From Eggerthella sinensis (GTDB lineage Bacteria > Actinomycetota > Coriobacteriia > Coriobacteriales > Eggerthellaceae), in assembly GCF_003339815.1 (NCBI RefSeq), contig NZ_PPTT01000001.1, positions 1 through 64,000 on the forward strand: a stretch of DNA of 64,000 nt, in the 5' to 3' direction. The position numbers and the translations under genes were made by a program. This document shows, piece by piece, positions 1-64,000 of this stretch. How positions within the stretch are numbered: position 1 is the stretch's first letter; every line of letters starts with the position of its first letter. The notes under the pieces are model-generated. The model made no database searches. It was not told where the DNA came from and worked only from the letters and a program-made list of their open reading frames with translations.

Positions 1-129
1 CAGATCGACCCACGCCCGGCCTTCCGCCCCCTCCCCTCACCGCGGAACGCCGGGCATCTTTGCGTCAAAACCCCATTTCGCGAAAAAGGGGTGATGCGCG
101 TAGCCCCTGTTCTCCCGTACGCTCGTGGA

Positions 130-141
130 GTCGTCGACGAC
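130..141. promoter_or_regulatory. 12-bp palindrome upstream of flavoprotein gene
   Basis: GTCGTCGACGAC is a perfect 12-bp palindrome about 30 bp before the ATG of the flavoprotein gene. It lies just upstream of the ribosome binding site (GAGGGAAGGGG at 155-165). It could be an operator for the neighbouring LuxR-type regulator. Only symmetry and position support this. Confidence 0.3.
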
Positions 142-170
142 CACAACGACATCTGAGGGAAGGGGACATC

Positions 171-1706
171 ATGGGAACGCATCTTGACACCGACGTTTCG
201 CGCCGCAGCTTTTTGAAGGCATCCGGCGCCACCGCGGCCGTTGCCGCCGGAGCACTGCTCTGGGGCTGCGCGCCCAATACGTCAAAGGAACGTACCGTAT
301 CGGAATCGGGCATCCCCGAGACGTGGGACGAAGAGGCCGACGTCGTGATCGTGGGAGGCGGCGGCGCGGGCATGTCGGCGGCGCTCATGGCCGCCGAAGC
401 GGGATCGTCCGTCATCGTGCTGGAGAAGGGACCTGCCACGGGCGGTTCCACGGCCCTGTGCGGACAGGCCATCATGGGCGTGGGGACGTCCGTCCAGAAA
501 GCCCTCGGCATCGAGGACTCCGTGGAAGAGGCCATGAAGTACTTCTCGGCCATCGGCGACGGGCGCGACGACCTCGTGCGCTTCGTGGTGGAGCACAGTG
601 CCGACGCCGTCGAATGGCTCATCGGGCTGGGCATGCAGGTGCCGACGGAAATCGGCAATCCCGGCCTCGTGTTCGGCGGTCAGGAGAAGGAGCGTGCCGA
701 CCTCACCGCACCCGTCATGCGCACCCACTATGCCGTCAAGCCCGACCCGGGCCTATGGCCTGTGCTGCAGAAGGCGGCCGACGCGCAGGAGGGCATCACC
801 GTGCACACGGGCACGCCGGCCACCAGGCTCGTACAGCGCGGCGACACCGGCGAAGTGCTGGGCGTCATCGCTGGCGACGGACGCGAGAAGGCCATCAAAG
901 CCCGCAAGGGCGTGGTGTTGGCCGCAGGCGGCTTCGCGCGCAACCCCGACATGATGCACGCGCTCATCTCGCGCTACGACGTGCAGACCACGGCCAACGA
1001 GTGCGACACGGGCGACGGCATGAACCTGGGCCTGGCCGCAGGCACGAGCGTGGGCTACTTCGGCATGCTGTCGAACGTGCAATTCTCCCAGCCCATCATG
1101 CCGTGCGCGTTCATCGTGCTGGGTCCCGACACCATGGAGGGAAAGCCGCCGTTCATCTCGGTCAACGTGCAGGGCGAGCGCTGGACGAACGAGCGCAAGT
1201 TCTACTCGTACATCTGCGACGACATCCTGAAGCAGCCCGAGGGGCGCGCATTTGTGCTCACGTGCGGCGACGCGGGAAAGGCCGGGCTGTCGCGTGCGGC
1301 CGAGCAGGCGCATACGGGCGACACCCTGGCCGAGGTGGCCGCAAGCATGGGCGTGGACCCCGAAGCGCTGACCGCCACCGTGGAGCAGTGGAACGCTTCG
1401 TGCGCCGCGGGCGTCGATGCGCAGTTCGGGCGCCCGAGCGAGCTGTACCCGCTTGAGAGCGGTCCCTACTACGCCGCCGAGGTGAAGCCGGGCGCCGCCT
1501 GCACGTTCGGAGGCATTACGGTTGACACCGACATGCACGCCCTGCGGGCGACAGGCGACGCGGTCATTCCGCGTCTGTACGCTGCCGGCATGAACAGCAT
1601 GGCCCTCGGCCGCTTCTACCCCACCTGCGGCTCCGCCGTGGCCACCGCCATAACGACGGGCCGCCAAGCGGGAAGCAATGTCGCAGCCGAAGCGGATTGG
1701 GAGTAG
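171..1706 (+). CDS. Tat-exported FAD-dependent fumarate-reductase-like flavoprotein
   Basis: A 511-aa flavoprotein of the fumarate reductase/3-ketosteroid dehydrogenase FAD-binding family. The N-terminus has a twin-arginine signal (SRRSFLK, residues 10-16), a hydrophobic stretch and a possible lipobox Cys at residue 33, so it probably works outside the membrane. The Rossmann motif GGGGAG is at about residues 62-67. The C-terminal GRFYPTCGSAVATAITTGR stretch is typical of the FAD-binding end of the family. It has no N-terminal FMN-binding domain, unlike the paralogue at 50245. The start is the ATG after GAGGGAAGGGG; the frame stays open upstream to a TTG at 60, but that extension would bury the Tat signal. 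The substrate cannot be read from sequence; it is probably a terminal electron acceptor such as an enoate. The regulator at 1802 follows on the same strand. Confidence 0.85.
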   Translation: MGTHLDTDVSRRSFLKASGATAAVAAGALLWGCAPNTSKERTVSESGIPETWDEEADVVIVGGGGAGMSAALMAAEAGSSVIVLEKGPATGGSTALCGQAIMGVGTSVQKALGIEDSVEEAMKYFSAIGDGRDDLVRFVVEHSADAVEWLIGLGMQVPTEIGNPGLVFGGQEKERADLTAPVMRTHYAVKPDPGLWPVLQKAADAQEGITVHTGTPATRLVQRGDTGEVLGVIAGDGREKAIKARKGVVLAAGGFARNPDMMHALISRYDVQTTANECDTGDGMNLGLAAGTSVGYFGMLSNVQFSQPIMPCAFIVLGPDTMEGKPPFISVNVQGERWTNERKFYSYICDDILKQPEGRAFVLTCGDAGKAGLSRAAEQAHTGDTLAEVAASMGVDPEALTATVEQWNASCAAGVDAQFGRPSELYPLESGPYYAAEVKPGAACTFGGITVDTDMHALRATGDAVIPRLYAAGMNSMALGRFYPTCGSAVATAITTGRQAGSNVAAEADWE

Positions 1707-1801
1707 GAAATAGGAGGGGGCGGGCATCATCCCTCCCCCTCTCCGGTACCGAGGGCGAGCAATTTGCTATGCTACAGAGCCCTGCTCCGATAAAGGACTT
1801 C

Positions 1802-3205
1802 ATGACTCGAGCTCAGCTCCATACGCTGCTTTTGCTGATGGGCGGCTTCGTCGCATACAAGCTGAGCATTTTGCTGGCTTGGAACGGCGACGCGCTCACC
1901 GGACCGACGTGGGACGCCTTGCAGCCCGCGTGTTTCGTCGCGCTGTTCTGCACCTGGGGTATCGTATCCGCCGCAACCCTTCTGGCCGCTCTGGCGGTGT
2001 TCGCGCGCAAGCGGCTCGCCTGGAGCAGCGTCATGCGTCTGCTCCCGCCGGGGTTCGCGCTCGCCTTGGGCGGGGCGCTCGCATTCCTTTCGCTCGTGTT
2101 CTCGAACGCGTCGCTGACCCTCGTCGTTGCCGCTGCCGCCGTCATGTCGACGGGGTACGCGTTGCTGCACTTCGTCTGGGCCATCCTGGCGCTTCGGGCC
2201 AACCTGCTCACCGTGCTCGCCGCGCTGACGGTGGGGCAGCTCATCACCTCGGGGGCATTCATGGCCCTCAAGCAGGCGGGCACGGAGGTGCAGGCGAGCT
2301 TCCTCATCGCCTCGTGCGCCATTCTCTTCGTCACCGTGCACGCCCTCGCATCGCGCGAGGGAGCAAGCGCCGCCCCCTTCGCAGACCGCCATCGGCGCAC
2401 CCGCCCGCAACGCGACCCGCTCGTCATCGGCATCGCGGCGTCCACCTTGGGCGTCGGCATCCTGTGGGGCTCGTCGCCGTCGCTGCGCGACTACACGCTG
2501 TGGGTATTCGGCGCCATCGCGGTGTGCGCCACCTTTTTCGCGGTGTCGCTCATACAGAAGCGCGAGGCGAACGCCGAAGCCCTCATCCGTCTCGTGTTCG
2601 CCATGCTGGGCATCGCCATTCTGCTGAACGCCGTCGCACCCGACTGGCATGCCGTGTTCATGGGAGCCGTGTGGATGGGCTATTCCATGTTGTCGCTGTG
2701 CCTGTTCCTGCTCGGTCGCAACGACGCGGAAGGACACGCCCGGCCCAACGGCAAACAGCTGATCGAGGCCCTGGCCCTCTTCGACGCCTGCATCGCCCTC
2801 GGACTGGTCATGGGCCGCATCATGAGCGTAGCCGTGCCCTCCATCGAAACGCCCACCACCGTGGCCGTGGCCCTGTTGCTGGCGTTCATCTTCCTGTTCG
2901 GCAATCGCTCGACCGCACGGCAAGCGCCGCCATCCGAGCAGCACCCGGCCGACCTCGACGACGTCAACGAAGCGATCCGCAGCCAATGCCAGGCGTTCGC
3001 CGCCCGTCACGAGCTGACCGACGCCGAATGCGACACGCTGTTCTACCTCGTGAAGGGACTCACCATCAAGCGCATCGCCGAAGCGCGCTACGTATCGCTC
3101 AACACCATCAAGTCTCAAATGACGAGCATCTACCGCAAAGCGGGCGTGCATTCGAAGCAAGATCTCCTGGGAATGTTCGAGACCGAGCATCCAGACTGCG
3201 GATAG
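1802..3205 (+). CDS. Membrane-spanning LuxR-family transcriptional regulator
   Basis: A 467-aa protein with about ten hydrophobic segments (residues 10-360) followed by a LuxR/GerE helix-turn-helix at the C-terminus (LTIKRIAEARYVSLNTIKSQ, then YRKAGVHSKQDLL). There is no receiver or kinase domain, so it looks like a one-component sensor that binds DNA from the membrane. It follows the flavoprotein gene and probably controls it. The start is uncertain. ATG 1802 has AAAGGA 4 nt upstream; ATG 1769 is in frame but has only a distant GAGG. Four other genes in this window have the same architecture. Confidence 0.8.
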   Translation: MTRAQLHTLLLLMGGFVAYKLSILLAWNGDALTGPTWDALQPACFVALFCTWGIVSAATLLAALAVFARKRLAWSSVMRLLPPGFALALGGALAFLSLVFSNASLTLVVAAAAVMSTGYALLHFVWAILALRANLLTVLAALTVGQLITSGAFMALKQAGTEVQASFLIASCAILFVTVHALASREGASAAPFADRHRRTRPQRDPLVIGIAASTLGVGILWGSSPSLRDYTLWVFGAIAVCATFFAVSLIQKREANAEALIRLVFAMLGIAILLNAVAPDWHAVFMGAVWMGYSMLSLCLFLLGRNDAEGHARPNGKQLIEALALFDACIALGLVMGRIMSVAVPSIETPTTVAVALLLAFIFLFGNRSTARQAPPSEQHPADLDDVNEAIRSQCQAFAARHELTDAECDTLFYLVKGLTIKRIAEARYVSLNTIKSQMTSIYRKAGVHSKQDLLGMFETEHPDCG

Positions 3206-3261
3206 GGCGCGTTCGCGCACGTGACGGCTTCCCTTCCTTCTCATCAATTTCGCGATTGTTC

Positions 3262-3291
3262 GGGACATATCGTGAGGTGAAGCCCTACAAT
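3262..3291 (+). promoter_or_regulatory. Candidate promoter of the GGDEF/EAL gene
   Basis: GGGACA at 3262-3267, 18 bp, then TACAAT at 3286-3291. Transcription would begin near 3298, about 20 nt before the ATG at 3320. This argues against an earlier in-frame ATG at 3290, which overlaps the -10 box. Confidence 0.35.
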
Positions 3292-3319
3292 GGTCGGAAG
3301 GCTTGAGACAGGAGTAGCG

Positions 3320-6300
3320 ATGCCGGGCAGCCGACGAAAGAGCGTCCCGATCCAAGGCCACGCCTACGTGATCAACCAACACTACCAGGTCGTGTATCTC
3401 GACGGGGCAGCGCGCCGCGTGTTTCCCGGAGGGCGCGTGGGCGAGCTGTGCTACGAGTGCTTCCGCGGGCAGAAGGAACCCTGCCACGACTGCCCCTGGC
3501 GCTCCGACGCGGGGCAGCACGCCTCGCAGACGCTCATCTACAGCGCCCGCCTCGAGCAGTGGTACGAAACCACCTGCCTTGAGCTGGAGTGGTTCGACGA
3601 GGGCCCGTGCGTCCTGTTTTCCAGCCACCCCGTCGACGAGCACAGTCGCAGCCTGTTCGGCTCCATCAGCTCGACGGCAACCTACGACGAGCTGTTCGAG
3701 CTCAACCTGACCGACGACACGTACAAGGTGCTGTACAACGAGCCCGACAAGTACGTCACCTCCCCGCCCGAGGGGAAGCTCAGCATCATGTTCGGCGACG
3801 TTGTCGCGCAGAAGATTCACCCCGACGACCACGATCGCTTCCGAGCGTTCTGGGATTTCGACACGCTGCTCGAACGCCTCGACGCCGCGGGCGGTTCGCT
3901 GCGCGGCGAATTCCGCAAGCGCCTGCTTGCCGGCGGATGGGGATGGGCGGCGCAAACCGTCGTATCCGTGAAGCGCGGCAGCGGCGGCGAGCAGGTGGTC
4001 ATGTGCTTCGTGGCCGACATCGACGACGAGGTGCGCCGCCGCGAAACGCGGGCCGAGCATTCGCAAATCCAGCTGCTGCGCGAGCGCGACCAGCTCACCG
4101 GGCTGTACAATGCAGCCACGTTCTACGACAAGGCCGAATCCCTCGTAACCAGCACGCCCGATATCAGCTACGAAGCGGTGTACATCGACATCGCGCACTT
4201 CAAGATTTTCAACGAGTGGCACGGGCGCGAAGCGGGCGATGTCATCCTGTGCGCCATCGCCGATCGCCTCAAGGAGGTCGTCAACCAATGCGACGGCGTC
4301 GCCGGCTATCTGGGCGGCGACGACTTCGTGCTGGTGCTGCCAAGCGGCCTCATCAGCGAAGACGTGCTCGATCAGCACCTCAAGCGCCCGCCGTTCGACT
4401 CCGAGGAAACCATCGGGTTCCAGCCGGCGTTCGGCGTGTGCGCCATCGACTTCCCCGCCGTGCCGGTGGTCACCGCCTTCGACCACGCCATGATTGCCAT
4501 GAACTCGGTGAAGGGCCGCTACACCAAGCGCCTCGAGCGTTACCACACGGCCATGGCCGAAGAGATGGAAGCCGAGGCCAAGCTGCTGCTGGAGGTGAAG
4601 CAAGCCCTGGCCAATCGCGAATTCGTGCTGCATTGGCAGCCACAGTGCAGCACGCGCACGGGACGCATCGTGGGCCTTGAAGCGCTCGTGCGCTGGCAGC
4701 ACCCCGAACGCGGCCTCGTGTATCCGGGCGCGTTCATCCCCATACTCGAACGCAGCAACTTCATCGCGAGCCTCGATTTGTACGTATGGGACGAGGCATG
4801 CCGCCACATCCGCTCGTGGATCGATCGCGGCGGAACCCCCATCCCCGTATCGGTGAACATCTCGCGCGCCGACCTCTACGCCATCGACGTCGTGGAGACG
4901 TTCGAGGGGCTCATGGAGCGCTACGAGCTGGAACGCTGGATGCTCGAGCTGGAAATCACCGAGAGCGCCTACGCCGAAGACGAGAAGATGGAGAACACGG
5001 TGGCCCGCCTGCGGGACCTCGGGTTCACCATTCTCATGGACGACTTCGGCAGCGGTTACTCGTCGCTCAACATGCTGAAGGACATCACCGTCGACATCCT
5101 GAAAATCGACATGGGCTTCCTGGCGCGCGAGAGCGAATCGCAGCGCAGCGAGAGCATCCTCGAAGCCATCGTGTCCATGGCGCGCTTCATGGACCTGCGT
5201 ATCATCGCCGAAGGTGCCGAGACGAAGGAGCAGGTGGCCTTCCTGCAAGACGTGGGGTGCGACTACGCGCAGGGCTACTACTTCTACCGTCCCATGAGCA
5301 CCGAGGCGCTTGAAGAACTGCTGCGCGACGACAGCATCGTGGATCATCGCGGCGTGTTGAGCCCCAAGATGGAAACCATCGACGTGAACTCGCTCGTGCA
5401 CGACGACGACACGAGCCGCACCATCATGGACCACCTCATCGGCGGCTTGGCCGTGTACGCCGTGTACCCCGACCGTTTCGAGCTGCTGCAGGTGAACAAC
5501 GAGTACTACCACGTTACCGGCTGCAACTCGGTTGATCTGCGCGAACGTCAGACGCTCATCTCCAACCAGGTGCACCCCGACGACCTGCCCATCGTGCAGG
5601 CCATGTTCGAGGATGCGCAGCAGCACCCCGTGTCGGGCGCAAAGGCCGTCATCCGCCGGTACCGTTTGAACGGCGAGATGATGTGGCTGCGCATGCAGGT
5701 GTATTTCCTGCGCAGCGAGCAGGATCGCACGATCTTCTTCGCCTCCCTGGCCGACGTGACCGAGCAGAAGGAGCAGGAAGAGCGCCTGCGCTCGTCACAA
5801 TCCGCGTTGGACAGCGTGCTGGGCATGTCGTCTTCGAACGAGATGAGCCTGAGCGACCTGACGGACGAGAATCGCCGGACGGCCGCGCAGATATTCATGC
5901 GCAATACCCCCGGAGGCCTCGTGGGCGGCTACTGCGAAGAGGACTTCCCCATCCTGTTCGCGAACGACGAGATCGCGCACATGGCGGGCTACGACACGTC
6001 GGCGGAATTCATCGAAGCCATCGACGGCAAGGTGATCAACTCCATCCACCCCGACGACCGAGAGCAGGTCGCCTTCGACGTGGGAACCGAGTACTACGAA
6101 GGGCTCGAGTACACCACGCAGTACCGCATGCTGCGCAAGGACGGCTCGTGCTTCTGGGTATCCGACCACGGGCGCGTGGTGCGCACGAAGAACAATCGCC
6201 TGGCCATCGCCAGCTTGTGCATCGACATCGACGACACGGTGGGCATGCAGCAGGCATTGGCGCTTGAGGACGAGGTGCTCCACCGCATCATCGAACAGTC

Positions 6301-7564
6301 CGATTTGAACGTGTGGGTGTACGACGTCGATCGCGACTGCCTGTCGTTCCAGAATCTTTCGTCCAACGGCATCGCATCGCTGCTGGCCGCTTCGGGCTCG
6401 GACGAAGACGATGGCAGAAGCCTCAACGCCGACGTGAGCAACGTGCTGCGCCGCCTGTCGCGAGAAGCGCTGTGGGGACGCCCGGCCGTGCGCACCATCA
6501 ACGTGTGGTCCACCACGGGCGAGCAGCTCACGCTGCACATCGAGCGCGAGGTGATAGGTGGCGCGAACGGCGAACCGGCGCGCGTCATCGGCTACCTGGA
6601 GGACCCGACGCAAGAGCCGCAGGCCCGCTTCACGCGCGCCGGCGACAACCACCTGCTCAACATCCTCAAGGGCACGGCGGTGGATCATTGGTACATCAAC
6701 GTGAGCACCCACAGCTTCCTCAGCTCGGCCGACCGGCGCGCCTGGCGCTATTGGGCCGGTCTCTCGCTTGAAGATTGGTCGGACAGCACGATTGACGACC
6801 GCATCAGAAAGGTGATCCATTCGCCGAAGGACGCCGACGCTCTGAGAAGCTTCTTCGATTTCGACGAGATGCTGCGGCGCTTCGACGCGGGCGCGCGCTA
6901 CGATTCGATCGAGTTCCGACAGACCGACGGCTCCGACGAGCGCTGGATGGAGCTGAGCTATCGCATGGTGCAGCTCGAGGACGGCGGCAGCGTGTTCGCC
7001 TACCTGTCGGTGAACGACATCGACGACCGCAAGCGGCGCGAGCTGGACCTTGAGGACAAGGCCGAGCACGACGCGTTGACGGGCCTCATGAACCGGCAAA
7101 CCGCCTCGGTGCTCATTCCGGCCGCGCTCGAGCGCACGGTGCAGCACGAGAACGCAGGCGCCTTCGCCATCATCGACCTCGATGATTTCAAGCTGGTGAA
7201 CGACCACTACGGCCACCTGTCGGGCGATTCGGTGCTGGCCGGCGTGGCGCAGCACCTGCGCAGGGCGTTCGGCGAGAACGACCTCATCTGCCGCTGGGGC
7301 GGCGACGAGTTCGTCGTGTACTGCGAACGCACGACCCGCGACGACATGGCCGCGCGCATGCACGTGCTGTGCGACGGCCCCTGGAAAACCACGCTGGAAG
7401 ATCAGCGGGAGATCTCGCTGTCGGTGTCCATCGGCATCGCGATGGCGCCGCAGGACGGCACCACGTTCAAGACGGTGTACGAACGCGCCGACCGCGCCCT
7501 CTACCAGGCGAAATCAAAGGGGAAAGCGCACTTCTGCTTCTACGAGGCGAACCCGCGCGTGTGA
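3320..7564 (+). CDS. Multidomain cyclic-di-GMP protein (PAS, GGDEF, EAL, PAS repeats, GGDEF)
   Basis: A 1414-aa cytoplasmic signalling protein. The N-terminal PAS-like region carries a Cys cluster (CYECFRGQKEPCHDCPW, near residues 45-61), a motif that in other sensors suggests metal or redox binding. A first GGDEF domain has a variant signature, GGDDF (about residue 331). A complete EAL domain follows (EALVRW about 452, then ELEITES, DDFGSGYSS, KIDMGF, AEGAET). Three or four PAS/PAC segments lie at about 700-1240, and a second, canonical GGDEF domain (RWGGDEF, about 1326) ends the protein. The EAL residues look intact, so phosphodiesterase activity is plausible; the last GGDEF should make cyclic-di-GMP. 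The first GGDEF may be weaker or regulatory. No transmembrane segment is evident. The start is the ATG 5 nt after AGGAG. Confidence 0.9.
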   Translation: MPGSRRKSVPIQGHAYVINQHYQVVYLDGAARRVFPGGRVGELCYECFRGQKEPCHDCPWRSDAGQHASQTLIYSARLEQWYETTCLELEWFDEGPCVLFSSHPVDEHSRSLFGSISSTATYDELFELNLTDDTYKVLYNEPDKYVTSPPEGKLSIMFGDVVAQKIHPDDHDRFRAFWDFDTLLERLDAAGGSLRGEFRKRLLAGGWGWAAQTVVSVKRGSGGEQVVMCFVADIDDEVRRRETRAEHSQIQLLRERDQLTGLYNAATFYDKAESLVTSTPDISYEAVYIDIAHFKIFNEWHGREAGDVILCAIADRLKEVVNQCDGVAGYLGGDDFVLVLPSGLISEDVLDQHLKRPPFDSEETIGFQPAFGVCAIDFPAVPVVTAFDHAMIAMNSVKGRYTKRLERYHTAMAEEMEAEAKLLLEVKQALANREFVLHWQPQCSTRTGRIVGLEALVRWQHPERGLVYPGAFIPILERSNFIASLDLYVWDEACRHIRSWIDRGGTPIPVSVNISRADLYAIDVVETFEGLMERYELERWMLELEITESAYAEDEKMENTVARLRDLGFTILMDDFGSGYSSLNMLKDITVDILKIDMGFLARESESQRSESILEAIVSMARFMDLRIIAEGAETKEQVAFLQDVGCDYAQGYYFYRPMSTEALEELLRDDSIVDHRGVLSPKMETIDVNSLVHDDDTSRTIMDHLIGGLAVYAVYPDRFELLQVNNEYYHVTGCNSVDLRERQTLISNQVHPDDLPIVQAMFEDAQQHPVSGAKAVIRRYRLNGEMMWLRMQVYFLRSEQDRTIFFASLADVTEQKEQEERLRSSQSALDSVLGMSSSNEMSLSDLTDENRRTAAQIFMRNTPGGLVGGYCEEDFPILFANDEIAHMAGYDTSAEFIEAIDGKVINSIHPDDREQVAFDVGTEYYEGLEYTTQYRMLRKDGSCFWVSDHGRVVRTKNNRLAIASLCIDIDDTVGMQQALALEDEVLHRIIEQSDLNVWVYDVDRDCLSFQNLSSNGIASLLAASGSDEDDGRSLNADVSNVLRRLSREALWGRPAVRTINVWSTTGEQLTLHIEREVIGGANGEPARVIGYLEDPTQEPQARFTRAGDNHLLNILKGTAVDHWYINVSTHSFLSSADRRAWRYWAGLSLEDWSDSTIDDRIRKVIHSPKDADALRSFFDFDEMLRRFDAGARYDSIEFRQTDGSDERWMELSYRMVQLEDGGSVFAYLSVNDIDDRKRRELDLEDKAEHDALTGLMNRQTASVLIPAALERTVQHENAGAFAIIDLDDFKLVNDHYGHLSGDSVLAGVAQHLRRAFGENDLICRWGGDEFVVYCERTTRDDMAARMHVLCDGPWKTTLEDQREISLSVSIGIAMAPQDGTTFKTVYERADRALYQAKSKGKAHFCFYEANPRV

Positions 7565-7588
7565 AGGGCGCACCCGCGCGCCCTTCAC
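7561..7588. terminator. Convergent stem-loop shared by two genes
   Basis: Perfect 11-bp arms (GTGAAGGGCGC at 7561-7571 and GCGCCCTTCAC at 7578-7588) with a 6-nt loop. The hairpin spans the stop codons of both converging genes, so each transcript would end in the same stem. No long U-tract follows on either strand. Confidence 0.55.
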
Positions 7589-8460
7589 ACGCCCAAGCCC
7601 ACCGTCATGTGCATCATGTAGAACGCGAACCGCATGACGAAGATGCCGCCCAGCACCAGCAGGGCGGCTCCGGTTGCGCGCACGAGCGTGAGGCGGGCCT
7701 TGCCCCACAACGCGGCGATGTCCGCGCCGATGCCCGCCATGCTCATGAGGCCGAACGCCCCGATCATGAGGCCGTAGGAGGGCACAAGCTGCGCCGCCGT
7801 CACGAACGAGTTCTCGATGGCCGGCAAATCGGCGCTCTGCATGCCGAAGGACACGACGTTCGCCGCCAGCGCTACGGCGGCCACCACCGCGAGCACGCGA
7901 CCGAAGCGCCCCTCGATGCGCTCGTAGCCCGCCGCCCGCAACCCCGCGATGGCCAGGATGGGGCCGCCCACCACCGCGTTCAGCACGAGGTTGAGCGGCA
8001 CGTACACCGTGTACCACGACACGATGGTCTCGGCTGCGTAGGCGAAGCCCACCGCCACCACGAACACGACGCCGGCCACCATGGCCAGCGCCAGCCACAC
8101 ACGCTGCAGCTGCGGTTTCGGGTGCTCCACGAACGCGTAAAGCCAGTACAGCCCCGCCAGCGCCAAGAACACCACGGCAAAGAACACCTCGGTGGACAGC
8201 GGGCTGCGCCCCACCCCGATGAACACGTACAGGGCGTTCGCCGGATTGCCGAGGTGCGTGGCCGAGGCTACGAGCCCCACCATGGCCACCACGAGCGGCA
8301 GCCCGAGGAACACGTTGAGGCGCTGCCGCATGGCATCGGACGTGCCGCGGGCCAGCACGGGCAGCGCCATGCAGATGAACGCGACAACGCCCGACGGTGC
8401 CAACGTCGTGAACAACACGAGCGTGATCTCGCCGAGCGCGGTATCGAATCCGGAAATCAT
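7585..8460 (-). CDS. DmsC-like membrane anchor of a DMSO-reductase-type complex
   Basis: A 291-aa integral membrane protein with eight or nine hydrophobic helices. It matches the DmsC family in the segment ATHLGNPANALYVFIGVGRS followed by PLSTEVFF, the family's conserved quinol-site neighbourhood (HLGxPxxAxxxxxxxxxSxLSxE). It would oxidise menaquinol and pass electrons to the ferredoxin subunit. It is the last gene of the minus-strand cluster, 10 bp after the chaperone gene. The ATG at 8460 was chosen because the protein then begins right at the first helix; a TTG at 8496 is also in frame. Confidence 0.8.
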   Translation of the reverse strand: MISGFDTALGEITLVLFTTLAPSGVVAFICMALPVLARGTSDAMRQRLNVFLGLPLVVAMVGLVASATHLGNPANALYVFIGVGRSPLSTEVFFAVVFLALAGLYWLYAFVEHPKPQLQRVWLALAMVAGVVFVVAVGFAYAAETIVSWYTVYVPLNLVLNAVVGGPILAIAGLRAAGYERIEGRFGRVLAVVAAVALAANVVSFGMQSADLPAIENSFVTAAQLVPSYGLMIGAFGLMSMAGIGADIAALWGKARLTLVRATGAALLVLGGIFVMRFAFYMMHMTVGLGV

Positions 8461-8470
8461 CGAGGCGGGC

Positions 8471-9130
8471 CTAGCGGTAGAACCTCGGGTGGACAACCTC
8501 GAGGCCGAGCTCGGCCTCGATACCCTCGAGCGAGGCCTTCGTCAGGCGGGCAAGGCCCTCGTAGAACGGCTGACGGGCGGCCTCGGCCAGCTGATCAAGG
8601 AAGTGCGTCGACCAGGTGAGCAGGTGCAGGCGCAGGAATTCGGCCAGGTCTTCGGGCTGATTGCGCGCGATCCACGCCATGAGCACGAGCATGAGGCCCA
8701 TATGGTCTTCGGGGGTTTTGTCGTCGGTCTGGCGCGCAATGCCGTGCTCGCGCATCCAACGGCGCAGCTCGAGCGTGGTGGCGCCGAACACGACGCACTC
8801 GCGGTCGGTGTACACCGAGCCCCACGGCGGCGCGGGCTTCGGGGCGGGCCCGATGAACAGGCGGCGGTACTCCCACACGAGGTCGTCGTCCTCGACGCCC
8901 TTGGCAAGGCCGCTCGTCATGAGCTCGAGGTCGGCGCGCGCCTCGTCCTCGACTACGAACGGCCACTCGACCGCCGCCTGCGCGGCATCGAGCGCGGCCA
9001 GAGCCGCGAACGCCGGGCCGGCATCGCCCTTCACGGGGTCCTGCAAGAAGAACGGCCCGAGGGTTTCCCCGACGAAGGCAATGCCCTCAAGCGCATCCTG
9101 GGAAATCGGCGCAGCTGCTTGTTCGCTCAT
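8471..9130 (-). CDS. TorD/DmsD-family molybdoenzyme maturation chaperone
   Basis: A 219-aa soluble, mostly helical protein. It contains the TorD/DmsD-type segment EYRRLFIGPAPKPAPPWGSV and the later MGLMLVLMAWIARNQPEDLAEF. These chaperones bind the Tat signal of a molybdoenzyme and hold it until cofactor insertion. The probable client is the catalytic subunit at 10714. The start ATG follows GAGGAG and overlaps the stop of the preceding ferredoxin gene by 4 nt (ATGA), suggesting translational coupling. Confidence 0.8.
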   Translation of the reverse strand: MSEQAAAPISQDALEGIAFVGETLGPFFLQDPVKGDAGPAFAALAALDAAQAAVEWPFVVEDEARADLELMTSGLAKGVEDDDLVWEYRRLFIGPAPKPAPPWGSVYTDRECVVFGATTLELRRWMREHGIARQTDDKTPEDHMGLMLVLMAWIARNQPEDLAEFLRLHLLTWSTHFLDQLAEAARQPFYEGLARLTKASLEGIEAELGLEVVHPRFYR

Positions 9131-9798
9131 TCCATCTCCTCTTTCTTGGTCGCCCGCACCTCGGCGGTCGAGCGAAATCCTACTTCCAACAGGTTCGACA
9201 CGGCGCCGTCCTTCGATTCGGCGGGCCGCGCGTCGTCCGGCGGCTTGATGAACAGGTTGGGCACCGTTGCGGCCGGGTCGGGCAACGGCGCGATGGCGGC
9301 GCGCTCGCCCTTCTTCGCCATCTCGTCGGCCGGGCCGAAGTCGAGGGCGCGGGCCGGGCACGCCTCCACGCACACCGGCTTCTCGCCGGCGGTCACGCGG
9401 TCGACGCAGCCGTCGCACTTCACCGAGTGGCCCTTGTCGCGATCCACGCGCGGCGCGCTGTACGGGCACGACAGGTGGCAGTACCCGCAGCCGATGCAGT
9501 GGCGTTCGTTGACGCTGACCAGGCCCGTTTCAGGGTCTTTGTGCATGGCCTCCGTCGGGCACACCTGCACGCACACCGGGTTGTCGCAGTGGTTGCACGC
9601 GATGGACACGTTGTACGCAAAGCACGTGGTTTCGAACGTGCCGTCGCGCTCGTTGCGCTTCGTTTCGCCGCCTGCGTACTCGTACACGCGGCGATACATC
9701 GTGCCCACGTCGAGGTCGTATGCGTCCTTGCAGGCGAACAAGCAGGTCTTGCAGCCCGAACAACGCGTTCCATCGAAGAAAAAAGCCTGCTGAGACAT
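9127..9798 (-). CDS. DmsB-like ferredoxin subunit with four [4Fe-4S] clusters (second copy)
   Basis: A 223-aa electron-transfer subunit with four Cys groups: CSGCKTCLFACKD, CNHCDNPVCVQVCP, CIGCGYCHLSCPY and CDGCV...CVEACP. This is the DmsB/PsrB pattern that wires a molybdoenzyme to its membrane anchor. It is a close paralogue of the ferredoxin at 10069 and shares the MSQ-AF-FDGTRC-GCKTC opening and FGPADEMAKKGERA-type tail. ATG 9798 follows AGGAGG. It heads a ferredoxin-chaperone-DmsC subcluster, cut off from dmsAB-like genes by the terminator at 10034, so it may have its own transcript or rely on read-through. Confidence 0.85.
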   Translation of the reverse strand: MSQQAFFFDGTRCSGCKTCLFACKDAYDLDVGTMYRRVYEYAGGETKRNERDGTFETTCFAYNVSIACNHCDNPVCVQVCPTEAMHKDPETGLVSVNERHCIGCGYCHLSCPYSAPRVDRDKGHSVKCDGCVDRVTAGEKPVCVEACPARALDFGPADEMAKKGERAAIAPLPDPAATVPNLFIKPPDDARPAESKDGAVSNLLEVGFRSTAEVRATKKEEME

Positions 9799-9908
9799 AC
9801 GACGACCCTCCTCTCGCCAACACGGATCGCAAACTATCGGGATTATTCTAGCGTACCAGGGCAGAGTAGAAGCTGGGGCGCTCCCCCTACTTTTGAGTCC
9901 TCTTTCTT

Positions 9909-10035
9909 TTGCGCCGCGTGGCTGACGGCGGGCTGGGGGGATGGCGCGGCGCAATGGGGAGACTTGCGGGTTGCTCGGTTGCGCCGCGACAGCAGAAACC
10001 GTGCGCGCGACCCCCGCGCGGCGCATGGGGGAGAG
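9909..10035. repeat. Two tandem stem-loops sharing GCGCCGCG arms
   Basis: Two adjacent segments of similar design lie at about 9909-9963 and 9979-10035. Each starts with TTGCGCCGCG and ends with CGCGGCGC followed by a G-rich run (arms at 9911-9918/9945-9952 and 9981-9988/10017-10024). The loops differ in sequence. They lie in the gap between the two ferredoxin genes and look like a diverged direct duplication of a structured element. Confidence 0.5.
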
Positions 10036-10065
10036 AAGAAAAGGGGCCGCTTTCGCGGCCCCTTT
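10034..10065 (-). terminator. Rho-independent terminator after the dmsAB-like pair
   Basis: Perfect 11-bp arms (10040-10050 and 10055-10065) with a 4-nt loop. On the minus strand the stem ends in a T-rich tail (TTTCTTCTC). It starts 4 bp beyond the stop codon of the ferredoxin gene at 10069, so most transcription from the catalytic gene should stop here. Confidence 0.75.
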
Positions 10066-10068
10066 GGT

Positions 10069-10683
10069 TTATGCGACCTCGAGCGGGTTGGCTACCTCTA
10101 CCGTGCCTGCGGGTTGAGCGTCGGCGGACGCCTTGATGAACAGGTTCGGCGTGGTTTCCGATGCGTCGGGCAGCGGCGCGATGTTGGCGCGCTCGCCCAG
10201 CTTCGCCATCTCCTCGGCAGTGCCGAAGTCAAGCGCGCGGGCCGGGCAGGCCTCCACGCACACCGGCTTCTCGCCGGCGGCCACGCGGTCGGCGCAACCG
10301 TTGCAACGCACAGCCTTCTTCTTCTCCTCGTCCACCTTCGGCGCGCTGTACGGGCACACGATGGCGCACGTGCCGCAGCCGATGCACTTCTCCTCGTCAA
10401 TGGACATGAGGCCGGTGTCCGCGTCCTTGACGATGGCGCTCTGCGGGCACTTCTCGAAGCAGATGGGGCTATCGCAGTGGTTGCAGGCAACCGAGACGGG
10501 ATAGCTCACGCACGTCGTGGTGACAATGCCGTCGGCGTCGCGGGTCGTGTCGCCCATGGTGGCCTCGAGCACGCGGCGGTAGGTCATGCCGACGTTCAGA
10601 TCGTTGTAGTCTTTGCACGACATCTCGCAGGTTTTGCAACCGGTGCAGCGCGTGCCGTCAAAGTAGAATGCATATTGAGACAT
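10069..10683 (-). CDS. DmsB-like ferredoxin subunit with four [4Fe-4S] clusters
   Basis: A 204-aa iron-sulfur subunit. Cys groups: CTGCKTCEMSCKD, CNHCDSPICFEKCP, CIGCGTCAIVCPY and CNGCAD...CVEACP. It should shuttle electrons between the membrane anchor and the Mo catalytic subunit encoded 30 bp upstream. It has no signal peptide, as usual for DmsB proteins, which are exported bound to the Tat-bearing catalytic subunit. ATG 10683 is preceded by AAGGAAGGG. Confidence 0.88.
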   Translation of the reverse strand: MSQYAFYFDGTRCTGCKTCEMSCKDYNDLNVGMTYRRVLEATMGDTTRDADGIVTTTCVSYPVSVACNHCDSPICFEKCPQSAIVKDADTGLMSIDEEKCIGCGTCAIVCPYSAPKVDEEKKKAVRCNGCADRVAAGEKPVCVEACPARALDFGTAEEMAKLGERANIAPLPDASETTPNLFIKASADAQPAGTVEVANPLEVA

Positions 10684-10713
10684 GTGGTTTCACCCTTCCT
10701 TAAAGCTCGCTGC

Positions 10714-13140
10714 TTACGCCTTCGCTACCTGGCAGATGTTGCTGTGCTGAGGATTGCCCTTAGCCAGCGGGGACGGACGATGGGTGGTCAGCGTGTTGAT
10801 GCAGCCGCCCTTGTCAACGCGATCGCCGCTCATGTCGGCGTCGTGCCATGCGCCCTGCGAGATGCACACCGTGCCGGGAACCACGCGCGGCGTCACCTTC
10901 GCCAGCAGCTCGATTTCACCGAACGCGTTCTTCACGCGAATCTTGTCGCCCTGCTTGATGCCGCGCTCCTTCGCGTCGGCCGGGTTGATCCAGGCCTCCT
11001 GCGGGTTGACTTCCTTGAGCAGTTCGATGCCGCCCCAGGAAGAGTGCGTACGGCCGCGGTAGTGGAAGCCGCTGCAGCGCAGAGGATACTCGTCGGTGGG
11101 AACGTCGGTCTCGGTGAAGCCGTGCGTGTACACGGGGATGGGCGAAATGAGGTCTTCCTCACCCAACTCCCAGGTTTCCGCGATGCCGGCCAGCGTCTCC
11201 GAGTAAATCTCGATCTTGCCGGAGGGGGTGTCAAGCGGGTTGGCCGTCGGGTCGGCGCGGAACGCCTCGAACGCGATGGTGGCACCCTTGGGGTTCTTGC
11301 GGGTGTAGACGCCCATCTCCATGGCCTCGTCGTACGTGGGCAGCTCGGTGTCCTTCTCGCGCGACTTCTCGTAGAGCTCCTTGATCCAGTCTTCCTGCGT
11401 CTTGCCCTCGGTGAACGCGTCCTTCACGCCCATCTTGTCGGCGATGAGGGTGAGCGAATCGTAGAGGGTCTTGCGCTCGAACTTCGGCGTGGTGCACGGC
11501 TGGCCGCTGATCATGTAGGCGTTGTCGCCGCCGGTGCCGATCTGCGACACCTGCTCGAAACGGAACAGGTCGGGCAGCAGGATGTCGGCGTACTTCGCGG
11601 AGTCGGTCATGGCCGTTTCCCACACCACGATGAACTCGCACTTGCTCTCGTCGGCAAGGATATCGTGCGCGTAGTTGATGTCGCCGTGCTGGTTCGTCAG
11701 GCAGTTGCCGGCGTAGTTCAGCATGCACTTGATGTTCTGGTTGAGCTTGTCGGCACCCGTGATGGCGGAGTTGAGAGCCGTCATCTCCGTGCCGTGGTCG
11801 ATGGCCTCGGTGAACAGGAACACGGGGATCTTCGTCTTGATGGGGCTATCGCCGGCCGGCAGGGACTGCAGGCTGATGGAGTACGAACCCTCACGGCAGC
11901 CGTTGCTCGTGCCCGGCAGACCAACCTGGCCGGTCAGAAGCGGCAGCATCATGATGGACCAGCAGTTCAGCTCGCCGTTGCTGCGGCGCTGCGGGCCCCA
12001 GCCCTGCACGACGTACAGCGGCTTGGCGGCGCCGATTTCCTGCGCCAGCTCCTTGATGCGGTCGGCGGAGATGCCGCAGATGGGGGCGGCCCACTCGGGG
12101 GTCTTCTCCACCATGTCGTAGCCGGTGCCCATGATGTAGTCCTTGTAGGACTTGTTCTGGCCCTTGGCGGACTCGGGCATGGTGTCCTCGTCGTAGCCGA
12201 TGCAGTAGGTGTCCAGGAACTCCTTGTCCACCAGGTCGTTCGCGATGAGCTCGTGCGCGATGGCGGAGCACAGCGCGGCGTCGGTGCCGGGGTTGATGGG
12301 CTGCCACTCGGCGGAGCGGCCCATGACGGAGTCGTTCATACGGGGGTCGATGTAGATCATCTTGCCCTTGGTGGTCTCGCGCAGGTGCACCCAGTCGTAG
12401 TGCGACACGGCGCCGCCCTGACGGGTCTCGGTCGGGCTCGTGCCGAACGCGAGGATGAGCGCGGCGTCCTCGGCGGCGTTGAGCGTGCTGCCGCTGAAGC
12501 CCGATGCGCCGTAGGTGTGCGGCACGATCATTTCCATCTGCATGGCGCTGTAGTCGCCGTACGATCCCAGGTAACCGCCGAGGCAGTTCATGAAACGCGG
12601 CAGCGAACGCGCCGTGGTGGAGCTCACGCCCGTGGCGTAGGGGATGTAGATGGATTCGTTGCCGTACTCGTCGATGATGCGCTTGAGTTCGCTGGCGATC
12701 GTGTCAACGGCCTCGTCCCACGAAATCTGCTCGAACTTGCCCTCGCCGCGCTTGCCGACGCGCTTCATGGGGTAGTTGATGCGATCGGGGTTGGCGAGCC
12801 AACGGCGGTAGGTACGGCCGCGAAGGCAGGCGCGCGGCTGAATCTCATCGAAGCCCGCGTCCTTGCTCGTGTAGGTTTCCACCCAGGCGACTTCGTCGTC
12901 CTGCACGTGGAACTTCAGGCTGCAACGGCCGGGGCAGTTGATGGCGCAGTGACCCCACGTCGTAGTCTCTTCGACCGCCTGCTTCGCGGCGTCGCCGCCC
13001 TTGCTCTCGGTACCGCTCGGCGAACATCCGAACAACGACACGGCACCCGTGCCCATAGCGGCCGCACCCAGGCCGGCCAGCGCCGAGCCCTTCATGAACG
13101 TGCGGCGAGACACCTGTGCGTTCTCCAACGTTTTCGTCAT
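10714..13140 (-). CDS. DMSO-reductase-family molybdopterin catalytic subunit, Tat-exported
   Basis: An 808-aa Mo-bisPGD oxidoreductase. The Tat signal is SRRTFMK (residues 11-17) followed by a hydrophobic stretch and Cys39. A [4Fe-4S] site is formed by Cys65, Cys69, Cys73 and Cys105 (CAINCPGRC then RACLRG), with the C-x3-C-x3-C spacing of DmsA. Other typical segments are IYIDPRMND, the WQPINPGTDAALCSAIAHEL pterin-binding stretch and the C-terminal molydop-binding domain. The DmsB, TorD and DmsC partners lie downstream. Length and motifs fit S- or N-oxide reductases, but the physiological acceptor cannot be assigned. The start is the ATG after GAGGGAGGG; an upstream in-frame start at 13221 would add residues before the Tat signal. 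Confidence 0.88.
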   Translation of the reverse strand: MTKTLENAQVSRRTFMKGSALAGLGAAAMGTGAVSLFGCSPSGTESKGGDAAKQAVEETTTWGHCAINCPGRCSLKFHVQDDEVAWVETYTSKDAGFDEIQPRACLRGRTYRRWLANPDRINYPMKRVGKRGEGKFEQISWDEAVDTIASELKRIIDEYGNESIYIPYATGVSSTTARSLPRFMNCLGGYLGSYGDYSAMQMEMIVPHTYGASGFSGSTLNAAEDAALILAFGTSPTETRQGGAVSHYDWVHLRETTKGKMIYIDPRMNDSVMGRSAEWQPINPGTDAALCSAIAHELIANDLVDKEFLDTYCIGYDEDTMPESAKGQNKSYKDYIMGTGYDMVEKTPEWAAPICGISADRIKELAQEIGAAKPLYVVQGWGPQRRSNGELNCWSIMMLPLLTGQVGLPGTSNGCREGSYSISLQSLPAGDSPIKTKIPVFLFTEAIDHGTEMTALNSAITGADKLNQNIKCMLNYAGNCLTNQHGDINYAHDILADESKCEFIVVWETAMTDSAKYADILLPDLFRFEQVSQIGTGGDNAYMISGQPCTTPKFERKTLYDSLTLIADKMGVKDAFTEGKTQEDWIKELYEKSREKDTELPTYDEAMEMGVYTRKNPKGATIAFEAFRADPTANPLDTPSGKIEIYSETLAGIAETWELGEEDLISPIPVYTHGFTETDVPTDEYPLRCSGFHYRGRTHSSWGGIELLKEVNPQEAWINPADAKERGIKQGDKIRVKNAFGEIELLAKVTPRVVPGTVCISQGAWHDADMSGDRVDKGGCINTLTTHRPSPLAKGNPQHSNICQVAKA

Positions 13141-13262
13141 GGTCCCTCCCTCTTTCACTCTCTCGTCCTGTGATCCGCTTCCCAGGCGGAACAGCTCGCA
13201 TTGTTGCACGCAGGGCGTCACCCGTTGTCACATAAAATATGCGAACTTAGAGTTTTGCCTGG

Positions 13263-13320
13263 TCACAAGTGAGCACTTTGGTAACGCGTCGCACGGTACC
13301 CCCGGCTTTACCGCTATACT
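13263..13320. promoter_or_regulatory. Divergent regulatory region: TCACAAGTGA palindrome and a -10 box
   Basis: The 227-bp gap between the catalytic gene (minus) and the LuxR regulator (plus) holds the palindrome TCACAAGTGA at 13263-13272 and a TATACT -10-like box at 13315-13320 for the plus strand, without a convincing -35. The palindrome is a candidate operator for control of both genes. Confidence 0.35.
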
Positions 13321-13367
13321 GATGCGAATGAAATCATGAGTTGGCAACGTCGTGCCGGGGGGGATTC

Positions 13368-14954
13368 TTGAACGCAGCCACCGTAGCTTACATCCTGAAA
13401 CCGAACATCACGTCGCTCGGCTACGGCTTGTTTCTGGCCATCAACGCCGCGGGCGTCTGGGGCGGCGTGTTCCCCTTCCTGCCGCTGGAATTCCAGACCA
13501 CCGAAATCGTGTTCTGGTTCTTCCTCGCGCAGTCGCTCGTGTTCTCGTTCAGCTACTTCGCGAGCGCGCTCGGGTCGTACTTCTTTCCCGGACCCACGCG
13601 CACGTTCATCGTGCGGCTGGCCACCATGCCGTACCTCTTGGGATGGTGCTGCCTCATCGCGGCCATCTACCTGGACGACGTCGCGCTGCCGCTCGTCATC
13701 GTGGGCGGCGGATTGCTGGGACTGGGATCGGCCGGCTTCTACATGCTGTGGCAACGACTGTTCGCAAGCCAGGATTCCGACACGGGCAACCGCGACCTCA
13801 TCCTGGGCACCGTGTACGCGGCGGTGCTGTACTTCTCGCTGTACCTTATTCCCCAAGCGGTGACGGCGTTCCTCATCCCGCTCGTGTTCCTGCCGCTGTT
13901 CGGGTTGACCATCGTGCTGAAGAGCCGCGAGATCGACCTCGACCAGCCGATGTTCCAGGACGTGCCGCGCGACCATCCGCACGTGTACCGCAGCGTGATC
14001 AACGATTACTGGCGCAGCGCGCTGTGCGTGGGGGCGCTCGGGTTCTGCACGGGCATCATGCGCTCGCTGGCCATCGGCGAGCCGTCGGTGGGGTCGCTCG
14101 TGAACGTGCTGTCGATGGGCGGCTCGCTGACCGCGGCCGCGGTGGTGCTCGTGCTGTGGCAGTTCAAGAACCTCAGCGTGAACGTGGTGGCGGCGTACCG
14201 CATCTTCTTCCCCTTCGTCATCACGTCGTTTCTGCTGCTGCCGTTTCTGCCCGAGGAGTACGCGCGCTGGCTGGCCGGCGCCCTGTACGCCGTGTACAGC
14301 GTGGCCATCATGCTCATGATGATCCAGTGCGCGCAGGGCTCGCGCGACCGCGGCATCAACCCCGTGTTCATCTATGCGTTCTTCGGATGCATCGTGTACG
14401 CGCTGCACGACGTGGGCTTCATCGGCGGCACGTTCGCCGAACAGACGCGCATCATGGGCATCGCGCCGTTGGCGGTGGTGGCGCTTGTGGCCGTGTACCT
14501 GCTGGGACTCATGTACTTCATCGGGCAGGGAGGGTTCCGCCGCATCTTCAAGCACGACAACGGCGCCGCATCCAGCATCGAACTCGTGGCGCTGCGCGCG
14601 CACGCCTCCGAGAAGAAGCCGGCTGTCGAGCCCGCGCCGAGCGAGGTGGATACGCGGAAGGCGGCCGGGCGGGCGAACCGCAAGCCGCGGCGCGAGGAGC
14701 GCGTGTACCTCGACCGCATCTCGAAGCAGGCCGCGCTGTTGCAGCAGCACTACCGCCTGAGCGAGCGCGAGACCGAGGTCATGGAGCTCATCGCGCGCGG
14801 CAACACCGTGGCGCGCATCGCCGAGGACCTCGTGGTGACCGAGAACACCATCCGCACGCACTCGAAGCGCATCTACGCGAAGCTGGACATCCACAAAAAG
14901 CAGGAACTGCTCGACCTCATCGAGTCGTTCGACCCGAACGACTTGCAGGAGTGA
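13368..14954 (+). CDS. Membrane-spanning LuxR-family regulator of the DMSO-reductase-like cluster
   Basis: A 528-aa protein with about twelve hydrophobic segments over residues 10-400, then a linker and a LuxR helix-turn-helix (LSERETEVMELIARGNTVAR, ending KLDIHKKQELLDLIESF). It is transcribed divergently from the molybdoenzyme gene, the usual place for its regulator. There is no ATG near the N-terminus. The best start is TTG 13368, 4 nt after a run of seven G and one A (GGGGGGGA, 13356-13364 region); TTG 13341 is also open but has no ribosome binding site. Confidence 0.8.
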   Translation: MNAATVAYILKPNITSLGYGLFLAINAAGVWGGVFPFLPLEFQTTEIVFWFFLAQSLVFSFSYFASALGSYFFPGPTRTFIVRLATMPYLLGWCCLIAAIYLDDVALPLVIVGGGLLGLGSAGFYMLWQRLFASQDSDTGNRDLILGTVYAAVLYFSLYLIPQAVTAFLIPLVFLPLFGLTIVLKSREIDLDQPMFQDVPRDHPHVYRSVINDYWRSALCVGALGFCTGIMRSLAIGEPSVGSLVNVLSMGGSLTAAAVVLVLWQFKNLSVNVVAAYRIFFPFVITSFLLLPFLPEEYARWLAGALYAVYSVAIMLMMIQCAQGSRDRGINPVFIYAFFGCIVYALHDVGFIGGTFAEQTRIMGIAPLAVVALVAVYLLGLMYFIGQGGFRRIFKHDNGAASSIELVALRAHASEKKPAVEPAPSEVDTRKAAGRANRKPRREERVYLDRISKQAALLQQHYRLSERETEVMELIARGNTVARIAEDLVVTENTIRTHSKRIYAKLDIHKKQELLDLIESFDPNDLQE

Positions 14955-14982
14955 TACAGCGCGCGAACAAGGCCCTCGTCGC

Positions 14983-15010
14983 TTGCGGATTCTCGGGCGT
15001 TTCGTATAAT
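14983..15010 (+). promoter_or_regulatory. Strong sigma70-type promoter facing the small-peptide gene
   Basis: TTGCGG at 14983-14988, 16 bp, then a perfect TATAAT at 15005-15010. Initiation would be near 15017. No plausible protein gene lies downstream on the plus strand; the transcript runs antisense into the 3' end of the 41-aa gene at 15075-15200. Confidence 0.55.
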
Positions 15011-15016
15011 ATAGGG

Positions 15017-15120
15017 CGAGCCGCAGGGAGCTCCTAACTCCCCACGGCTCTCGGATCGCTTCGGCGGTTTGGGTTTACTTGGAGCGCTCCTTTCCCCTTC
15101 GGGATTGGAGCGCGTCTCTT
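15017..15120 (+). ncRNA. Candidate antisense RNA (possible type I antitoxin)
   Basis: Predicted from the promoter at 14983-15010. The 5' part can fold into a long stem (GAGCCG and GGGAG paired with CTCCC and CGGCTC, 15019-15051), typical of stable regulatory RNAs. A second stem, GCGCTCC/GGAGCGC at 15084-15090 and 15107-15113 with an inner CCC/GGG pair, is followed by GTCTCTT and could be the terminator. The RNA would be about 104 nt. It would be complementary to the last 46 nt of the peptide gene and its 3' untranslated region. No transcript evidence is available. Confidence 0.4.
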
Positions 15121-15200
15121 ATCATCAGAGCGAACTCGACGATCCGAGTCACCAGCTTCACGAGCAGTTCGGCCAATGCAAGCAAATCCAAAACGGTCAT
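15075..15200 (-). CDS. 41-aa TisB-like amphipathic peptide (candidate type I toxin)
   Basis: A small gene supported by an excellent ribosome binding site, GGAGGTGA, 5-6 nt before the ATG. The peptide begins MTVLDLLALAELLVK and continues as one predicted helix to about residue 31, with regularly spaced charges (D5, E11, K15, R19, E22, R28), then a basic tail (SRRGKERSK). The layout recalls the membrane-active type I toxin TisB (hydrophobic helix of about 29 aa, Asp at residue 5, Lys further on), by my own comparison. A strong opposing promoter lies beyond its 3' end. Toxicity is inference; a small membrane-associated peptide of another kind is the alternative. Confidence 0.5.
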   Translation of the reverse strand: MTVLDLLALAELLVKLVTRIVEFALMIRDALQSRRGKERSK

Positions 15201-15205
15201 GGTCT

Positions 15206-15229
15206 TCACCTCCATCCATCTAGAATCAT
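15206..15229 (-). other. Seven-codon leader ORF overlapping the toxin ribosome binding site
   Basis: An ATG at 15229 opens a short frame (MILDGWR) whose TGA stop lies inside the GGAGGTGA ribosome binding site of the 41-aa gene. Such leader ORFs couple or gate translation of several type I toxins. It is also the end of a longer open frame, so it could be chance. Confidence 0.3.
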
Positions 15230-15272
15230 GAGAGGGAGAGGCACCAAGCCGCCTGGCGTATCCGTACCTATG

Positions 15273-15300
15273 AGTATAACGAGCCGACCTAGCACTTCGA
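15273..15300 (-). promoter_or_regulatory. Candidate promoter of the small-peptide gene
   Basis: On the minus strand, TATACT (plus 15273-15278) lies 16 bp after TCGAAG (plus 15295-15300). Transcription would begin near 15266 and give a leader of about 65 nt before the ATG at 15200. Confidence 0.35.
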
Positions 15301-15394
15301 TGGCGTGCGTCACCATGGAAGACCGTCTCGAACGTGCGCATTTCCAACGTCGTTTCCACGCGAATCCCACGCGGCGCGCATCCGCGTCCAGCAC

Positions 15395-15440
15395 GGTTCC
15401 AGCGCGCCTCGCATGCGGTTCCAGCGCGATTCCAGCACCG
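15395..15440. repeat. Short direct repeat GGTTCCAGCGCG
   Basis: GGTTCCAGCGCG occurs at 15395-15406 and again at 15417-15428, followed by a partial ATTCCAGCAC at about 15431. It lies in the otherwise gene-free 15230-15465 stretch, where I see no coding frame with a ribosome binding site. Confidence 0.4.
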
Positions 15441-15465
15441 CCAAGCGCCGCGCGCCAAGCACATG

Positions 15466-15500
15466 AAAAAGCCGCCGGCACCTGTTGGGGTACCGGCGGC
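15466..15500 (-). terminator. Rho-independent terminator of the orphan DmsC gene
   Basis: A 12-bp stem (15471-15482 with 15489-15500, one mismatch) is followed on the minus strand by TTTTT. It lies 27 bp past the stop of the anchor gene at 15528. Confidence 0.8.
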
Positions 15501-15527
15501 TCAAGCGCGGTCGAGGGCGAGCCTCGG

Positions 15528-16475
15528 TTAGAACTGCAGTGCGTAGAACATCATGCGGGCCACGAAAATGCCGATGAGCACGGCCGCGTTGCCGGCCACG
15601 AGCAGCGGCACCGCCGAGCGGATGCCCACGGGCGCGTCGATGTCCACGTCCTCGCGGTCGCGCAGCGGGATGGCCGCCGCGGCGCCTGCCGTCCTACCGA
15701 GCGCCGCAGCGGTGCGGCCGCCCGGCATCAGCGTGGAGCGCAGCGTGGCCAGCATGGCCACGAAGCCCGCGATGGAGATGATCAGGTACACCCACGAGCC
15801 GGGAAGCACCTCGCCACCGGCGACGTACGCGCTGAACGCCGACTGCGCGAACAGCAGCTGCGCGCTCACCGCGAAGATGGACACGATGGTGCCGACGAGC
15901 GCCACGATAAGCGCCACCGCCGGGAAGCGCGATGCGCGCGCCTCAGGCAGGCCGCCGCCCAAGCCGATCACGAGCGCGCCCAGCGGCACGCCGCCGGCCA
16001 CGGCGAAGCCCATGATGCCCAGCGGCACAAGCGCCGAGTTCCACGTGAGCACGGCCGAGCCCATGTACATGACGCCCATGCTGAGCGCCAGCAGCAGCGA
16101 CGCCACGCCCACCACGCTGGAGAACACCTTGCGCGGGCGCTCGGGCAGGTTGCCCGTCATCGCGATGATCCAGTACACCACGGCCAGGGCCACGAACAGC
16201 ATGCCGGCGATGCCCACGAAGGACAGCGGCGCGATGTCGATGCCTTGGAACAGGCTGAGCGCGTACTGCGGCGATGAGAGGGCCACGAACGATGCGATGT
16301 AACCGACGGCCAGGATGGCCAGCGGCAACAGCGTCCACCGATCGATGCGTTCCAGGTGTTCCTTACTGAAGCGCGTGGTGAGAAACGCCACCGCCAGGCC
16401 GATGAACGCGCCCGATGCCATGGGCACGAGCGTGGTAAACAGAACCATCGGCAGTTGGAGCAATGCGAGATCCAT
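15528..16475 (-). CDS. Orphan DmsC-like membrane anchor
   Basis: A 315-aa polytopic membrane protein with eight or nine helices. Its opening (LLQLPMVLFTTLVPMASGAF) and overall design match DmsC anchors of DMSO-reductase-type complexes. The usual HLG segment is replaced by FVALSSPQYALSLFQGIDIA, with serines and no His, so quinol binding may differ. A loop of about 45 residues near the C-terminus is rich in Ala, Arg and acidic residues. No catalytic or ferredoxin gene is adjacent: a terminator follows and the next gene upstream is on the other strand. It may serve a complex encoded elsewhere, such as the one at 10714. ATG 16475 follows GAGGAGGTGG. Confidence 0.7.
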   Translation of the reverse strand: MDLALLQLPMVLFTTLVPMASGAFIGLAVAFLTTRFSKEHLERIDRWTLLPLAILAVGYIASFVALSSPQYALSLFQGIDIAPLSFVGIAGMLFVALAVVYWIIAMTGNLPERPRKVFSSVVGVASLLLALSMGVMYMGSAVLTWNSALVPLGIMGFAVAGGVPLGALVIGLGGGLPEARASRFPAVALIVALVGTIVSIFAVSAQLLFAQSAFSAYVAGGEVLPGSWVYLIISIAGFVAMLATLRSTLMPGGRTAAALGRTAGAAAAIPLRDREDVDIDAPVGIRSAVPLLVAGNAAVLIGIFVARMMFYALQF

Positions 16476-16491
16476 GATCTGCCACCTCCTC

Positions 16492-16510
16492 AGGGTTCAC
16501 GACGAACCCT
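16492..16510 (-). promoter_or_regulatory. Hairpin directly upstream of the DmsC ribosome binding site
   Basis: In the leader of the orphan anchor gene, perfect 7-bp arms (AGGGTTC and GAACCCT) enclose a 5-nt loop and end 1 nt before the GAGGAGG ribosome binding site. It could affect translation or RNA stability. The rest of the gap to the signal peptidase gene (16476-16852) holds the promoter described next and no gene that I can support. Confidence 0.35.
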
Positions 16511-16729
16511 CTTGCTGGTACGTCAAATGCGACCCTCATCGTACGTTCGCACGACGATGGGCCAGCTGACCCGGCCCGACGTTCAAAGAGGCGTTGCTGC
16601 CTCGTGGCTGCGATGTCACAGGGGACCGCAAGGGCGCGCCGATCCGTCTTTCCGAGATCAACGGCGCATGGCGGCCCGCCAACGACACGGTCGCGTTCTG
16701 TCGGATGCATGACGAAACGCTGTCGCACT

Positions 16730-16757
16730 TTGATCAACCTACATACCTATGTATAAC
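16730..16757 (+). promoter_or_regulatory. Candidate promoter and operator of the surface operon
   Basis: TTGATC at 16730-16735, 16 bp, then TATAAC at 16752-16757. A 14-bp palindrome, TACATA-CC-TATGTA (16740-16753), fills the spacer and overlaps the -10 box, where a bound protein would block RNA polymerase. The leader to the ATG at 16853 would be about 90 nt. Confidence 0.45.
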
Positions 16758-16852
16758 CGTCGCGTTCTCAACGTCGTCGCCCGCGCGCGGGCTGGTAGGG
16801 TATCCGCCATCTTTTCGCATGCAAGCGCGCTTCCCTCTCGAACGGAACATCG

Positions 16853-17410
16853 ATGCTCCACCGCATATGGAACACCTTCGGCATCATCGTCATCGGCATC
16901 GGCCTTGCCCTGGTCGTGGCCTTTGTCGGCGTGCGCGCGGTCGGGCTCACGCCGTACGCGGTGCTGAGCGGCAGCATGGAGCCGCGCTACCCCACCGGGT
17001 CGCTCATCTACGTGCAACACGCGACCCCCGCCGACGTGACCGCGGGCGACGCCATCACGTTTCGCCTCGACTCGGGCACGCTCGTCACCCACGAGGTGTA
17101 CGACGTCGACGAGGCCCGCCAGCAGTTCTTCACCCAGGGCATCGCGAACAAGAACGCCGACGGTTCCACGCTGCACGACGCCGCGCCCGTGCCGTTCACG
17201 GCGCTCGTGGGCAAGCCGGTTGCGGCGCTGCCCCTGCTCGGGTACGTGAACGTGGCATGCACCACGCCTCCGGGCATCTTCGTGATCATCGCCGCTCTCG
17301 GCGTGTTCATAGGCACCTCCCTCATCATCGGTCGCGCCAAGACGCGACCATCCCCTGAAAGGAGCTCCACGTGGAAACGACCATCAACAAAAAGAGGATC
17401 GCGCTCATAG
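16853..17410 (+). CDS. sipW: SipW-type (archaeal/ER-like) signal peptidase I
   Basis: A 185-aa membrane protease of family S26B. It has an N-terminal transmembrane helix (residues 9-31), then the catalytic serine in SGSMEP (Ser41) and the second catalytic residue as His80 (LVTHEV) instead of the Lys of ordinary bacterial enzymes, then a C-terminal helix (about 140-160). In Bacillus, SipW processes TasA-type fibre proteins. The next genes encode proteins with the matching signal region. The last 40 nt overlap the following gene in another frame, so the Arg/Ser-rich tail is probably dispensable. The ribosome binding site is weak. Gene symbol by family resemblance. Confidence 0.8.
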   Translation: MLHRIWNTFGIIVIGIGLALVVAFVGVRAVGLTPYAVLSGSMEPRYPTGSLIYVQHATPADVTAGDAITFRLDSGTLVTHEVYDVDEARQQFFTQGIANKNADGSTLHDAAPVPFTALVGKPVAALPLLGYVNVACTTPPGIFVIIAALGVFIGTSLIIGRAKTRPSPERSSTWKRPSTKRGSRS

Positions 17411-18057
17411 CCGTCCTCGCCGCCTGTTTGGCAGCGGCCGCCGTCGCCGGCGTGCTGGCCTGGCTCACCGTGTCGAACAGCGTGACGAACACGTTCACCA
17501 TCGGCAGCATCACGCAGCCCACCACCGACCCCGACACCCCGGCCACCACGGTCACGCTGGCGGGCAACATCTCCGAGAACAAGTGGGTTGACGATTCGAA
17601 GATCGTTCCCGGCTCCACCGTGGCGAAGAACCCGAACATCGGCATCGGCAAGGGCAGCGACAGCTCGTACGTGTACGCGTTCGTCAAGAACAACGTGGCC
17701 ACCGACGCCTACTTCACGCTGAACAGCAACTGGCAGCCCGTGACGTACGTGGGCGACGGCACGGCGAAGCCCCTCGCGGGCGGTTCGGCGGGCGAATACA
17801 CGGGCGGCCTGTTCGTGTACGTGGGCCCGAGCGGCTCCGACGCCGCCGTGCTTGCCGGCTCCCCCACGGCCGACACGTACACCGGCGAGCTGTTCTCCAC
17901 GGTGAAGATGCCCACGACGGCCACGGCCGCCAGCTACACGGGCAAGGACGGCGCCTACACGATGGACGTTTCGTGCTACCTGGCAACGTCCGAGGGCACG
18001 AGCACGACCGACCTTGCCACCGCGGTCCAGACCTGGGCCAACGGCCTGGCGGCGTAG
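17371..18057 (+). CDS. TasA/camelysin-like exported protein
   Basis: A 228-aa secreted protein. The signal region (residues 9-31) ends in the camelysin-type boundary LAWLTVSNSVTNTFTIGSI. SipW-type peptidases cleave such sites in TasA-family proteins. The mature part is beta-rich, Gly/Thr/Ser-rich and lacks Cys except one near the C-terminus. The start is GTG 17371, with AAAGGAG 6 nt upstream, inside the end of the signal peptidase gene. Likely a matrix or fibre subunit; protease activity, claimed for camelysin, cannot be judged here. Confidence 0.75.
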   Translation: METTINKKRIALIAVLAACLAAAAVAGVLAWLTVSNSVTNTFTIGSITQPTTDPDTPATTVTLAGNISENKWVDDSKIVPGSTVAKNPNIGIGKGSDSSYVYAFVKNNVATDAYFTLNSNWQPVTYVGDGTAKPLAGGSAGEYTGGLFVYVGPSGSDAAVLAGSPTADTYTGELFSTVKMPTTATAASYTGKDGAYTMDVSCYLATSEGTSTTDLATAVQTWANGLAA

Positions 18058-18061
18058 CACC

Positions 18062-18685
18062 ATGACCGCCGCGCCGGACACCCGGCCCTCCGCCTCGCGT
18101 CCGACGCGGCGCACGGCGCTGACCTTTGCGGTTGGCGCCGTGGCCCTGCTTGCCGCACTTGCCATCGTGCAAACGCTCGCGTTCACCGCGCGCTCCGTCA
18201 ACGCCGACAACGTGGTGACGTTCGGCAGCGTGAAGATGCAGGTGCTTGAAACCATGGACGACGGCACCGGCCGCGAGGTCGACGCGCCCGCCGAGGAGAC
18301 GCTCGCCCTGCAATCGGGCGAAGCGAGCCGCATCGTGCGCATCCGCAACACCGGTGCGCATCCCCTCTACGTGCGCGTCGCTCTCACGGTGACCGGCACC
18401 TCGCACAGCGACGCCGCCTCCCCCGCCGACGACCTCGTGCGCTACGCCTCCGGCGACGCCGCCTGGGTCGAACGCGACGGCTGGCGCTACTTCGACCGCG
18501 CCCTCGCGCCCGGCGAAACCACGCCGCCGCTCATCACCTCGCTGACCGTGGACACGGCGGCCGCGAACGCACGCTTCCCCCACGGCTCGCTTGCGCTGCA
18601 CATCGACGCGCGCGGCGTGCAGAGCGAGCACAACGGAACCAACCCGCTCGACGCGGCCGGATGGCCGGAAGGAGGCACCTCGTGA
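18062..18685 (+). CDS. TasA-like exported protein
   Basis: A 207-aa protein with an N-terminal Arg-rich segment and one hydrophobic helix (about residues 20-42), followed by NADNVVTFGSVKMQVLE. That matches the start of mature TasA/camelysin-like domains, with an immunoglobulin-like segment SRIVRIRNTGAHPLYVRVAL. Probably a minor surface subunit and a substrate of the upstream peptidase. It starts 4 bp after the previous stop. The ribosome binding site is poor, so translation may be coupled. Confidence 0.65.
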   Translation: MTAAPDTRPSASRPTRRTALTFAVGAVALLAALAIVQTLAFTARSVNADNVVTFGSVKMQVLETMDDGTGREVDAPAEETLALQSGEASRIVRIRNTGAHPLYVRVALTVTGTSHSDAASPADDLVRYASGDAAWVERDGWRYFDRALAPGETTPPLITSLTVDTAAANARFPHGSLALHIDARGVQSEHNGTNPLDAAGWPEGGTS

Positions 18686-21600
18686 AGCACCGCCGACGCG
18701 AGAGCATAGGCGAGCGCGCCGCATCGTTGGCGCTTGCCGCCCTCATGCTGTTCGCCTGCCTGCCGTTTGCGGCAAGCCCGCAGGCGCATGCCGACGCCAC
18801 CGTGCTCGAGGTGGGGTCGTTCGACGCGCTGGTTTCCCTCGTGCGCCAGTCGCAAACGGACGCGTTCGAGGGCCGCACCATCGTGCTGACCGCCGACCTC
18901 GACCTCACCGGCTCGAACATGGACGCCGCCATGCAGGAGCTGGGGCATCTGTCGTTCGGCTCGTCGAGCGTGCCGTTCAAGGGCACCTTCGACGGTCAAG
19001 GCCACGCCATCACGGGTCTCGACTACAACCGCGCGCTGTTCGTGCCGGCCGCCGACACGGGGCTCTTCGCGCAAACCCAGGGTGCCACCATCAAGAACCT
19101 CGACATGCGCGACGCGTACGTGGGCGCCGACTTCCGCGGCGGCGTGCTGGTGGGCCTGGCCCAGGACACGCGCATCGAGAACGTCACGCTGATCAACTGC
19201 ACGTCGAGCGTGACGCCGGCGAACAACGCCATCTCCCTCATCACGAACGCGGGCCTGGCCGGCGGCGTGCTGGCCGGCGAGGTGAACAACTCGGTGCTGT
19301 ACAACTGCGAAGTGCGCGGCGGCGGGGCCATCAACACCTCCACGGCCGGCGTCACCGCGCTCGGCGGCGAGGGCCTGTACCTGGGCGGACTGGTGGGCAC
19401 GGCGTCGGGCAGCACCATCGAGTACTGCCGCGTGACGCCGCAGGTAAACAGCGCAGGCACCGGCAGCTCCCCCACGTACACGCGCGTGTCGAACAAGTAC
19501 GACATCGCCGTGGGCGCCGTGTCGGGGCAGGCCGTGTACGCGGGCGGCATCGCCGGTCAGATTGCGGGCGGAACGGCCGTGCTGGACAGCTTCTCCACGG
19601 CCGATTGCTACACGTACTGCGCCACCTACGTGTCGGTGGGCGCGGGCAACGTGGGCTACGTGGGAGGCATCGCGGCTGCAGCGTACGGCTCGAGCTGCAC
19701 CATCGCGCGCTCGCACTACGCCGGCAACCTGCACTCGCAGCAGTACAACGCCGTGCTGGTGATCCCCGTCATCCAGAAGAACGTGAACCTGGCGGGCATC
19801 GTGGAGAAGGTGGGCGACAGCGTGAGCGTGACGAACGCGTACTACAAGCCTTCGGCCAGCAACGAAGCGGGCGTCACGAAGAAGATCACCGCCGTGGGAT
19901 CGAGCGCGTCGGGCGCGTCGTACGGGCCGCAAACCGACGATCGCTACCGCGACCGCACGTTCTGGGAAGGACGCGACTTCGACCTCGCGGGCGGCACGGC
20001 GCGGTCGAGCGCCTACGACGCCAACCATGTGAACACGTGGACGATGGACTTCAACCTGGGCATTCCCGTGCACGGCACCTCGGTGAAGGCAGGGCTCGAC
20101 TTCCCCGGCGCGGGCAGCGTGTCCATCGGAGCGTCGGCGCTTGCGCCGGCAGGCCAGGGGACGTCCGACCCCGCGGCGTTCGCGGTCGAAGGCTTCCTGC
20201 CGAGCGAGACCTCGCTTTCGTTCACGGCCGCCACGAACGCCAAGGACCCCGTTTCGGCGGGCAGCGCCGACAACGGCGGCTACCGCTTCTGCGGCTGGTA
20301 TCGCGAGGCGGGCGTGGACGTGAACTACGCCTCGCCCGAAACCGGCTTCTACCCCGGCATCGTGGCGAAGGGCAACCTGGTGGGCACCGACGCCGCGCTC
20401 ATCTCGGCGTTCGCCGGCAACGACCTGTTCGTGGCGCATTTTCAAGCGCAGGTGCTGTTCCATGACGTGGAGGGCGGCGCCATCGACAAGACCACGGGCG
20501 CGGCGAGCGCGGATGCGAGCGACGACTGGTACGACTACGCCGCCGCGCTGCCCGCCGTGCCGGCCCCGGCAAACACGGGCTCGGGCGCAAGCCACGTGAG
20601 CGCGTCGGCGAAGCTTATCGGCTGGGCGAGCACGCCGTATATGGGCACGGGCGGCGGCTGGCCGGCCGTCACGTCCACCGAGCTGGCCGACCTCAAGGCC
20701 ACCGGCGCGTTGTACCTGGCAGGCGATACGGTGCGCAAGCCCCTCGACCTCTATCCCGTGTACGCCGACTACTCGTCCAACATCGTCACCGTGTTCGAAG
20801 GCAACGAGCAGGACGGCGACGACCGCGCAAGCATGCGCGAGGGCGTGGGCGCCACTTCGGTTGCCGCCGACACCGACGCGGACGGGAACCCCGTCTATTC
20901 CATCGCGGTGACGGGCGTCGGCACGGACGGCGCCTTCCCCGACGGTTACCGCTTCCTCGGCTGGTACGAAACGCGCGACGGCGTGGACGTGCGCGTGAGC
21001 CGCGAGCAGGCGTACGTGCTGCCCGCCGACGTGGACCTCACGCAGCAGCACACGTACACGGCGCGTTTCAGCTATCGCGTGCAGTATTGGGCGAAGGCGC
21101 AGTACCAGAACGCGGGCAACTACAACAACGCGAGCACCGTGTTCGCCGCACGGTGGGAGCGCTACCAAGCGCCCTTCACCGTGCTGGCGGCACCCGCGTA
21201 CATGCGCGAGACGTTCGCCTTCTGGACGACCGCCGGCCACGGCAACACCGTTGCCTACACGAGCGCGAACCCCGTTGTGGCGCCGCTCGACGTGTACGCG
21301 CACAACACGTCCACGAGCGGCGGCAACGTGGGCTACAGCGCCTTCATCACCACCGATTTCCCGGGCAGCGTCACGTTCACCCAGGACGCGCCGAGCGCGA
21401 ACAACCTGAAAACCCTCACGGCCACCCCGCTGACCGGGTACAACTTCGTCTGTTGGACCGGCGAGAGCGACGCGCTGATCAGCTACAAGGAAACGAAGAG
21501 CACCCCGGCGTTCGCGGTGGGCTTGCTGCTGCCCACGAGCAACTACGTGTTCTCCGCCCGCATGACGGCCGACGTGGACTTCCACGCGAAATCGGGCGCG

Positions 21601-23817
21601 GTCATGCCCGCGACGCGGCGCTACCAGGAGCCGGTGTTCCAAAGCTCGAACAGCACGTACGCCTACCCGTACCTCTACACCAAAAACGGCGCGGCGGGCG
21701 TGTCGAACACGAGCGCGGCTTCGCCGAGCGATGCATCGATGCAGGTGGCGGGCTACCGCTTCCTGGGTTGGATGGACCGGAACACCGTTGCTGCGGGCGG
21801 CATGACGCAGGACGAATGGGACTACGTATTCGACGTGGCCGACGATGCCTCGTGCACGTCCGACCCGACCCGCGCGCTACCCTACGTGGTGGACGGCGCG
21901 GCCACGGTGACGCGCGCGATGGACCTCTACCCCGTGTACGCGAAGTACGACATCGTCACCACCACGAACGTTGCGCGTGCGGGCGTGCCGGCAGGCTCGG
22001 GCATCGCCGTGCCGCCCGACCCCGCGTTCGTCACAACCGACAACGGCGACGGCACGCTCACGGCCACCGTCACGGCCGACGTGAACACGCCCGTGACGTC
22101 GGGCAGCGCCACGCTGTACGAGCTCGCGTCGCTCACGCTCGAGCGCGCGGGCGGCGCCACCGTCACGCTCTCCCCCACCACGACCGGGGGCAACGTGTTC
22201 ACGTACGTCGTGGGACCCGGCCCGCGCTCCACCTTCGTAGCGAACTACACCCCACTCGCGGTGGTGTACCACCTCGACGCCTCGCAGACCGACGTGCGCC
22301 TCAAGAACACGGGCGATCTTCTGGGGCCCGGCCCGCAACCGCTGTTCGACCTCGACGCCATCGACGCCGCGGCGGGCGGCGTGCACGTGTTCGTGGGATG
22401 GACCGACGCGAACCCCGGTGCGGGCGGCTACGCCATCGGCGACGCGAGCACGACGCTTGTCGGGCCGTCCGACCCCGTGTCGCGCCCGACGGAGCTTTGG
22501 CCGGTGTACCGCCCCATCGGCGCGACGGCGGCGTCGAACATCGACGCCGAGCTGGCGGCGGGCGGCATCGATCCCGCGTCGGTGCGCTCCGTCGGCCGAG
22601 CCGACGGCGGGCTCGTGGTGCAGGCGGGCGATGCCGCAGGGTACCAGTTCGCCGGCTGGTACCGCGACTACGCGGACGCGGCGAATCCCGGCACGCTGGT
22701 CAGCGCCGCAGCGACGTTTTCCCTCGATGCCTCGCAGGCGTTCGACCCCGTCGCGTACACCGCCGTCTACGAAGCCGTGCACGAGCTGCGCTACCACGAC
22801 ACGCACGGCGCCGTGCTGGACACCGTGGGCGTGCGCGACGACGAGCCGCGCTCGTTCGTGGAGATGGTGGAGGTGCCCGTGTACGACGACGATGGCAATC
22901 AAACCTCTACGAAACAGGTGGAATCCATCATCGACTCGGGTGCCTACCAGGCCATCGTGCAACAGCTGGACAACGAGTGCCAGCAGGCGCCTCAGCGCGA
23001 GACGTTCAACGCATGGCAGTGGGTGAAGTCCGACGGCACGGTGGTGGCCTGGGACGACTTCTACCGTACCGCCATCAGCGAGGACATGGACCTCTACCCC
23101 GTCACGTGGCGATGCGCAGCGCTCGACGCGAACGGGGCCTCCTTCACGCCGAACCTCACGTGGCAAATCGACTTCAACACCGCCGCGTCGGGCGGCACGG
23201 GCGATGCGGCGGTGCCCGTGCGGGCGTACCTGCGCGCACCCTACGTGCAGTCGTCGCTGTGGGTAACCGTCGATCAGGCGGCTTACGGCACCGGCGGCAC
23301 GTTCGACACCACCCCGCAGCAGGATGTGGCGGTGGCGCTGTACAACAGCGTGGACGCCTCGGCCGCCAACATAGGCCGGGAGACAACCGATGTGGACGGC
23401 ATGGCCTCGTTCACGTTCACCGGCTCGCTCACGTTGAAGAAGGTTTGCGCAAGCGGCACGGCAAGCGGGCGCACGTTCGCGCTGTCCGTGACGGGCGCGT
23501 CCACGTCGAGCGGCACGGGCATCATCGGCGAGGAGACGCGCACCGTGCTCATCACGTGCGCGCGCCAAAGCGACGGGTCGATAGGCGGCAGCAGCACCAT
23601 CAGCCTGCCGTACGGCGAGTACACCGTGGCCGAAGACGCCGCATGGGCCTGGCGCGCAACGCCCGCGTTCACGGTGCTCGACCTGGGCGCCACGGTGCCA
23701 CGCGAGGATACGAAGGTGACGGTGTCGTCCTCCGGCGCCACGGTCACCTGCACCAACACCCGCGACAACAACCAGTGGATCGACGGCGACGAGCGTCGGA
23801 CCAACGTATTCGGATAG
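18682..23817 (+). CDS. Giant secreted repeat protein (beta-helix, InlB-type repeats, Cna-B-like end)
   Basis: A 1711-aa exported protein with a Sec signal (about residues 12-38, ending QAHADA). Residues 40-430 have GLUG/right-handed-beta-helix character (LDLTGSNMD, FDGQGHAITGLDYNRALF, GGVLVGLAQDT). Residues 450-1480 hold many Listeria-Bacteroides (InlB B-type) repeats recognisable as FCGWYREAG, FLGWYETRDG, FVCWTGE, FLGWMDRN, FVGWTDA and FAGWYRDY. The last 120 residues resemble a Cna-B/SpaA-like domain (SLTLKKVCASGTASGRTFAL, then EYTVAEDAAW). No LPXTG motif or C-terminal helix is present, so attachment may rely on the small TasA-like proteins. GTG 18682 follows GGAAGGAGG and overlaps the previous stop as GTGA. 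Likely an adhesin. Confidence 0.8.
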   Translation: MKHRRRESIGERAASLALAALMLFACLPFAASPQAHADATVLEVGSFDALVSLVRQSQTDAFEGRTIVLTADLDLTGSNMDAAMQELGHLSFGSSSVPFKGTFDGQGHAITGLDYNRALFVPAADTGLFAQTQGATIKNLDMRDAYVGADFRGGVLVGLAQDTRIENVTLINCTSSVTPANNAISLITNAGLAGGVLAGEVNNSVLYNCEVRGGGAINTSTAGVTALGGEGLYLGGLVGTASGSTIEYCRVTPQVNSAGTGSSPTYTRVSNKYDIAVGAVSGQAVYAGGIAGQIAGGTAVLDSFSTADCYTYCATYVSVGAGNVGYVGGIAAAAYGSSCTIARSHYAGNLHSQQYNAVLVIPVIQKNVNLAGIVEKVGDSVSVTNAYYKPSASNEAGVTKKITAVGSSASGASYGPQTDDRYRDRTFWEGRDFDLAGGTARSSAYDANHVNTWTMDFNLGIPVHGTSVKAGLDFPGAGSVSIGASALAPAGQGTSDPAAFAVEGFLPSETSLSFTAATNAKDPVSAGSADNGGYRFCGWYREAGVDVNYASPETGFYPGIVAKGNLVGTDAALISAFAGNDLFVAHFQAQVLFHDVEGGAIDKTTGAASADASDDWYDYAAALPAVPAPANTGSGASHVSASAKLIGWASTPYMGTGGGWPAVTSTELADLKATGALYLAGDTVRKPLDLYPVYADYSSNIVTVFEGNEQDGDDRASMREGVGATSVAADTDADGNPVYSIAVTGVGTDGAFPDGYRFLGWYETRDGVDVRVSREQAYVLPADVDLTQQHTYTARFSYRVQYWAKAQYQNAGNYNNASTVFAARWERYQAPFTVLAAPAYMRETFAFWTTAGHGNTVAYTSANPVVAPLDVYAHNTSTSGGNVGYSAFITTDFPGSVTFTQDAPSANNLKTLTATPLTGYNFVCWTGESDALISYKETKSTPAFAVGLLLPTSNYVFSARMTADVDFHAKSGAVMPATRRYQEPVFQSSNSTYAYPYLYTKNGAAGVSNTSAASPSDASMQVAGYRFLGWMDRNTVAAGGMTQDEWDYVFDVADDASCTSDPTRALPYVVDGAATVTRAMDLYPVYAKYDIVTTTNVARAGVPAGSGIAVPPDPAFVTTDNGDGTLTATVTADVNTPVTSGSATLYELASLTLERAGGATVTLSPTTTGGNVFTYVVGPGPRSTFVANYTPLAVVYHLDASQTDVRLKNTGDLLGPGPQPLFDLDAIDAAAGGVHVFVGWTDANPGAGGYAIGDASTTLVGPSDPVSRPTELWPVYRPIGATAASNIDAELAAGGIDPASVRSVGRADGGLVVQAGDAAGYQFAGWYRDYADAANPGTLVSAAATFSLDASQAFDPVAYTAVYEAVHELRYHDTHGAVLDTVGVRDDEPRSFVEMVEVPVYDDDGNQTSTKQVESIIDSGAYQAIVQQLDNECQQAPQRETFNAWQWVKSDGTVVAWDDFYRTAISEDMDLYPVTWRCAALDANGASFTPNLTWQIDFNTAASGGTGDAAVPVRAYLRAPYVQSSLWVTVDQAAYGTGGTFDTTPQQDVAVALYNSVDASAANIGRETTDVDGMASFTFTGSLTLKKVCASGTASGRTFALSVTGASTSSGTGIIGEETRTVLITCARQSDGSIGGSSTISLPYGEYTVAEDAAWAWRATPAFTVLDLGATVPREDTKVTVSSSGATVTCTNTRDNNQWIDGDERRTNVFG

Positions 23818-23829
23818 GAGGCGGGCAAG

Positions 23830-24489
23830 GTGCATATCCCGCGAAACGATCAAGATGCGGAAGCGAAGCGCTCGCACCGCACGCGGCGCATCGCCGTTGC
23901 CGCCGCGCTCGCGTGCGTGCTCGTGACGATGGCGGGCGCCGGCACGGCGCTCGCGTGGCTGACGGCCCAGACCAGCACGGCGAACCGCTTCGTCGCAGGC
24001 ACGGCCCAACCCACCGTGGTGGAGGACTTCGCCGATGGCGGCGCGCTCAAGCGCGACGTGCGCGTGGCGAACGATCAGCCCAACAACGTGGACGTGTACG
24101 TGCGCGCCGTCGTGAGCATCGCGTGGCAGGACGCCGACGGCGCGCAGCTGTGGGATGCGCCCCGCTACGGCGTGGACTACAGCATGACCTGGGGCACCGC
24201 AGCCGACAGTGCCGGCGGGTCCTGGAACATGGCGCGCGACGGGCTGTACTACTACACCGCGCCGCTCGCACCCGGCGCCTCCACGACGAACCTGATCGAC
24301 ACGTGCTCCCCCACCTCGACGTCCAGCGACCGGCACCTCGTGGTGGATATCGCCGTGCAGGCGATTCAGGCGCATCCCGCCGATGCGGTGACAGGCGCCT
24401 GGGGCGCTCCCGTGCTGGCCGACGGACTGCTGGATGTGGCGAGCATACCGGCGCCCGCCGCCGCAGCTGAGGAAGGAGCGGCGTCATGA
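23830..24489 (+). CDS. TasA/camelysin-like exported protein
   Basis: A 219-aa secreted protein. A basic N-terminus and a hydrophobic helix (about residues 21-42) end in ALAWLTAQTSTANRFVAGT, almost the same boundary as in the protein at 17371 (A-W-L-T, then N-x-F about 8 residues on). That supports processing by the SipW-type peptidase. The mature domain is beta-rich (VDVYVRAVVSIAWQD). The C-terminus is Ala-rich with no anchor. GTG 23830 is preceded by AGGAGG. Confidence 0.75.
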   Translation: MHIPRNDQDAEAKRSHRTRRIAVAAALACVLVTMAGAGTALAWLTAQTSTANRFVAGTAQPTVVEDFADGGALKRDVRVANDQPNNVDVYVRAVVSIAWQDADGAQLWDAPRYGVDYSMTWGTAADSAGGSWNMARDGLYYYTAPLAPGASTTNLIDTCSPTSTSSDRHLVVDIAVQAIQAHPADAVTGAWGAPVLADGLLDVASIPAPAAAAEEGAAS

Positions 24490-25187
24490 CGCGCGTGCAA
24501 CGATGGTGGGCGGTTGCCGCCGTCCTGACCGCGGCGCTGTTCGCGTGCACGGTGGGCATGGCCATCGCAGCGTTCGCCGCGCCAGCCCAGCAACCCACGC
24601 TCGTGTACGACGGCGCGTCCAAGTCGTTCTCGTACCGCAACGTGGAAGGTTCGGACCTGTTCGCGTCGTTCAAGGACCTCGTTCCGGGCGACGAGCTGTC
24701 GCAGCAGTTCACCGTGGTGGCCGAGCACCTCGATCGCCCCACCACGCTCTACCTGCGCACCGACTACGACGCCGCCGAGACCGCCGGGCTCGAAGCCGTC
24801 GAGCTGACCGTCACCGCCGACGGCGCCGGCGTGAGCGATGGCGCCCTCGGGCGAGACCGCCGGCTCGACCGCGACACGAAGCTCGTCTCGCTCGACCGCG
24901 ACGGCTCCTTCGAAACCGACGTGGCCATCAGGGTGCCCACGAGCGTGGGCAATGAGCTGGCCGATTCCTCGCACCGTCTGCGCTGGGTGTTCACCGCGCA
25001 GGAGGACGGCGGGGATCAAGCGGGCGGCGGCGCGCCGAATGCGCCCGCCGAGGTGGCCGCCCAGGCGGCAAGCGACACCATCGTGAGAACCGGCGATCCC
25101 ACGCCCCCGCTCGCCCTGCTGGCCGCCCTCGCCGCAGCGACGTTCGCCCTCTTCGTGCTCGCCGCCCGCAACGCCCGCCGCCCGTAA
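24486..25187 (+). CDS. Cell-surface protein with TGD-type C-terminal anchor
   Basis: A 233-aa exported protein with a signal peptide (residues 7-32) and a beta-rich domain (LVPGDELSQQFTVVAE). It ends with IVRTGDPTPP, a hydrophobic helix and a basic tail (ARNARRP). The end looks like a sortase or membrane-anchor signal with a degenerate LPXTG motif. It could tie the TasA-like assembly to the envelope. It overlaps the previous gene by 4 nt (ATGA) and closes the operon. Confidence 0.7.
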   Translation: MTRVQRWWAVAAVLTAALFACTVGMAIAAFAAPAQQPTLVYDGASKSFSYRNVEGSDLFASFKDLVPGDELSQQFTVVAEHLDRPTTLYLRTDYDAAETAGLEAVELTVTADGAGVSDGALGRDRRLDRDTKLVSLDRDGSFETDVAIRVPTSVGNELADSSHRLRWVFTAQEDGGDQAGGGAPNAPAEVAAQAASDTIVRTGDPTPPLALLAALAAATFALFVLAARNARRP

Positions 25188-25225
25188 GGCTTGCGGGCGA
25201 CGATTGGCGCGAGCAGCTACGCTTT

Positions 25226-25341
25226 TTGCGCGCCCCCTCCTTGCGCGCCTTCTCCTTGCGCGCCCCCTCCTTGCGCGCCCCCTCCTTGCGCGCCTTCTCC
25301 TTGCGCGCCCCCTCCTTGCGCGCCCCCTCCTTGCGCGGCGG
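25226..25341. repeat. 15-bp tandem repeat, seven full copies, in an ABAABAA pattern
   Basis: Seven perfect-length 15-bp units run from 25226 to 25330, then a partial unit. There are two unit types, A = TTGCGCGCCCCCTCC and B = TTGCGCGCCTTCTCC, arranged A-B-A-A-B-A-A, so a 45-bp higher-order unit is repeated. The tract lies between the end of the surface operon and dapB. Frames across it are open on both strands only because 15 is a multiple of three; none has a ribosome binding site. Likely a length-variable minisatellite. Confidence 0.85.
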
Positions 25342-25423
25342 ATTGCATTTCACCTGGTCGGAGATCTTATCGCCGCGCAAAAAGAAAGAGCTGCTTTACC
25401 ATACCCGTCATTTCTGCCACATT

Positions 25424-26221
25424 CTACAGGTCGAACACCTCTTTGATGTTGTAGACGCCGGCGGGCTTGCCGTGGAGGAACGCCGCGCAGTCCACGGCGC
25501 CGCGGGCGAAGCAGTCGTCGCTGTAGGAGTAGTGGGTGATTTCCAACCGCTCGCCCATGCCGCCGAAGAACACCTTGTGGTCGCTCGTGATGTCGCCGGC
25601 GCGCAGCGAGTGGAAGCCCACGCCGCCGGGCTTGCGGGCACCGTGGCCGCCGCGGCCGTATTCGGCCAGCTCGTCGAGGGTGGTGCCCTTGAGCTCGGCA
25701 ATCATGTTGCCGATGATGACGGCCGTGCCGCTGGGGGCGTCCAGCTTGTAGCGGTCGTGCTGGTCGATGATCTCGATGTCCGTCTCGTCCACGAGCGCCT
25801 TGGCCGCCAGCTCCACGAGCTTCAGCATGACGTTCACCATCTTCGACGTGTTGCACTTGAAGATGACGGGGATTTCCGCGCCCGCCGCCTCGAAGCGCTC
25901 GAACTGCTCCGGCGTGAACCCGGTGCTGGCGGTGACGAGGGCCTTCTTGTGCGCCACGGCCAGATCGAGCGTTTGCAGGCACTGCTCCACGCTTGACACG
26001 TCGATGAGCGCATCGCACTGGTCGATGATGGAAGCAAGGTCGTCCACCACGGGAATGCCCAGGTCGCGCCCGAGGCCCACCACCTGGCCCAGGTCGCGCC
26101 CGATGTAGTCGCGCCCAACGGGGCCTACGCCGCCCACGAGCTCCATGCCCTCGCGCTCGTCCACGAAACGGCTGATGGGCTGCCCCATCTGTCCATGACA
26201 CCCGACCACGATCACCTTCAT
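25424..26221 (-). CDS. dapB: 4-hydroxy-tetrahydrodipicolinate reductase
   Basis: A 265-aa cytoplasmic enzyme of the lysine/diaminopimelate pathway that reduces the dehydrated 4-hydroxy-tetrahydrodipicolinate with NAD(P)H. The nucleotide-binding loop is VVGCHGQMGQPI (residues 5-16). The substrate-binding and catalytic stretch is QHDRYKLDAPSGTA (His155, Lys159). The usual second His of the family's HH pair is Asp156 here. The C-terminal FFGGMGERLEITHYS region is family-typical. The start is the ATG after AAAGGAG. It is on the same strand as, and about 125 bp downstream of, the CBS gene. Confidence 0.88.
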   Translation of the reverse strand: MKVIVVGCHGQMGQPISRFVDEREGMELVGGVGPVGRDYIGRDLGQVVGLGRDLGIPVVDDLASIIDQCDALIDVSSVEQCLQTLDLAVAHKKALVTASTGFTPEQFERFEAAGAEIPVIFKCNTSKMVNVMLKLVELAAKALVDETDIEIIDQHDRYKLDAPSGTAVIIGNMIAELKGTTLDELAEYGRGGHGARKPGGVGFHSLRAGDITSDHKVFFGGMGERLEITHYSYSDDCFARGAVDCAAFLHGKPAGVYNIKEVFDL

Positions 26222-26347
26222 GCGGCGCTCCTTTCGCTGATGGACGGCGGCGCCTCGACGGCACCGCCCGATCCTCTCAGTATAGAGCGCCCGCACGCAC
26301 GGCGGCGCGGTTTTGTGCAAGCGCACCACCAACGGGCGCTCGGCGCG

Positions 26348-26848
26348 TTACGCGGTGGTCGCCGACGGCGCCGCACCCTGCTCGCCGAACAGCACGTCGA
26401 ACAGGTAGCGCGTGATGGTGGCACGCCGCACCACGCCGATGAGCCTGCCGTTCTCGTCGATGACCGGCACCTTCTTGAACTTCTTCTTCGCCAGCACGTC
26501 GGCGATCTCGCCCACCGACTGGTCGGCCGTGGCGCACAGCACCTTCTGCACGGCCAACTCCATGACGTTGCGATGCTTGAGCGCGCGGGCCTTCTCCTCG
26601 AAGGACTCGTTGTCGTACAGCACCATGTTGGCGTACCCGCCGCCGAAGATGGAACGCGTTTTCTGCGCGGCCACCGCCTTCATGATGTCGCCGTCGCTGA
26701 TGAAGCCCACCACGTGGCGCTCCTCGTCGATGACGGCGAGGCCGCTCGTGCCGTACTCGTTGAACAGGGCCACCACCTCGCCGAGGTTCTGATCGTAGCG
26801 GCACGTGTACACGTCGCGTTCCATGATGTCGCCAATTGTGCGGTTCAT
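26348..26848 (-). CDS. Two-CBS-domain protein
   Basis: A 166-aa protein made almost only of two CBS domains: residues 6-60 (ERDVYTCRYDQNLGEVVALF, then GFISDGDIMKAV) and 88-152 (CATADQSVGEIADVLAKKKF, then IGVVRRATITRYLF). CBS pairs bind adenine nucleotides or SAM and regulate partner proteins. There is no enzymatic domain. It overlaps the end of the MFS transporter gene by 4 nt (ATGA), suggesting coupled synthesis; a role in gating or sensing for that transporter is possible but unproven. Confidence 0.8.
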   Translation of the reverse strand: MNRTIGDIMERDVYTCRYDQNLGEVVALFNEYGTSGLAVIDEERHVVGFISDGDIMKAVAAQKTRSIFGGGYANMVLYDNESFEEKARALKHRNVMELAVQKVLCATADQSVGEIADVLAKKKFKKVPVIDENGRLIGVVRRATITRYLFDVLFGEQGAAPSATTA

Positions 26849-28338
26849 CGTCCGGCTCCTTCCTGAGCTTCCTGCATATCGACCGCGTAGGCCGCCGCTT
26901 CCTGAGCGGCGGGCGTCGCCACGGCCTTTTTCTTCGGGTTGCGCACCTTCAAGATAGCGATGATGAGAGCAATCGCCGCCACCGCCGCGGAAATGCCGTA
27001 CGCCACGTCAATGCCCGCAGCCGTGGACGCCACGGGGCCGGCCTCGGCGTTCGCGGAGGTCACCATGGTCATGACGGTGACGATGAGCGCCGTGCTCACC
27101 GCGCCGCCCACCTGGCGCCCCGTGTTGCTGATGGCGTTGCCGTGGGCAATCATGTCGTTCGGCAGCGCGTTGATGCCCCAGGTGGTCACCGGCATGTTCG
27201 CCAGCGTGAGGCCCGAGGATTGGATGACGTAGAACACCACGAGGTACGCCACCACGGTGGTATCGTCGACGAAGGACAGCGCCGCCAACGAGGCGGTGAG
27301 CCCGGTCAGGCCCACGATGGCGATGACGCGCGGCCCGAACTTGTCGAACAGCATGCCGCTCACGGGGCTCAGGAAGATGGTGGCCACGGCGCCCGGTGTC
27401 ATGAGGATGCCGGTTTCAAACGCCGTGAGGCCCAGGACGTTCTGCAGGTAGATGGGCAGGATGACGCTGCCCACGGCCAGCGCCGAGTTCACCACCGTCA
27501 CGATGATGGCGGAGTAGGCGAACGTCGGCGTTTTGAGGGCGCGCAGCTGCAGCAGCGGCTCGTCGATGTGCAGCTGCCGATGGATGAACCACACGAGCGC
27601 CACCACGCCGACGGCGATGGAGCCGATGACCACGGGGCTGTCCCAGCCCATCGTGCTGGCGCTCGAGAACCCGTACAGAAGGCCGCCGAACGCGAACGTG
27701 GACAGGATGATGGACGGCACGTCGAGGTGCGGGCGCTTGAGCGTGCCGACGTTCGTCAGCGCGACGATGCTCACGATAAGCACGATGATGGCCAGGGGAA
27801 TCATCGCCCAGAACATCATGCGCCAGCCCCACGAGTCGATGATGCCGCCCGCCAGCACGGGACCGGCCGCCGGCGCGCAGCTCATGACGATGCCGGCCAT
27901 GCCCATGGCCGTGCCGCGCTTCTCGGGCGGGAAGATGAGCATGGGCACCACGCCCACGAGCGGCAGCTGCACGCCCGCGCCGGCCGCCTGCAGGATACGC
28001 CCGATGATAAGCAGCTCGAACGAGGGCGCGGCCGCGCACAGCGCCGTGCCCACGATGAACGCCACGAGGGACGCGAAGAACAGCTTGCGCGTGGAGAAGC
28101 GGTCGATGAGGAACCCGGTGATGGGCACCATGATGCCGTTGACTAGCATGTAGATGGAAGTCACCCACTGCGCCGTGCCGGCCGAGATGGCGAAGGCGTC
28201 CATGAGCTTCGGCAATGCGGGCGACAGGACGGTCTGGTTGAGGATGGCGAGGAACGCGCCGGCCAGCACGATGCCGATGACGGTGATCTCCTTGCGGGTT
28301 ACCTTGTGCTGCTGGGCCACCAATTGTTGTTCATTCAA
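26845..28338 (-). CDS. 14-TM MFS multidrug exporter (DHA2/EmrB-QacA type)
   Basis: A 497-aa transporter with fourteen predicted helices. Characteristic DHA2 segments include LNQTVLSPALPKLMDAF in helix 1, WVTSIYMLVNGIMVPITGFL in helix 2, and motif C in helix 5 (MAGIVMSCAPAAGPVLAGGI). It probably exports hydrophobic compounds using the proton gradient. The start is TTG 28338, the only in-frame candidate near AAGGAAG (12 nt away); an overlapping ATG is in another frame and hits a stop at once. It heads the transcript that continues into the CBS gene. Confidence 0.85.
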   Translation of the reverse strand: MNEQQLVAQQHKVTRKEITVIGIVLAGAFLAILNQTVLSPALPKLMDAFAISAGTAQWVTSIYMLVNGIMVPITGFLIDRFSTRKLFFASLVAFIVGTALCAAAPSFELLIIGRILQAAGAGVQLPLVGVVPMLIFPPEKRGTAMGMAGIVMSCAPAAGPVLAGGIIDSWGWRMMFWAMIPLAIIVLIVSIVALTNVGTLKRPHLDVPSIILSTFAFGGLLYGFSSASTMGWDSPVVIGSIAVGVVALVWFIHRQLHIDEPLLQLRALKTPTFAYSAIIVTVVNSALAVGSVILPIYLQNVLGLTAFETGILMTPGAVATIFLSPVSGMLFDKFGPRVIAIVGLTGLTASLAALSFVDDTTVVAYLVVFYVIQSSGLTLANMPVTTWGINALPNDMIAHGNAISNTGRQVGGAVSTALIVTVMTMVTSANAEAGPVASTAAGIDVAYGISAAVAAIALIIAILKVRNPKKKAVATPAAQEAAAYAVDMQEAQEGAGR

Positions 28339-28639
28339 GATTGCATCAACTTCCTTATATGAGGGCGTCGAAGACCGTGCGGCGGCTCGGCCGTCGGCGA
28401 CGAAAAAGATATAGTGACAAGGGGAAACGCGGCGAGGACTACACCCTCATGCTCGAAAGCGGGGTGTCAGATGCCGCAAAAAGAAACCGGCGCGCCCGAT
28501 GCCGCGAGAGCTGCCGGGGGCTGGTATACCGTTCATATGTTTGCAGGAGCGATTTCACAGCGGGCAAGTATACCGGAACCGAAAACCCCCGTAGGTTTGG
28601 GAATGTTGCCAGCTCCAAGCGATTTCCACAGTTACGGTA

Positions 28640-28745
28640 AAAGAGGCTTGTTGGGCGCGGGGCTTTTTTTGGGCATGGAGCTTTTTGGGCGCGGGGTTCT
28701 TCGGGCGTGGGGCTTTTTTCTGGTGCGAGCTTTTTTTCTGGCGCG
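28640..28745. repeat. Irregular G-run/T-run repeat tract
   Basis: About six degenerate units of 15-18 bp alternate a G-rich part with a T-run, in the style of GGGCGCGGGGCTTTTTTT. Unlike the clean 15-bp array at 25226, the units vary in length and sequence. The tract lies upstream of the MFS gene and downstream of the ttr-like operon. Confidence 0.6.
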
Positions 28746-28810
28746 GCAGAAGGCTCAGAGACCTGGGCGTCATTGGCCGCGCCGATTGCAGGCCGCGGCC
28801 GGGTTGGATC

Positions 28811-28852
28811 GGCGCGGAGGGAGGTGCTCAGCCGCGCATCTCCCTCCGCGCC
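28811..28852 (-). terminator. Long stem-loop after the ttrA-like gene
   Basis: Arms of 17 bp (28811-28827 and 28836-28852, one G-T wobble) enclose an 8-nt loop. The hairpin starts 30 bp past the stop of the catalytic gene. No T-tract follows on the minus strand, so it may protect the 3' end instead of terminating by itself. Confidence 0.5.
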
Positions 28853-28881
28853 ATAGAAGCGGCGCTCCTGCGCGAAGCGCG

Positions 28882-31800
28882 TCACCTATGTTTCTGCACG
28901 TCAACCCATAGGTCGAATTGGGCGGCTCCGCCGCCGATGGGGTCGCAGATGCCGCCTCCGCCTGCCGCGGCGGTGTCCTCGGGCAGCAGCTCGTTCATGC
29001 AGAAGCCGCGACCGCGACCGCCGGCGTAGCCGGTCTTCTGCTTGCCGGGCTCGTCGCCGTCGAGGATGCCCTCCTCTTCCAGGTAGTCGGGCGCGGGGCC
29101 CACGTCCTCGCCGTCGATGCGCACGGCGCGGGCGGCGTAGCCCTGATGGCCGAACGAGTAGTTCGCTCCCACCACGCCGGGGCGGATACCCTCGGTCACG
29201 CGCACGTGACCGGCCAAAACGCCCTCGGGGCCCACGATGTCCACGGCGTCGCCGTTCGCCAGTCCGCGCGCGGCGGCGTCGGCCGGGGCCATCCACACGA
29301 AGTTCTCGGTGGACAGCTCGCGCAGCCACGACGAGGCGATGGTGCGGTGCGTGCCGTTCGTGCGGGCCTTCCAGTTGATGAAGGCGAGCGGTCGGTCGGC
29401 AGCATGCTCCATCGGCGTGCCGTCGGCGAGCGCCACGGGAGCCGCGTGCGCCATGCCGTCGAAGTTCTCGCCGGTCAGGGCGTTCTTCAGCGAGGCCGTC
29501 TTCGGATCGTAGAACGCGCACATCCCACCGTAACGCGTCTTGATGAGGTCGCCTTCGTAGCCGTCGTCCTTCGCCGGGTCGGCCGAGCCGAAGCGGCCGC
29601 CGCGGTTGAGCACGTACACCACCTTCGGCCACTCCTCCTCGGTGACGGCCGCCTTCCACGCCGCAAGGTCGAACGCGTCGCCGAGCGCCCGCGTGCGGGC
29701 ACGCTCGAACAGGGCCAGCTCGTCATCGTCGGCGTCGGGCACCGGATTCTCGCCGGCGTACGCCACGTTCGCGGCCATCTTCAACCAGTAGTCGTACTCG
29801 GTCGAAAGCGCCGCCGTGCCGCCCGCACCGTCCTTGCCGACCGGCACGGCACTCTCGCCCACGCCCGGCAGCTCAAGGCGCTGCATGAGGTCGAAGTACA
29901 CGTCCTCCACCGAGCGCGGGCCCTCGTAGGCACGGATGGCCGGCTGCCCCAGCTGGATGAGCTGGTACTGCTGGTTCGGGTAGATGGATTCCTGGCTGAA
30001 CCGCTCGAGGTAGGTCTTGTCGGGCAGCACGAAGTCGGCGTAGCGCGAGGTGTCGCCCACCTCCACGTCGAACGACACGAGCAGGTTGATCTTGTCGGGG
30101 TCGCCCAGCACGTCGGCCAGGCGCTGCCCGCCCGGCGTGGAATCCACGAGCGAGTGGCGATGGATGAACAGCGCGCCCAGATGGTCGTACACGTAGCCCG
30201 CGCGCAGCGTGGGGATGATCTCGTGCGACAGGTTGCCCGGCAGCGGGTACCACGGGCGCGACGCGGGATAGCCGTCCTGCTTGAAGTAGCTCGTGTTCTC
30301 GTACTGCGTCTTCTGGCGCGTGATGGGAATACCCCAGCCCGCGTGCGCGTCGGGCACCGTTTGCAGGTCGTAGCGGCCGGTGTACGGCGCGAACTTCGCC
30401 CCAGCGGCCAGGTGCCCGCCCTTCCAGTCGTGGTTGCCGATGAGGAAGTTGAGGTAGCCCACCGCGCGCACGGCGTCGTAGCCGTTCGCATGCATGGCGG
30501 GGCCGCGGTAGCTCATGACGCAGGCGCGCTTGCCGTGGCTCGTGAACTCGCGCGCCACGTCCTCCACCACTGCGGGCTCGATGCCCGCGTCGGCGGCGTA
30601 CTCCTCGAGCGAGCGCTCTTCCACGCGCTCCTTCAACAGCTGGAACACGCTCTTCACCCGCGCCGGCTTGCCCTTGATCTCGATCTCGGTATCCACCAGC
30701 AAGTCGGCCGCACCGTCGACGGCATCGGCGGCCACGAGCTGGCCGTCCACGAACACGAACCGCGCGTCTTCCGCCAGCGCGGCATCGTCGGCGCCGGCCT
30801 CGCCCGCGCGCCCGAGCACCTTCGCCGTGACGATGGGCCGGTTCGGCAGATCCACCGCCACGAGGTGCGCCGCGTCCGACCAGGTGGGCTCGCCCAGCGC
30901 CGCAGCCGCCTTCTTTCCGGGCGCCGCCAGATAACGAGCGTCGTAGCGCTCGTTCGCGAAGATCCACGACATCAGGGCGAAGGCCAGCTCGGCGTCCTTG
31001 CCGGGCATCACGGGCAGCCACCCGTCGGCCTTCGACGCGCTGCGGCCCTGGCGCGGGTCCACCACGTACAGCTTCATGCCGCGCTCGCGCGCCACCGACA
31101 GCCGCGGGGCCAGCCACGACGGCCCCTTGTTCGCCGTCATGGGCTCGGTGCCCCAGATGATGAGGCATTCGCAGTGGTCGATGTCGGCGTACATGCGCTT
31201 GTGGTTCGTGGTGGGGTGCGTGCGCACGTTGCCCATGACGCCGGTCATGCCGCACACGCCGCCGTGGTTGAAGTTGTTCACCGAGCCGAAGCCGTTTTGC
31301 GTGAGGCGGTCGCCGATGAGGAACATGCGGTCGCCGCCCGCCGAGCAGAACAGGTTAGACTTCGGGCCGAGGTCGGGGTGCTTCGTGTCGATGAGCGTGT
31401 CGGCCCATTTCCGGTCGAACTCGTCCTGCCCCATCTCGCCGGACTCCACGAGTGCCACATCGGCCTCCACCTGCTTCTTCGGCGCCCAAGCGTACCACTC
31501 GGCAATGCCCGGCGTGCCGAGCGCGGACGAGCCGTGCACGATCTCGTCGAGGGCCGTGTCCCAGCTCACCGTCTCCCACTCGTCGGAGCCGCGCGCGCCC
31601 ACGCGGCGCAGCGGTTGCGTGATGCGGAAGGTGTCGTGCGCCAGCTGGATGCCCGACTGGCCCTTGAGGCAGATCATGCCGCCGTTCGTAGCGCGGCCCG
31701 CGCGGGCCATGTCGTCGCCGGGCGCAAGCGCGTCCTCCGGGCGCGTCGCGTAGGGCACGGGCGCATAGGGCTGCGAGTTGAGCGGCGAGTACGGGTTGCC

Positions 31801-32130
31801 CGCAATCTTGCGCACGAGCGCCGTGGCGCCCTCGTTGGCGCCCGCGCCGTCGGCCGCATCGGCCACGCGCACCTTGATGGTGCAGTACGTGTTGCAGTTG
31901 TTGCACATGGACAGGATGACGTCGTCGGCCGCGTACGCGCCGGTAGCGCTGCCGCGTCCGTGCGGCTCGTCGGTCATCGGGTTGTCGGTTGCCATGTACG
32001 CCCCCAATCCTCCACCGGCCAGCACCGCGCCCGCAGCCACCGCGCAGCTCGCGCCGATGACGGCGCGGCGCGACGGCGTGCCGAACATGCCGGCACGCTC
32101 CTGCGCTTCGTCCTTACGCTGCGCCTCCAT
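28882..32130 (-). CDS. Large Tat-exported molybdopterin reductase, tetrathionate-reductase-like
   Basis: A 1082-aa Mo-bisPGD enzyme. The Tat signal is PSRRAVIGASCAVAAG (residues 19-34). The [4Fe-4S] ligands are Cys76, Cys79, Cys83 and Cys154 (CNNCNTYC, then MICLKG). Cys293 in NHGGVCGMTGV is the probable Mo ligand, as in TtrA/PsrA/ArrA-type enzymes. VDPRQGRSASKADGWLPVMP is the pterin-binding stretch. Length and gene order (B-C-A) match ttrBCA of Salmonella. No TtrRS sensor pair is nearby. Arsenate reductase or another large-subunit family, including the aromatic dehydroxylases of Eggerthellaceae, cannot be excluded. ATG 32130 follows AGGAGGTG and lies inside the end of the anchor gene. Confidence 0.8.
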   Translation of the reverse strand: MEAQRKDEAQERAGMFGTPSRRAVIGASCAVAAGAVLAGGGLGAYMATDNPMTDEPHGRGSATGAYAADDVILSMCNNCNTYCTIKVRVADAADGAGANEGATALVRKIAGNPYSPLNSQPYAPVPYATRPEDALAPGDDMARAGRATNGGMICLKGQSGIQLAHDTFRITQPLRRVGARGSDEWETVSWDTALDEIVHGSSALGTPGIAEWYAWAPKKQVEADVALVESGEMGQDEFDRKWADTLIDTKHPDLGPKSNLFCSAGGDRMFLIGDRLTQNGFGSVNNFNHGGVCGMTGVMGNVRTHPTTNHKRMYADIDHCECLIIWGTEPMTANKGPSWLAPRLSVARERGMKLYVVDPRQGRSASKADGWLPVMPGKDAELAFALMSWIFANERYDARYLAAPGKKAAAALGEPTWSDAAHLVAVDLPNRPIVTAKVLGRAGEAGADDAALAEDARFVFVDGQLVAADAVDGAADLLVDTEIEIKGKPARVKSVFQLLKERVEERSLEEYAADAGIEPAVVEDVAREFTSHGKRACVMSYRGPAMHANGYDAVRAVGYLNFLIGNHDWKGGHLAAGAKFAPYTGRYDLQTVPDAHAGWGIPITRQKTQYENTSYFKQDGYPASRPWYPLPGNLSHEIIPTLRAGYVYDHLGALFIHRHSLVDSTPGGQRLADVLGDPDKINLLVSFDVEVGDTSRYADFVLPDKTYLERFSQESIYPNQQYQLIQLGQPAIRAYEGPRSVEDVYFDLMQRLELPGVGESAVPVGKDGAGGTAALSTEYDYWLKMAANVAYAGENPVPDADDDELALFERARTRALGDAFDLAAWKAAVTEEEWPKVVYVLNRGGRFGSADPAKDDGYEGDLIKTRYGGMCAFYDPKTASLKNALTGENFDGMAHAAPVALADGTPMEHAADRPLAFINWKARTNGTHRTIASSWLRELSTENFVWMAPADAAARGLANGDAVDIVGPEGVLAGHVRVTEGIRPGVVGANYSFGHQGYAARAVRIDGEDVGPAPDYLEEEGILDGDEPGKQKTGYAGGRGRGFCMNELLPEDTAAAGGGGICDPIGGGAAQFDLWVDVQKHR

Positions 32131-33550
32131 CGCGCACCTCCTTGCCCGTCGAAACCTCATCGCGCGCCGCCGCACCAAACGCCGCGTCCGCATCGGCGTA
32201 CGCGTCCGCGTACGCGCTCTCCAACCGCGCTTCGCCCTCGCTCGCGCCCACGCGCTCGAGCGGCAGCAGGCGCACGGCCAGCCCGTAGCAGCCGACGGCC
32301 AGCCCCAGCACGAACAGGGCCACCATCACCTCTCCCACGCTGGGCACGTACACCGGCGCGGGCATGCCGTCCAGCAGCGGCACGGAGAACCCGGCCACCA
32401 CCAGCACGTACCGCAGCGCGAGGATGCCCGCCATCGCGGAGAGGGCCGCGCCCACGGCCCACGCGCCGCCCGCAGCGCCACCGGCGGCACCGGCAGCAAC
32501 ACCGCTCGCAGCCCGGCGCCCGCGCAGCGCGCCCACCGCCAGCAGCACGGCCGGCAGCACCAGCCCCAGGCCGATCTCGCCCACCCAGAACAGCGGCGCC
32601 AACGACCCCGCCACCATCACCTGCACAGCGGCGGCCACGGCCGGATCGCCCGACAAGAGCGCGGGCGCCACCTGGAAGAACACGCAGAACGCAAGCGCGA
32701 ACAGCGACGCGGCCAGCACGCGGTTCAACCCCACGAGCACGCCCGCCTCGGAACGCGCCCCGCGCAGGCGGGCCAGCAGCCGGAACGCCACGATGAGGAA
32801 CGCGGCCGCCGTCACGATGGCCATGACGTAGAACAGCACCGACGTGATGCCGCCCTCCCACAGCCCGCGCGTCTTCACCGCGGCGAAGAACATGCCCGTG
32901 CCGCCCGGAGGCCCCACGAACGACGTGGCCACGCCCACGCCGGCCAGCACGCGGATGGCCAGGTTCACGTTGCCGCGCCGCCGCAGCGCCGCCGCGCTCG
33001 GCGCGCCAGCGCCAGCGCCCGAACCCGCGGCATCCGCGCCCTCGCGCGCTGTGCGCCTGTCGTTCCACAGCACCAGCGCGAACTGCGCGATGGCCACCGC
33101 CATGAAGAACATATACGCCTTGATCTCCCACGCCAAGGGCGACGACCAGTGGAAGAACAGCAGCGTGCCCAGCGAATGCCGGATGGCGCCCAGGTCGATG
33201 CCAATGAAGATCATCGACACGACAAGCGACACGATGCTCAGTCCCAGCGACAGCCGCGCGATGGGCGCGAAGCGCGGCAGCCTCAGCAGATACACCAAAG
33301 CCGACAGCAGGTACAAGCCGCCCGCCAGCCCGGAGAACCAGATGTACACCACCACCCACAAACCCCAGGGCACGGCGTTCGTGGCCCCGGCCATGCCCAG
33401 CCCGTTGGCCAGGCGGTCGAACATGAAGAACGCGCCCGCCGCCAGCAGCGCGCCCACGATAACGGCCCACCCGACGGTGGCGCGGCGCGAGAACGGCGCG
33501 GGCAGCGCGTACGTGCGCGGCGCGCCCTTCCTCGTTGTGTTAGATGCCAT
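32114..33550 (-). CDS. NrfD/TtrC-like quinol-oxidising membrane subunit
   Basis: A 478-aa polytopic membrane protein with about ten helices, of the NrfD family (WGLWVVVYIWFSGLAGGLYL and GIDLGAIRHSLGTLLFFHW are conserved regions). It would oxidise menaquinol and feed the ferredoxin subunit. It is longer than usual (NrfD is about 320 aa) because of extra helices and Ala/Gly-rich linkers, and the C-terminal tail of about 40 residues is rich in Ala, Asp and Tyr. It overlaps the catalytic gene by 17 nt and starts 15 bp after the ferredoxin gene. Confidence 0.82.
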   Translation of the reverse strand: MASNTTRKGAPRTYALPAPFSRRATVGWAVIVGALLAAGAFFMFDRLANGLGMAGATNAVPWGLWVVVYIWFSGLAGGLYLLSALVYLLRLPRFAPIARLSLGLSIVSLVVSMIFIGIDLGAIRHSLGTLLFFHWSSPLAWEIKAYMFFMAVAIAQFALVLWNDRRTAREGADAAGSGAGAGAPSAAALRRRGNVNLAIRVLAGVGVATSFVGPPGGTGMFFAAVKTRGLWEGGITSVLFYVMAIVTAAAFLIVAFRLLARLRGARSEAGVLVGLNRVLAASLFALAFCVFFQVAPALLSGDPAVAAAVQVMVAGSLAPLFWVGEIGLGLVLPAVLLAVGALRGRRAASGVAAGAAGGAAGGAWAVGAALSAMAGILALRYVLVVAGFSVPLLDGMPAPVYVPSVGEVMVALFVLGLAVGCYGLAVRLLPLERVGASEGEARLESAYADAYADADAAFGAAARDEVSTGKEVRDGGAA

Positions 33551-33565
33551 GGATAGTCACCCCGA

Positions 33566-34213
33566 TCATTTCAGGTAGTAGACGGATGGATTCGTACCTA
33601 GCTCTTCGCGCAGGCGGAACGCCCGCGGCGAGGCGGCCAGCTGCGCCACCTTCGATTCCGGGTCGTTCAAGTCGCCGAAGTACCGCGCGTCGCCGATGCA
33701 CGTCTCGCAGCACGCCGGCGCCTCGCCTTCGGCGATGCGATGCGCGCAGAACGTGCACTTGCGCACCGTGCCGTACGTGCCCGCGTACTTCCCGCGCGCG
33801 CCGCGCTCCACGCCGTACTCGGGCGCCGTCACCTGGTCGGCCGCCTGCATCTCGGCGGCGTACGACGAGCCCTCGTCGGCCGAGCGCGCCCCGTAGGGGC
33901 ACGCGGCGATGCAGTACTTGCACCCGATGCAGCGGTCGGCGTCGATCACCACGATGCCGTCCTCGCCGCGGTACGTGGCGCGCACCGGGCACACCGACAC
34001 GCAGGCGGGGTCTTCGCACTGCATGCACGGGCGCGGCACCGCCTCGATGCGCACGTTGGGATACGTGCCCGTCTCCTGCTCAAGCACCACGTTGTACGTG
34101 ACGCCCGGCGGCGTGCGGTTCTCCGCCTTGCACGCCACGGTGCACGAGTCGCACCCGACGCACTTCGCAAGGTCGATGACCATGCCCCAATGCACAGCAC
34201 GGGAATCTTCCAT
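33566..34213 (-). CDS. TtrB/PsrB-like ferredoxin subunit with four [4Fe-4S] clusters
   Basis: A 215-aa iron-sulfur protein. Cys groups: CVGCDSCTVACKA, CMQCEDPACVSVCP, CIGCKYCIAACPYG and CTFCAHRIAEGEAPACCETC. An insert of about 35 residues (SADEGSSYAAEMQAADQV onward) precedes the fourth group. There is no Tat signal, although Salmonella TtrB has one; here export would depend on the catalytic partner. ATG 34213 follows GAGGTG; a TTG at 34237 is in frame but lacks a ribosome binding site. First gene of the operon. Confidence 0.85.
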   Translation of the reverse strand: MEDSRAVHWGMVIDLAKCVGCDSCTVACKAENRTPPGVTYNVVLEQETGTYPNVRIEAVPRPCMQCEDPACVSVCPVRATYRGEDGIVVIDADRCIGCKYCIAACPYGARSADEGSSYAAEMQAADQVTAPEYGVERGARGKYAGTYGTVRKCTFCAHRIAEGEAPACCETCIGDARYFGDLNDPESKVAQLAASPRAFRLREELGTNPSVYYLK

Positions 34214-34316
34214 ATAGTGCACCTCGATTCGTCTCAATACAGGCGGGCGCCACGCGGAGGGGGTATGCGTGACGCCCTAGGGAGGGGGAACGGCAAGCTC
34301 GAAGGAGGCCGAGCTG

Positions 34317-34351
34317 CCGAAAAGCGTCCCGCCAGGGGGTGGGCGGGACGC
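34317..34351 (-). terminator. Rho-independent terminator of module 1
   Basis: Perfect 10-bp arms (34324-34333 and 34342-34351) with an 8-nt loop. On the minus strand the stem is followed by TTTTCGG. It lies 10 bp beyond the stop of the anchor gene at 34361. Confidence 0.7.
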
Positions 34352-34360
34352 GCGGGCAAG

Positions 34361-35227
34361 CTAGAGGAACAGCACGGGGAGCGCCGCCAAGATGACGAGC
34401 AGGCGCAGGAGGAAGCCGCCCACGAGCACCCCGGCCTCGCCGATGGCGCTGACCACCATGGAGGTCGTCGACGTTTCGACGCGCTTCGCGATGAACACCG
34501 GATAGCCCTCGATGAGGAACGGCGCCACCAAACCCAGCAGCACGATGCCGCCCCAGAACGCCGGCGCATACTGCCCGGCCACGAGCTCCTGCACCGATGC
34601 CGCGCCTTCGAAGCTGCCGGCGCTGACGATGACCAGCATCGTTGCGAGCACCACCATCTCCACGACGGACAGGACGACGTGCGACTTCTTGATGAGCCAC
34701 ATCTGCTCGAAGCGCTCGCGATCGAGGATGAGCCCCACGAGCGACGTGGCCGCAAGGCCCGCCGACAGCGCCGACACCACGAACAGGATGGGCAGGATGG
34801 CGTTGTTCCACAGCGGCACCGCCTTGACGACGCCCAGCAAAAAGCCCGTATAGGCCGCCACGGCGAAGGCGAACACGATGCCGATCCACGTCAACCACTT
34901 CGGCACGCGCTTCTTCAGGATCTCAAGCAGGGCCACCACGAGCGCCACCGGCATGTAGATGCAGATGAAGTACACGCCCAGCGTCATCACCGAACCGGGG
35001 TTCGAGACGAGCCAGAAGAAGCGCAGCGGGTTGTGCAGCCCGGCCTCGGCGTCAAGCATGAGCATGAGCAGGCCGATGCCGATGAAGATGGGAGCGATGA
35101 TGCGGCCGGCAACGCGCATCTTAACGCTCTCAGGGTACTTGGCTTCGACGAACGCGGCCGTCAGGAACGCCCCCGCCGACGCGCCGGCCAAAAACAGGTA
35201 CCATGCGATCATAGGTCCCCAAACCAT
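34361..35227 (-). CDS. NrfD/PsrC-like membrane anchor, module 1
   Basis: A 288-aa membrane protein with eight helices, of the NrfD/PsrC family (WYLFLAGASAGAFLTAAF, then HNPLRFFWLVSNPGSVMTLG). It couples quinol oxidation to the ferredoxin subunit encoded just upstream. About 87% identical by eye to the anchor at 40557, with most changes conservative and in helices. It starts 6 bp after the ferredoxin stop. Confidence 0.88.
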   Translation of the reverse strand: MVWGPMIAWYLFLAGASAGAFLTAAFVEAKYPESVKMRVAGRIIAPIFIGIGLLMLMLDAEAGLHNPLRFFWLVSNPGSVMTLGVYFICIYMPVALVVALLEILKKRVPKWLTWIGIVFAFAVAAYTGFLLGVVKAVPLWNNAILPILFVVSALSAGLAATSLVGLILDRERFEQMWLIKKSHVVLSVVEMVVLATMLVIVSAGSFEGAASVQELVAGQYAPAFWGGIVLLGLVAPFLIEGYPVFIAKRVETSTTSMVVSAIGEAGVLVGGFLLRLLVILAALPVLFL

Positions 35228-35233
35228 GGTTCA

Positions 35234-35770
35234 TCACCTCACGTAGTAGATTTTCGAAGCGGTCAGATTGTCGGCGAGCGGCTGCGCATGGTAGCGCGCA
35301 ATTGCTTGGTTGATCTCGCTGTTCGGATCATCGAGGTCGCCGAAGATGCGCGCGCCCGAGATGCAGGTTCCCACGCACGCCGGCGGGTTGCCCGGATTCT
35401 CGCCGTCCCAGCAGAAGCGGCACTTCTCCACCACGCCGGTGGATTCTTGCACGATGCGGGCGTCGTAGGGACACGCGGCCATGCAGTACTTGCATCCGAT
35501 GCACTTCTCCGCATCCACCAGCACCACGCCGGAGTCGGTGATGTAGGTGGCGTGCGTCGGGCACACGGCGGCGCAGGGCGCGTCTTCGCAGTGCATGCAC
35601 TGGGTGGGCACGATCTCGTTGTAGACGTTGGGGTACTCCCCCGTCTCGATCTCGTGGTACTTGATGAACGACTCCCCCGTTTCCAGATGGTTCTTCATCT
35701 GGCAGGCGATGCGGCAGGCCGAGCAGCCGACGCACTTTTTCGTGTTGATGAGCATTCCGTAGCGTGCCAT
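35234..35770 (-). CDS. PsrB/PhsB-like ferredoxin subunit, module 1
   Basis: A 178-aa subunit with four cluster motifs: CVGCSACRIACQM, CMHCEDAPCAAVCP, CIGCKYCMAACPYD and CRFCWDGENPGNPPACVGTC. It bridges the molybdoenzyme and the NrfD anchor. It starts one nucleotide after the catalytic subunit's stop. A close paralogue lies at 41430, with nearly identical Cys regions and C-terminal YYVR. Confidence 0.88.
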   Translation of the reverse strand: MARYGMLINTKKCVGCSACRIACQMKNHLETGESFIKYHEIETGEYPNVYNEIVPTQCMHCEDAPCAAVCPTHATYITDSGVVLVDAEKCIGCKYCMAACPYDARIVQESTGVVEKCRFCWDGENPGNPPACVGTCISGARIFGDLDDPNSEINQAIARYHAQPLADNLTASKIYYVR

Positions 35771-35771
35771 G

Positions 35772-37967
35772 TTACGCCTCCACCTTCTTCACCGTAACGG
35801 CCACTTCCTGGCTCATCATGGAGCCCACGCCCGGTTCGGCGTCGAGGGGAATGAAGTCGTTCAGGCTGATGCCGTACTGATACGCGCGGGTCTGGGTCGG
35901 CGAATCTCCGCCGTAGTGCGTGGGCAGGAACACCACGCCGGGCTTGAGGCGCTGCGTCACGCGCACCTCCACCTGGCCGGTGTGCTCGCTCGAGGCCACC
36001 TCCACGGTATCGCCCGTCTGCACGCCCAGCTGCTCGGCGTCCTTCGCGGCCATCCACAGGCGCTCCATGTGGTACTCGCGCGAGATGGCGTTGAGCGCTT
36101 CGATGTTCTGCGTCATGGTGTGGGAGTGGATGCCCTGCTTGCCGCCGATGATGGAGAACTCGCCGTCCTTCGGGGTCACCTTGCGCGGCACCCAGCCGAT
36201 CACCGGGTTGAGGCCGGCGTCGCCCACCTTGTCGGTTTTGAACTCGAACTTGCCGGAGGTCGTCTTGAACGTGGGCACGCCATACTGGAAGTTCGGGTCG
36301 GGCAGCTCGATCACGCCGTCCTTCTTCATCTGGTCGAGGGTCACGCCCACGGTGGCCAGCTGCGCTTCAGCCCAATCCTCGGCCGTGAACTGGAAGTACT
36401 CGCCCACGCCGCACGCTTCGGCCAGGCCGTTGAAAATCTCGTCGCAGGTTTTCGTCTCGGGATGAATCTTGTCCAGCACCACGGTGCGCATGCCCACGAA
36501 GTGCTTCTTGCCGCCCACGAACTCGGGCAGCTCGAGGCGCTCGAGGTAGGTGACCTCGGGCAGGACGTAGTCGGACTGCAGCGCGGTCTCGGACATCTGC
36601 ACGTCGATGGTGACCACGAGGTCGGTCTTCTCGAAGGCCTCGGTCCACTTCTTCGGCTGCGCGTAGCCCTTCGCAGCGTTCGAGTTGTAGAAGAACAGGC
36701 CCTTCATCTCGCCGTTCAGCGCGGCCTGCAGCGCGGCGACGTTCGTGCCGGCGCTCGCGAGGGCCAGCGGGTACTCCGCGTCGCCCACGCGCTTGGCTTC
36801 CGGCTTCGCCGGGGCCTTGAAGCGGGCGTCCTCGATGGCGCCGGCCTTCGGGGACGACGTGAGCAGCGCGCCGCCCTTCGCGCCCCAGCTGCCCAACAGG
36901 GCGTTGATGGCCGCGATGGCGCGGGCGGTGTCGAACGAGTTGTTGTACGAGCAGCCGATGACCGCGCGCCAACCCGACTCGACGGAGGCCGCCGGGGCCG
37001 CCTTCGCCATGGCGCGGGCAAGCTCTTCGATGGTTGCAGCCGGGATGTCGGTGATCTTCTCGGCCCAGGTCGGCGTGTACTCCTTGGTCTGCGCGGCGAA
37101 CTCGTCGAAGCCGTACGTGTTCTGCTCGACGAAGTCGTGATCGTAGAGGTCCTCTTCGATGAGCACGTTCGCCATGGCCAGGAGCAGCGCGAGGTCGGTG
37201 CCGGGGTTGATGGGCACCCAATCGCTGGCGAAGATGCCGGAGTTGTTGAGGCGCGGGTCCACGATGACGATGCGCGTGCCGTTCTCAGCCGCGTCGGCCA
37301 GGCTCTGCACCGACGAGGGGCGGATGCCGTCGCCGTAGCTGCGGCCGATGAACAGCACCATCTTCGCGTTGGCGAAGTCGTTGGAGAACCCGGTGGCGCC
37401 GATGGTGAGCTGGTAGGCGCTTTCCTTCGACAGGTTGCACGACGAGGAGTGCGCGTACACGTTGGCCGAGCCGAGCGCGTTCATGAAGCGCGCGGAGTAC
37501 TGCTTGCCCGACGGGCGCGGGTCCTGGATGATGGCCAGCGACTCGGGGCCGTTCTTCTCGATGATGGCCTTCGTCTTCTCGCCGATCTCCTTGAACGCGG
37601 TGTCCCAGTCGATGGGCTCGAACGAGCCGTCGTCCTTGCGGCGCATGGGCTGCGTCACGCGCTCGTCGGAGTACGCCATCTGGGCAAGGCCGTGGCCGCG
37701 TCCGCAGATGCGGCCTTTCGCGTACGGATGCCCCTCGTTGCCGCGCAGCGTCCACAGCTGGCCGTCCACCGTGGTGGCCACGAGGCCGCACTTGCTCGAG
37801 CAGCCGTTGCACAGCGACGGAGCGGTTTTGGTCGCGGACGGTTCGTCCGCTACGGCGCGCTCTGCCTGCCATGAGCCGAGCGAGATGGAACCCGCGGCGC
37901 AGGCGAGCGCGGCCGTAGCGGCCGAACCCTTGAGGAACGTTCTACGCGATACCGTTGTCTCCCTCAT
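35772..37967 (-). CDS. PsrA/PhsA-like molybdopterin reductase, module 1
   Basis: A 731-aa Mo-bisPGD catalytic subunit of the polysulfide/thiosulfate reductase type. The Tat signal is VSRRTFLKG (residues 6-14). The [4Fe-4S] ligands are Cys53, Cys56, Cys60 and Cys88 (CNGCSSKC, then RICGRGHG). Cys177 in SSSCNLSKES is the likely Mo ligand. VDPRLNNSGIFASDWVPINP marks the pterin site. Length fits PsrA/PhsA (about 750 aa). Substrate could be polysulfide, thiosulfate or another small acceptor. The start ATG follows GGGAGGAAAGGA. The TorD-like gene 44 bp upstream is probably co-transcribed. Confidence 0.87.
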   Translation of the reverse strand: MRETTVSRRTFLKGSAATAALACAAGSISLGSWQAERAVADEPSATKTAPSLCNGCSSKCGLVATTVDGQLWTLRGNEGHPYAKGRICGRGHGLAQMAYSDERVTQPMRRKDDGSFEPIDWDTAFKEIGEKTKAIIEKNGPESLAIIQDPRPSGKQYSARFMNALGSANVYAHSSSCNLSKESAYQLTIGATGFSNDFANAKMVLFIGRSYGDGIRPSSVQSLADAAENGTRIVIVDPRLNNSGIFASDWVPINPGTDLALLLAMANVLIEEDLYDHDFVEQNTYGFDEFAAQTKEYTPTWAEKITDIPAATIEELARAMAKAAPAASVESGWRAVIGCSYNNSFDTARAIAAINALLGSWGAKGGALLTSSPKAGAIEDARFKAPAKPEAKRVGDAEYPLALASAGTNVAALQAALNGEMKGLFFYNSNAAKGYAQPKKWTEAFEKTDLVVTIDVQMSETALQSDYVLPEVTYLERLELPEFVGGKKHFVGMRTVVLDKIHPETKTCDEIFNGLAEACGVGEYFQFTAEDWAEAQLATVGVTLDQMKKDGVIELPDPNFQYGVPTFKTTSGKFEFKTDKVGDAGLNPVIGWVPRKVTPKDGEFSIIGGKQGIHSHTMTQNIEALNAISREYHMERLWMAAKDAEQLGVQTGDTVEVASSEHTGQVEVRVTQRLKPGVVFLPTHYGGDSPTQTRAYQYGISLNDFIPLDAEPGVGSMMSQEVAVTVKKVEA

Positions 37968-38011
37968 TCCTTTCCTCCCTTTCTTGCAGTTCAACTCGTC
38001 TTATCTATCGC

Positions 38012-38704
38012 TTATCGTCCCGCATGAAACAGGGGGACGGGGTTGCTGCATCCGTGCGGCGCCTCGGTTCGCTCATTCAGAATGGCGCGGGTAATCGAGG
38101 TCACCAGCGCAAGGAGCGCCCGCAGAAACGCGATGCCGTCGAGCAGGGTGCGGCGGCGTTGGTCGATCAGGGCGCCGTTGTGCGCCACCATGTCGGCCCG
38201 ATTGGCAAGCGCTGCGTCGTAGTCGTCGAGCCAGTCGACGTGGTCATGCACGAGCTGTCGGGCGGCCTCCTCGTTGCCCGCCTCGAGCACGAGCGACAGC
38301 AGTTCGAGCTCGAGGGTGAGGTGATCGGGCATGGAGGCGAAGGACGCGGGCACGTCGATGGAAAGCTGGCGGTACAGGGCCGACATATGCCGCGCCGCAT
38401 CGCCCATGTAGAGGCCGCGCGTGGCGCCGAACGCGTTGCCCTCCTGCGAGGACCACGGCTTGTACAGCGATTCCACGGGCATGGCGGCAAGCGGCATGCC
38501 GGGCATGAGCAGTTCGTTTTGGAACGAGGAACGAACCGGCCATGCGGGAAGCGCAAGCGCGGCGCCCGCCGTGTCGCCCGCCGCGGCACGCACGTCCTGC
38601 CATGCGGCGTTTCGCAGCACCTGACCGTATTCCTCATCCTTCAGGTGAGAAAACAGCGGCGCAATGAGCGATAATAGGAAAGCTGTGTTGTTCATGGCTC
38701 GCAC
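38012..38704 (-). CDS. TorD-like chaperone, module 1
   Basis: A 230-aa helical protein of the TorD/DmsD/NarJ class. Recognisable segments are MPGMPLAAMPVESLYKPW, ATRGLYMGDAARHMSALY and MPDHLTLELELLSLVLEAG, the last being the PDHLxxELE signature. It should bind the Tat signal of the reductase at 35772. GTG 38704 has AAAGGA 7 nt upstream; the ATG three codons later has none at a usable distance. It is the first gene of a minus-strand torD-psrA-psrB-psrC operon. Confidence 0.78.
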   Translation of the reverse strand: MRAMNNTAFLLSLIAPLFSHLKDEEYGQVLRNAAWQDVRAAAGDTAGAALALPAWPVRSSFQNELLMPGMPLAAMPVESLYKPWSSQEGNAFGATRGLYMGDAARHMSALYRQLSIDVPASFASMPDHLTLELELLSLVLEAGNEEAARQLVHDHVDWLDDYDAALANRADMVAHNGALIDQRRRTLLDGIAFLRALLALVTSITRAILNERTEAPHGCSNPVPLFHAGR

Positions 38705-38873
38705 GGTTTCGTCCTTTCTCGTTGCCGCCCATCCTAGGCGCGGCGGCGAAAGGCCGGGTAATCAGTTTCTGGTGATTTCGTTATTTCACCTGATGAATAG
38801 GGATTTTTTCGCAAGTAGAACGGGACGTCGGTACCGGGTTGTTACGCGTCCGTTGACCAAGAGGGGGATGGAT

Positions 38874-40469
38874 TTGAGCACTCGGCTGGCGGTCGGACGC
38901 GATCGACGCAGCATGCGCATGGTGTGGAAGACGCTCCGGCTGCGCCACATCGGGCTCGCGTTTTTCTGGGCGTGCAGCATGCTCACCTTCCGCAGCTCCA
39001 TCCTGCTGCAAGGCCCCGCGGACACGCCCGAGCTCGAGACGTTCGTCGTGCTCGTCTCGTTCGTGGCGAACATGACCACCCTGTTCGCCATCGCGGCGTT
39101 CATGGAACGCGACCCCCGCACGTTCGACCGCCTGCCCGGCTGGCTGTTCTGCGCGTTCATCATCGTGGGCCTCGTGGTGATCGACGTGGCAGGACGCTGC
39201 GGCAACGAAGCGGTCATGCTCGCGCTGCTGATAGGCGGCTCGGCGCTTGCCGGCGTGGGATACGGTTACTTTTGGGGAAGCTGGGCCGAATACTTCGGGC
39301 GCATGCACCCCTCGCGCACCTCGTTCTACATCCCCGTGGCGTTTCTGCTCACGGCTGCGCTATTCCTGGGCATCTCGCTGGCGGCCGAGTACGAGAGCGC
39401 GCCGCCGCTGCTGCTCATGCTGCCGTTGCCCGTCCTGTCGCTTCTCTGTCTGCGCCGCTGCCATGCCGAGGTTCCCGACGGGAACTACGCGCGCACCACG
39501 AATTCCAAGCGCTACCTCACGGCGCTCGCCTCGCTCGTCACGCTTATCGTGGCAAGCCTCGTGCTATCGCTGCTGTTCGGCCTCGTGTGGGAGATGACGG
39601 TGCTGTCGGTGAACTCGGTGAACGAGGCCCACCAGGCGCCGCTCGTGGCGAACCTCGTGGTGGCCGTGCTGCTCATCGCCCTCGTGCTGTACGCGCACAA
39701 GCGCTTAGACCTGGCGCTGGCGTACCGCGTCATCGTGCCCGTCATCGTCATCCTCTTCGCGGTGCTGCCGTTTTTCTGGGAGACGAGCCCCATCGTGCTC
39801 AACGCCGTGATGAGCGCGAGCTACGGCGCGTTCGACGTGATCATCTGGTACATGGTGGCGTCGAGCGCCTACGACTTCGCGGTTTCGGGCTTCGTCATCG
39901 GCGGCATCGTGCGCGCGCTGTCCATCCTCGCGCGCCTCATAGGCATCGGCATCGGGTACCTGCTCATGCTCATACCGAACAGCTCGTCGCTGCTCATCGT
40001 GGGCGTGTCGGTGGGCGCCATCTACGTGCTGGCCGCATTGGGCCTGTTCTACGGCACGCGGCGCAAGCCGTCGGTGCTCGAGGCAGCGCGCGCCGAAGCG
40101 GGCGCGGGCGAGCTGACGGCGGGCGAGACGGCGGAGCACTCCCCCGCAGGCGCGGTTGCGCCCGTCCCCGCGACTCCGGCCGCACCCGCAATGCCGCAAG
40201 CCCCCGCGGCTCCTACCCCGGCGCAGGCCGTCCCCGCCGCGCCCCCATCCGAGGACGCCGTCTTCGAGATGATCGCCGAGGACTTCAGCCTGACGCGCCG
40301 CGAGGCCGAGCTGCTGCCCTTCATCGCCCGCGGGCGGTCGGCGCGCGTCATCGCCGACGCGCTGTTCGTGTCGGAGAACACCATCCGCACGCACACCCGC
40401 CGCATCTTGGAAAAGACCGACCTCCACTCCAAGCAAGAAGTGATCGACCTCATCGAACGCTACCGGTAG
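38874..40469 (+). CDS. Membrane-spanning LuxR-family regulator, module 1
   Basis: A 531-aa protein with about twelve hydrophobic segments to residue 405, a Pro/Ala-rich linker (PAAPTPAQAVPAAPP region) and a LuxR helix-turn-helix (LTRREAELLPFIARGRSARV, then SENTIRTHTRRILEK). It is divergent from the torD-psrABC operon and probably its regulator. Nearly identical at the N-terminus (RRSMRMVWKTLRLRH-GLAF) to the regulator at 45129. TTG 38874 has GAGGGGG 6 nt upstream; the ATG at 38868 abuts the G-run, so the TTG is favoured. Confidence 0.8.
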   Translation: MSTRLAVGRDRRSMRMVWKTLRLRHIGLAFFWACSMLTFRSSILLQGPADTPELETFVVLVSFVANMTTLFAIAAFMERDPRTFDRLPGWLFCAFIIVGLVVIDVAGRCGNEAVMLALLIGGSALAGVGYGYFWGSWAEYFGRMHPSRTSFYIPVAFLLTAALFLGISLAAEYESAPPLLLMLPLPVLSLLCLRRCHAEVPDGNYARTTNSKRYLTALASLVTLIVASLVLSLLFGLVWEMTVLSVNSVNEAHQAPLVANLVVAVLLIALVLYAHKRLDLALAYRVIVPVIVILFAVLPFFWETSPIVLNAVMSASYGAFDVIIWYMVASSAYDFAVSGFVIGGIVRALSILARLIGIGIGYLLMLIPNSSSLLIVGVSVGAIYVLAALGLFYGTRRKPSVLEAARAEAGAGELTAGETAEHSPAGAVAPVPATPAAPAMPQAPAAPTPAQAVPAAPPSEDAVFEMIAEDFSLTRREAELLPFIARGRSARVIADALFVSENTIRTHTRRILEKTDLHSKQEVIDLIERYR

Positions 40470-40473
40470 ACGC

Positions 40474-40511
40474 AAAAAGACGGGCGCCGCGGAGAGGGTG
40501 CGGCGCCCGTC
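40474..40511. terminator. Shared terminator between LuxR gene and module 2
   Basis: Perfect 12-bp arms (40479-40490 and 40500-40511). On the minus strand the stem is followed by TTTTT and so ends the psrC-like transcript of module 2. It lies 10 bp past the stop of the converging LuxR gene and may end that transcript too. Confidence 0.72.
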
Positions 40512-40556
40512 GGGTAATGCGTATGATGCGCGCGTACGTTCGACGCAGCGGCGGCG

Positions 40557-41423
40557 CTAGAGGTACAGCACCGGCAGCGCGGCGAGCACCACGAGCAGGC
40601 GCAGCAGGAAGCCGCCCACGAGCACGCCCGCCTCGCCGATGATGCTCACGGCCATGGACGTCATGGACGTTTCCACGCGCTTCGTGATGAACACCGGATA
40701 GCCCTCGATGAGGAACGGCGCCACCAAACCCAGCAGCACGATGCCGCCCCAGAACGCCGGTGCGTAGTGCCCCATGACGAGCGACTGCACCGACGCGGCG
40801 CCTTCCACGCTGCCCGCGCTCACGATGATGAGCATGGTTGCCAGCACCACCATCTCGATGGCCGACAGGATGACGTGCGACTTCTTGATGAGCCACATCT
40901 GCTCGAAGCGCTCGCGGTCAACGATCAGCCCCACGAGCGACGTGGCCGCAAGGCCCGCCGACAGCGCCGACACCACGAACAGGATGGGCAGCACCGCGTT
41001 GTTCCACAGCGGATACGCCTTCACCACGCCCAGCAGGAAGCCCGTGTAGGCCGCCACCGCGAACGCGGCTACCACGCCGATCCACGTGAGCCACTTCGGC
41101 ACGGGCTTCTTCAACACCTCGAGCAGTGCCGACACGAGCGCCACCGGCATGAACACGCAGATGAAGTACACGCCCAGCGTCATCACCGAACCGGGGTTCG
41201 CGATGAGCCACACGAAACGCAGCGGGTTGTGCAGCCCGGCTTCGGCGTCGAAGATGAGCATGACCAGGCCGATGGCCAGAAACACGGGAGCGATGATGCG
41301 GCCGGCCACGCGCATCTTCACGCTGTCAGGGTACTTGGCCTCGACGAACGCGGCCGTCAGGAACGCGCCGGCCGACGCGCCGGCCAGAAACAGGTACCAA
41401 GCGATAAGGGGTCCCCATACCAT
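40557..41423 (-). CDS. NrfD/PsrC-like membrane anchor, module 2
   Basis: A 288-aa eight-helix anchor, the same length as and about 87% identical by eye to the protein at 34361. The helices and the HNPLRFVWLIANPGSVMTLG stretch are conserved. It accepts menaquinol electrons for the module 2 reductase. Anchors are the most conserved part of the two modules, so the two enzymes may tap the quinone pool identically. Confidence 0.88.
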   Translation of the reverse strand: MVWGPLIAWYLFLAGASAGAFLTAAFVEAKYPDSVKMRVAGRIIAPVFLAIGLVMLIFDAEAGLHNPLRFVWLIANPGSVMTLGVYFICVFMPVALVSALLEVLKKPVPKWLTWIGVVAAFAVAAYTGFLLGVVKAYPLWNNAVLPILFVVSALSAGLAATSLVGLIVDRERFEQMWLIKKSHVILSAIEMVVLATMLIIVSAGSVEGAASVQSLVMGHYAPAFWGGIVLLGLVAPFLIEGYPVFITKRVETSMTSMAVSIIGEAGVLVGGFLLRLLVVLAALPVLYL

Positions 41424-41429
41424 TGTTCA

Positions 41430-41963
41430 TCACCTCACGTAGTAGATCTTGGATTCGGTCAGATTGCTCGCGAGCGGTTGCGCGTTGGAGCGAGCGATGG
41501 CCTTCGAGATCTCGCTCTCAGGATCGTCCAGGTCGCCGAAGATGCGCGCGCCCGTGATGCAGGTGCCCACGCACGCCGGCGGGTTGCCCGGCTCGCCCTC
41601 GTACCAGCAGAAGCGGCACTTCTCCACCACGCCCGAGTGCAGCTGCACGCGCACGCCGTACGGACACGCGGCCATGCAGTACTTGCAGCCGATGCACTTC
41701 TCCTCTTCCACCAGCACCACGCCCGAATCGGTGGTGTAGGTGGCGTGCGTCGGGCATACCGACGCGCACGGGGCGTTCTCGCAGTGCATGCACTGCACGG
41801 GCACGTTCTCGGCGTACACGCTGGGGTATGTCCCGGTTTCCAGCTCCTCGTAGTGGATGAACGCCTTGTCGGAGTCCAACCCGTTGATCATCTGGCAGGC
41901 CACGCGGCAGGCGTAGCACCCCACGCACTTCTTCGTGTTGATGAGCATTCCGTAACGCGCCAT
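41430..41963 (-). CDS. PsrB/PhsB-like ferredoxin subunit, module 2
   Basis: A 177-aa subunit with CVGCYACRVACQM, CMHCENAPCASVCP, CIGCKYCMAACPYG and CRFCWYEGEPGNPPACVGTC. One residue shorter than its module 1 counterpart, with the change near residue 113. Start one nucleotide after the catalytic stop, exactly as in module 1. Confidence 0.88.
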   Translation of the reverse strand: MARYGMLINTKKCVGCYACRVACQMINGLDSDKAFIHYEELETGTYPSVYAENVPVQCMHCENAPCASVCPTHATYTTDSGVVLVEEEKCIGCKYCMAACPYGVRVQLHSGVVEKCRFCWYEGEPGNPPACVGTCITGARIFGDLDDPESEISKAIARSNAQPLASNLTESKIYYVR

Positions 41964-41964
41964 G

Positions 41965-44154
41965 TTATGCCTCCACCTTCTTCACCGTAACGGCCACTTC
42001 CTGGCTCATGGTCGAACCGACGCCCGGCTCGCCGCCGTGGAACGGCACGAACTCCGTCATGCTGATGCCGTACTCGTAGGCACGCGACTGGTACGGAGAC
42101 GACCCGCCGTAGTGCGTGGGCAGGTACAGCACGCCCGGCTTGAGACGCTCGGTTACCTTGCACCGCACCTGGCCGGTATGCTCGCTCGACGCCACCTCCA
42201 CGAGGTCGCCGTCGGCGATGCCGCGGTCCGCCGCATCCTTCGAGCTCATCCACACGCGCTCCAGGTTGTACTCGCGCGAGATGGCGTTGAGGGCCTCGAT
42301 GTTCTGCGTCATGGTGTGGGAGTGGATGGCCTGCTTGCCGCCGATGAAGTGCAGCTCGTCGCCCTGCGGCATGACAAGGCGCTCCACGTAGCCGATGACG
42401 GGGTTGAGCCCCGCAGCACCCGCCTTATCGCTGGTGAACTGGTACTTCTCGGTGGGCGTTTTGAACGCGGGCACACCGTACTCGAACTTCTTGGACGTCA
42501 CGTCCACGATGCCCTTCTCCTTGAGCTCGTCGAAGCTCACGCCGAGCGTGTCCATTTCGGCGCGCGCCAGATCCTCGACGGTGAAGTCGAAGTACTGGCC
42601 CACCCCGCAGGCCTGCGCGAGGCCCGTGAAAATCTCGTCGCAGGGCAGCGTGTCGGGATGCACGCGGTCGAGCGCCTGAGCGCGCAGGGCCACGAACTGC
42701 TTCTTGCCGCCGATGTAGTCGGGGGCCTCCATGCGCTCGAGGTAGGTGCACTCGGGCAGCACGTAGTCGGCCTGCATGGCCGTCTCCGACATCTGCACGT
42801 CGATGGCCACCATGAGGTCGAGCTTCTCGAAGGCCTCGGCCCACACCTTGGGCTGGGCGTAGCCCTTTGCCGCGTTGGAGTTGTAGAAGAACAGGCCCTT
42901 GATGCGGCCGTCGAGGGCGGCTTCGAGGGCGGCGATGTTCGAGCCCGAGCTGCTCACCGCGCCGTACTCCTTGTCGCCGATGCGCTTGGCCTCGGGTTTC
43001 GGCGGAGCGGCGAACCGCTCGTCAGCGATGTCGCCGGCCTTCGGCGAGCCCGTGAGCAGCGCGCCACCCTTCTGGCCCCACGACCCCAGCAACGTGTTCA
43101 CAGCCGTCACGGCGCGGGCCGTGTCGAACGAGTTCTTGTACGCGCAGCCGAACGCGGCGCGCCAGCTCGCCTCCACCGCGGCGGCCGGTGCGGCGGCAGC
43201 AAGCGCCTGCGCCAGCTCGCGGATGGTGTCGGCGGGCACGTCGCAGATGCCTTCGGCCCATTCGGGCGTGTAGGTTTTGGCCTGCGCGGCGAACTCGTCG
43301 AAGCCCACCGTGTACTGCTCGACGAACTCGTGATCGTAGAGGTCCTCTTCGATGAGCACGTTGCAGATGCCCATGAGCAGCGCCAGGTCGGTGCCGGGGT
43401 TGACGGGCACCCAGTCGGTGGCGAAGATGCCGGCGTTGTTGAGGCGCGGGTCGACGATGACCACGCGCGTGCCGGCCTCGGCGGCGTCGGCCAAGCTCAT
43501 GGCATGGGACGGGCGAATGCCGTCGCCGTAGCTGCGGCCGATGAACATCACCATCTTGCACGAGGCGAAGTCCACCGAGTAGTTCGACGCGCCGATGGTC
43601 TCGGCGAAGCCGGCTTCCTTGGACAGGTTGCACGCCGCCGCATGCGTGTAGATGTTCGCGGAGCCCAGCGCGTTCATGAAGCGCTTCGTGTAGTACTTGC
43701 CCGACGGGCGCGGGTCGTGGATGAGCGCCAGCGACTCGGGGCCGCTTGCCGCCACGATGGCCTGCACCTTCTCGCCGATCTCCCGGAACGCGGTGTCCCA
43801 GTCGATGGGCTCGAACTCGCCGTTTTCCGTACGGCGCAGGGGCTGCGTGACGCGCTCCTCGTTGTAGGCCATCTGCGCGAAGCCATGGCCGCGGGCGCAC
43901 AGCTTGCCCTTCGAATACGGATGCTGCTCGCTGCCGTTCAGCGTGAACAGCGTCCCGCCCAACGTGGTGGCCATCAGGCCGCACTTGCTCGAGCAGCCGT
44001 TGCACAGCGACGGCGTGACCGCGCGGTCGCCTCCGGCCGCATGCGCCTCATCGGCGCGCCACGCGCTCAGCGAAAGCGTCCCGACCGCGCCCAGCGACGC
44101 AGCCGCGGCCGATCCCTTCAGAAACGTCCTGCGCGAAACCGTAGAATCGAACAT
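41965..44154 (-). CDS. PsrA/PhsA-like molybdopterin reductase, module 2
   Basis: A 729-aa catalytic subunit. Tat signal VSRRTFLKG at residues 6-14. The [4Fe-4S] ligands are Cys51, Cys54, Cys58 and Cys86. The likely Mo ligand is Cys175 (HAAACNLSKEAGFAETIG). It aligns end to end with the module 1 enzyme but is more diverged than the anchor, including around the Mo-ligand loop (HAAACNLSKEAGFAE against HSSSCNLSKESAYQL). Different substrate preference is therefore possible. ATG 44154 follows AAGGAGGAGG. Confidence 0.87.
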   Translation of the reverse strand: MFDSTVSRRTFLKGSAAAASLGAVGTLSLSAWRADEAHAAGGDRAVTPSLCNGCSSKCGLMATTLGGTLFTLNGSEQHPYSKGKLCARGHGFAQMAYNEERVTQPLRRTENGEFEPIDWDTAFREIGEKVQAIVAASGPESLALIHDPRPSGKYYTKRFMNALGSANIYTHAAACNLSKEAGFAETIGASNYSVDFASCKMVMFIGRSYGDGIRPSHAMSLADAAEAGTRVVIVDPRLNNAGIFATDWVPVNPGTDLALLMGICNVLIEEDLYDHEFVEQYTVGFDEFAAQAKTYTPEWAEGICDVPADTIRELAQALAAAAPAAAVEASWRAAFGCAYKNSFDTARAVTAVNTLLGSWGQKGGALLTGSPKAGDIADERFAAPPKPEAKRIGDKEYGAVSSSGSNIAALEAALDGRIKGLFFYNSNAAKGYAQPKVWAEAFEKLDLMVAIDVQMSETAMQADYVLPECTYLERMEAPDYIGGKKQFVALRAQALDRVHPDTLPCDEIFTGLAQACGVGQYFDFTVEDLARAEMDTLGVSFDELKEKGIVDVTSKKFEYGVPAFKTPTEKYQFTSDKAGAAGLNPVIGYVERLVMPQGDELHFIGGKQAIHSHTMTQNIEALNAISREYNLERVWMSSKDAADRGIADGDLVEVASSEHTGQVRCKVTERLKPGVLYLPTHYGGSSPYQSRAYEYGISMTEFVPFHGGEPGVGSTMSQEVAVTVKKVEA

Positions 44155-44231
44155 TCCTCCTCCTTACCATCTCGTCGTACTGTCTGCGTCGCACGCGAGC
44201 GCGCAACGCCCTCCCTACCGATGAGCGTTTC

Positions 44232-44930
44232 TCACGCCGCATTCGCAGCCCATGCGTGCACCGCACGGTCCATCGAGCGGACCATCGTGCGCATGAAGGC
44301 GATGCCCTGCGCGAGGTCGCGGCGCTTGGTCATATCGAATGCCGGGGCGTCTGCCGCCTGCTCTGCACGAGCGGCAAGCATGGCGTCGTAGGCGCCCAGC
44401 CAGTCGAAGTGATCGCACACGAGCGTGCGCGCCGCCGACGCATCATCGGCTTCGAGAAAGAACGCCTCAAGCTCGAGCAGCAGCGCGAGGTGATCGGGCA
44501 TGGCCGCGAACCCCTCGGGCACGCTCAGCCCGCAGGCGGCGTACAGCGCCCGCACGTGCCGGGCCGACTCGCCGCCGTACATGCCCCGCGCGGCGCGCAC
44601 CGTGCCGTCGGGACCGCACCACGGTTTGTGCAGCGATTCCACCGGCAGCGCCGCCAACGGCAGCCCGGCAACCAGCACGTCGCGGCCAAGCGCGCGGCGA
44701 GCCGCGTCGCTCGGCGGCGCAACCGCCTCGCCCGACAGGCACGCGAGCACCTCGCACACGGCGCGCACCGAGGCTTCGTCGGCAGCTTCGAGACCTTCCC
44801 GGGTCAGCAGCGGCGCGACGGCAACGCAAGCCGCCTGCAGCAGACGTGCGGAGGGGATGATGTCGGTGGGCGTGGCGGGCTCGGCGGACAGGGCTGGTGC
44901 GTGGGGCGCGATGGGTGCGTTCGGATTCAC
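44232..44930 (-). CDS. TorD-like chaperone, module 2
   Basis: A 232-aa helical chaperone. It shares the framework of the module 1 protein (AGLPLAALPVESLHKPW, ARGMYGGESARHVRALY, MPDHLALLLELEAFFLEAD, DHFDWLGAYDAML) but is otherwise much diverged, as expected if each chaperone is tuned to its own reductase. The first 30 residues are Pro/Ala-rich. GTG 44930 has AAGGA about 5 nt upstream; the frame is open to a TTG at 44954. Confidence 0.78.
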   Translation of the reverse strand: MNPNAPIAPHAPALSAEPATPTDIIPSARLLQAACVAVAPLLTREGLEAADEASVRAVCEVLACLSGEAVAPPSDAARRALGRDVLVAGLPLAALPVESLHKPWCGPDGTVRAARGMYGGESARHVRALYAACGLSVPEGFAAMPDHLALLLELEAFFLEADDASAARTLVCDHFDWLGAYDAMLAARAEQAADAPAFDMTKRRDLAQGIAFMRTMVRSMDRAVHAWAANAA

Positions 44931-44976
44931 GGGCGTCCTTTCTCGTCGCCGCAAAACCCTAACCCCAGCGAATCAC

Positions 44977-45004
44977 TTGCTTATCATCAATAATTGATGA
45001 TAAT
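44977..45004 (+). promoter_or_regulatory. Promoter with a perfect palindromic operator upstream of luxR, module 2
   Basis: TTGCTT at 44977-44982, 16 bp, then GATAAT at 44999-45004. A perfect inverted repeat fills this region: TTATCATCAA (44981-44990), spacer TAA, and TTGATGATAA (44994-45003). The 23-bp site is AT-rich in a GC-rich genome and spans the core promoter of the regulator in the gap divergent to torD, a good place for autorepression or joint control. Confidence 0.6.
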
Positions 45005-45128
45005 GGTGTTTATGCTGATGAGGTAAAGTGTTGTCAGCGCGCTTCCCCCCGAAGCGCCCTCTATCTCAGGGGCCGTGCGGACCCCTGGAACCAAGCCGCC
45101 GCCGTTCGACGAAGGAGTTTGCCGACCC

Positions 45129-46664
45129 ATGTCCGAATGCTCGCCTGAAGCGAATGAACGACGCAGCATGCGCATGGTATGGAAGACGCTGCGACTTCGC
45201 CACCTCGGTCTCGCGTTCTTCTGGGCGTGCAGCATGCTCACGTTCCGCAGCTCCATCCTGCTTTCGGGGCCGCTGTACACCACCGGCTATCAAACGCTCA
45301 TCGTCATCGTGTCGTTCGTGGCGAACATGACCACGCTGTTCCTCGTCGCCTCCCGCATGGAGCGCAACCCTTCCTTCTACGACAAGCTACCGCCAACGGC
45401 GTTCACCGCGTCCATCGTGACGGGGCTCGTGCTGCTCGCCGGTTCGGGCGCCGCCGGAAGCGCCGGGCTGCTGAGCGAGCCCGTCGCCATCGCCGTGCTC
45501 ATGACGGGTTCGGTGCTGGCCGGCGTGGGATACGGCTACTTTTGGGGAAGCTGGGCCGAATGCCTCGGCCGCATGCACCCCTCGCGCACGTCGTTCTACC
45601 TTCCCGTGGTGCTGCTGCTCACGGCGCTGCTGTTCGTGGCGTTCACGTTCTGCTCGGAGGAGCTGGGCGTGCCCGCGCTGCTGCTCATGCTGCCGCTGCC
45701 CATCCTCTCGCAGCTGTGCCTGACGCGCTGCAACCGCGAGGTGCCCGACGAGCGCGCCACCCTCACCGCCGATTCGGGACGGTACCGCACGGCGCTCGGA
45801 TCGCTCGTGAGCCTCATCGTGGCAAGCCTCGTGCTGTCGTGTTTGTTCGGGTACGTGTGGCAGATGACCGTGGTGTCGGTGGATTCCGCCTACGAAGCGC
45901 ATCGGCTGCCGCTCATGGCCAACATCGTGGCGGCCGTCGCACTCATCGGGCTCGTGCTGTTCGCGCGTCGCCGCACCGACCTCGCGCTCACGTTCAAGGT
46001 GATCGTGCCCATTTTGGTGGTGCTGTTCGCGCTCATGCCGTGCTTCTGGAGCACGAATCCCGTCGAGCTCAACGTGGTGATGAGCGCCTGCTACGGCGTG
46101 TTCGACGTGATCATCTGGTACATGGTGGCGTCGACGGCGTACGACTTCTCCGTGTCGGGCTTCGTGGTGGGCGGCATCGTGCGCGGGGTGTCCATCATCG
46201 CGCGCCTCGTGGGCATCGGCATCGGCTACGTGGTGATGCTCATTCCCGAAAGCCCGTCGGTGCTGATCATCGGCGTGTCGGTGGGCGCCATCTACGTGCT
46301 TGCCATGCTGGCGTTGTTTCAGCACACCCGACATCGCTTCTCGTTTTTAAGCTTCGGCGCGGGCAAGGCGAAGGAAGCGGACGCGGAATGCGCCGTTGCG
46401 TGCGGAGCGTCGTGCCCCGTGCGGCAACGCGAGCAGGGAGACGACACGGACGAGGTGTTCGCCCCGATTGTGGACTACTACGGGCTCACGCGGCGCGAGG
46501 CCGAAGTGCTACCCTACCTCGCGCGCGGGCGCTCCGCCAAGGTGATCGCCGAAGCGCTGTTCGTGTCGGAAAGCACCGTACGCACCCACACGCGGCGTAT
46601 TCTGGAAAAGACGGCCCTGCATTCGAAGCAGGACCTCATCGACCTCATCGAGAACTACGAGTAG
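45129..46664 (+). CDS. Membrane-spanning LuxR-family regulator, module 2
   Basis: A 511-aa protein with about twelve hydrophobic segments (to residue 405) and a C-terminal LuxR helix-turn-helix (LTRREAEVLPYLARGRSAKV, then SESTVRTHTRRILEK). The linker is shorter than in module 1 and holds a Cys cluster (AECAVACGASCPVRQ), which could respond to metal or redox state. It is divergent from the module 2 torD operon. ATG 45129 has AAGGAG 11 nt upstream; a GTG at 45075 would extend it. Confidence 0.82.
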   Translation: MSECSPEANERRSMRMVWKTLRLRHLGLAFFWACSMLTFRSSILLSGPLYTTGYQTLIVIVSFVANMTTLFLVASRMERNPSFYDKLPPTAFTASIVTGLVLLAGSGAAGSAGLLSEPVAIAVLMTGSVLAGVGYGYFWGSWAECLGRMHPSRTSFYLPVVLLLTALLFVAFTFCSEELGVPALLLMLPLPILSQLCLTRCNREVPDERATLTADSGRYRTALGSLVSLIVASLVLSCLFGYVWQMTVVSVDSAYEAHRLPLMANIVAAVALIGLVLFARRRTDLALTFKVIVPILVVLFALMPCFWSTNPVELNVVMSACYGVFDVIIWYMVASTAYDFSVSGFVVGGIVRGVSIIARLVGIGIGYVVMLIPESPSVLIIGVSVGAIYVLAMLALFQHTRHRFSFLSFGAGKAKEADAECAVACGASCPVRQREQGDDTDEVFAPIVDYYGLTRREAEVLPYLARGRSAKVIAEALFVSESTVRTHTRRILEKTALHSKQDLIDLIENYE

Positions 46665-46669
46665 ACGGA

Positions 46670-46698
46670 GCGGCGGCCTGCGAGGCGCAGGCGCTGCC
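46670..46698. terminator. Convergent stem-loop after the module 2 regulator
   Basis: An inner perfect stem GCCTGCG/CGCAGGC (46676-46682 and 46686-46692, 3-nt loop) is extended by partly paired GCGGC/GCCGC flanks. It sits in the 41-bp gap between the regulator and the converging SanA-like gene. No T-tract follows. Confidence 0.5.
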
Positions 46699-46705
46699 GC
46701 ATGCC

Positions 46706-47389
46706 TTAGCCTTCGGTGACGTCGCCCGACTGGTTGAGGCTGATGGGATCGCCCACGAACGTCGAGGGCACCTTGAACAGCGTCTTGAAGAAGTCCTTCG
46801 TGCGGGCGGGAATCTCGCGCATGTCGTACTGGAACTGCTTCGAGTAGTCGTGGTAGTCGCTCGCCACGCCGATGGCCTCGAGGCCGAGGCCCTGCGCGGC
46901 GTACAGCGCGCGGTACAGGTGGTACGTCTGCGTGGCCACCACGATGCGCTCGGCGCCGAACACGTTCTTCGCGCGATACATGCTCTCGTACGTGGAGAAC
47001 CCGGCATGGTCGCAGAAGATATCCTGGCTCGGCACGCCCTGCGAGATGGCGTAGTCCTTCATGGCCTTCACTTCGTTGTACGATACGGTGCTGTTGTCGC
47101 CGCTCATGATGAGCTTCGGCGCGACGCCCGCCTTGTACAGCTCGATGCCGTCGTCGAGGCGGTCTTGCAGGATGCCCGACGGCGTGCCGTCGGCGAACAC
47201 GGACGCGCCCAACACCACGATGGCGTCGGCGTTGTAGCCTTCGGCGGCCTGCGGCTCGACGATATGCTCCTTCGTCGTGGCAACCGTCACGACGTTCGTC
47301 ACCGCGAACACGGCAACGACCACAAGTATGCATCCGAGTATCAAACCCAGCATCGTCCTCAACCACCCATGTTTCTTACGTTGCGTCAT
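46706..47389 (-). CDS. SanA/YdcF-like (DUF218) envelope protein
   Basis: A 227-aa protein with one N-terminal membrane helix (residues 9-32) and an extracytoplasmic DUF218 domain (DAIVVLGASVFADGTPSGIL, LIMSGDNS, ATQTYHLYRALYAAQ). E. coli SanA of this family affects envelope permeability and vancomycin sensitivity at high temperature; its biochemical activity is not settled. The ribosome binding site is weak. It is not obviously in an operon. Confidence 0.78.
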   Translation of the reverse strand: MTQRKKHGWLRTMLGLILGCILVVVAVFAVTNVVTVATTKEHIVEPQAAEGYNADAIVVLGASVFADGTPSGILQDRLDDGIELYKAGVAPKLIMSGDNSTVSYNEVKAMKDYAISQGVPSQDIFCDHAGFSTYESMYRAKNVFGAERIVVATQTYHLYRALYAAQGLGLEAIGVASDYHDYSKQFQYDMREIPARTKDFFKTLFKVPSTFVGDPISLNQSGDVTEG

Positions 47390-47520
47390 AGGGGTCGATG
47401 ATAACAAACGCCGCGCCGCCCCCGCCACACGTTCATCACTCGTCATCGAAACTCAAAGCCGATTACACGAGAATTGCGGGGTTCGGGGGTGGCACGATGA
47501 GAACCATAGCATCCGAAGGG

Positions 47521-48597
<1,077 letters not shown>

Positions 48598-48627
48598 TCA
48601 TGTTGTCGCTTTACCCATCCCAACCGC

Positions 48628-50031
48628 TCATGGTTCTATAGTAAGCAATTCGTAGAGCTCTTCGCGACTGCGCACGCCAAGCTTTCTGTAAATGCGACTG
48701 GTATGCGCCTTCACCGTACCGGGCGCCACGAACAGGTTCTCCCCGATTTGGGTGGTGGTCTCCTTGCGCGCCAGCAGTTGCAGCACCTCTTCCTCGCGCG
48801 GGCTCAGATTATGGTCGCGCGACAAATCGGACACGCGCAGCGCCAACACGCCGGGCGAGAACACGTCGTCCTCCCCCGGATCGCCCTTGAGGTTGATGCC
48901 CCACTTCGCGGAAAGCCGCTTCTCCGAGAAGAACAGCGCCGCGAACGCCACCACCACCGCAATCACGATGCCGATATGCAGGACGTTCATCGACTCCTTC
49001 GACAAATACACCGAGGCGAACGCGAAGACGCTCCACCCGCCCGCCTCCACGAGATAGCGGATGCCGCGCTCGATGCCGTTGAGCCACGCGGCCGCAATGC
49101 CGAACCGATACGTGATGTTGCTCAGCACGATCATGATGAAGACGGACAGCATGGTGTATCCGGCGTCGTAACACGCCGCCGCCGTTTGCGAATCGAGCGA
49201 AAACTGCGGGGCGATGAGCAGCAGCCCCACCGTCATGAAGGGAAAGGCCAGCTGGTAGATGGTGTCGAAGTTGAACCACTTCGACGACGACAGCACGCCG
49301 AAGAACACGAACAGCGCCACGAACACGGTGCCCACGATATTGCCCGCCACGAGCGGCTGATCGGGCAGCACGCCGAAGCCCGTTCCAAGCGTGCATACCC
49401 CCATGAGCAGGATGGGCTTCCACGGCACTTCCGACAACCGCGGCTTGCCCATGGGTTTCGGCAGGTCGAGCTCGGGAAGCCGCCTCATCGAGCGACGCAC
49501 CCAATCGATGGACACGAGCGGAAGCGCCACGGAGAACACCGCGATATACGCCGGATCGAGCCCGGTGAACAGCCACTTGAGGCACTCGCCGAACGCGATG
49601 GCCCCCGCGTAGTACACCGCGACGCGCATGGGGTTGAGCGACCCGAAGAATTCCGTCCACATGAGGATGAGCAGGGCCAACCCGGCGCCCGCCAACACGA
49701 GCCCCGCGTACTTGAGCGCCGCAATCTGCACCGCGAAGCACGCGAACACGCACAGCGCCGACCCTCCCACCATGGCCACGGCGGTCAACCTGACCAGCGT
49801 GCGGTTGCACCACAGCGGCACGATGCGGCGCGCGAAGATCACCACCGCGAACGACGCAACGCCAATGGCCCCTTCGAACAACGCGTAGTCGAAGAAGCCG
49901 ATCGTAGGAAACGCCTCGTAGCGAAAAAACGTCGACAGCCACGCACGATACAGCCCCACTCCCAGAAACGCCACGGGCAGCATGCCCACGCGCATGAGCA
50001 CATCTTTCCAACGCTCAACGAAATCCCTCAT
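48628..50031 (-). CDS. Membrane-spanning LuxR-family regulator
   Basis: A 467-aa protein with about ten to twelve hydrophobic segments (residues 10-370) and a LuxR helix-turn-helix at the end (LSPREEEVLQLLARKETTTQ, APGTVKAHTSRIYRKLGVRS). It is divergent from the exported flavoprotein at 50245 and upstream of the Old Yellow Enzyme gene on its own strand, so it may control one or both. ATG 50031 follows GGGAGGGGG; the frame is open to 50082. Confidence 0.82.
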   Translation of the reverse strand: MRDFVERWKDVLMRVGMLPVAFLGVGLYRAWLSTFFRYEAFPTIGFFDYALFEGAIGVASFAVVIFARRIVPLWCNRTLVRLTAVAMVGGSALCVFACFAVQIAALKYAGLVLAGAGLALLILMWTEFFGSLNPMRVAVYYAGAIAFGECLKWLFTGLDPAYIAVFSVALPLVSIDWVRRSMRRLPELDLPKPMGKPRLSEVPWKPILLMGVCTLGTGFGVLPDQPLVAGNIVGTVFVALFVFFGVLSSSKWFNFDTIYQLAFPFMTVGLLLIAPQFSLDSQTAAACYDAGYTMLSVFIMIVLSNITYRFGIAAAWLNGIERGIRYLVEAGGWSVFAFASVYLSKESMNVLHIGIVIAVVVAFAALFFSEKRLSAKWGINLKGDPGEDDVFSPGVLALRVSDLSRDHNLSPREEEVLQLLARKETTTQIGENLFVAPGTVKAHTSRIYRKLGVRSREELYELLTIEP

Positions 50032-50120
50032 GCAGATGACCCCCTCCCTGCAGGCTCGGTTTCCCATCTTACCCCGAAACAACCGGGCCGTCCGGGCGTT
50101 TTCCCACGGGTTACATTTTT

Positions 50121-50136
50121 AAACTCGGGCCGGTTT
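50121..50136. promoter_or_regulatory. Imperfect palindrome in the divergent luxR-flavoprotein gap
   Basis: AAACTCGGGCCGGTTT is an imperfect palindrome near the middle of the 213-bp gap between the regulator and the flavoprotein gene, flanked by AT-rich TTACATTTTT and TTTACACATT. Candidate operator; no clear -10/-35 pair was assigned. Confidence 0.3.
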
Positions 50137-50244
50137 ACACATTGAACCCCCAGCTAGACGTATCGCCAGCACATCCGGTGGTAGGGTTTTGCCGCCCCGA
50201 ACGAAAACCAAGGGAGGCGGGGCATACCGAAGGAGGATGACATC

Positions 50245-52059
50245 ATGGCAGGACTTTCTCGCAGGCAGTTTCTCACCGGAGCGGCGCTCGCCACCGCGGG
50301 CGGCGCGCTGACGCTGGGCGGCTGCGCGCCGACGGGCCAAACGTCGAGCACGGTTTCCGAAAACGCGAGCACGGCAACCGTGGGCACCGGAATGGGCAAG
50401 CACGGAACCATCCAAGTTGAAGTGGTGACGAAGGACGGCGTCATCGAGCGCATCGACGTGCTGGAATCGCGCGAGTCCATGGGGCTCGGCGACGTGTGCA
50501 TGGACAAGCTGGGCAAGCTCATCGTCGACCATCAGACGCTCAACGTCGACGTGGTCACCGGCGCCTCGCTCTCGAGCATGGCGTACCTCAACGCCGTGGC
50601 CGAAGCGCTCGACGAGGCCGGCGAGAAATCGTCGGAGTGGAAGAAGCGCGACAAGGCACTGCCGCAACCGGCCGACGGCATCGCCACATCCTACGACGTC
50701 GTGGTAGTGGGAACCGGCGGCGCGGGATTCACGGCCGCCATCAGCGCGGCGAACAAGGGCAAGCAAGTGCTGCTCATGGAGAAGCTGGGCGTGTACGGCG
50801 GGTCCACCGCCCTGTCCGGCGGCGAGATGGCCGTGCCGAACAACTGGGTTCAGGAGAACATGGGCTTGTCCGACAGCCCCGAGCAGCTGGCGAACGACAT
50901 GCTGGAAGGCGGCGACCATCGCGGCGACCCCGAGCTGGTGAACGTCATCGCGAACGGCGTGTTCGACGCCGCGCAGTGGCTCACCTATGAGGGCGGCGTC
51001 TCCTGGGAGCACAACCTGCTGTTCTTCGGCGGGCATTCGGTGAAGCGCTCCATCATCCCCACGGGACACATCGGCAATGCCATGACCACGAAGCTGACCA
51101 CGCGCGCGCAGGCCATCGACGCTATCACGCTCATCGACAACACGAAGGCCACGGCGCTCGCGCTCGGCTCGGACGGCAGCATCAACGCCGTCAAGGCCAC
51201 CAACACCGTCACGGGCGACGAGTACACGTTCAACTGCAAAGCAGTCGTGCTCGCCTGCGGCGGCTTCGGCGCCAACGTCGACATGCGCGCGAAGGCGAAT
51301 CCCGACTTCGGCGAGCAGTTCAACTCCACCGACTCGGTGGGCGCGCAGGGCGACGGCCTGACCATGGCGTCCGACATCGGCGCCGACCTCGTGGACATGG
51401 AGCTCATTCAGACGTACCCCATCTGCGACGTCGACACGGGCGCCCTGCTCTACCTCGACGACATGCGCCTCGACGAGCGCACCGTCATGTTCAACAAGGA
51501 GGGCAAGCGCTTCGTCGAGGAGCTCGGCCGTCGCGACGTGCTGTCGAAGGCCATCCTCGAGCAGACGGGCGAGCGCGCCTATGAGATTTGGGATCAGGCC
51601 GCAGCCGACGAGACCAAGGTGGTAGACATCCATTCCGACGAGTTCGAGAACCTCTCGTCGCGTCAGCTGTGCGTGAAAGCCGACACGCTCGAGGAGGCGT
51701 GCGAGCCCTTCGGCATTGACGCCGCCGCGCTCTCGAAGACCATCGAGCAGTGGAACTCCTACGTTGACCAGGGGTCCGATCCCGATTTCAGCTATCGCGG
51801 AACCATGCACAAAGTGGATACGCCGCCGTACTACATCATGGCGTACAAGCCGGCCGTACATTACACGATGGGCGGCCTGCGCATCAACCCGAACGCCGAA
51901 GTGCTCGACACCGCCGGCAACCCCATCCCCGGCCTGTTCGCCGCCGGCGAGGTGGCCGGCCACAAGATGGGCACGAACCGCCTCGGTTCCACGTCCATGG
52001 CCGACATCTACACCTTCGGCCGCGTCGCCGGCGACAACGCCGCCGACTACGTAGGATAG
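50245..52059 (+). CDS. Tat-exported FMN/FAD fumarate- or urocanate-reductase-like flavoprotein
   Basis: A 604-aa exported reductase. The Tat signal is SRRQFLTGA (residues 5-13), followed by a lipobox-like TLGGC with Cys27. Residues 45-125 are an FMN-binding domain with TGASLSS (105-111), where Ser111 replaces the Thr that usually carries covalent FMN. The FAD domain begins at about residue 148 (YDVVVVGTGGAGFTAAIS). The C-terminal NRLGSTSMADIYTFGRVAG is family-typical. Urocanate reductase UrdA and related enoate reductases share the layout. No cytochrome domain is present. AAGGAGG precedes the ATG. Confidence 0.85.
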   Translation: MAGLSRRQFLTGAALATAGGALTLGGCAPTGQTSSTVSENASTATVGTGMGKHGTIQVEVVTKDGVIERIDVLESRESMGLGDVCMDKLGKLIVDHQTLNVDVVTGASLSSMAYLNAVAEALDEAGEKSSEWKKRDKALPQPADGIATSYDVVVVGTGGAGFTAAISAANKGKQVLLMEKLGVYGGSTALSGGEMAVPNNWVQENMGLSDSPEQLANDMLEGGDHRGDPELVNVIANGVFDAAQWLTYEGGVSWEHNLLFFGGHSVKRSIIPTGHIGNAMTTKLTTRAQAIDAITLIDNTKATALALGSDGSINAVKATNTVTGDEYTFNCKAVVLACGGFGANVDMRAKANPDFGEQFNSTDSVGAQGDGLTMASDIGADLVDMELIQTYPICDVDTGALLYLDDMRLDERTVMFNKEGKRFVEELGRRDVLSKAILEQTGERAYEIWDQAAADETKVVDIHSDEFENLSSRQLCVKADTLEEACEPFGIDAAALSKTIEQWNSYVDQGSDPDFSYRGTMHKVDTPPYYIMAYKPAVHYTMGGLRINPNAEVLDTAGNPIPGLFAAGEVAGHKMGTNRLGSTSMADIYTFGRVAGDNAADYVG

Positions 52060-52065
52060 AACAAC

Positions 52066-52095
52066 AAAGCGGCCCGGGCATGCCCGGGCCGCTTT
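52066..52095. terminator. Perfect 30-bp palindromic bidirectional terminator
   Basis: Two 15-nt halves (52066-52080 and 52081-52095) are exact reverse complements, with AAA at one edge and TTT at the other. It separates the flavoprotein gene from the converging leuS and can end transcripts from both sides. Confidence 0.75.
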
Positions 52096-52119
52096 GCGCG
52101 TTGCGTGTGGCGCGCGCCG

Positions 52120-54696
52120 CTACTTCGCGACGATGTTCACGAGGCGGCCCGGCACGACGACAACCTTCTTGACGTCCTTGCCCGCAAGCGCCGCCTCGAC
52201 GGCGGCGAGGCCGGCGGCCTTGATGTCATCTTCGGCAGCGTCGGCAGCCACCATGATCTTGGCCTTCACCTTGCCGTTCACCTGCACGGCCAGCTCCACC
52301 TCGTCGGCCTTCGCCTGCTCGGGGTCGAACTCGGGCCACGGCTGCGTGTGCACCGAGCCTTCGTTGCCCAGCACGGCGCTCCACAGCTCCTCGGACCAGT
52401 GCGGCGCGATGGGGGCCATGAGCTTCACGAGCACGGCGGCCACGTCGGCGTCGAGGTCCTTGAGGTAGTCGCAGTTCGCGCGGGTTTCGGGCGACACCTT
52501 GCGCAGGTAGTCGCTCGTCGCGTTCGTCAGTTCCATGATGGCGGCGATGGCCGTGTTGAAGTTGTTGCGGTCGAAGTCGTCGATGACCTTGCCCACCACG
52601 CGATGACGCTCGCGGTTGAGCGTTTCGGCGGCCTTCTCGCCCTCTTCGAACGACGCGCCCTCCTGGTAGAGCGACTCGTCGTCGGCCACGTAGCGCAGAT
52701 CGCTCACGATGCGCCACGCGCGGTTCATGAACTTGTAGATGCCGGCAAGGCCGCCCTCGTCCCACAGCAGATCCTTGTCGGGCGGGGCCATGAACAGGAT
52801 GTACGCGCGCACGGCATCGGCGCCGTACTCGGCGATCATGTCCTCGGGAGCGATGACGTTGCCCTTCGACTTGCTCATCGTCTCGCCGTGCTCGTCCTTC
52901 ACCATGCCCTGGCACAGCAGGTTCGCGAACGGCTCGTCGAACTCGAGCATGCCCAGATCGCGCAGCACCTTCGTGTAGAAGCGGCTGTACAGCAGGTGCA
53001 GGATGGCGTGCTCGATGCCGCCGATGTACTGATCGACGGGCATCCAGCGGTTCGCCTTCTCGGGCGCGAACGGCAGCTCCTCGTTGTGCGGGTCGGTGTA
53101 GCGCAGGTAGTACCAGCTCGAGCACGTGAACGTGTCCATGGTGTCCGTCTCGCGCTTCGCCGGGCCGCCGCACACGGGGCACGTCGTGTTCACGAACGCC
53201 TCGTGCGTTGCCAGCGTCTCGCCCGCGGCCAGGTCGATGTCTTCGGGCAGGCGCACCGGCAGGTCGCTCTCGGGCACGGGCACGAGGCCGCATTCCGGGC
53301 AATGGACGGCCGGGATGGGGTTGCCCCAGTAGCGCTGACGGCTGATGAGCCAGTCGCGCAGGCGGAACTGCACGGTCTTCTTGCCCTTGCCCTCGGCGGC
53401 GAGGTCGTCGATGATGGCGTCCACGGCCGGCGAATGCTTGCCGCCCACCATGCCGGTGTACTTCCCGGACTGCACGAGCACACCCTCGGCGTCGTAGGCG
53501 CGATCCCAGTCGACGGAGGTCACGACGCGCTCCTGCTCGCCGTTGAGCTGGGGATACAGCGGGTCTTCCTCGCCCAAAATGATGGGGATGATGGGCAGGT
53601 CGTACTTGCGCGCGAACTCGAAGTCGCGCTGATCGCCGCACGGCACGGCCATGACCGCGCCGGTGCCGTAGTCGCTCACGATGTAGTCGGCCACCCACAC
53701 GGGCACCTTTTCGCCGTTCACGGGGTTGACCATGTAGCGGCCGGTGAACGCGCCGTGCTTCTCGCGGTCGCCCTGCGCGCGCTCGACGGCGCTCACCTTC
53801 GCGGCCTGCTCCACCACCTCGCGCACGCCCGCTTCGTACTCGGTGCCCTCGACGAGCTCCATGAGCCCCTTGTACTCGGGCGCGAGCAGGAAGAACGAGC
53901 AGCCGAACAGCGTGTCGGGACGCGTGGTGAACACGGTGATAGTGTCGGCTTCGGTGGGCTCGGCCGGCGCTTCGCCGTCGGGGCCGCACAGCACGAAGTC
54001 GATCTCGGCGCCTTCGGAGCGGCCGATCCAGTTCGCCTGCATCTGCTTGACGCGCTCGGGCCAGCCGTCCAGCTGATCGAGGTCGTCGAGCAATTCCTGG
54101 GCGTAGTCGGTGATCTTGAGGTACCACTGCGTCAGGTCGCGCTTCTCCACCGCGCCGCCGCAGCGCCAGCACTGACCCTCGGTGACCTGCTCGTTCGCCA
54201 GCACGGTCTGGCAGTTCGGACACCAGTTCACCGGGCTGTTGCGGCGCTCGACCAACCCGCGCTTCCAGAACTGCAGGAAGATCCACTGGCCCCAACGATA
54301 GTATTCGGGGTCGCACGCCACGACGGTGCGGTCCCAGTCGTACGAGAAGCCCATGCGCTTGAAGCTGGCCTTCTGCGTGTCGATGTTGGCGTAGGTCCAC
54401 TTCGCCGGATGGCTGTTGTGCTTGATGGCCGCGTTCTCGGCAGGCAAGCCGAACGCGTCCCAGCCCATGGGGTGCAGCACGTCGAAACCGCGCATCTTGT
54501 AGTAGCGCGCGGTCACGTCGCCGATGGTGTAGTTGCGCACGTGGCCCATGTGGATGTCGCCCGAGGGATACGGGAACATCTCGAGCACGTACTTCTTCGG
54601 CTTCGAGGCATCCTCGGTCACCTTGTACAGGTCGATGTCGGCCCACTCCTGCTGCCAACGCGGCTCGATCTCGTGCGGGTTGTAAGGTTTCATCAT
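52120..54696 (-). CDS. leuS: Leucyl-tRNA synthetase
   Basis: An 858-aa class I aminoacyl-tRNA synthetase that charges tRNA-Leu. The HIGH-type signature is HMGH in [24 protein letters not shown] appears as MSKSKGN. A zinc-knuckle-like pair occurs (CPNC and CWRCGG near residues 160-180), and a large editing domain follows (about 230-420). Full length for the bacterial family. Two adjacent ATGs (54696 and 54693) are possible after GAGGACAGCA. It has its own predicted promoter and terminator. Confidence 0.97.
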
Positions 54697-54764
54697 TGCT
54701 GTCCTCGTCAGGTCGGCGCCACCCGCACGCGTCCGTGCGGAGGCTCAAAATCGCGAATGCACCT

Positions 54765-54792
54765 ATTATAGTGATTGCCGCCCGAAAGCGAA
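54765..54792 (-). promoter_or_regulatory. Candidate leuS promoter
   Basis: A perfect TATAAT on the minus strand (plus 54765-54770), with a weak TTCGCT -35 (plus 54787-54792) 16 bp away. The leader of about 60 nt contains a CCGCAC/GTGCGG stem but is too short for a T-box. Confidence 0.4.
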
Positions 54793-54827
54793 GCGCCAAA
54801 GCCCAACTTCACACGTGGAGTTGATGC

Positions 54828-55121
54828 CTACCCGTAGCGGTAGGACACCCCGAGGCCTCCTTGGGGGAAGGTCCAGCGCTCGAGGGCGGTGTCGGCGCAC
54901 AGGATGCGACAGGTGCCGCACTCAAGGCAGCCGGCGTAGTCGAAGCTCGTCTCGCCCTCGGGCGAGCGCTTGTACAATCCAGCCGGGCAGCACAGGATGA
55001 GCTTGTCGAACTCGGCCGCAGCGACCTCGTCCTTGAGCGCGATATGGGCATGGCTCTCGTCCACGTTGAACTTGTCGACGGCCAGCTTCTCGTCGACGTT
55101 GACGGTGATGGTGTCGATCAC
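54828..55121 (-). CDS. fixX: FixX-like ferredoxin
   Basis: A 97-aa iron-sulfur protein with CLECGTCRILC near residue 65 and an earlier CCPAGLY. FixX (95 aa in E. coli) passes electrons in the FixABCX complex and always accompanies FixC. Here the ATG overlaps the FixC stop by 4 nt. Last gene of the cai/fix operon; a short CCTACC/GGTAGG hairpin overlaps the stop codon. Confidence 0.88.
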   Translation of the reverse strand: MIDTITVNVDEKLAVDKFNVDESHAHIALKDEVAAAEFDKLILCCPAGLYKRSPEGETSFDYAGCLECGTCRILCADTALERWTFPQGGLGVSYRYG

Positions 55122-56404
55122 AGCGCCTTCATCCCCTTCCGCACATCCTTGAGCAGCGACAGCATGCCCATCCGCTTGACCGGCCCCATGACGGTGCTCT
55201 TCACCGACCGCACCGGCGCGCCGTCCACCGAGAACATCCCGCGCATGATATCGGCAGCCATCTCGGGATACCCGGAGAACATGCGCGGCGTCCCCTCCAT
55301 GAACGCGGGGAACCTGCGGTACGCCTGCAAGTCCTTGAGCACGAAGCTGTCCTCGAGCTTTGCGCGATACGAGGCCAAGCGTGCTGCCGACGCATCGCCG
55401 GCGTCAAGCGCCTCGATGGCAGCCTCGGCCGCGATACGACCCGCCGCAATGGCGTAGTCCATGCCGCGCACCTGGTATCCCAGGTTGATGCAGAGCATAG
55501 CCGCATCGCCGGTAACCAGGCATCCGTCGCGGTACAGCGTGGGCACCATGTCGTAGCCGCCCTCGGGAATGAGGTGGCCCGAATACTCCACGAGCGCTCC
55601 ATCGCGAATGAGCGGCGCCACCGTGGGATGCTGCTTGAAGTCCTCCATCATCTGATAGACGGGCACCGACGACGTGCACAGATCGGACAACGTAGCCACC
55701 AGCCCGATGGAAACGGACGCGCGGTTCGTGTAGATGAACCCGCCTCCCACATGCCCGTGCGTCGCCGCACCCGCGAACAACCACGCCGCGCCCTCCCCTT
55801 CGGCAGCCTGGAAGCGATCGCTGATCACCTGTTCAGGCAGCGCAATCGTCTCTTTCACGCCCACGGCAATCTGATGTGGCAGCGGGCGCGTGGCAAGCTT
55901 CGCCTTCTCGGCAAGCAGCGAGTTCGCGCCGTCGGCCACAATCACCACATCAGCCGTGATCGCATCGTCGCCCGCCTGAATGCCCGCAACGCGTTCGCCC
56001 TCCCAGACGAAGTCTTCCACGGCAATGCCGTACACGCATTCGGCACCCGCCTGCTCGGCCCGACCGGCAAGCCATTGGTCGAAGGGGCCGCGCAGCACCG
56101 CATACGACACGGTAGCGGCGCCGGCGAGGCGCGGCGAGCAAAACGAGAGCGTGGTGCTCTCATCGTCCGTCATGAAGGTGATGCGCTCGTTCGTTATGGC
56201 ACGCTCGAGGGGCGCGTCGTCCTCAAAGTCGGGGAACACCGCGCGCAGCGCATGCGCGTACAAGCGCCCGCCCGTCATGTTCTTGGCTCCCGCATCCTCG
56301 CCGCGCTCCACCAGCAGGACGCTCTTACCCTCCTGCGCAAGCACGGCGGCAGCCACCGAGCCCGCGCAGCCGGCTCCCACCACTATCGCATCAAAATCCG
56401 CCAC
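55118..56404 (-). CDS. fixC: FixC-like flavoprotein (ETF-quinone oxidoreductase type)
   Basis: A 428-aa FAD protein, the same length as E. coli FixC. The Rossmann motif is VVGAGCAGSVAAAVLAQEGK (residues 8-27). The C-terminal membrane-facing segment GYPEMAADIMRGMFSVDG is family-typical. It takes electrons from or gives electrons to FixAB and works with FixX. The start is GTG 56404 after AAGGAG. In E. coli the fix genes lie beside the cai operon and support carnitine reduction. Confidence 0.88.
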   Translation of the reverse strand: MADFDAIVVGAGCAGSVAAAVLAQEGKSVLLVERGEDAGAKNMTGGRLYAHALRAVFPDFEDDAPLERAITNERITFMTDDESTTLSFCSPRLAGAATVSYAVLRGPFDQWLAGRAEQAGAECVYGIAVEDFVWEGERVAGIQAGDDAITADVVIVADGANSLLAEKAKLATRPLPHQIAVGVKETIALPEQVISDRFQAAEGEGAAWLFAGAATHGHVGGGFIYTNRASVSIGLVATLSDLCTSSVPVYQMMEDFKQHPTVAPLIRDGALVEYSGHLIPEGGYDMVPTLYRDGCLVTGDAAMLCINLGYQVRGMDYAIAAGRIAAEAAIEALDAGDASAARLASYRAKLEDSFVLKDLQAYRRFPAFMEGTPRMFSGYPEMAADIMRGMFSVDGAPVRSVKSTVMGPVKRMGMLSLLKDVRKGMKAL

Positions 56405-56415
56405 GTTCGCACTCC

Positions 56416-57942
56416 TTACTGCTCCTGCTGCTTCAGCAGGTCGATGTATGCCTTCGACACCTTGCCCGACGCGCTTCGCTCCAGCTCTTGCACGAACGCA
56501 ACGCGATGGGGTTTCTTATATCCTCCCAGCTGGCGAGCGCATTGTCCCATCACGTCTTCAGCCGTCAGCTGCGAGCCCTCCGCTCGCACCACGAACGCGG
56601 CAAGCGATTCCCCCCAGTAGGCATCGGGCACGCCCACCACGGCAACGTCGAGTACCTCCTCGCCCAACGACCGGATGCACCGCTCCACCTCGAGCGGATA
56701 CACGTTTTCGCCGCCGGTGATCACCATGTTGCTCTTCCGGTCAACGAGCGTGAGGAAACCTTCGTCGTCGAGCGTGGCGATATCCCCGGTGAAGTACCAC
56801 CCGTCCCGCAGAACCTCGCGCGTGCGCTCCTCATCGCGCAGATACCCCGTCATGATAGTGGGAGTTTTCACCACCACCTCGCCCGCAACCCCGCGCGGGC
56901 ATGCCGCGCCGTCGTCGTCGACGATCTTCAAGTCCATACCGGGCACCACCGTGCCCGCCGACAACAGCCGTGCGGGGTCTCTATGGTGCTCGGGCAGCAA
57001 CATGGCGATGGCGCCGAACGTTTCGGTCATGCCGTAGCCTTGGAAGAACCCGCACGCGAACAGCTTCTGGCACAACGCGAGCAACTCGGCATTCACCGGC
57101 TCGCCGCCGTACACCACGAGGCGCAACGACGTGATGCGCACGTCCTCCCGCTCCACATAGGCGGCGATGCCGCGCAGCAGAAACGGCACGACGCACAGGT
57201 GCGTCACCCCGTACTCGCTGATGGACGCCACCAGGTCCTCCGCCTTGCGCGAGCTCGCCATCACCAACTCGCCGCCCACCAACAGCGTGATGAGCGACGA
57301 CATAAACGTCACGTGGAACAGGGGCAGCACGCACAGCGTGACGCAATCGTCCGAGAACTGCATGGCGCGCGTGTCGATTTCAACGCGCTTCAGCAGCGCG
57401 TCGTGCGACAGCATGACACCGCGCGGAATACCCGTCGTACCGCTCGTGTACAGCAGCAACGCCGTGTCGGAACCTTCGACGGCCGCGCGCGATTTCCGCG
57501 GGCCCGCATGCGCCAGCAGCTGTTCGTACGCCAGCGCATCCCCCACCGCTTCGTCGCCCAGCAATACCAGCCGCACGGGATGGCCCACGTCGCCCAGCAC
57601 AGACCCCACCGACTCCCGCAGCTCCGGGGCGAGAAACACCACGCTCGCCCCGGAACGCGCAAGCAGCTGCTTGATAGTGAGCGGCGAAAGCCGTATGTTG
57701 TACGGCTCGTACACCGCTCCCACCTGCATGCATGCGAGCAACAGCTCCATGCATGCAGGATGGTTCGGCGTGATTGCGGCCACATGGCCGCCCGCGCTCA
57801 CGCCGAGCTCGCTCAACACGCCGGCCAATCGGTCAACCCGGTCGCCCAGCTCTCGGTAGGTCCAGGCCCGCCCGGCAAAGCGCAGTGCCACCTTGCCGGG
57901 ACGAGCACGAACCGAAGCCTCCCATATGTCGGCGAGAGACAT
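56416..57942 (-). CDS. CaiC-like acyl-CoA ligase
   Basis: A 508-aa adenylate-forming enzyme. It has the AMP-binding loop TSGTTGIPRGVMLSHD (about 170-185), GWYFTGDIA, LVDRKSNMVITGGENVYP and the C-terminal catalytic Lys region SASGKVSK. It activates a carboxylic acid with ATP and CoA. In the carnitine pathway CaiC activates carnitine, crotonobetaine or gamma-butyrobetaine. ATG 57942 overlaps the CaiB-like stop as TGATG, so translation is coupled. Substrate inferred from neighbours. Confidence 0.8.
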   Translation of the reverse strand: MSLADIWEASVRARPGKVALRFAGRAWTYRELGDRVDRLAGVLSELGVSAGGHVAAITPNHPACMELLLACMQVGAVYEPYNIRLSPLTIKQLLARSGASVVFLAPELRESVGSVLGDVGHPVRLVLLGDEAVGDALAYEQLLAHAGPRKSRAAVEGSDTALLLYTSGTTGIPRGVMLSHDALLKRVEIDTRAMQFSDDCVTLCVLPLFHVTFMSSLITLLVGGELVMASSRKAEDLVASISEYGVTHLCVVPFLLRGIAAYVEREDVRITSLRLVVYGGEPVNAELLALCQKLFACGFFQGYGMTETFGAIAMLLPEHHRDPARLLSAGTVVPGMDLKIVDDDGAACPRGVAGEVVVKTPTIMTGYLRDEERTREVLRDGWYFTGDIATLDDEGFLTLVDRKSNMVITGGENVYPLEVERCIRSLGEEVLDVAVVGVPDAYWGESLAAFVVRAEGSQLTAEDVMGQCARQLGGYKKPHRVAFVQELERSASGKVSKAYIDLLKQQEQ

Positions 57943-59183
57943 CAAAGCCCACCAACGTAATCGGACTTACGCAGAACCTTCTTCTCGTACAGGGCGGCTA
58001 TCTCGTCCTCGCTGAAGCCCGATTCAGCCAAGATGTCGTCGTTGTCCATGCCCTGGGACGGGCACCCGCGCCAAATCTGCGACGGCTGGTTGGTGAATCG
58101 CGGCACCGATGTGGCGCCCTTCGCCTTGCGGCCATCCACCGTATCCCACTCGACCCACGTGCCGCGCGCCACGTAGTGAGGATGGTTCTCCATCATCTCG
58201 TAGCTCATGACCACCGAACACGGGATGCCGATTTTCGCCATGGCGTCGGCGAATTCGGCCGCCGTGTGCTCGGAGCAGTACTGCTCGATGGCACCGTCGT
58301 ACACCGGCGCGCCCTCGGAGTTGATGCCGACCGACGGCATGCCCTCCGGGAACAGCTCGGAGCCGTATTCCAAACCGAAGAATTCGATAGCCTTCTTGAC
58401 CGTCGATGCTCCGGCCGTGAACAGGTACACGCCCTCGCCATCGGCGCACTCGTAGTAGCCGCAGCCCGCCGAGATGTTGTCGCGCGGCGCACCCGCTCCG
58501 CGCTCTTCCTGCACCTGCTTGTCGAACCACTTGCTGTACAGGCCCGCCTGGCAGCGCACGGCCGCCTCGAACTGCGCGAGGTCGAAGCTCTCGCCCGTGC
58601 CCGTGCGCAGCGCATTGATGTACGCGGCCAACGCCGAACCGTAGGCGAACAGGCCCGCGTAGTAGTCGGTCACGAACTTCTGAATCATGTACGGCGGTCC
58701 GTCCTTGTAGCCGTTGAGGTACATGAGGCCGCTGAACGCGTTCACCGTGAAGTCGTAGCCGGGCAGGCTCACGTAGTCGGGATCGCCCGTCAGGCCATAG
58801 CCCGACATGTGGCCGATGACCAGCTTCGGGTTGTGCTCCCACAGCAGCTCGTCGGGATATCCCCACTTCTCCCACTGACCGCCGCGGGAGGCTTCGATGA
58901 AGATGTCGGCGTCTTCGATGACCTTGAGGAACACCTCGTGACCCTCAGGCGACACGACGTCCAGCATGAGGTTGCGCATATTGCGGTGCTCGTTCTGCGC
59001 GCCCCACCCGTCCTGCGTCCAGCGGAACGGGTCGAGGCCTTTCGGCGGTTCAAGCCAGATGACGTCGGCACCGTTCTCGGCGAACAGCTCGCCGGCGAAG
59101 GGGCCCGCCGTCGACACGGCGGACACCACGACTTTGACTCCTTGGAGATTGCCAAATGCGGGAATATCGGCTCGTTTGACCAT
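57942..59183 (-). CDS. CaiB-like family III CoA-transferase
   Basis: A 413-aa class III CoA-transferase. It matches E. coli CaiB along its length, for example TAGPFAGELFAENGADVIWLE, ADIFIEAS, HNPKLVIGHMSG and the C-terminal QIWRGCPSQGMDNDDIL. Asp173 in VTDYYAG corresponds to the catalytic Asp. CaiB moves CoA from gamma-butyrobetainyl-CoA to carnitine or crotonobetaine. The match is closer to CaiB than to general formyl-CoA transferases by my reading, but the natural acid could differ from carnitine. Confidence 0.82.
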   Translation of the reverse strand: MVKRADIPAFGNLQGVKVVVSAVSTAGPFAGELFAENGADVIWLEPPKGLDPFRWTQDGWGAQNEHRNMRNLMLDVVSPEGHEVFLKVIEDADIFIEASRGGQWEKWGYPDELLWEHNPKLVIGHMSGYGLTGDPDYVSLPGYDFTVNAFSGLMYLNGYKDGPPYMIQKFVTDYYAGLFAYGSALAAYINALRTGTGESFDLAQFEAAVRCQAGLYSKWFDKQVQEERGAGAPRDNISAGCGYYECADGEGVYLFTAGASTVKKAIEFFGLEYGSELFPEGMPSVGINSEGAPVYDGAIEQYCSEHTAAEFADAMAKIGIPCSVVMSYEMMENHPHYVARGTWVEWDTVDGRKAKGATSVPRFTNQPSQIWRGCPSQGMDNDDILAESGFSEDEIAALYEKKVLRKSDYVGGL

Positions 59184-59202
59184 GCCTTCCCACTCCTTTC
59201 GG

Positions 59203-60570
59203 TTACGCCACGTAGTTGTCGAAGAACTCGATCGCGCTGTTCACGCACAGCTCAAGGCCGACACCTGAACCGCCTGCGTCGCCGCCCACGACGTAGAGGT
59301 TCTCAAGCGGCGTCTTGATGGCCGGGCGCTTCTTGCCCACCTGGCCCGCCTCCTGAGCGATGCCGATGCCCGTGCCGCGCTCGCCCATGACGCGCGCGCC
59401 ATCGGCCGGCATGACCGTTTCCACGAACGCCGCATGCTCGCGCAATCCGGGGAAGTACTCTTCGGCGGAATCGATGAGCGCTTCCAGGATGGCGGGACAG
59501 TACGTCTGGTCAAGGTCGTCGGGCACGGCGGTGGTCATCATGATAAGCTGCTTGCCCTCGGGCGCCACTGAGGGGTCGAAGCTTGACGGGACCACGATGA
59601 ACGCGTTGATCTCGTCGGGCATCTCGCCGCGCGCAAGCGTCTCGTTGTATTCGCGCGGCACCATGGACGAGAAGTTGCTGAGCATCTTGATCTCGGGGCT
59701 GACCGGCGTGTCCATGCCGAAGCGGGCGATGATGCCCACGAACGAAATGGCCAGATCTTCGACGTAGCGCACGTACTCCTCGTCGAAGCGCTCCGGCCCC
59801 GCCAGCTCGAGCACGGTGTCTTTAATGCTGGAATTCGACACGATATAGTCGGCGCGGCACTCCTCGCCGCCCGCGATGACGCCCACGGCTTTGCCGTCCT
59901 CCACGATGATCTTCTCAACCGGCATGCCGAGGTGCACTTCCACGCCGTACTTGTCGAGGCCCTCCATATAGGCATTCGTGATGGCCACGCAGCCGCCCGA
60001 CGGATACGCCGACGAACGCGCCTCGGACTCCCACTTCAGACAGCGTGCGAACTCGCCGGCCGACAGGCGGTACTCGGGAATGCAGCAATAGATGAAGCCC
60101 ACCTGGCTCACGCAGGCGTGGACGAACGAATCCGTGGTGTAGGAGTTGAGGTGCTCCTCAAGCGTGATATCGTCGAGCGCGTGCGTCTCGTCATCGCTCA
60201 TGGCCTTGATGTCGCTCACCATCGCAATGACGGCCTCGAAGTCCTCGTCGGGCACGCGGCCCTTGAGGTCGTGAGGGAACTTGAAGTTCTCGCCGCCCGT
60301 GCTCTGCACGGGGCGCACCTTGGTGAACTCGATGCTCGACGGGACGTCGCAACGCTCGAGCAGCTGAATGAGCGGGCCCTTCTCGCCGCGCGAGATGAGA
60401 TGGACGCCGTAATCGACGGTGAACCCGTCACGCGCGGACGAACCCAGACGCCCGCCTGGCCGCACGCTCTTCTCGAACAGCGCCACGCTTTTGCCGCTGT
60501 GCGCCAGCAGCAGCGCGGAAGCAAGTCCGCCGATGCCCGCGCCAATCACAACCGCATCATAGTGCCTCAT
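59203..60570 (-). CDS. CrtI/phytoene-desaturase-like FAD oxidoreductase
   Basis: A 455-aa flavoprotein with an N-terminal dinucleotide fold (YDAVVIGAGIGGLASALLLA, residues 4-23), PGGRLGSS and a C-terminal FAD-closing segment NLYVVGGDAGGSGVGLELCV. This is the NAD(P)/FAD-dependent amine oxidase/phytoene desaturase class. It has no counterpart in the E. coli cai or fix operons, and I do not know its role here. It might oxidise or isomerise the acyl substrate or act as another electron-transfer flavoprotein. It lies 19 bp upstream of the caiB-like gene and is certainly co-transcribed with it. Confidence 0.7.
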   Translation of the reverse strand: MRHYDAVVIGAGIGGLASALLLAHSGKSVALFEKSVRPGGRLGSSARDGFTVDYGVHLISRGEKGPLIQLLERCDVPSSIEFTKVRPVQSTGGENFKFPHDLKGRVPDEDFEAVIAMVSDIKAMSDDETHALDDITLEEHLNSYTTDSFVHACVSQVGFIYCCIPEYRLSAGEFARCLKWESEARSSAYPSGGCVAITNAYMEGLDKYGVEVHLGMPVEKIIVEDGKAVGVIAGGEECRADYIVSNSSIKDTVLELAGPERFDEEYVRYVEDLAISFVGIIARFGMDTPVSPEIKMLSNFSSMVPREYNETLARGEMPDEINAFIVVPSSFDPSVAPEGKQLIMMTTAVPDDLDQTYCPAILEALIDSAEEYFPGLREHAAFVETVMPADGARVMGERGTGIGIAQEAGQVGKKRPAIKTPLENLYVVGGDAGGSGVGLELCVNSAIEFFDNYVA

Positions 60571-60621
60571 ATCAGATCCCTTTCTTCGTTGGGGGTCGCA
60601 CTCGCTGATCTTGCCTGGGTC

Positions 60622-61080
60622 TTACTTCTGAGCGGGCAAGGCGTAGTAGTTGAAGTCGAACTGCGCCACCACGTCTCCGTCCACGTCGTGCACGTCCACC
60701 TGCAGGAAATAGTTGCCCCGTCCACGCTCGCGCACCGGCGCGATCTTCTCGGCCGCTTCTTCTTCGGTGAGCGACAGCTCGACGTACAGGTCCTTCGTGC
60801 CGGGCTTGACGAACTTGATGTCCACGCCCTTGAGGATGGGCACGAATTCGTCGCTGCCGTACGTGGCCATGAACAGCGTGCCGCCCGCGATCTCGGCCAG
60901 CACGAACTCACTGCCCGCATAGGCGATGCCCACATGGTTCATATGCAGCTCTTGCACGGGCAGCCCCAGACGCACATGGCGTTCCTCGATGATCTCCGGC
61001 TGGAGCTTCGCGAGGTTGATGAAGGGGGTCGGCCCCTCGTTGACGTTCTTCGCCAAACCTTCCAAATACGCTTGATCCAT
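60622..61080 (-). CDS. Hotdog-fold (PaaI/DUF4442-like) protein
   Basis: A 152-aa cytoplasmic protein with hotdog-fold character: MNHVGIAYAGSEFVLAEIAGG resembles the helix-containing segment of PaaI/YiiD-type thioesterases, followed by beta strands (VDIKFVKPGTKDLYVELSL). It may hydrolyse unwanted CoA thioesters or bind the CoA substrate of the operon. The usual catalytic Asp or Glu cannot be pinned down by eye. Confidence 0.6.
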   Translation of the reverse strand: MDQAYLEGLAKNVNEGPTPFINLAKLQPEIIEERHVRLGLPVQELHMNHVGIAYAGSEFVLAEIAGGTLFMATYGSDEFVPILKGVDIKFVKPGTKDLYVELSLTEEEAAEKIAPVRERGRGNYFLQVDVHDVDGDVVAQFDFNYYALPAQK

Positions 61081-61113
61081 CGTGCTTCCTCCTTGCTATC
61101 GTTCGTGCACCCT

Positions 61114-62058
61114 TTACGCTTCCAATGCCGCCACGAGCTGCGGGACCACGTCGTACAGGTCGCCGACGATGCCGTAGTCCGCCTGCTTGAACACCGGGGC
61201 GTTCTTGTCCTTGTTGATGGCGATGATGGTTTTGGCGCGGTTCGCCCCCACCATGTGCTGCACCTGGCCCGACACGCCCACCGCAACGAACATATCCGGC
61301 TTGAGCATGACGCCCGACACCCCGATGTAGCGTTCGCGCGACATCCAGTTCACCCCTTCGGCGATGGGGCGCGTGCAGCCCACCTCTGCCTCGAGGACAT
61401 GCGCGAGCTGCTCCACCAGCTGCAGGTCTTCCTGCTGCGCGATGCCGCGCCCCACGCTCACCACGCGTTTCGCCGCCACGAGATTGACCGCCTCGACGGT
61501 GCGCGGACGGCGCTCGACGAGCGTGCATCCGCTCGCCGCCGCAGATGCGGGCAGCTCGTCGAGCGCCGCTTCCGCACCCGTCGCCTCCGGCACCGGCTCG
61601 TTCAGCAGCAGAGCGTCGCCCACCAGCACCACGGCCGTTGCCGCCCGCACGCGCTCCACGCTCAGCGCGCTACCGCCGTACACCAGATGCTCGGCCAGCA
61701 GCGTTCCGTCCTCAACCCACACGCGGGAAGCGTCGTTCACCACGCGCGACCCCACGGCGGCGGCAATGCACGCACCCGCCAACCGCAGGCGCTTGCTCGT
61801 GGACAGGAGCACCACGTCGGGACGATGCTCCTTCACGCCTTCTATCACCGCGCCGATGCAATCCTCGTACAGCGCGTTTTCCTCTTTTGATACCACATGC
61901 ACCGCGTCTGCTCCCTGAGCTTGCACGCGGGAGGCATCGGCGGCCGTGCCGATGAAAACCGCTTCAACGCGCTCGCCCACGCGACGACCGACCGCGCACA
62001 GCGCCGCATAGCTCTCGGGGTCTTCCCCCATCACCCAAACCGTTCCGAACGTGCTCAT
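61114..62058 (-). CDS. fixB: FixB/EtfA-like electron-transfer flavoprotein alpha subunit
   Basis: A 314-aa subunit (E. coli FixB is 313). The C-terminal FAD-binding region is intact: SVGRGIAQQEDL, GVSGQVQHMVG and IIAINKDKNAPVFKQADYGI. With FixA it forms the ETF that carries electrons to CaiA-like dehydrogenase. ATG 62058 was chosen; a GTG three codons upstream is also possible. It begins 14 bp after the FixA stop. Confidence 0.9.
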   Translation of the reverse strand: MSTFGTVWVMGEDPESYAALCAVGRRVGERVEAVFIGTAADASRVQAQGADAVHVVSKEENALYEDCIGAVIEGVKEHRPDVVLLSTSKRLRLAGACIAAAVGSRVVNDASRVWVEDGTLLAEHLVYGGSALSVERVRAATAVVLVGDALLLNEPVPEATGAEAALDELPASAAASGCTLVERRPRTVEAVNLVAAKRVVSVGRGIAQQEDLQLVEQLAHVLEAEVGCTRPIAEGVNWMSRERYIGVSGVMLKPDMFVAVGVSGQVQHMVGANRAKTIIAINKDKNAPVFKQADYGIVGDLYDVVPQLVAALEA

Positions 62059-62072
62059 GCACCTCACCGCCC

Positions 62073-62834
62073 TTACCGCGAAGCTCGAATATCGGAGGCC
62101 AAGGCGCTGATGTTCTCGGCCGAAGCGTCTTCATACACCACCATCTTGCGTTCGATGCTCTCGGGAGCCAGCACCGACACGGTTTCCACCGGGGTGGAAG
62201 GAAGGCCGCCCACCTCGTCGAGCGACCAGGTGGTAACCGGTTTTTTGCCCGCCGCTAGAATGTCCTTCAACTGGGGAATGCGCGGCAGGTTGATGTCCGT
62301 CGTCACCGACAGCACTGCGGGAAGCGTCACTTCGAGCACTTCCACTTCGTGTTCGAGCGTGCGCGCCACCATGAGCTTGTCACCCTGCACTTCGATGCTG
62401 CTCACCGCGTTGAGCACCGGCACGCCCGCCAGGGCGCCCACGAGCGAGCCCACCTGCTGTGCGTACAGATCCGACGAGCCCTCGCCGCACAGCACCAGGT
62501 CGTAATCGATCTTTTCCAGAGCGGCCGCCAACACGGTTGCCGTCTGGAACGCATCGGCTGCGCTCAGCGCAGGGTCCACCACGGCGTACAACTCGGAAGC
62601 TCCACGGGAAAGCGCTGCCTTCACCAGCTTGGAATCGGTCAGCTTGGCATCGCCTGCGCTCAGCAGCACCGCACTGCCTCCCGTGGCGTCCGCAATGCGC
62701 ACCGCTTCTTCGACAGCCATGAGGTCGTACTCGCCGATGATCGGCTTCGCCCTGCTCAAATCGAGGCTTCCGTCCGCCTTGACGACGATGTCCTGCTCGT
62801 CGGGCACCACCTTGTAACATGCAACCGTGTTCAT
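62073..62834 (-). CDS. fixA: FixA/EtfB-like electron-transfer flavoprotein beta subunit
   Basis: A 253-aa subunit (E. coli FixA is 256). Typical segments are ACYKVVPDEQDI at the N-terminus, SRAKPIIGEYDLMAVEEAVR, and LVLCGEGSSDLYAQQVGSLV for nucleotide binding. In FixABCX systems this subunit holds a second flavin that allows electron bifurcation; whether that occurs here cannot be told from sequence by eye. AGGGGGT precedes the ATG. An in-frame extension to 63092 lies inside the CaiA gene. Confidence 0.9.
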   Translation of the reverse strand: MNTVACYKVVPDEQDIVVKADGSLDLSRAKPIIGEYDLMAVEEAVRIADATGGSAVLLSAGDAKLTDSKLVKAALSRGASELYAVVDPALSAADAFQTATVLAAALEKIDYDLVLCGEGSSDLYAQQVGSLVGALAGVPVLNAVSSIEVQGDKLMVARTLEHEVEVLEVTLPAVLSVTTDINLPRIPQLKDILAAGKKPVTTWSLDEVGGLPSTPVETVSVLAPESIERKMVVYEDASAENISALASDIRASR

Positions 62835-62851
62835 GACGTACCCCCTGCGCC

Positions 62852-63997
62852 CTACTGGGCTTCCTTGATGAGGGCACGCCCGGCCGTGTGCACCATGATC
62901 TCCTCGGTGCCCGCCATAATGCGGTACACGCGCTGATCGCGCCACAAGCGCGAGATACGGCAGTCGTGCGTGTACCCGATACCGCCCATGATCTGCATGG
63001 CGTCGTCGATCACCTGGAAGGCTGCCTGGCCGGTGTAGCGCTTCACGAGCGAGGAGTCGATGGAGATGGACTCGCCGTTCATCTTCTTCCACGCGGCCTT
63101 GTACAGCATGTTCTGCATGTTCTCGATCTTGATCTTCATATCGACGATTTTTTCCTGGATGAGCTGGAATGTGCCGATGCTCTTGCCGAACTGCTCACGC
63201 TGGCCGGCGTACTTCACCGCTTCGTCGTACGCGCAGCGAGCCATGCCCACGTTGGCGGCGCAAATGGTGAGGCGCTCCACCTCGAAGTTCTTCATGAGCT
63301 GGTAGAAGCCCTTGCCCTCGACGCCCACGAGGTCGGATTCCTCGCACTCGACGTTGTCGAGGTGCACCTCGTAGGTGCCGCACATGTTGTTGCCGATCTT
63401 GTCGAGCTTCTCCATGGTGATGCCGGGGCGATCCATGGGGAACAGGTACATGCTGAAGTCCTTGTAGGGGTTCTCGTTGATGCCGCTGCGGCATACGCAC
63501 AGCATGTACGGAGCGCGGTCGGCACTCGTGTTGAACGTCTTGTTGCCGTTGATGTACACCTTGCCGTCGCGCTTCGTGGCCGTCGTAGCCATGGCGGCGC
63601 TGTCGGAGCCGGCCTGCGGCTCGGTGAACCCGAGCGTGAACGGCTTGACGCCCTGCATGGCGTACTTGAGGATCTCCTTCTGCTGCTCCTCGTTGCCGAA
63701 CGTCAGGATGTCGTCCACCTCGGTGGCGAAGTTGATCCATACGAGCGAGGGATAGCCCAGGGCATGGGCCTCTTCGCACACCATGATCTGCGTCATGATG
63801 TCGGTGGGAGTACCGCCGAACTCCTCGGGGATGCCGAGCGACGAGAAACCGGCTTCCACGAGGATATCGACCGCTTTCTGCGGATACTCGTGGTTCTTGT
63901 CGCACTCCTTGAAGTAGTCTTCGAGGTTGCCGCGCTCATAGGCGGTCCTCAGGCTCTCAAGCAGCAGCTCCTGCTCTTCGGTCTTCTTGAAGTCCAT
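62852..63997 (-). CDS. CaiA-like acyl-CoA dehydrogenase (enoyl-CoA reductase)
   Basis: A 381-aa acyl-CoA dehydrogenase (E. coli CaiA is 380). It shares the MDF...EQEL opening, GFTEPQAGSDSAA, the GFYQLMKNFEVERLTI helix, FQLIQEKIVDMKIKIENMQN and the ISRLWRDQRVYRI end. CaiA reduces crotonobetainyl-CoA to gamma-butyrobetainyl-CoA using ETF electrons. The first codon lies 3 nt from the window edge. The ribosome binding site is outside, and further operon genes (caiD or caiT equivalents) may be upstream. Confidence 0.82.
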   Translation of the reverse strand: MDFKKTEEQELLLESLRTAYERGNLEDYFKECDKNHEYPQKAVDILVEAGFSSLGIPEEFGGTPTDIMTQIMVCEEAHALGYPSLVWINFATEVDDILTFGNEEQQKEILKYAMQGVKPFTLGFTEPQAGSDSAAMATTATKRDGKVYINGNKTFNTSADRAPYMLCVCRSGINENPYKDFSMYLFPMDRPGITMEKLDKIGNNMCGTYEVHLDNVECEESDLVGVEGKGFYQLMKNFEVERLTICAANVGMARCAYDEAVKYAGQREQFGKSIGTFQLIQEKIVDMKIKIENMQNMLYKAAWKKMNGESISIDSSLVKRYTGQAAFQVIDDAMQIMGGIGYTHDCRISRLWRDQRVYRIMAGTEEIMVHTAGRALIKEAQ

Positions 63998-64000
63998 CGC

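Follow-up and report, generated by a model that had tools for sequence, protein, structure and literature searches.

Two modules for a molybdenum reductase lie side by side in the genome of Eggerthella sinensis, and on the evidence of gene trees and identity patterns we interpret them as a pair that is real and old, ordinary as respiratory modules but unusual in its history, in which a cassette of chaperone and catalytic genes appears to have been exchanged within a conserved frame of regulator and membrane anchor. The window analysed here is a stretch of 64,000 nucleotides (66% GC) from this 4.0 Mb genome.

Structure and divergence of the two units

Unit 1 (34361-40469, 6109 bp) and unit 2 (40557-46664, 6108 bp) hold the same five genes in the same order and orientation, as the initial annotation had described, with psrC, psrB, psrA and torD (C, B, A and D) on the minus strand and a LuxR-type regulator gene (R) divergent on the plus strand (Table 1). 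Its stem-loop terminators are likewise present as a U-run hairpin 3' of each psrC on the minus strand; an automated terminator scan picked up neither psrC hairpin (its matches overall were not above shuffles), and a sigma-70 promoter scan gave no match. The regulator starts listed in Table 1 lie inside longer ORFs and are the likely ones, judging from sequence and homology. What did not hold was the description of an exact duplication: the units share only 73.7% identity across 5959 aligned bases (299 gapped columns), and their near-equal lengths are accidental, other two-unit genomes that were measured showing length differences of 21 to 164 bp between units (psrC-to-psrC spacing 6209 to 6476 bp).

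Per-gene identity and dN/dS had been proposed as checks. Identity at the amino acid/nucleotide level falls from psrC (87.8/87.4%) through psrB (78.0/81.2%), psrA (68.7/76.2%) and the regulator (63.0/71.0%) to torD (43.3/55.8%), in keeping with anchors judged by eye to be about 87% identical and with a TorD, here the most divergent of the five genes, singled out as especially diverged. The dN/dS ratios between units (NG86) are ~0.26 for C, ~0.30 for B, ~0.47 for A, ~0.48 for R and ~0.63 for D, and we left them unused for dating or selection because GC3 (0.8-0.93, ~0.9) compresses dS and makes dating poor. The further claim that this gene-specific divergence implies new specificity fared less well. 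The same C>B>A>R>D order recurs among ordinary orthologues from other genera: in Gordonibacter, with one unit only seen at the locus, the unit-1 orthologues are 91% identical for C, 86% for B, 82-83% for A, 60-64% for R and 55-56% for D. Because orthologues show the same order, the gradient alone is no sign of new chaperone or sensor specificity, and it mostly reflects gene-specific rate; high TorD divergence was rejected as sole evidence of chaperone specialisation, torD being the fastest gene throughout, orthologues included. Overall, the comparison supports two paralogous units, side by side, with the quinone-side subunit retained in both, consistent with the earlier proposal that quinone coupling was kept.

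Table 1. Features of the two units and their flanks, in window coordinates.
Feature	Coordinates	Strand	Basis or remark
TtrA-like operon, separate	28882..34237	-	ttrA-like 28882-32193, NrfD-like 32114-33550, FeS 33566-34237; adjoins unit 1
Intrinsic terminator after psrC, unit 1	34320..34351	-	10-bp GC stem, U-run; -27.5 kcal/mol, z -4.5
C1, NrfD/PsrC-type membrane quinone subunit	34361..35227	-	Pfam NrfD 4.9e-39; 9 hydrophobic segments
B1, 4x[4Fe-4S] electron-transfer subunit, unit 1	35234..35770	-	family profile matches (Fer4)
A1, Tat-exported PsrA/PhsA-like Mo subunit, unit 1	ORF 35772..37994	-	likely start codon ~37970; presumed Mo-ligand Cys186 of 740-aa ORF
D1, TorD/NarJ-type chaperone, unit 1	38012..38704	-	Nitrate_red_del 7.8e-10
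Predicted operator, unit 1, ATCACCAGAAACTGATTAC	38758..38776	-	19-bp palindrome between regulator and torD
R1, 12-TM LuxR-type regulator, unit 1	38868..40469	+	longest ORF starts 38664
Intrinsic terminator after psrC, unit 2	40472..40511	-	-33 kcal/mol, z -6.0
C2, NrfD/PsrC-type membrane subunit, unit 2	40557..41423	-	identity to C1
Approximate segment apparently exchanged, unit 2	41355..45160	.	5' end of C2 to N-terminus of R2: D-A-B cassette and promoter region
B2, [4Fe-4S] subunit, unit 2, cassette allele 2a	41430..41963	-	homology
A2, PsrA/PhsA-like Mo subunit, unit 2, cassette allele 2a	41965..44154	-	homology, tree
D2, TorD/NarJ-type chaperone, unit 2, cassette allele 2a	44232..44954	-	Nitrate_red_del 1.4e-9
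Predicted operator, unit 2, ATCATCAATTATTGATGAT	44983..45001	-	perfect palindrome
R2, 12-TM LuxR-type regulator, predicted MFS-like membrane domain, unit 2	45129..46664	+	ORF starts 45075
DUF218 gene, flank beside regulator	46706-47446		adjoins unit in single- and two-unit genomes

Age, place and distribution of the pair

The pair is present in seven genomes of three genera, one per species, namely all four Eggerthella genomes, G006 and two Paraeggerthella (genus labels are g8 for Paraeggerthella, g59 for Gordonibacter, g61 for Raoultibacter, g6 for Adlercreutzia, g18 for Parvibacter and g4 for the genus of G006). Elsewhere a single unit directly adjoins the same DUF218 gene (YY7918, Gordonibacter G102, Raoultibacter), and the same TtrA-like operon follows the single unit in most Gordonibacter, YY7918 and G115. 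The same flanks enclose a pair of units in Eggerthella and g4; Paraeggerthella retains the DUF218 flank, and the stretch read there shows no TtrA-like operon. The TtrA-like operon, which has its own NrfD and FeS subunits, is kept beside unit 1 in Eggerthella, g4, YY7918, Gordonibacter and Raoultibacter.

Gene trees place A1 with the single units of Gordonibacter, Raoultibacter and YY7918 (100% SH-aLRT), the unit-1 A sequences and those of the single-copy genera forming one clade, and because these single-unit relatives carry the unit-1 type between the same flanks, unit 1 appears to be the ancestral occupant of the locus. In AU tests, A (p 2.7e-93) and B (p 0.001) rejected a grouping that holds both units of Eggerthella, g4 and Paraeggerthella together; R was borderline (p 0.06), and C did not reject it (p 0.19). 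Recent local duplication in these genera followed by divergence in place, as originally put forward, is thereby rejected for A and B; the grouping of genes with different outside lineages that had been named as evidence against it was found for those two genes, with R borderline and C not rejecting. The R1/R2 split is about as deep as the genera, and a test on descent of the Gordonibacter and YY7918 regulators from R2 gave p 0.097. On these trees the units are old relatives, with unit 2 probably an old paralogue or xenologue.

Mosaic ancestry of unit 2 and conversion in psrC

Unit 2 carries one of two D-A-B alleles, 2a in the window, G002 and Paraeggerthella (A 90-93% identical) and 2b in G001, G003 and G006 (A 92-96%), which are 65-72% identical to each other in A, 79-82% in B and 43-48% in D. 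The unit-2 regulators of the five Eggerthella and g4 genomes form one clade (100/100), to which the unit-2 regulator of Paraeggerthella is sister. A, D and B all reject this Eggerthella plus g4 grouping (p 5.7e-13, 0.001 and 0.002, respectively), and R rejects the 2a clade (p 2e-9). When all unit-2 copies are constrained to group together, A rejects the constraint only weakly (p 0.03), B is borderline (p 0.054) and D does not reject it (p 0.30). Between the sister species G002 and G003 (rpoB 98.2% identical), unit 1 shows 94% identity in A and 88% in D, and unit 2 only 71% and 48%. The 2b cassette of G001 and G003 is younger than their unit-1 genes (4-fold difference, cassette vs unit 1, 0.15 vs 0.27 in A, p 6e-5, and 0.07 vs 0.29 in B, p 5e-4). 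Identity steps are sharp at both cassette ends, the sites diagnostic of 2a or 2b starting just upstream of RRSMRMVWKTLRLRH of R2, a region strongly conserved between R1 and R2 too, and thinning out after about codon 23 of C2. Among outside relatives, 2b A is nearest Adlercreutzia (74-75%) and 2a B groups with Adlercreutzia/G095 (96/84). Taken together, trees and identity steps point to a unit-2 D-A-B block that was swapped between species, with the regulator and most of psrC staying put. A further sign of mosaic units is seen in G112 (L088), where B groups with Parvibacter, and A, R and C with Adlercreutzia.

For psrC, where a look for gene conversion had also been suggested, sites at which the two copies of one genome agree with each other instead of with their orthologues account for 19-55% of the informative sites vs 3-11% in R+A+B, an excess found in all eight pairs tested, although part of this contrast arises because there are few fixed C1/C2 differences. 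Counted per site, the excess is significant in five of the eight pairs (p 9.5e-5 to 0.044; for example, G001/G003 1.73% vs 0.49%, p 3.5e-4) and not in G003/G006, window/G003 or G002/G003, and the concerted sites of G001/G003 psrC form a clustered run (p 0.008). These patterns lend moderate support to putative gene conversion of psrC between the units.

Catalytic subunits and possible substrates

A1 has TAT_signal, Molybdop_Fe4S4 and Molybdopterin domains, and A2 aligns with it throughout; an FeS subunit and an NrfD/PsrC membrane subunit are both present in the operon, and a Nitrate_red_del protein stands next to the enzyme in both units. One cysteine, which we take from general knowledge to be the Mo ligand, is invariant across 13 A sequences and aligns with a cysteine of 2VPW, the best solved relative of A (2.8e-107); sequence searches for solved relatives of C1 and D1 returned none. 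Because A1 and A2 score 421 and 424 bits against the PhsA equivalog, far below its cut-off of 694, we call them PhsA relatives and do not name them PhsA.

Of 16 residues that are fixed in all unit-1 A sequences and differ in every other A, 8 cluster in two stretches, one around Cys186 (181-193) and one at 337-346 (p 3e-8, a post hoc value for a pattern spotted before testing). Because these lineage-specific residues surround the Mo-ligand cysteine, unit 1 probably differs from unit 2 in substrate, and it is at this strength, and from these residues, that the earlier suggestion of a new substrate specificity stands. The predicted acceptors of the two enzymes are perhaps inorganic sulfur compounds, and since the TtrA-like operon is a conserved neighbour it is conceivable, purely as a guess, that unit 1 takes part in a tetrathionate-thiosulfate chain with it. 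The window genome has 86 stretches that match A1. A third PsrA homologue in it (52%; L038:5168-9633, G000 C9) has psrB, psrC, torD and another FeS gene as neighbours, and no close R1/R2-type regulator was found beside it.

Regulators and a predicted operator

Both regulators carry a C-terminal LuxR helix-turn-helix (GerE 5e-13 and 2e-15) and 11 hydrophobic segments were counted in R. In an AlphaFold2 model of R2 (pLDDT 78), residues 20-402 align with MFS proteins (Foldseek E 2.5e-5; VIA-align Z 27, rmsd 3.7 over 346 residues), so that the membrane domain is predicted to be MFS-like. In nearly all family units a 19-bp palindrome, ATCAYCANNNNNTGATKAY, stands between the regulator and torD (or psrA). 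Its sole matches in the window genome are those at the two units, against ~0.03 expected, and a scan of 136 family genomes placed most matches at units, apart from scattered exceptions; because it is almost confined to such units, we predict it to be a dedicated operator. One off-unit copy lies in G003 (C2:2610921-2610939; L157:7922-7940) flanked by a selD-like gene on one side and, on the other, a formate dehydrogenase alpha gene that is read through TGA, probably as selenocysteine.

Operator and regulator appear to vary together. Unit-1 operators end in TGATTAC and their regulators have VSENTIR, the others ending in TGATGA plus one base with VSES or VSEP in the regulator, and twice an Ile-to-Val change in that helix goes with a change from G to A at the inner half-site position. 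As this covariation rests on one and two independent changes, and an independent-pair test had two pairs and was unable to reach significance, we put forward a regulator-helix/operator code that would keep the units separate as a hypothesis. Of the original claim that sensing has diverged, the part that survives is that regulator-operator pairing probably differs between the units; the linker divergence behind it is weak evidence, because a shuffled DadR linker still allowed induction (PMC9734109).

Explanations for the pair

We consider the following history likely as a whole. Each unit encodes a complete membrane-bound molybdenum reductase, with a Tat-exported PsrA/PhsA-like A, a four-cluster FeS subunit B, a quinol-oxidising NrfD/PsrC anchor, its own TorD and a divergent membrane regulator for which we predict an MFS-like sensor domain and binding to the dedicated palindrome between its gene and torD. 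Unit 1 would have occupied the locus first, and unit 2 would be an old paralogue or xenologue that either predates the divergence of the Eggerthella species, g4 and Paraeggerthella or spread among them. Its torD-psrA-psrB genes and promoter region may then have moved between species through homologous recombination in the conserved 5' portions of the regulator gene and psrC (any direction of transfer being putative), and psrC may have been partly homogenised between the two units. The outcome would be two separately controlled electron outlets with a near-identical quinone interface and probably different acceptors. A bolder version, which we find tentative and on balance doubtful, sees the unit-2 locus as an evolved socket, in which a fixed MFS-type regulator and a fixed quinone anchor surround exchangeable, operator-matched torD-psrA-psrB genes and the helix/operator code insulates the units.

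Other histories account for part of these observations. Duplication before Gordonibacter, Raoultibacter and Eggerthella split, with later loss of unit 2 in most genera and no exchange between species, agrees with the depth of the R1/R2 split and with the clade of unit-1 A and single-copy genera; it could explain how unit 2 arose but not what happened to it afterwards, as it gives no account of one R2 lineage with two D-A-B alleles or of a 2b cassette younger than the unit-1 genes, and we regard it as unlikely. Simple tandem duplication within the Eggerthella lineage, with fast divergence of catalytic subunit, chaperone and sensor, would be the plain reading of adjacent units between flanks that enclose one unit elsewhere, and the psrC tree does not reject it, but the AU tests on A and B (R being borderline), the fully supported placement of A1 with Gordonibacter, Raoultibacter and YY7918, and an identity gradient that is that of orthologues make it quite improbable. 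Most improbable to us is acquisition of the whole of unit 2 from an unsampled relative, inserted by psrC homology, with the alleles as separate acquisitions: the affinities of 2b A and 2a B to Adlercreutzia would follow from it, yet separate acquisitions of whole units are unlikely because the R2 sequences of Eggerthella and g4 form a single clade, sister to those of Paraeggerthella.

Significance and comparison with known systems

Eggerthella and Gordonibacter use dozens of molybdenum reductases to alter drugs, steroids and diet compounds, and the pair bears on how such repertoires grow and how each enzyme is wired to its sensor. Cassette exchange within a conserved frame would be one answer, in which chaperone and catalytic genes are exchanged as a block while the quinone subunit is shared. 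The operator that we predict for regulators of the 12-TM LuxR family also makes regulator-target pairing testable in a species with working genetics (PMC9734109). Molybdenum-enzyme expansions in these genera amount to 30-60 homologues per strain (PMC11574389); the units described here are PsrA/PhsA-like, and kinship with catechol dehydroxylases is not implied.

The closest characterised architecture is that of the PsrABC polysulfide reductase of Thermus thermophilus (PDB 2VPW) and the PhsABC thiosulfate reductase, which share with the units a Mo subunit with an N-terminal FeS motif and Cys ligand, a four-cluster FeS subunit and an NrfD/PsrC anchor; unlike them, the units add a dedicated TorD and a 12-TM LuxR regulator. 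Like the system-specific NarJ/TorD chaperones (PMC4464133), D1 and D2 belong to Pfam Nitrate_red_del, and D tracks its own enzyme in trees; unlike the usual chaperone-enzyme pairing, the units of Parvibacter and G081 (stretches L037, L086, L087 and L088) have no torD between regulator and psrA. The 10-12-TM LuxR family of Coriobacteriia activates dehydroxylase genes on substrate (PMC9734109). The main text of that paper reports neither a motif nor an MFS relation for these regulators, the literature we searched held no reported operator motif for the 12-TM LuxR family, and no paper was found naming the guessed E. lenta locus tags for the region. As in R1 and R2, a C-terminal LuxR helix-turn-helix follows 10-12 TM helices in DadR, HcdR and CadR, which are likewise encoded beside a molybdenum enzyme in Eggerthella (PMC9734109); unlike these regulators, R1 and R2 have a specific, conserved palindromic operator predicted for them.
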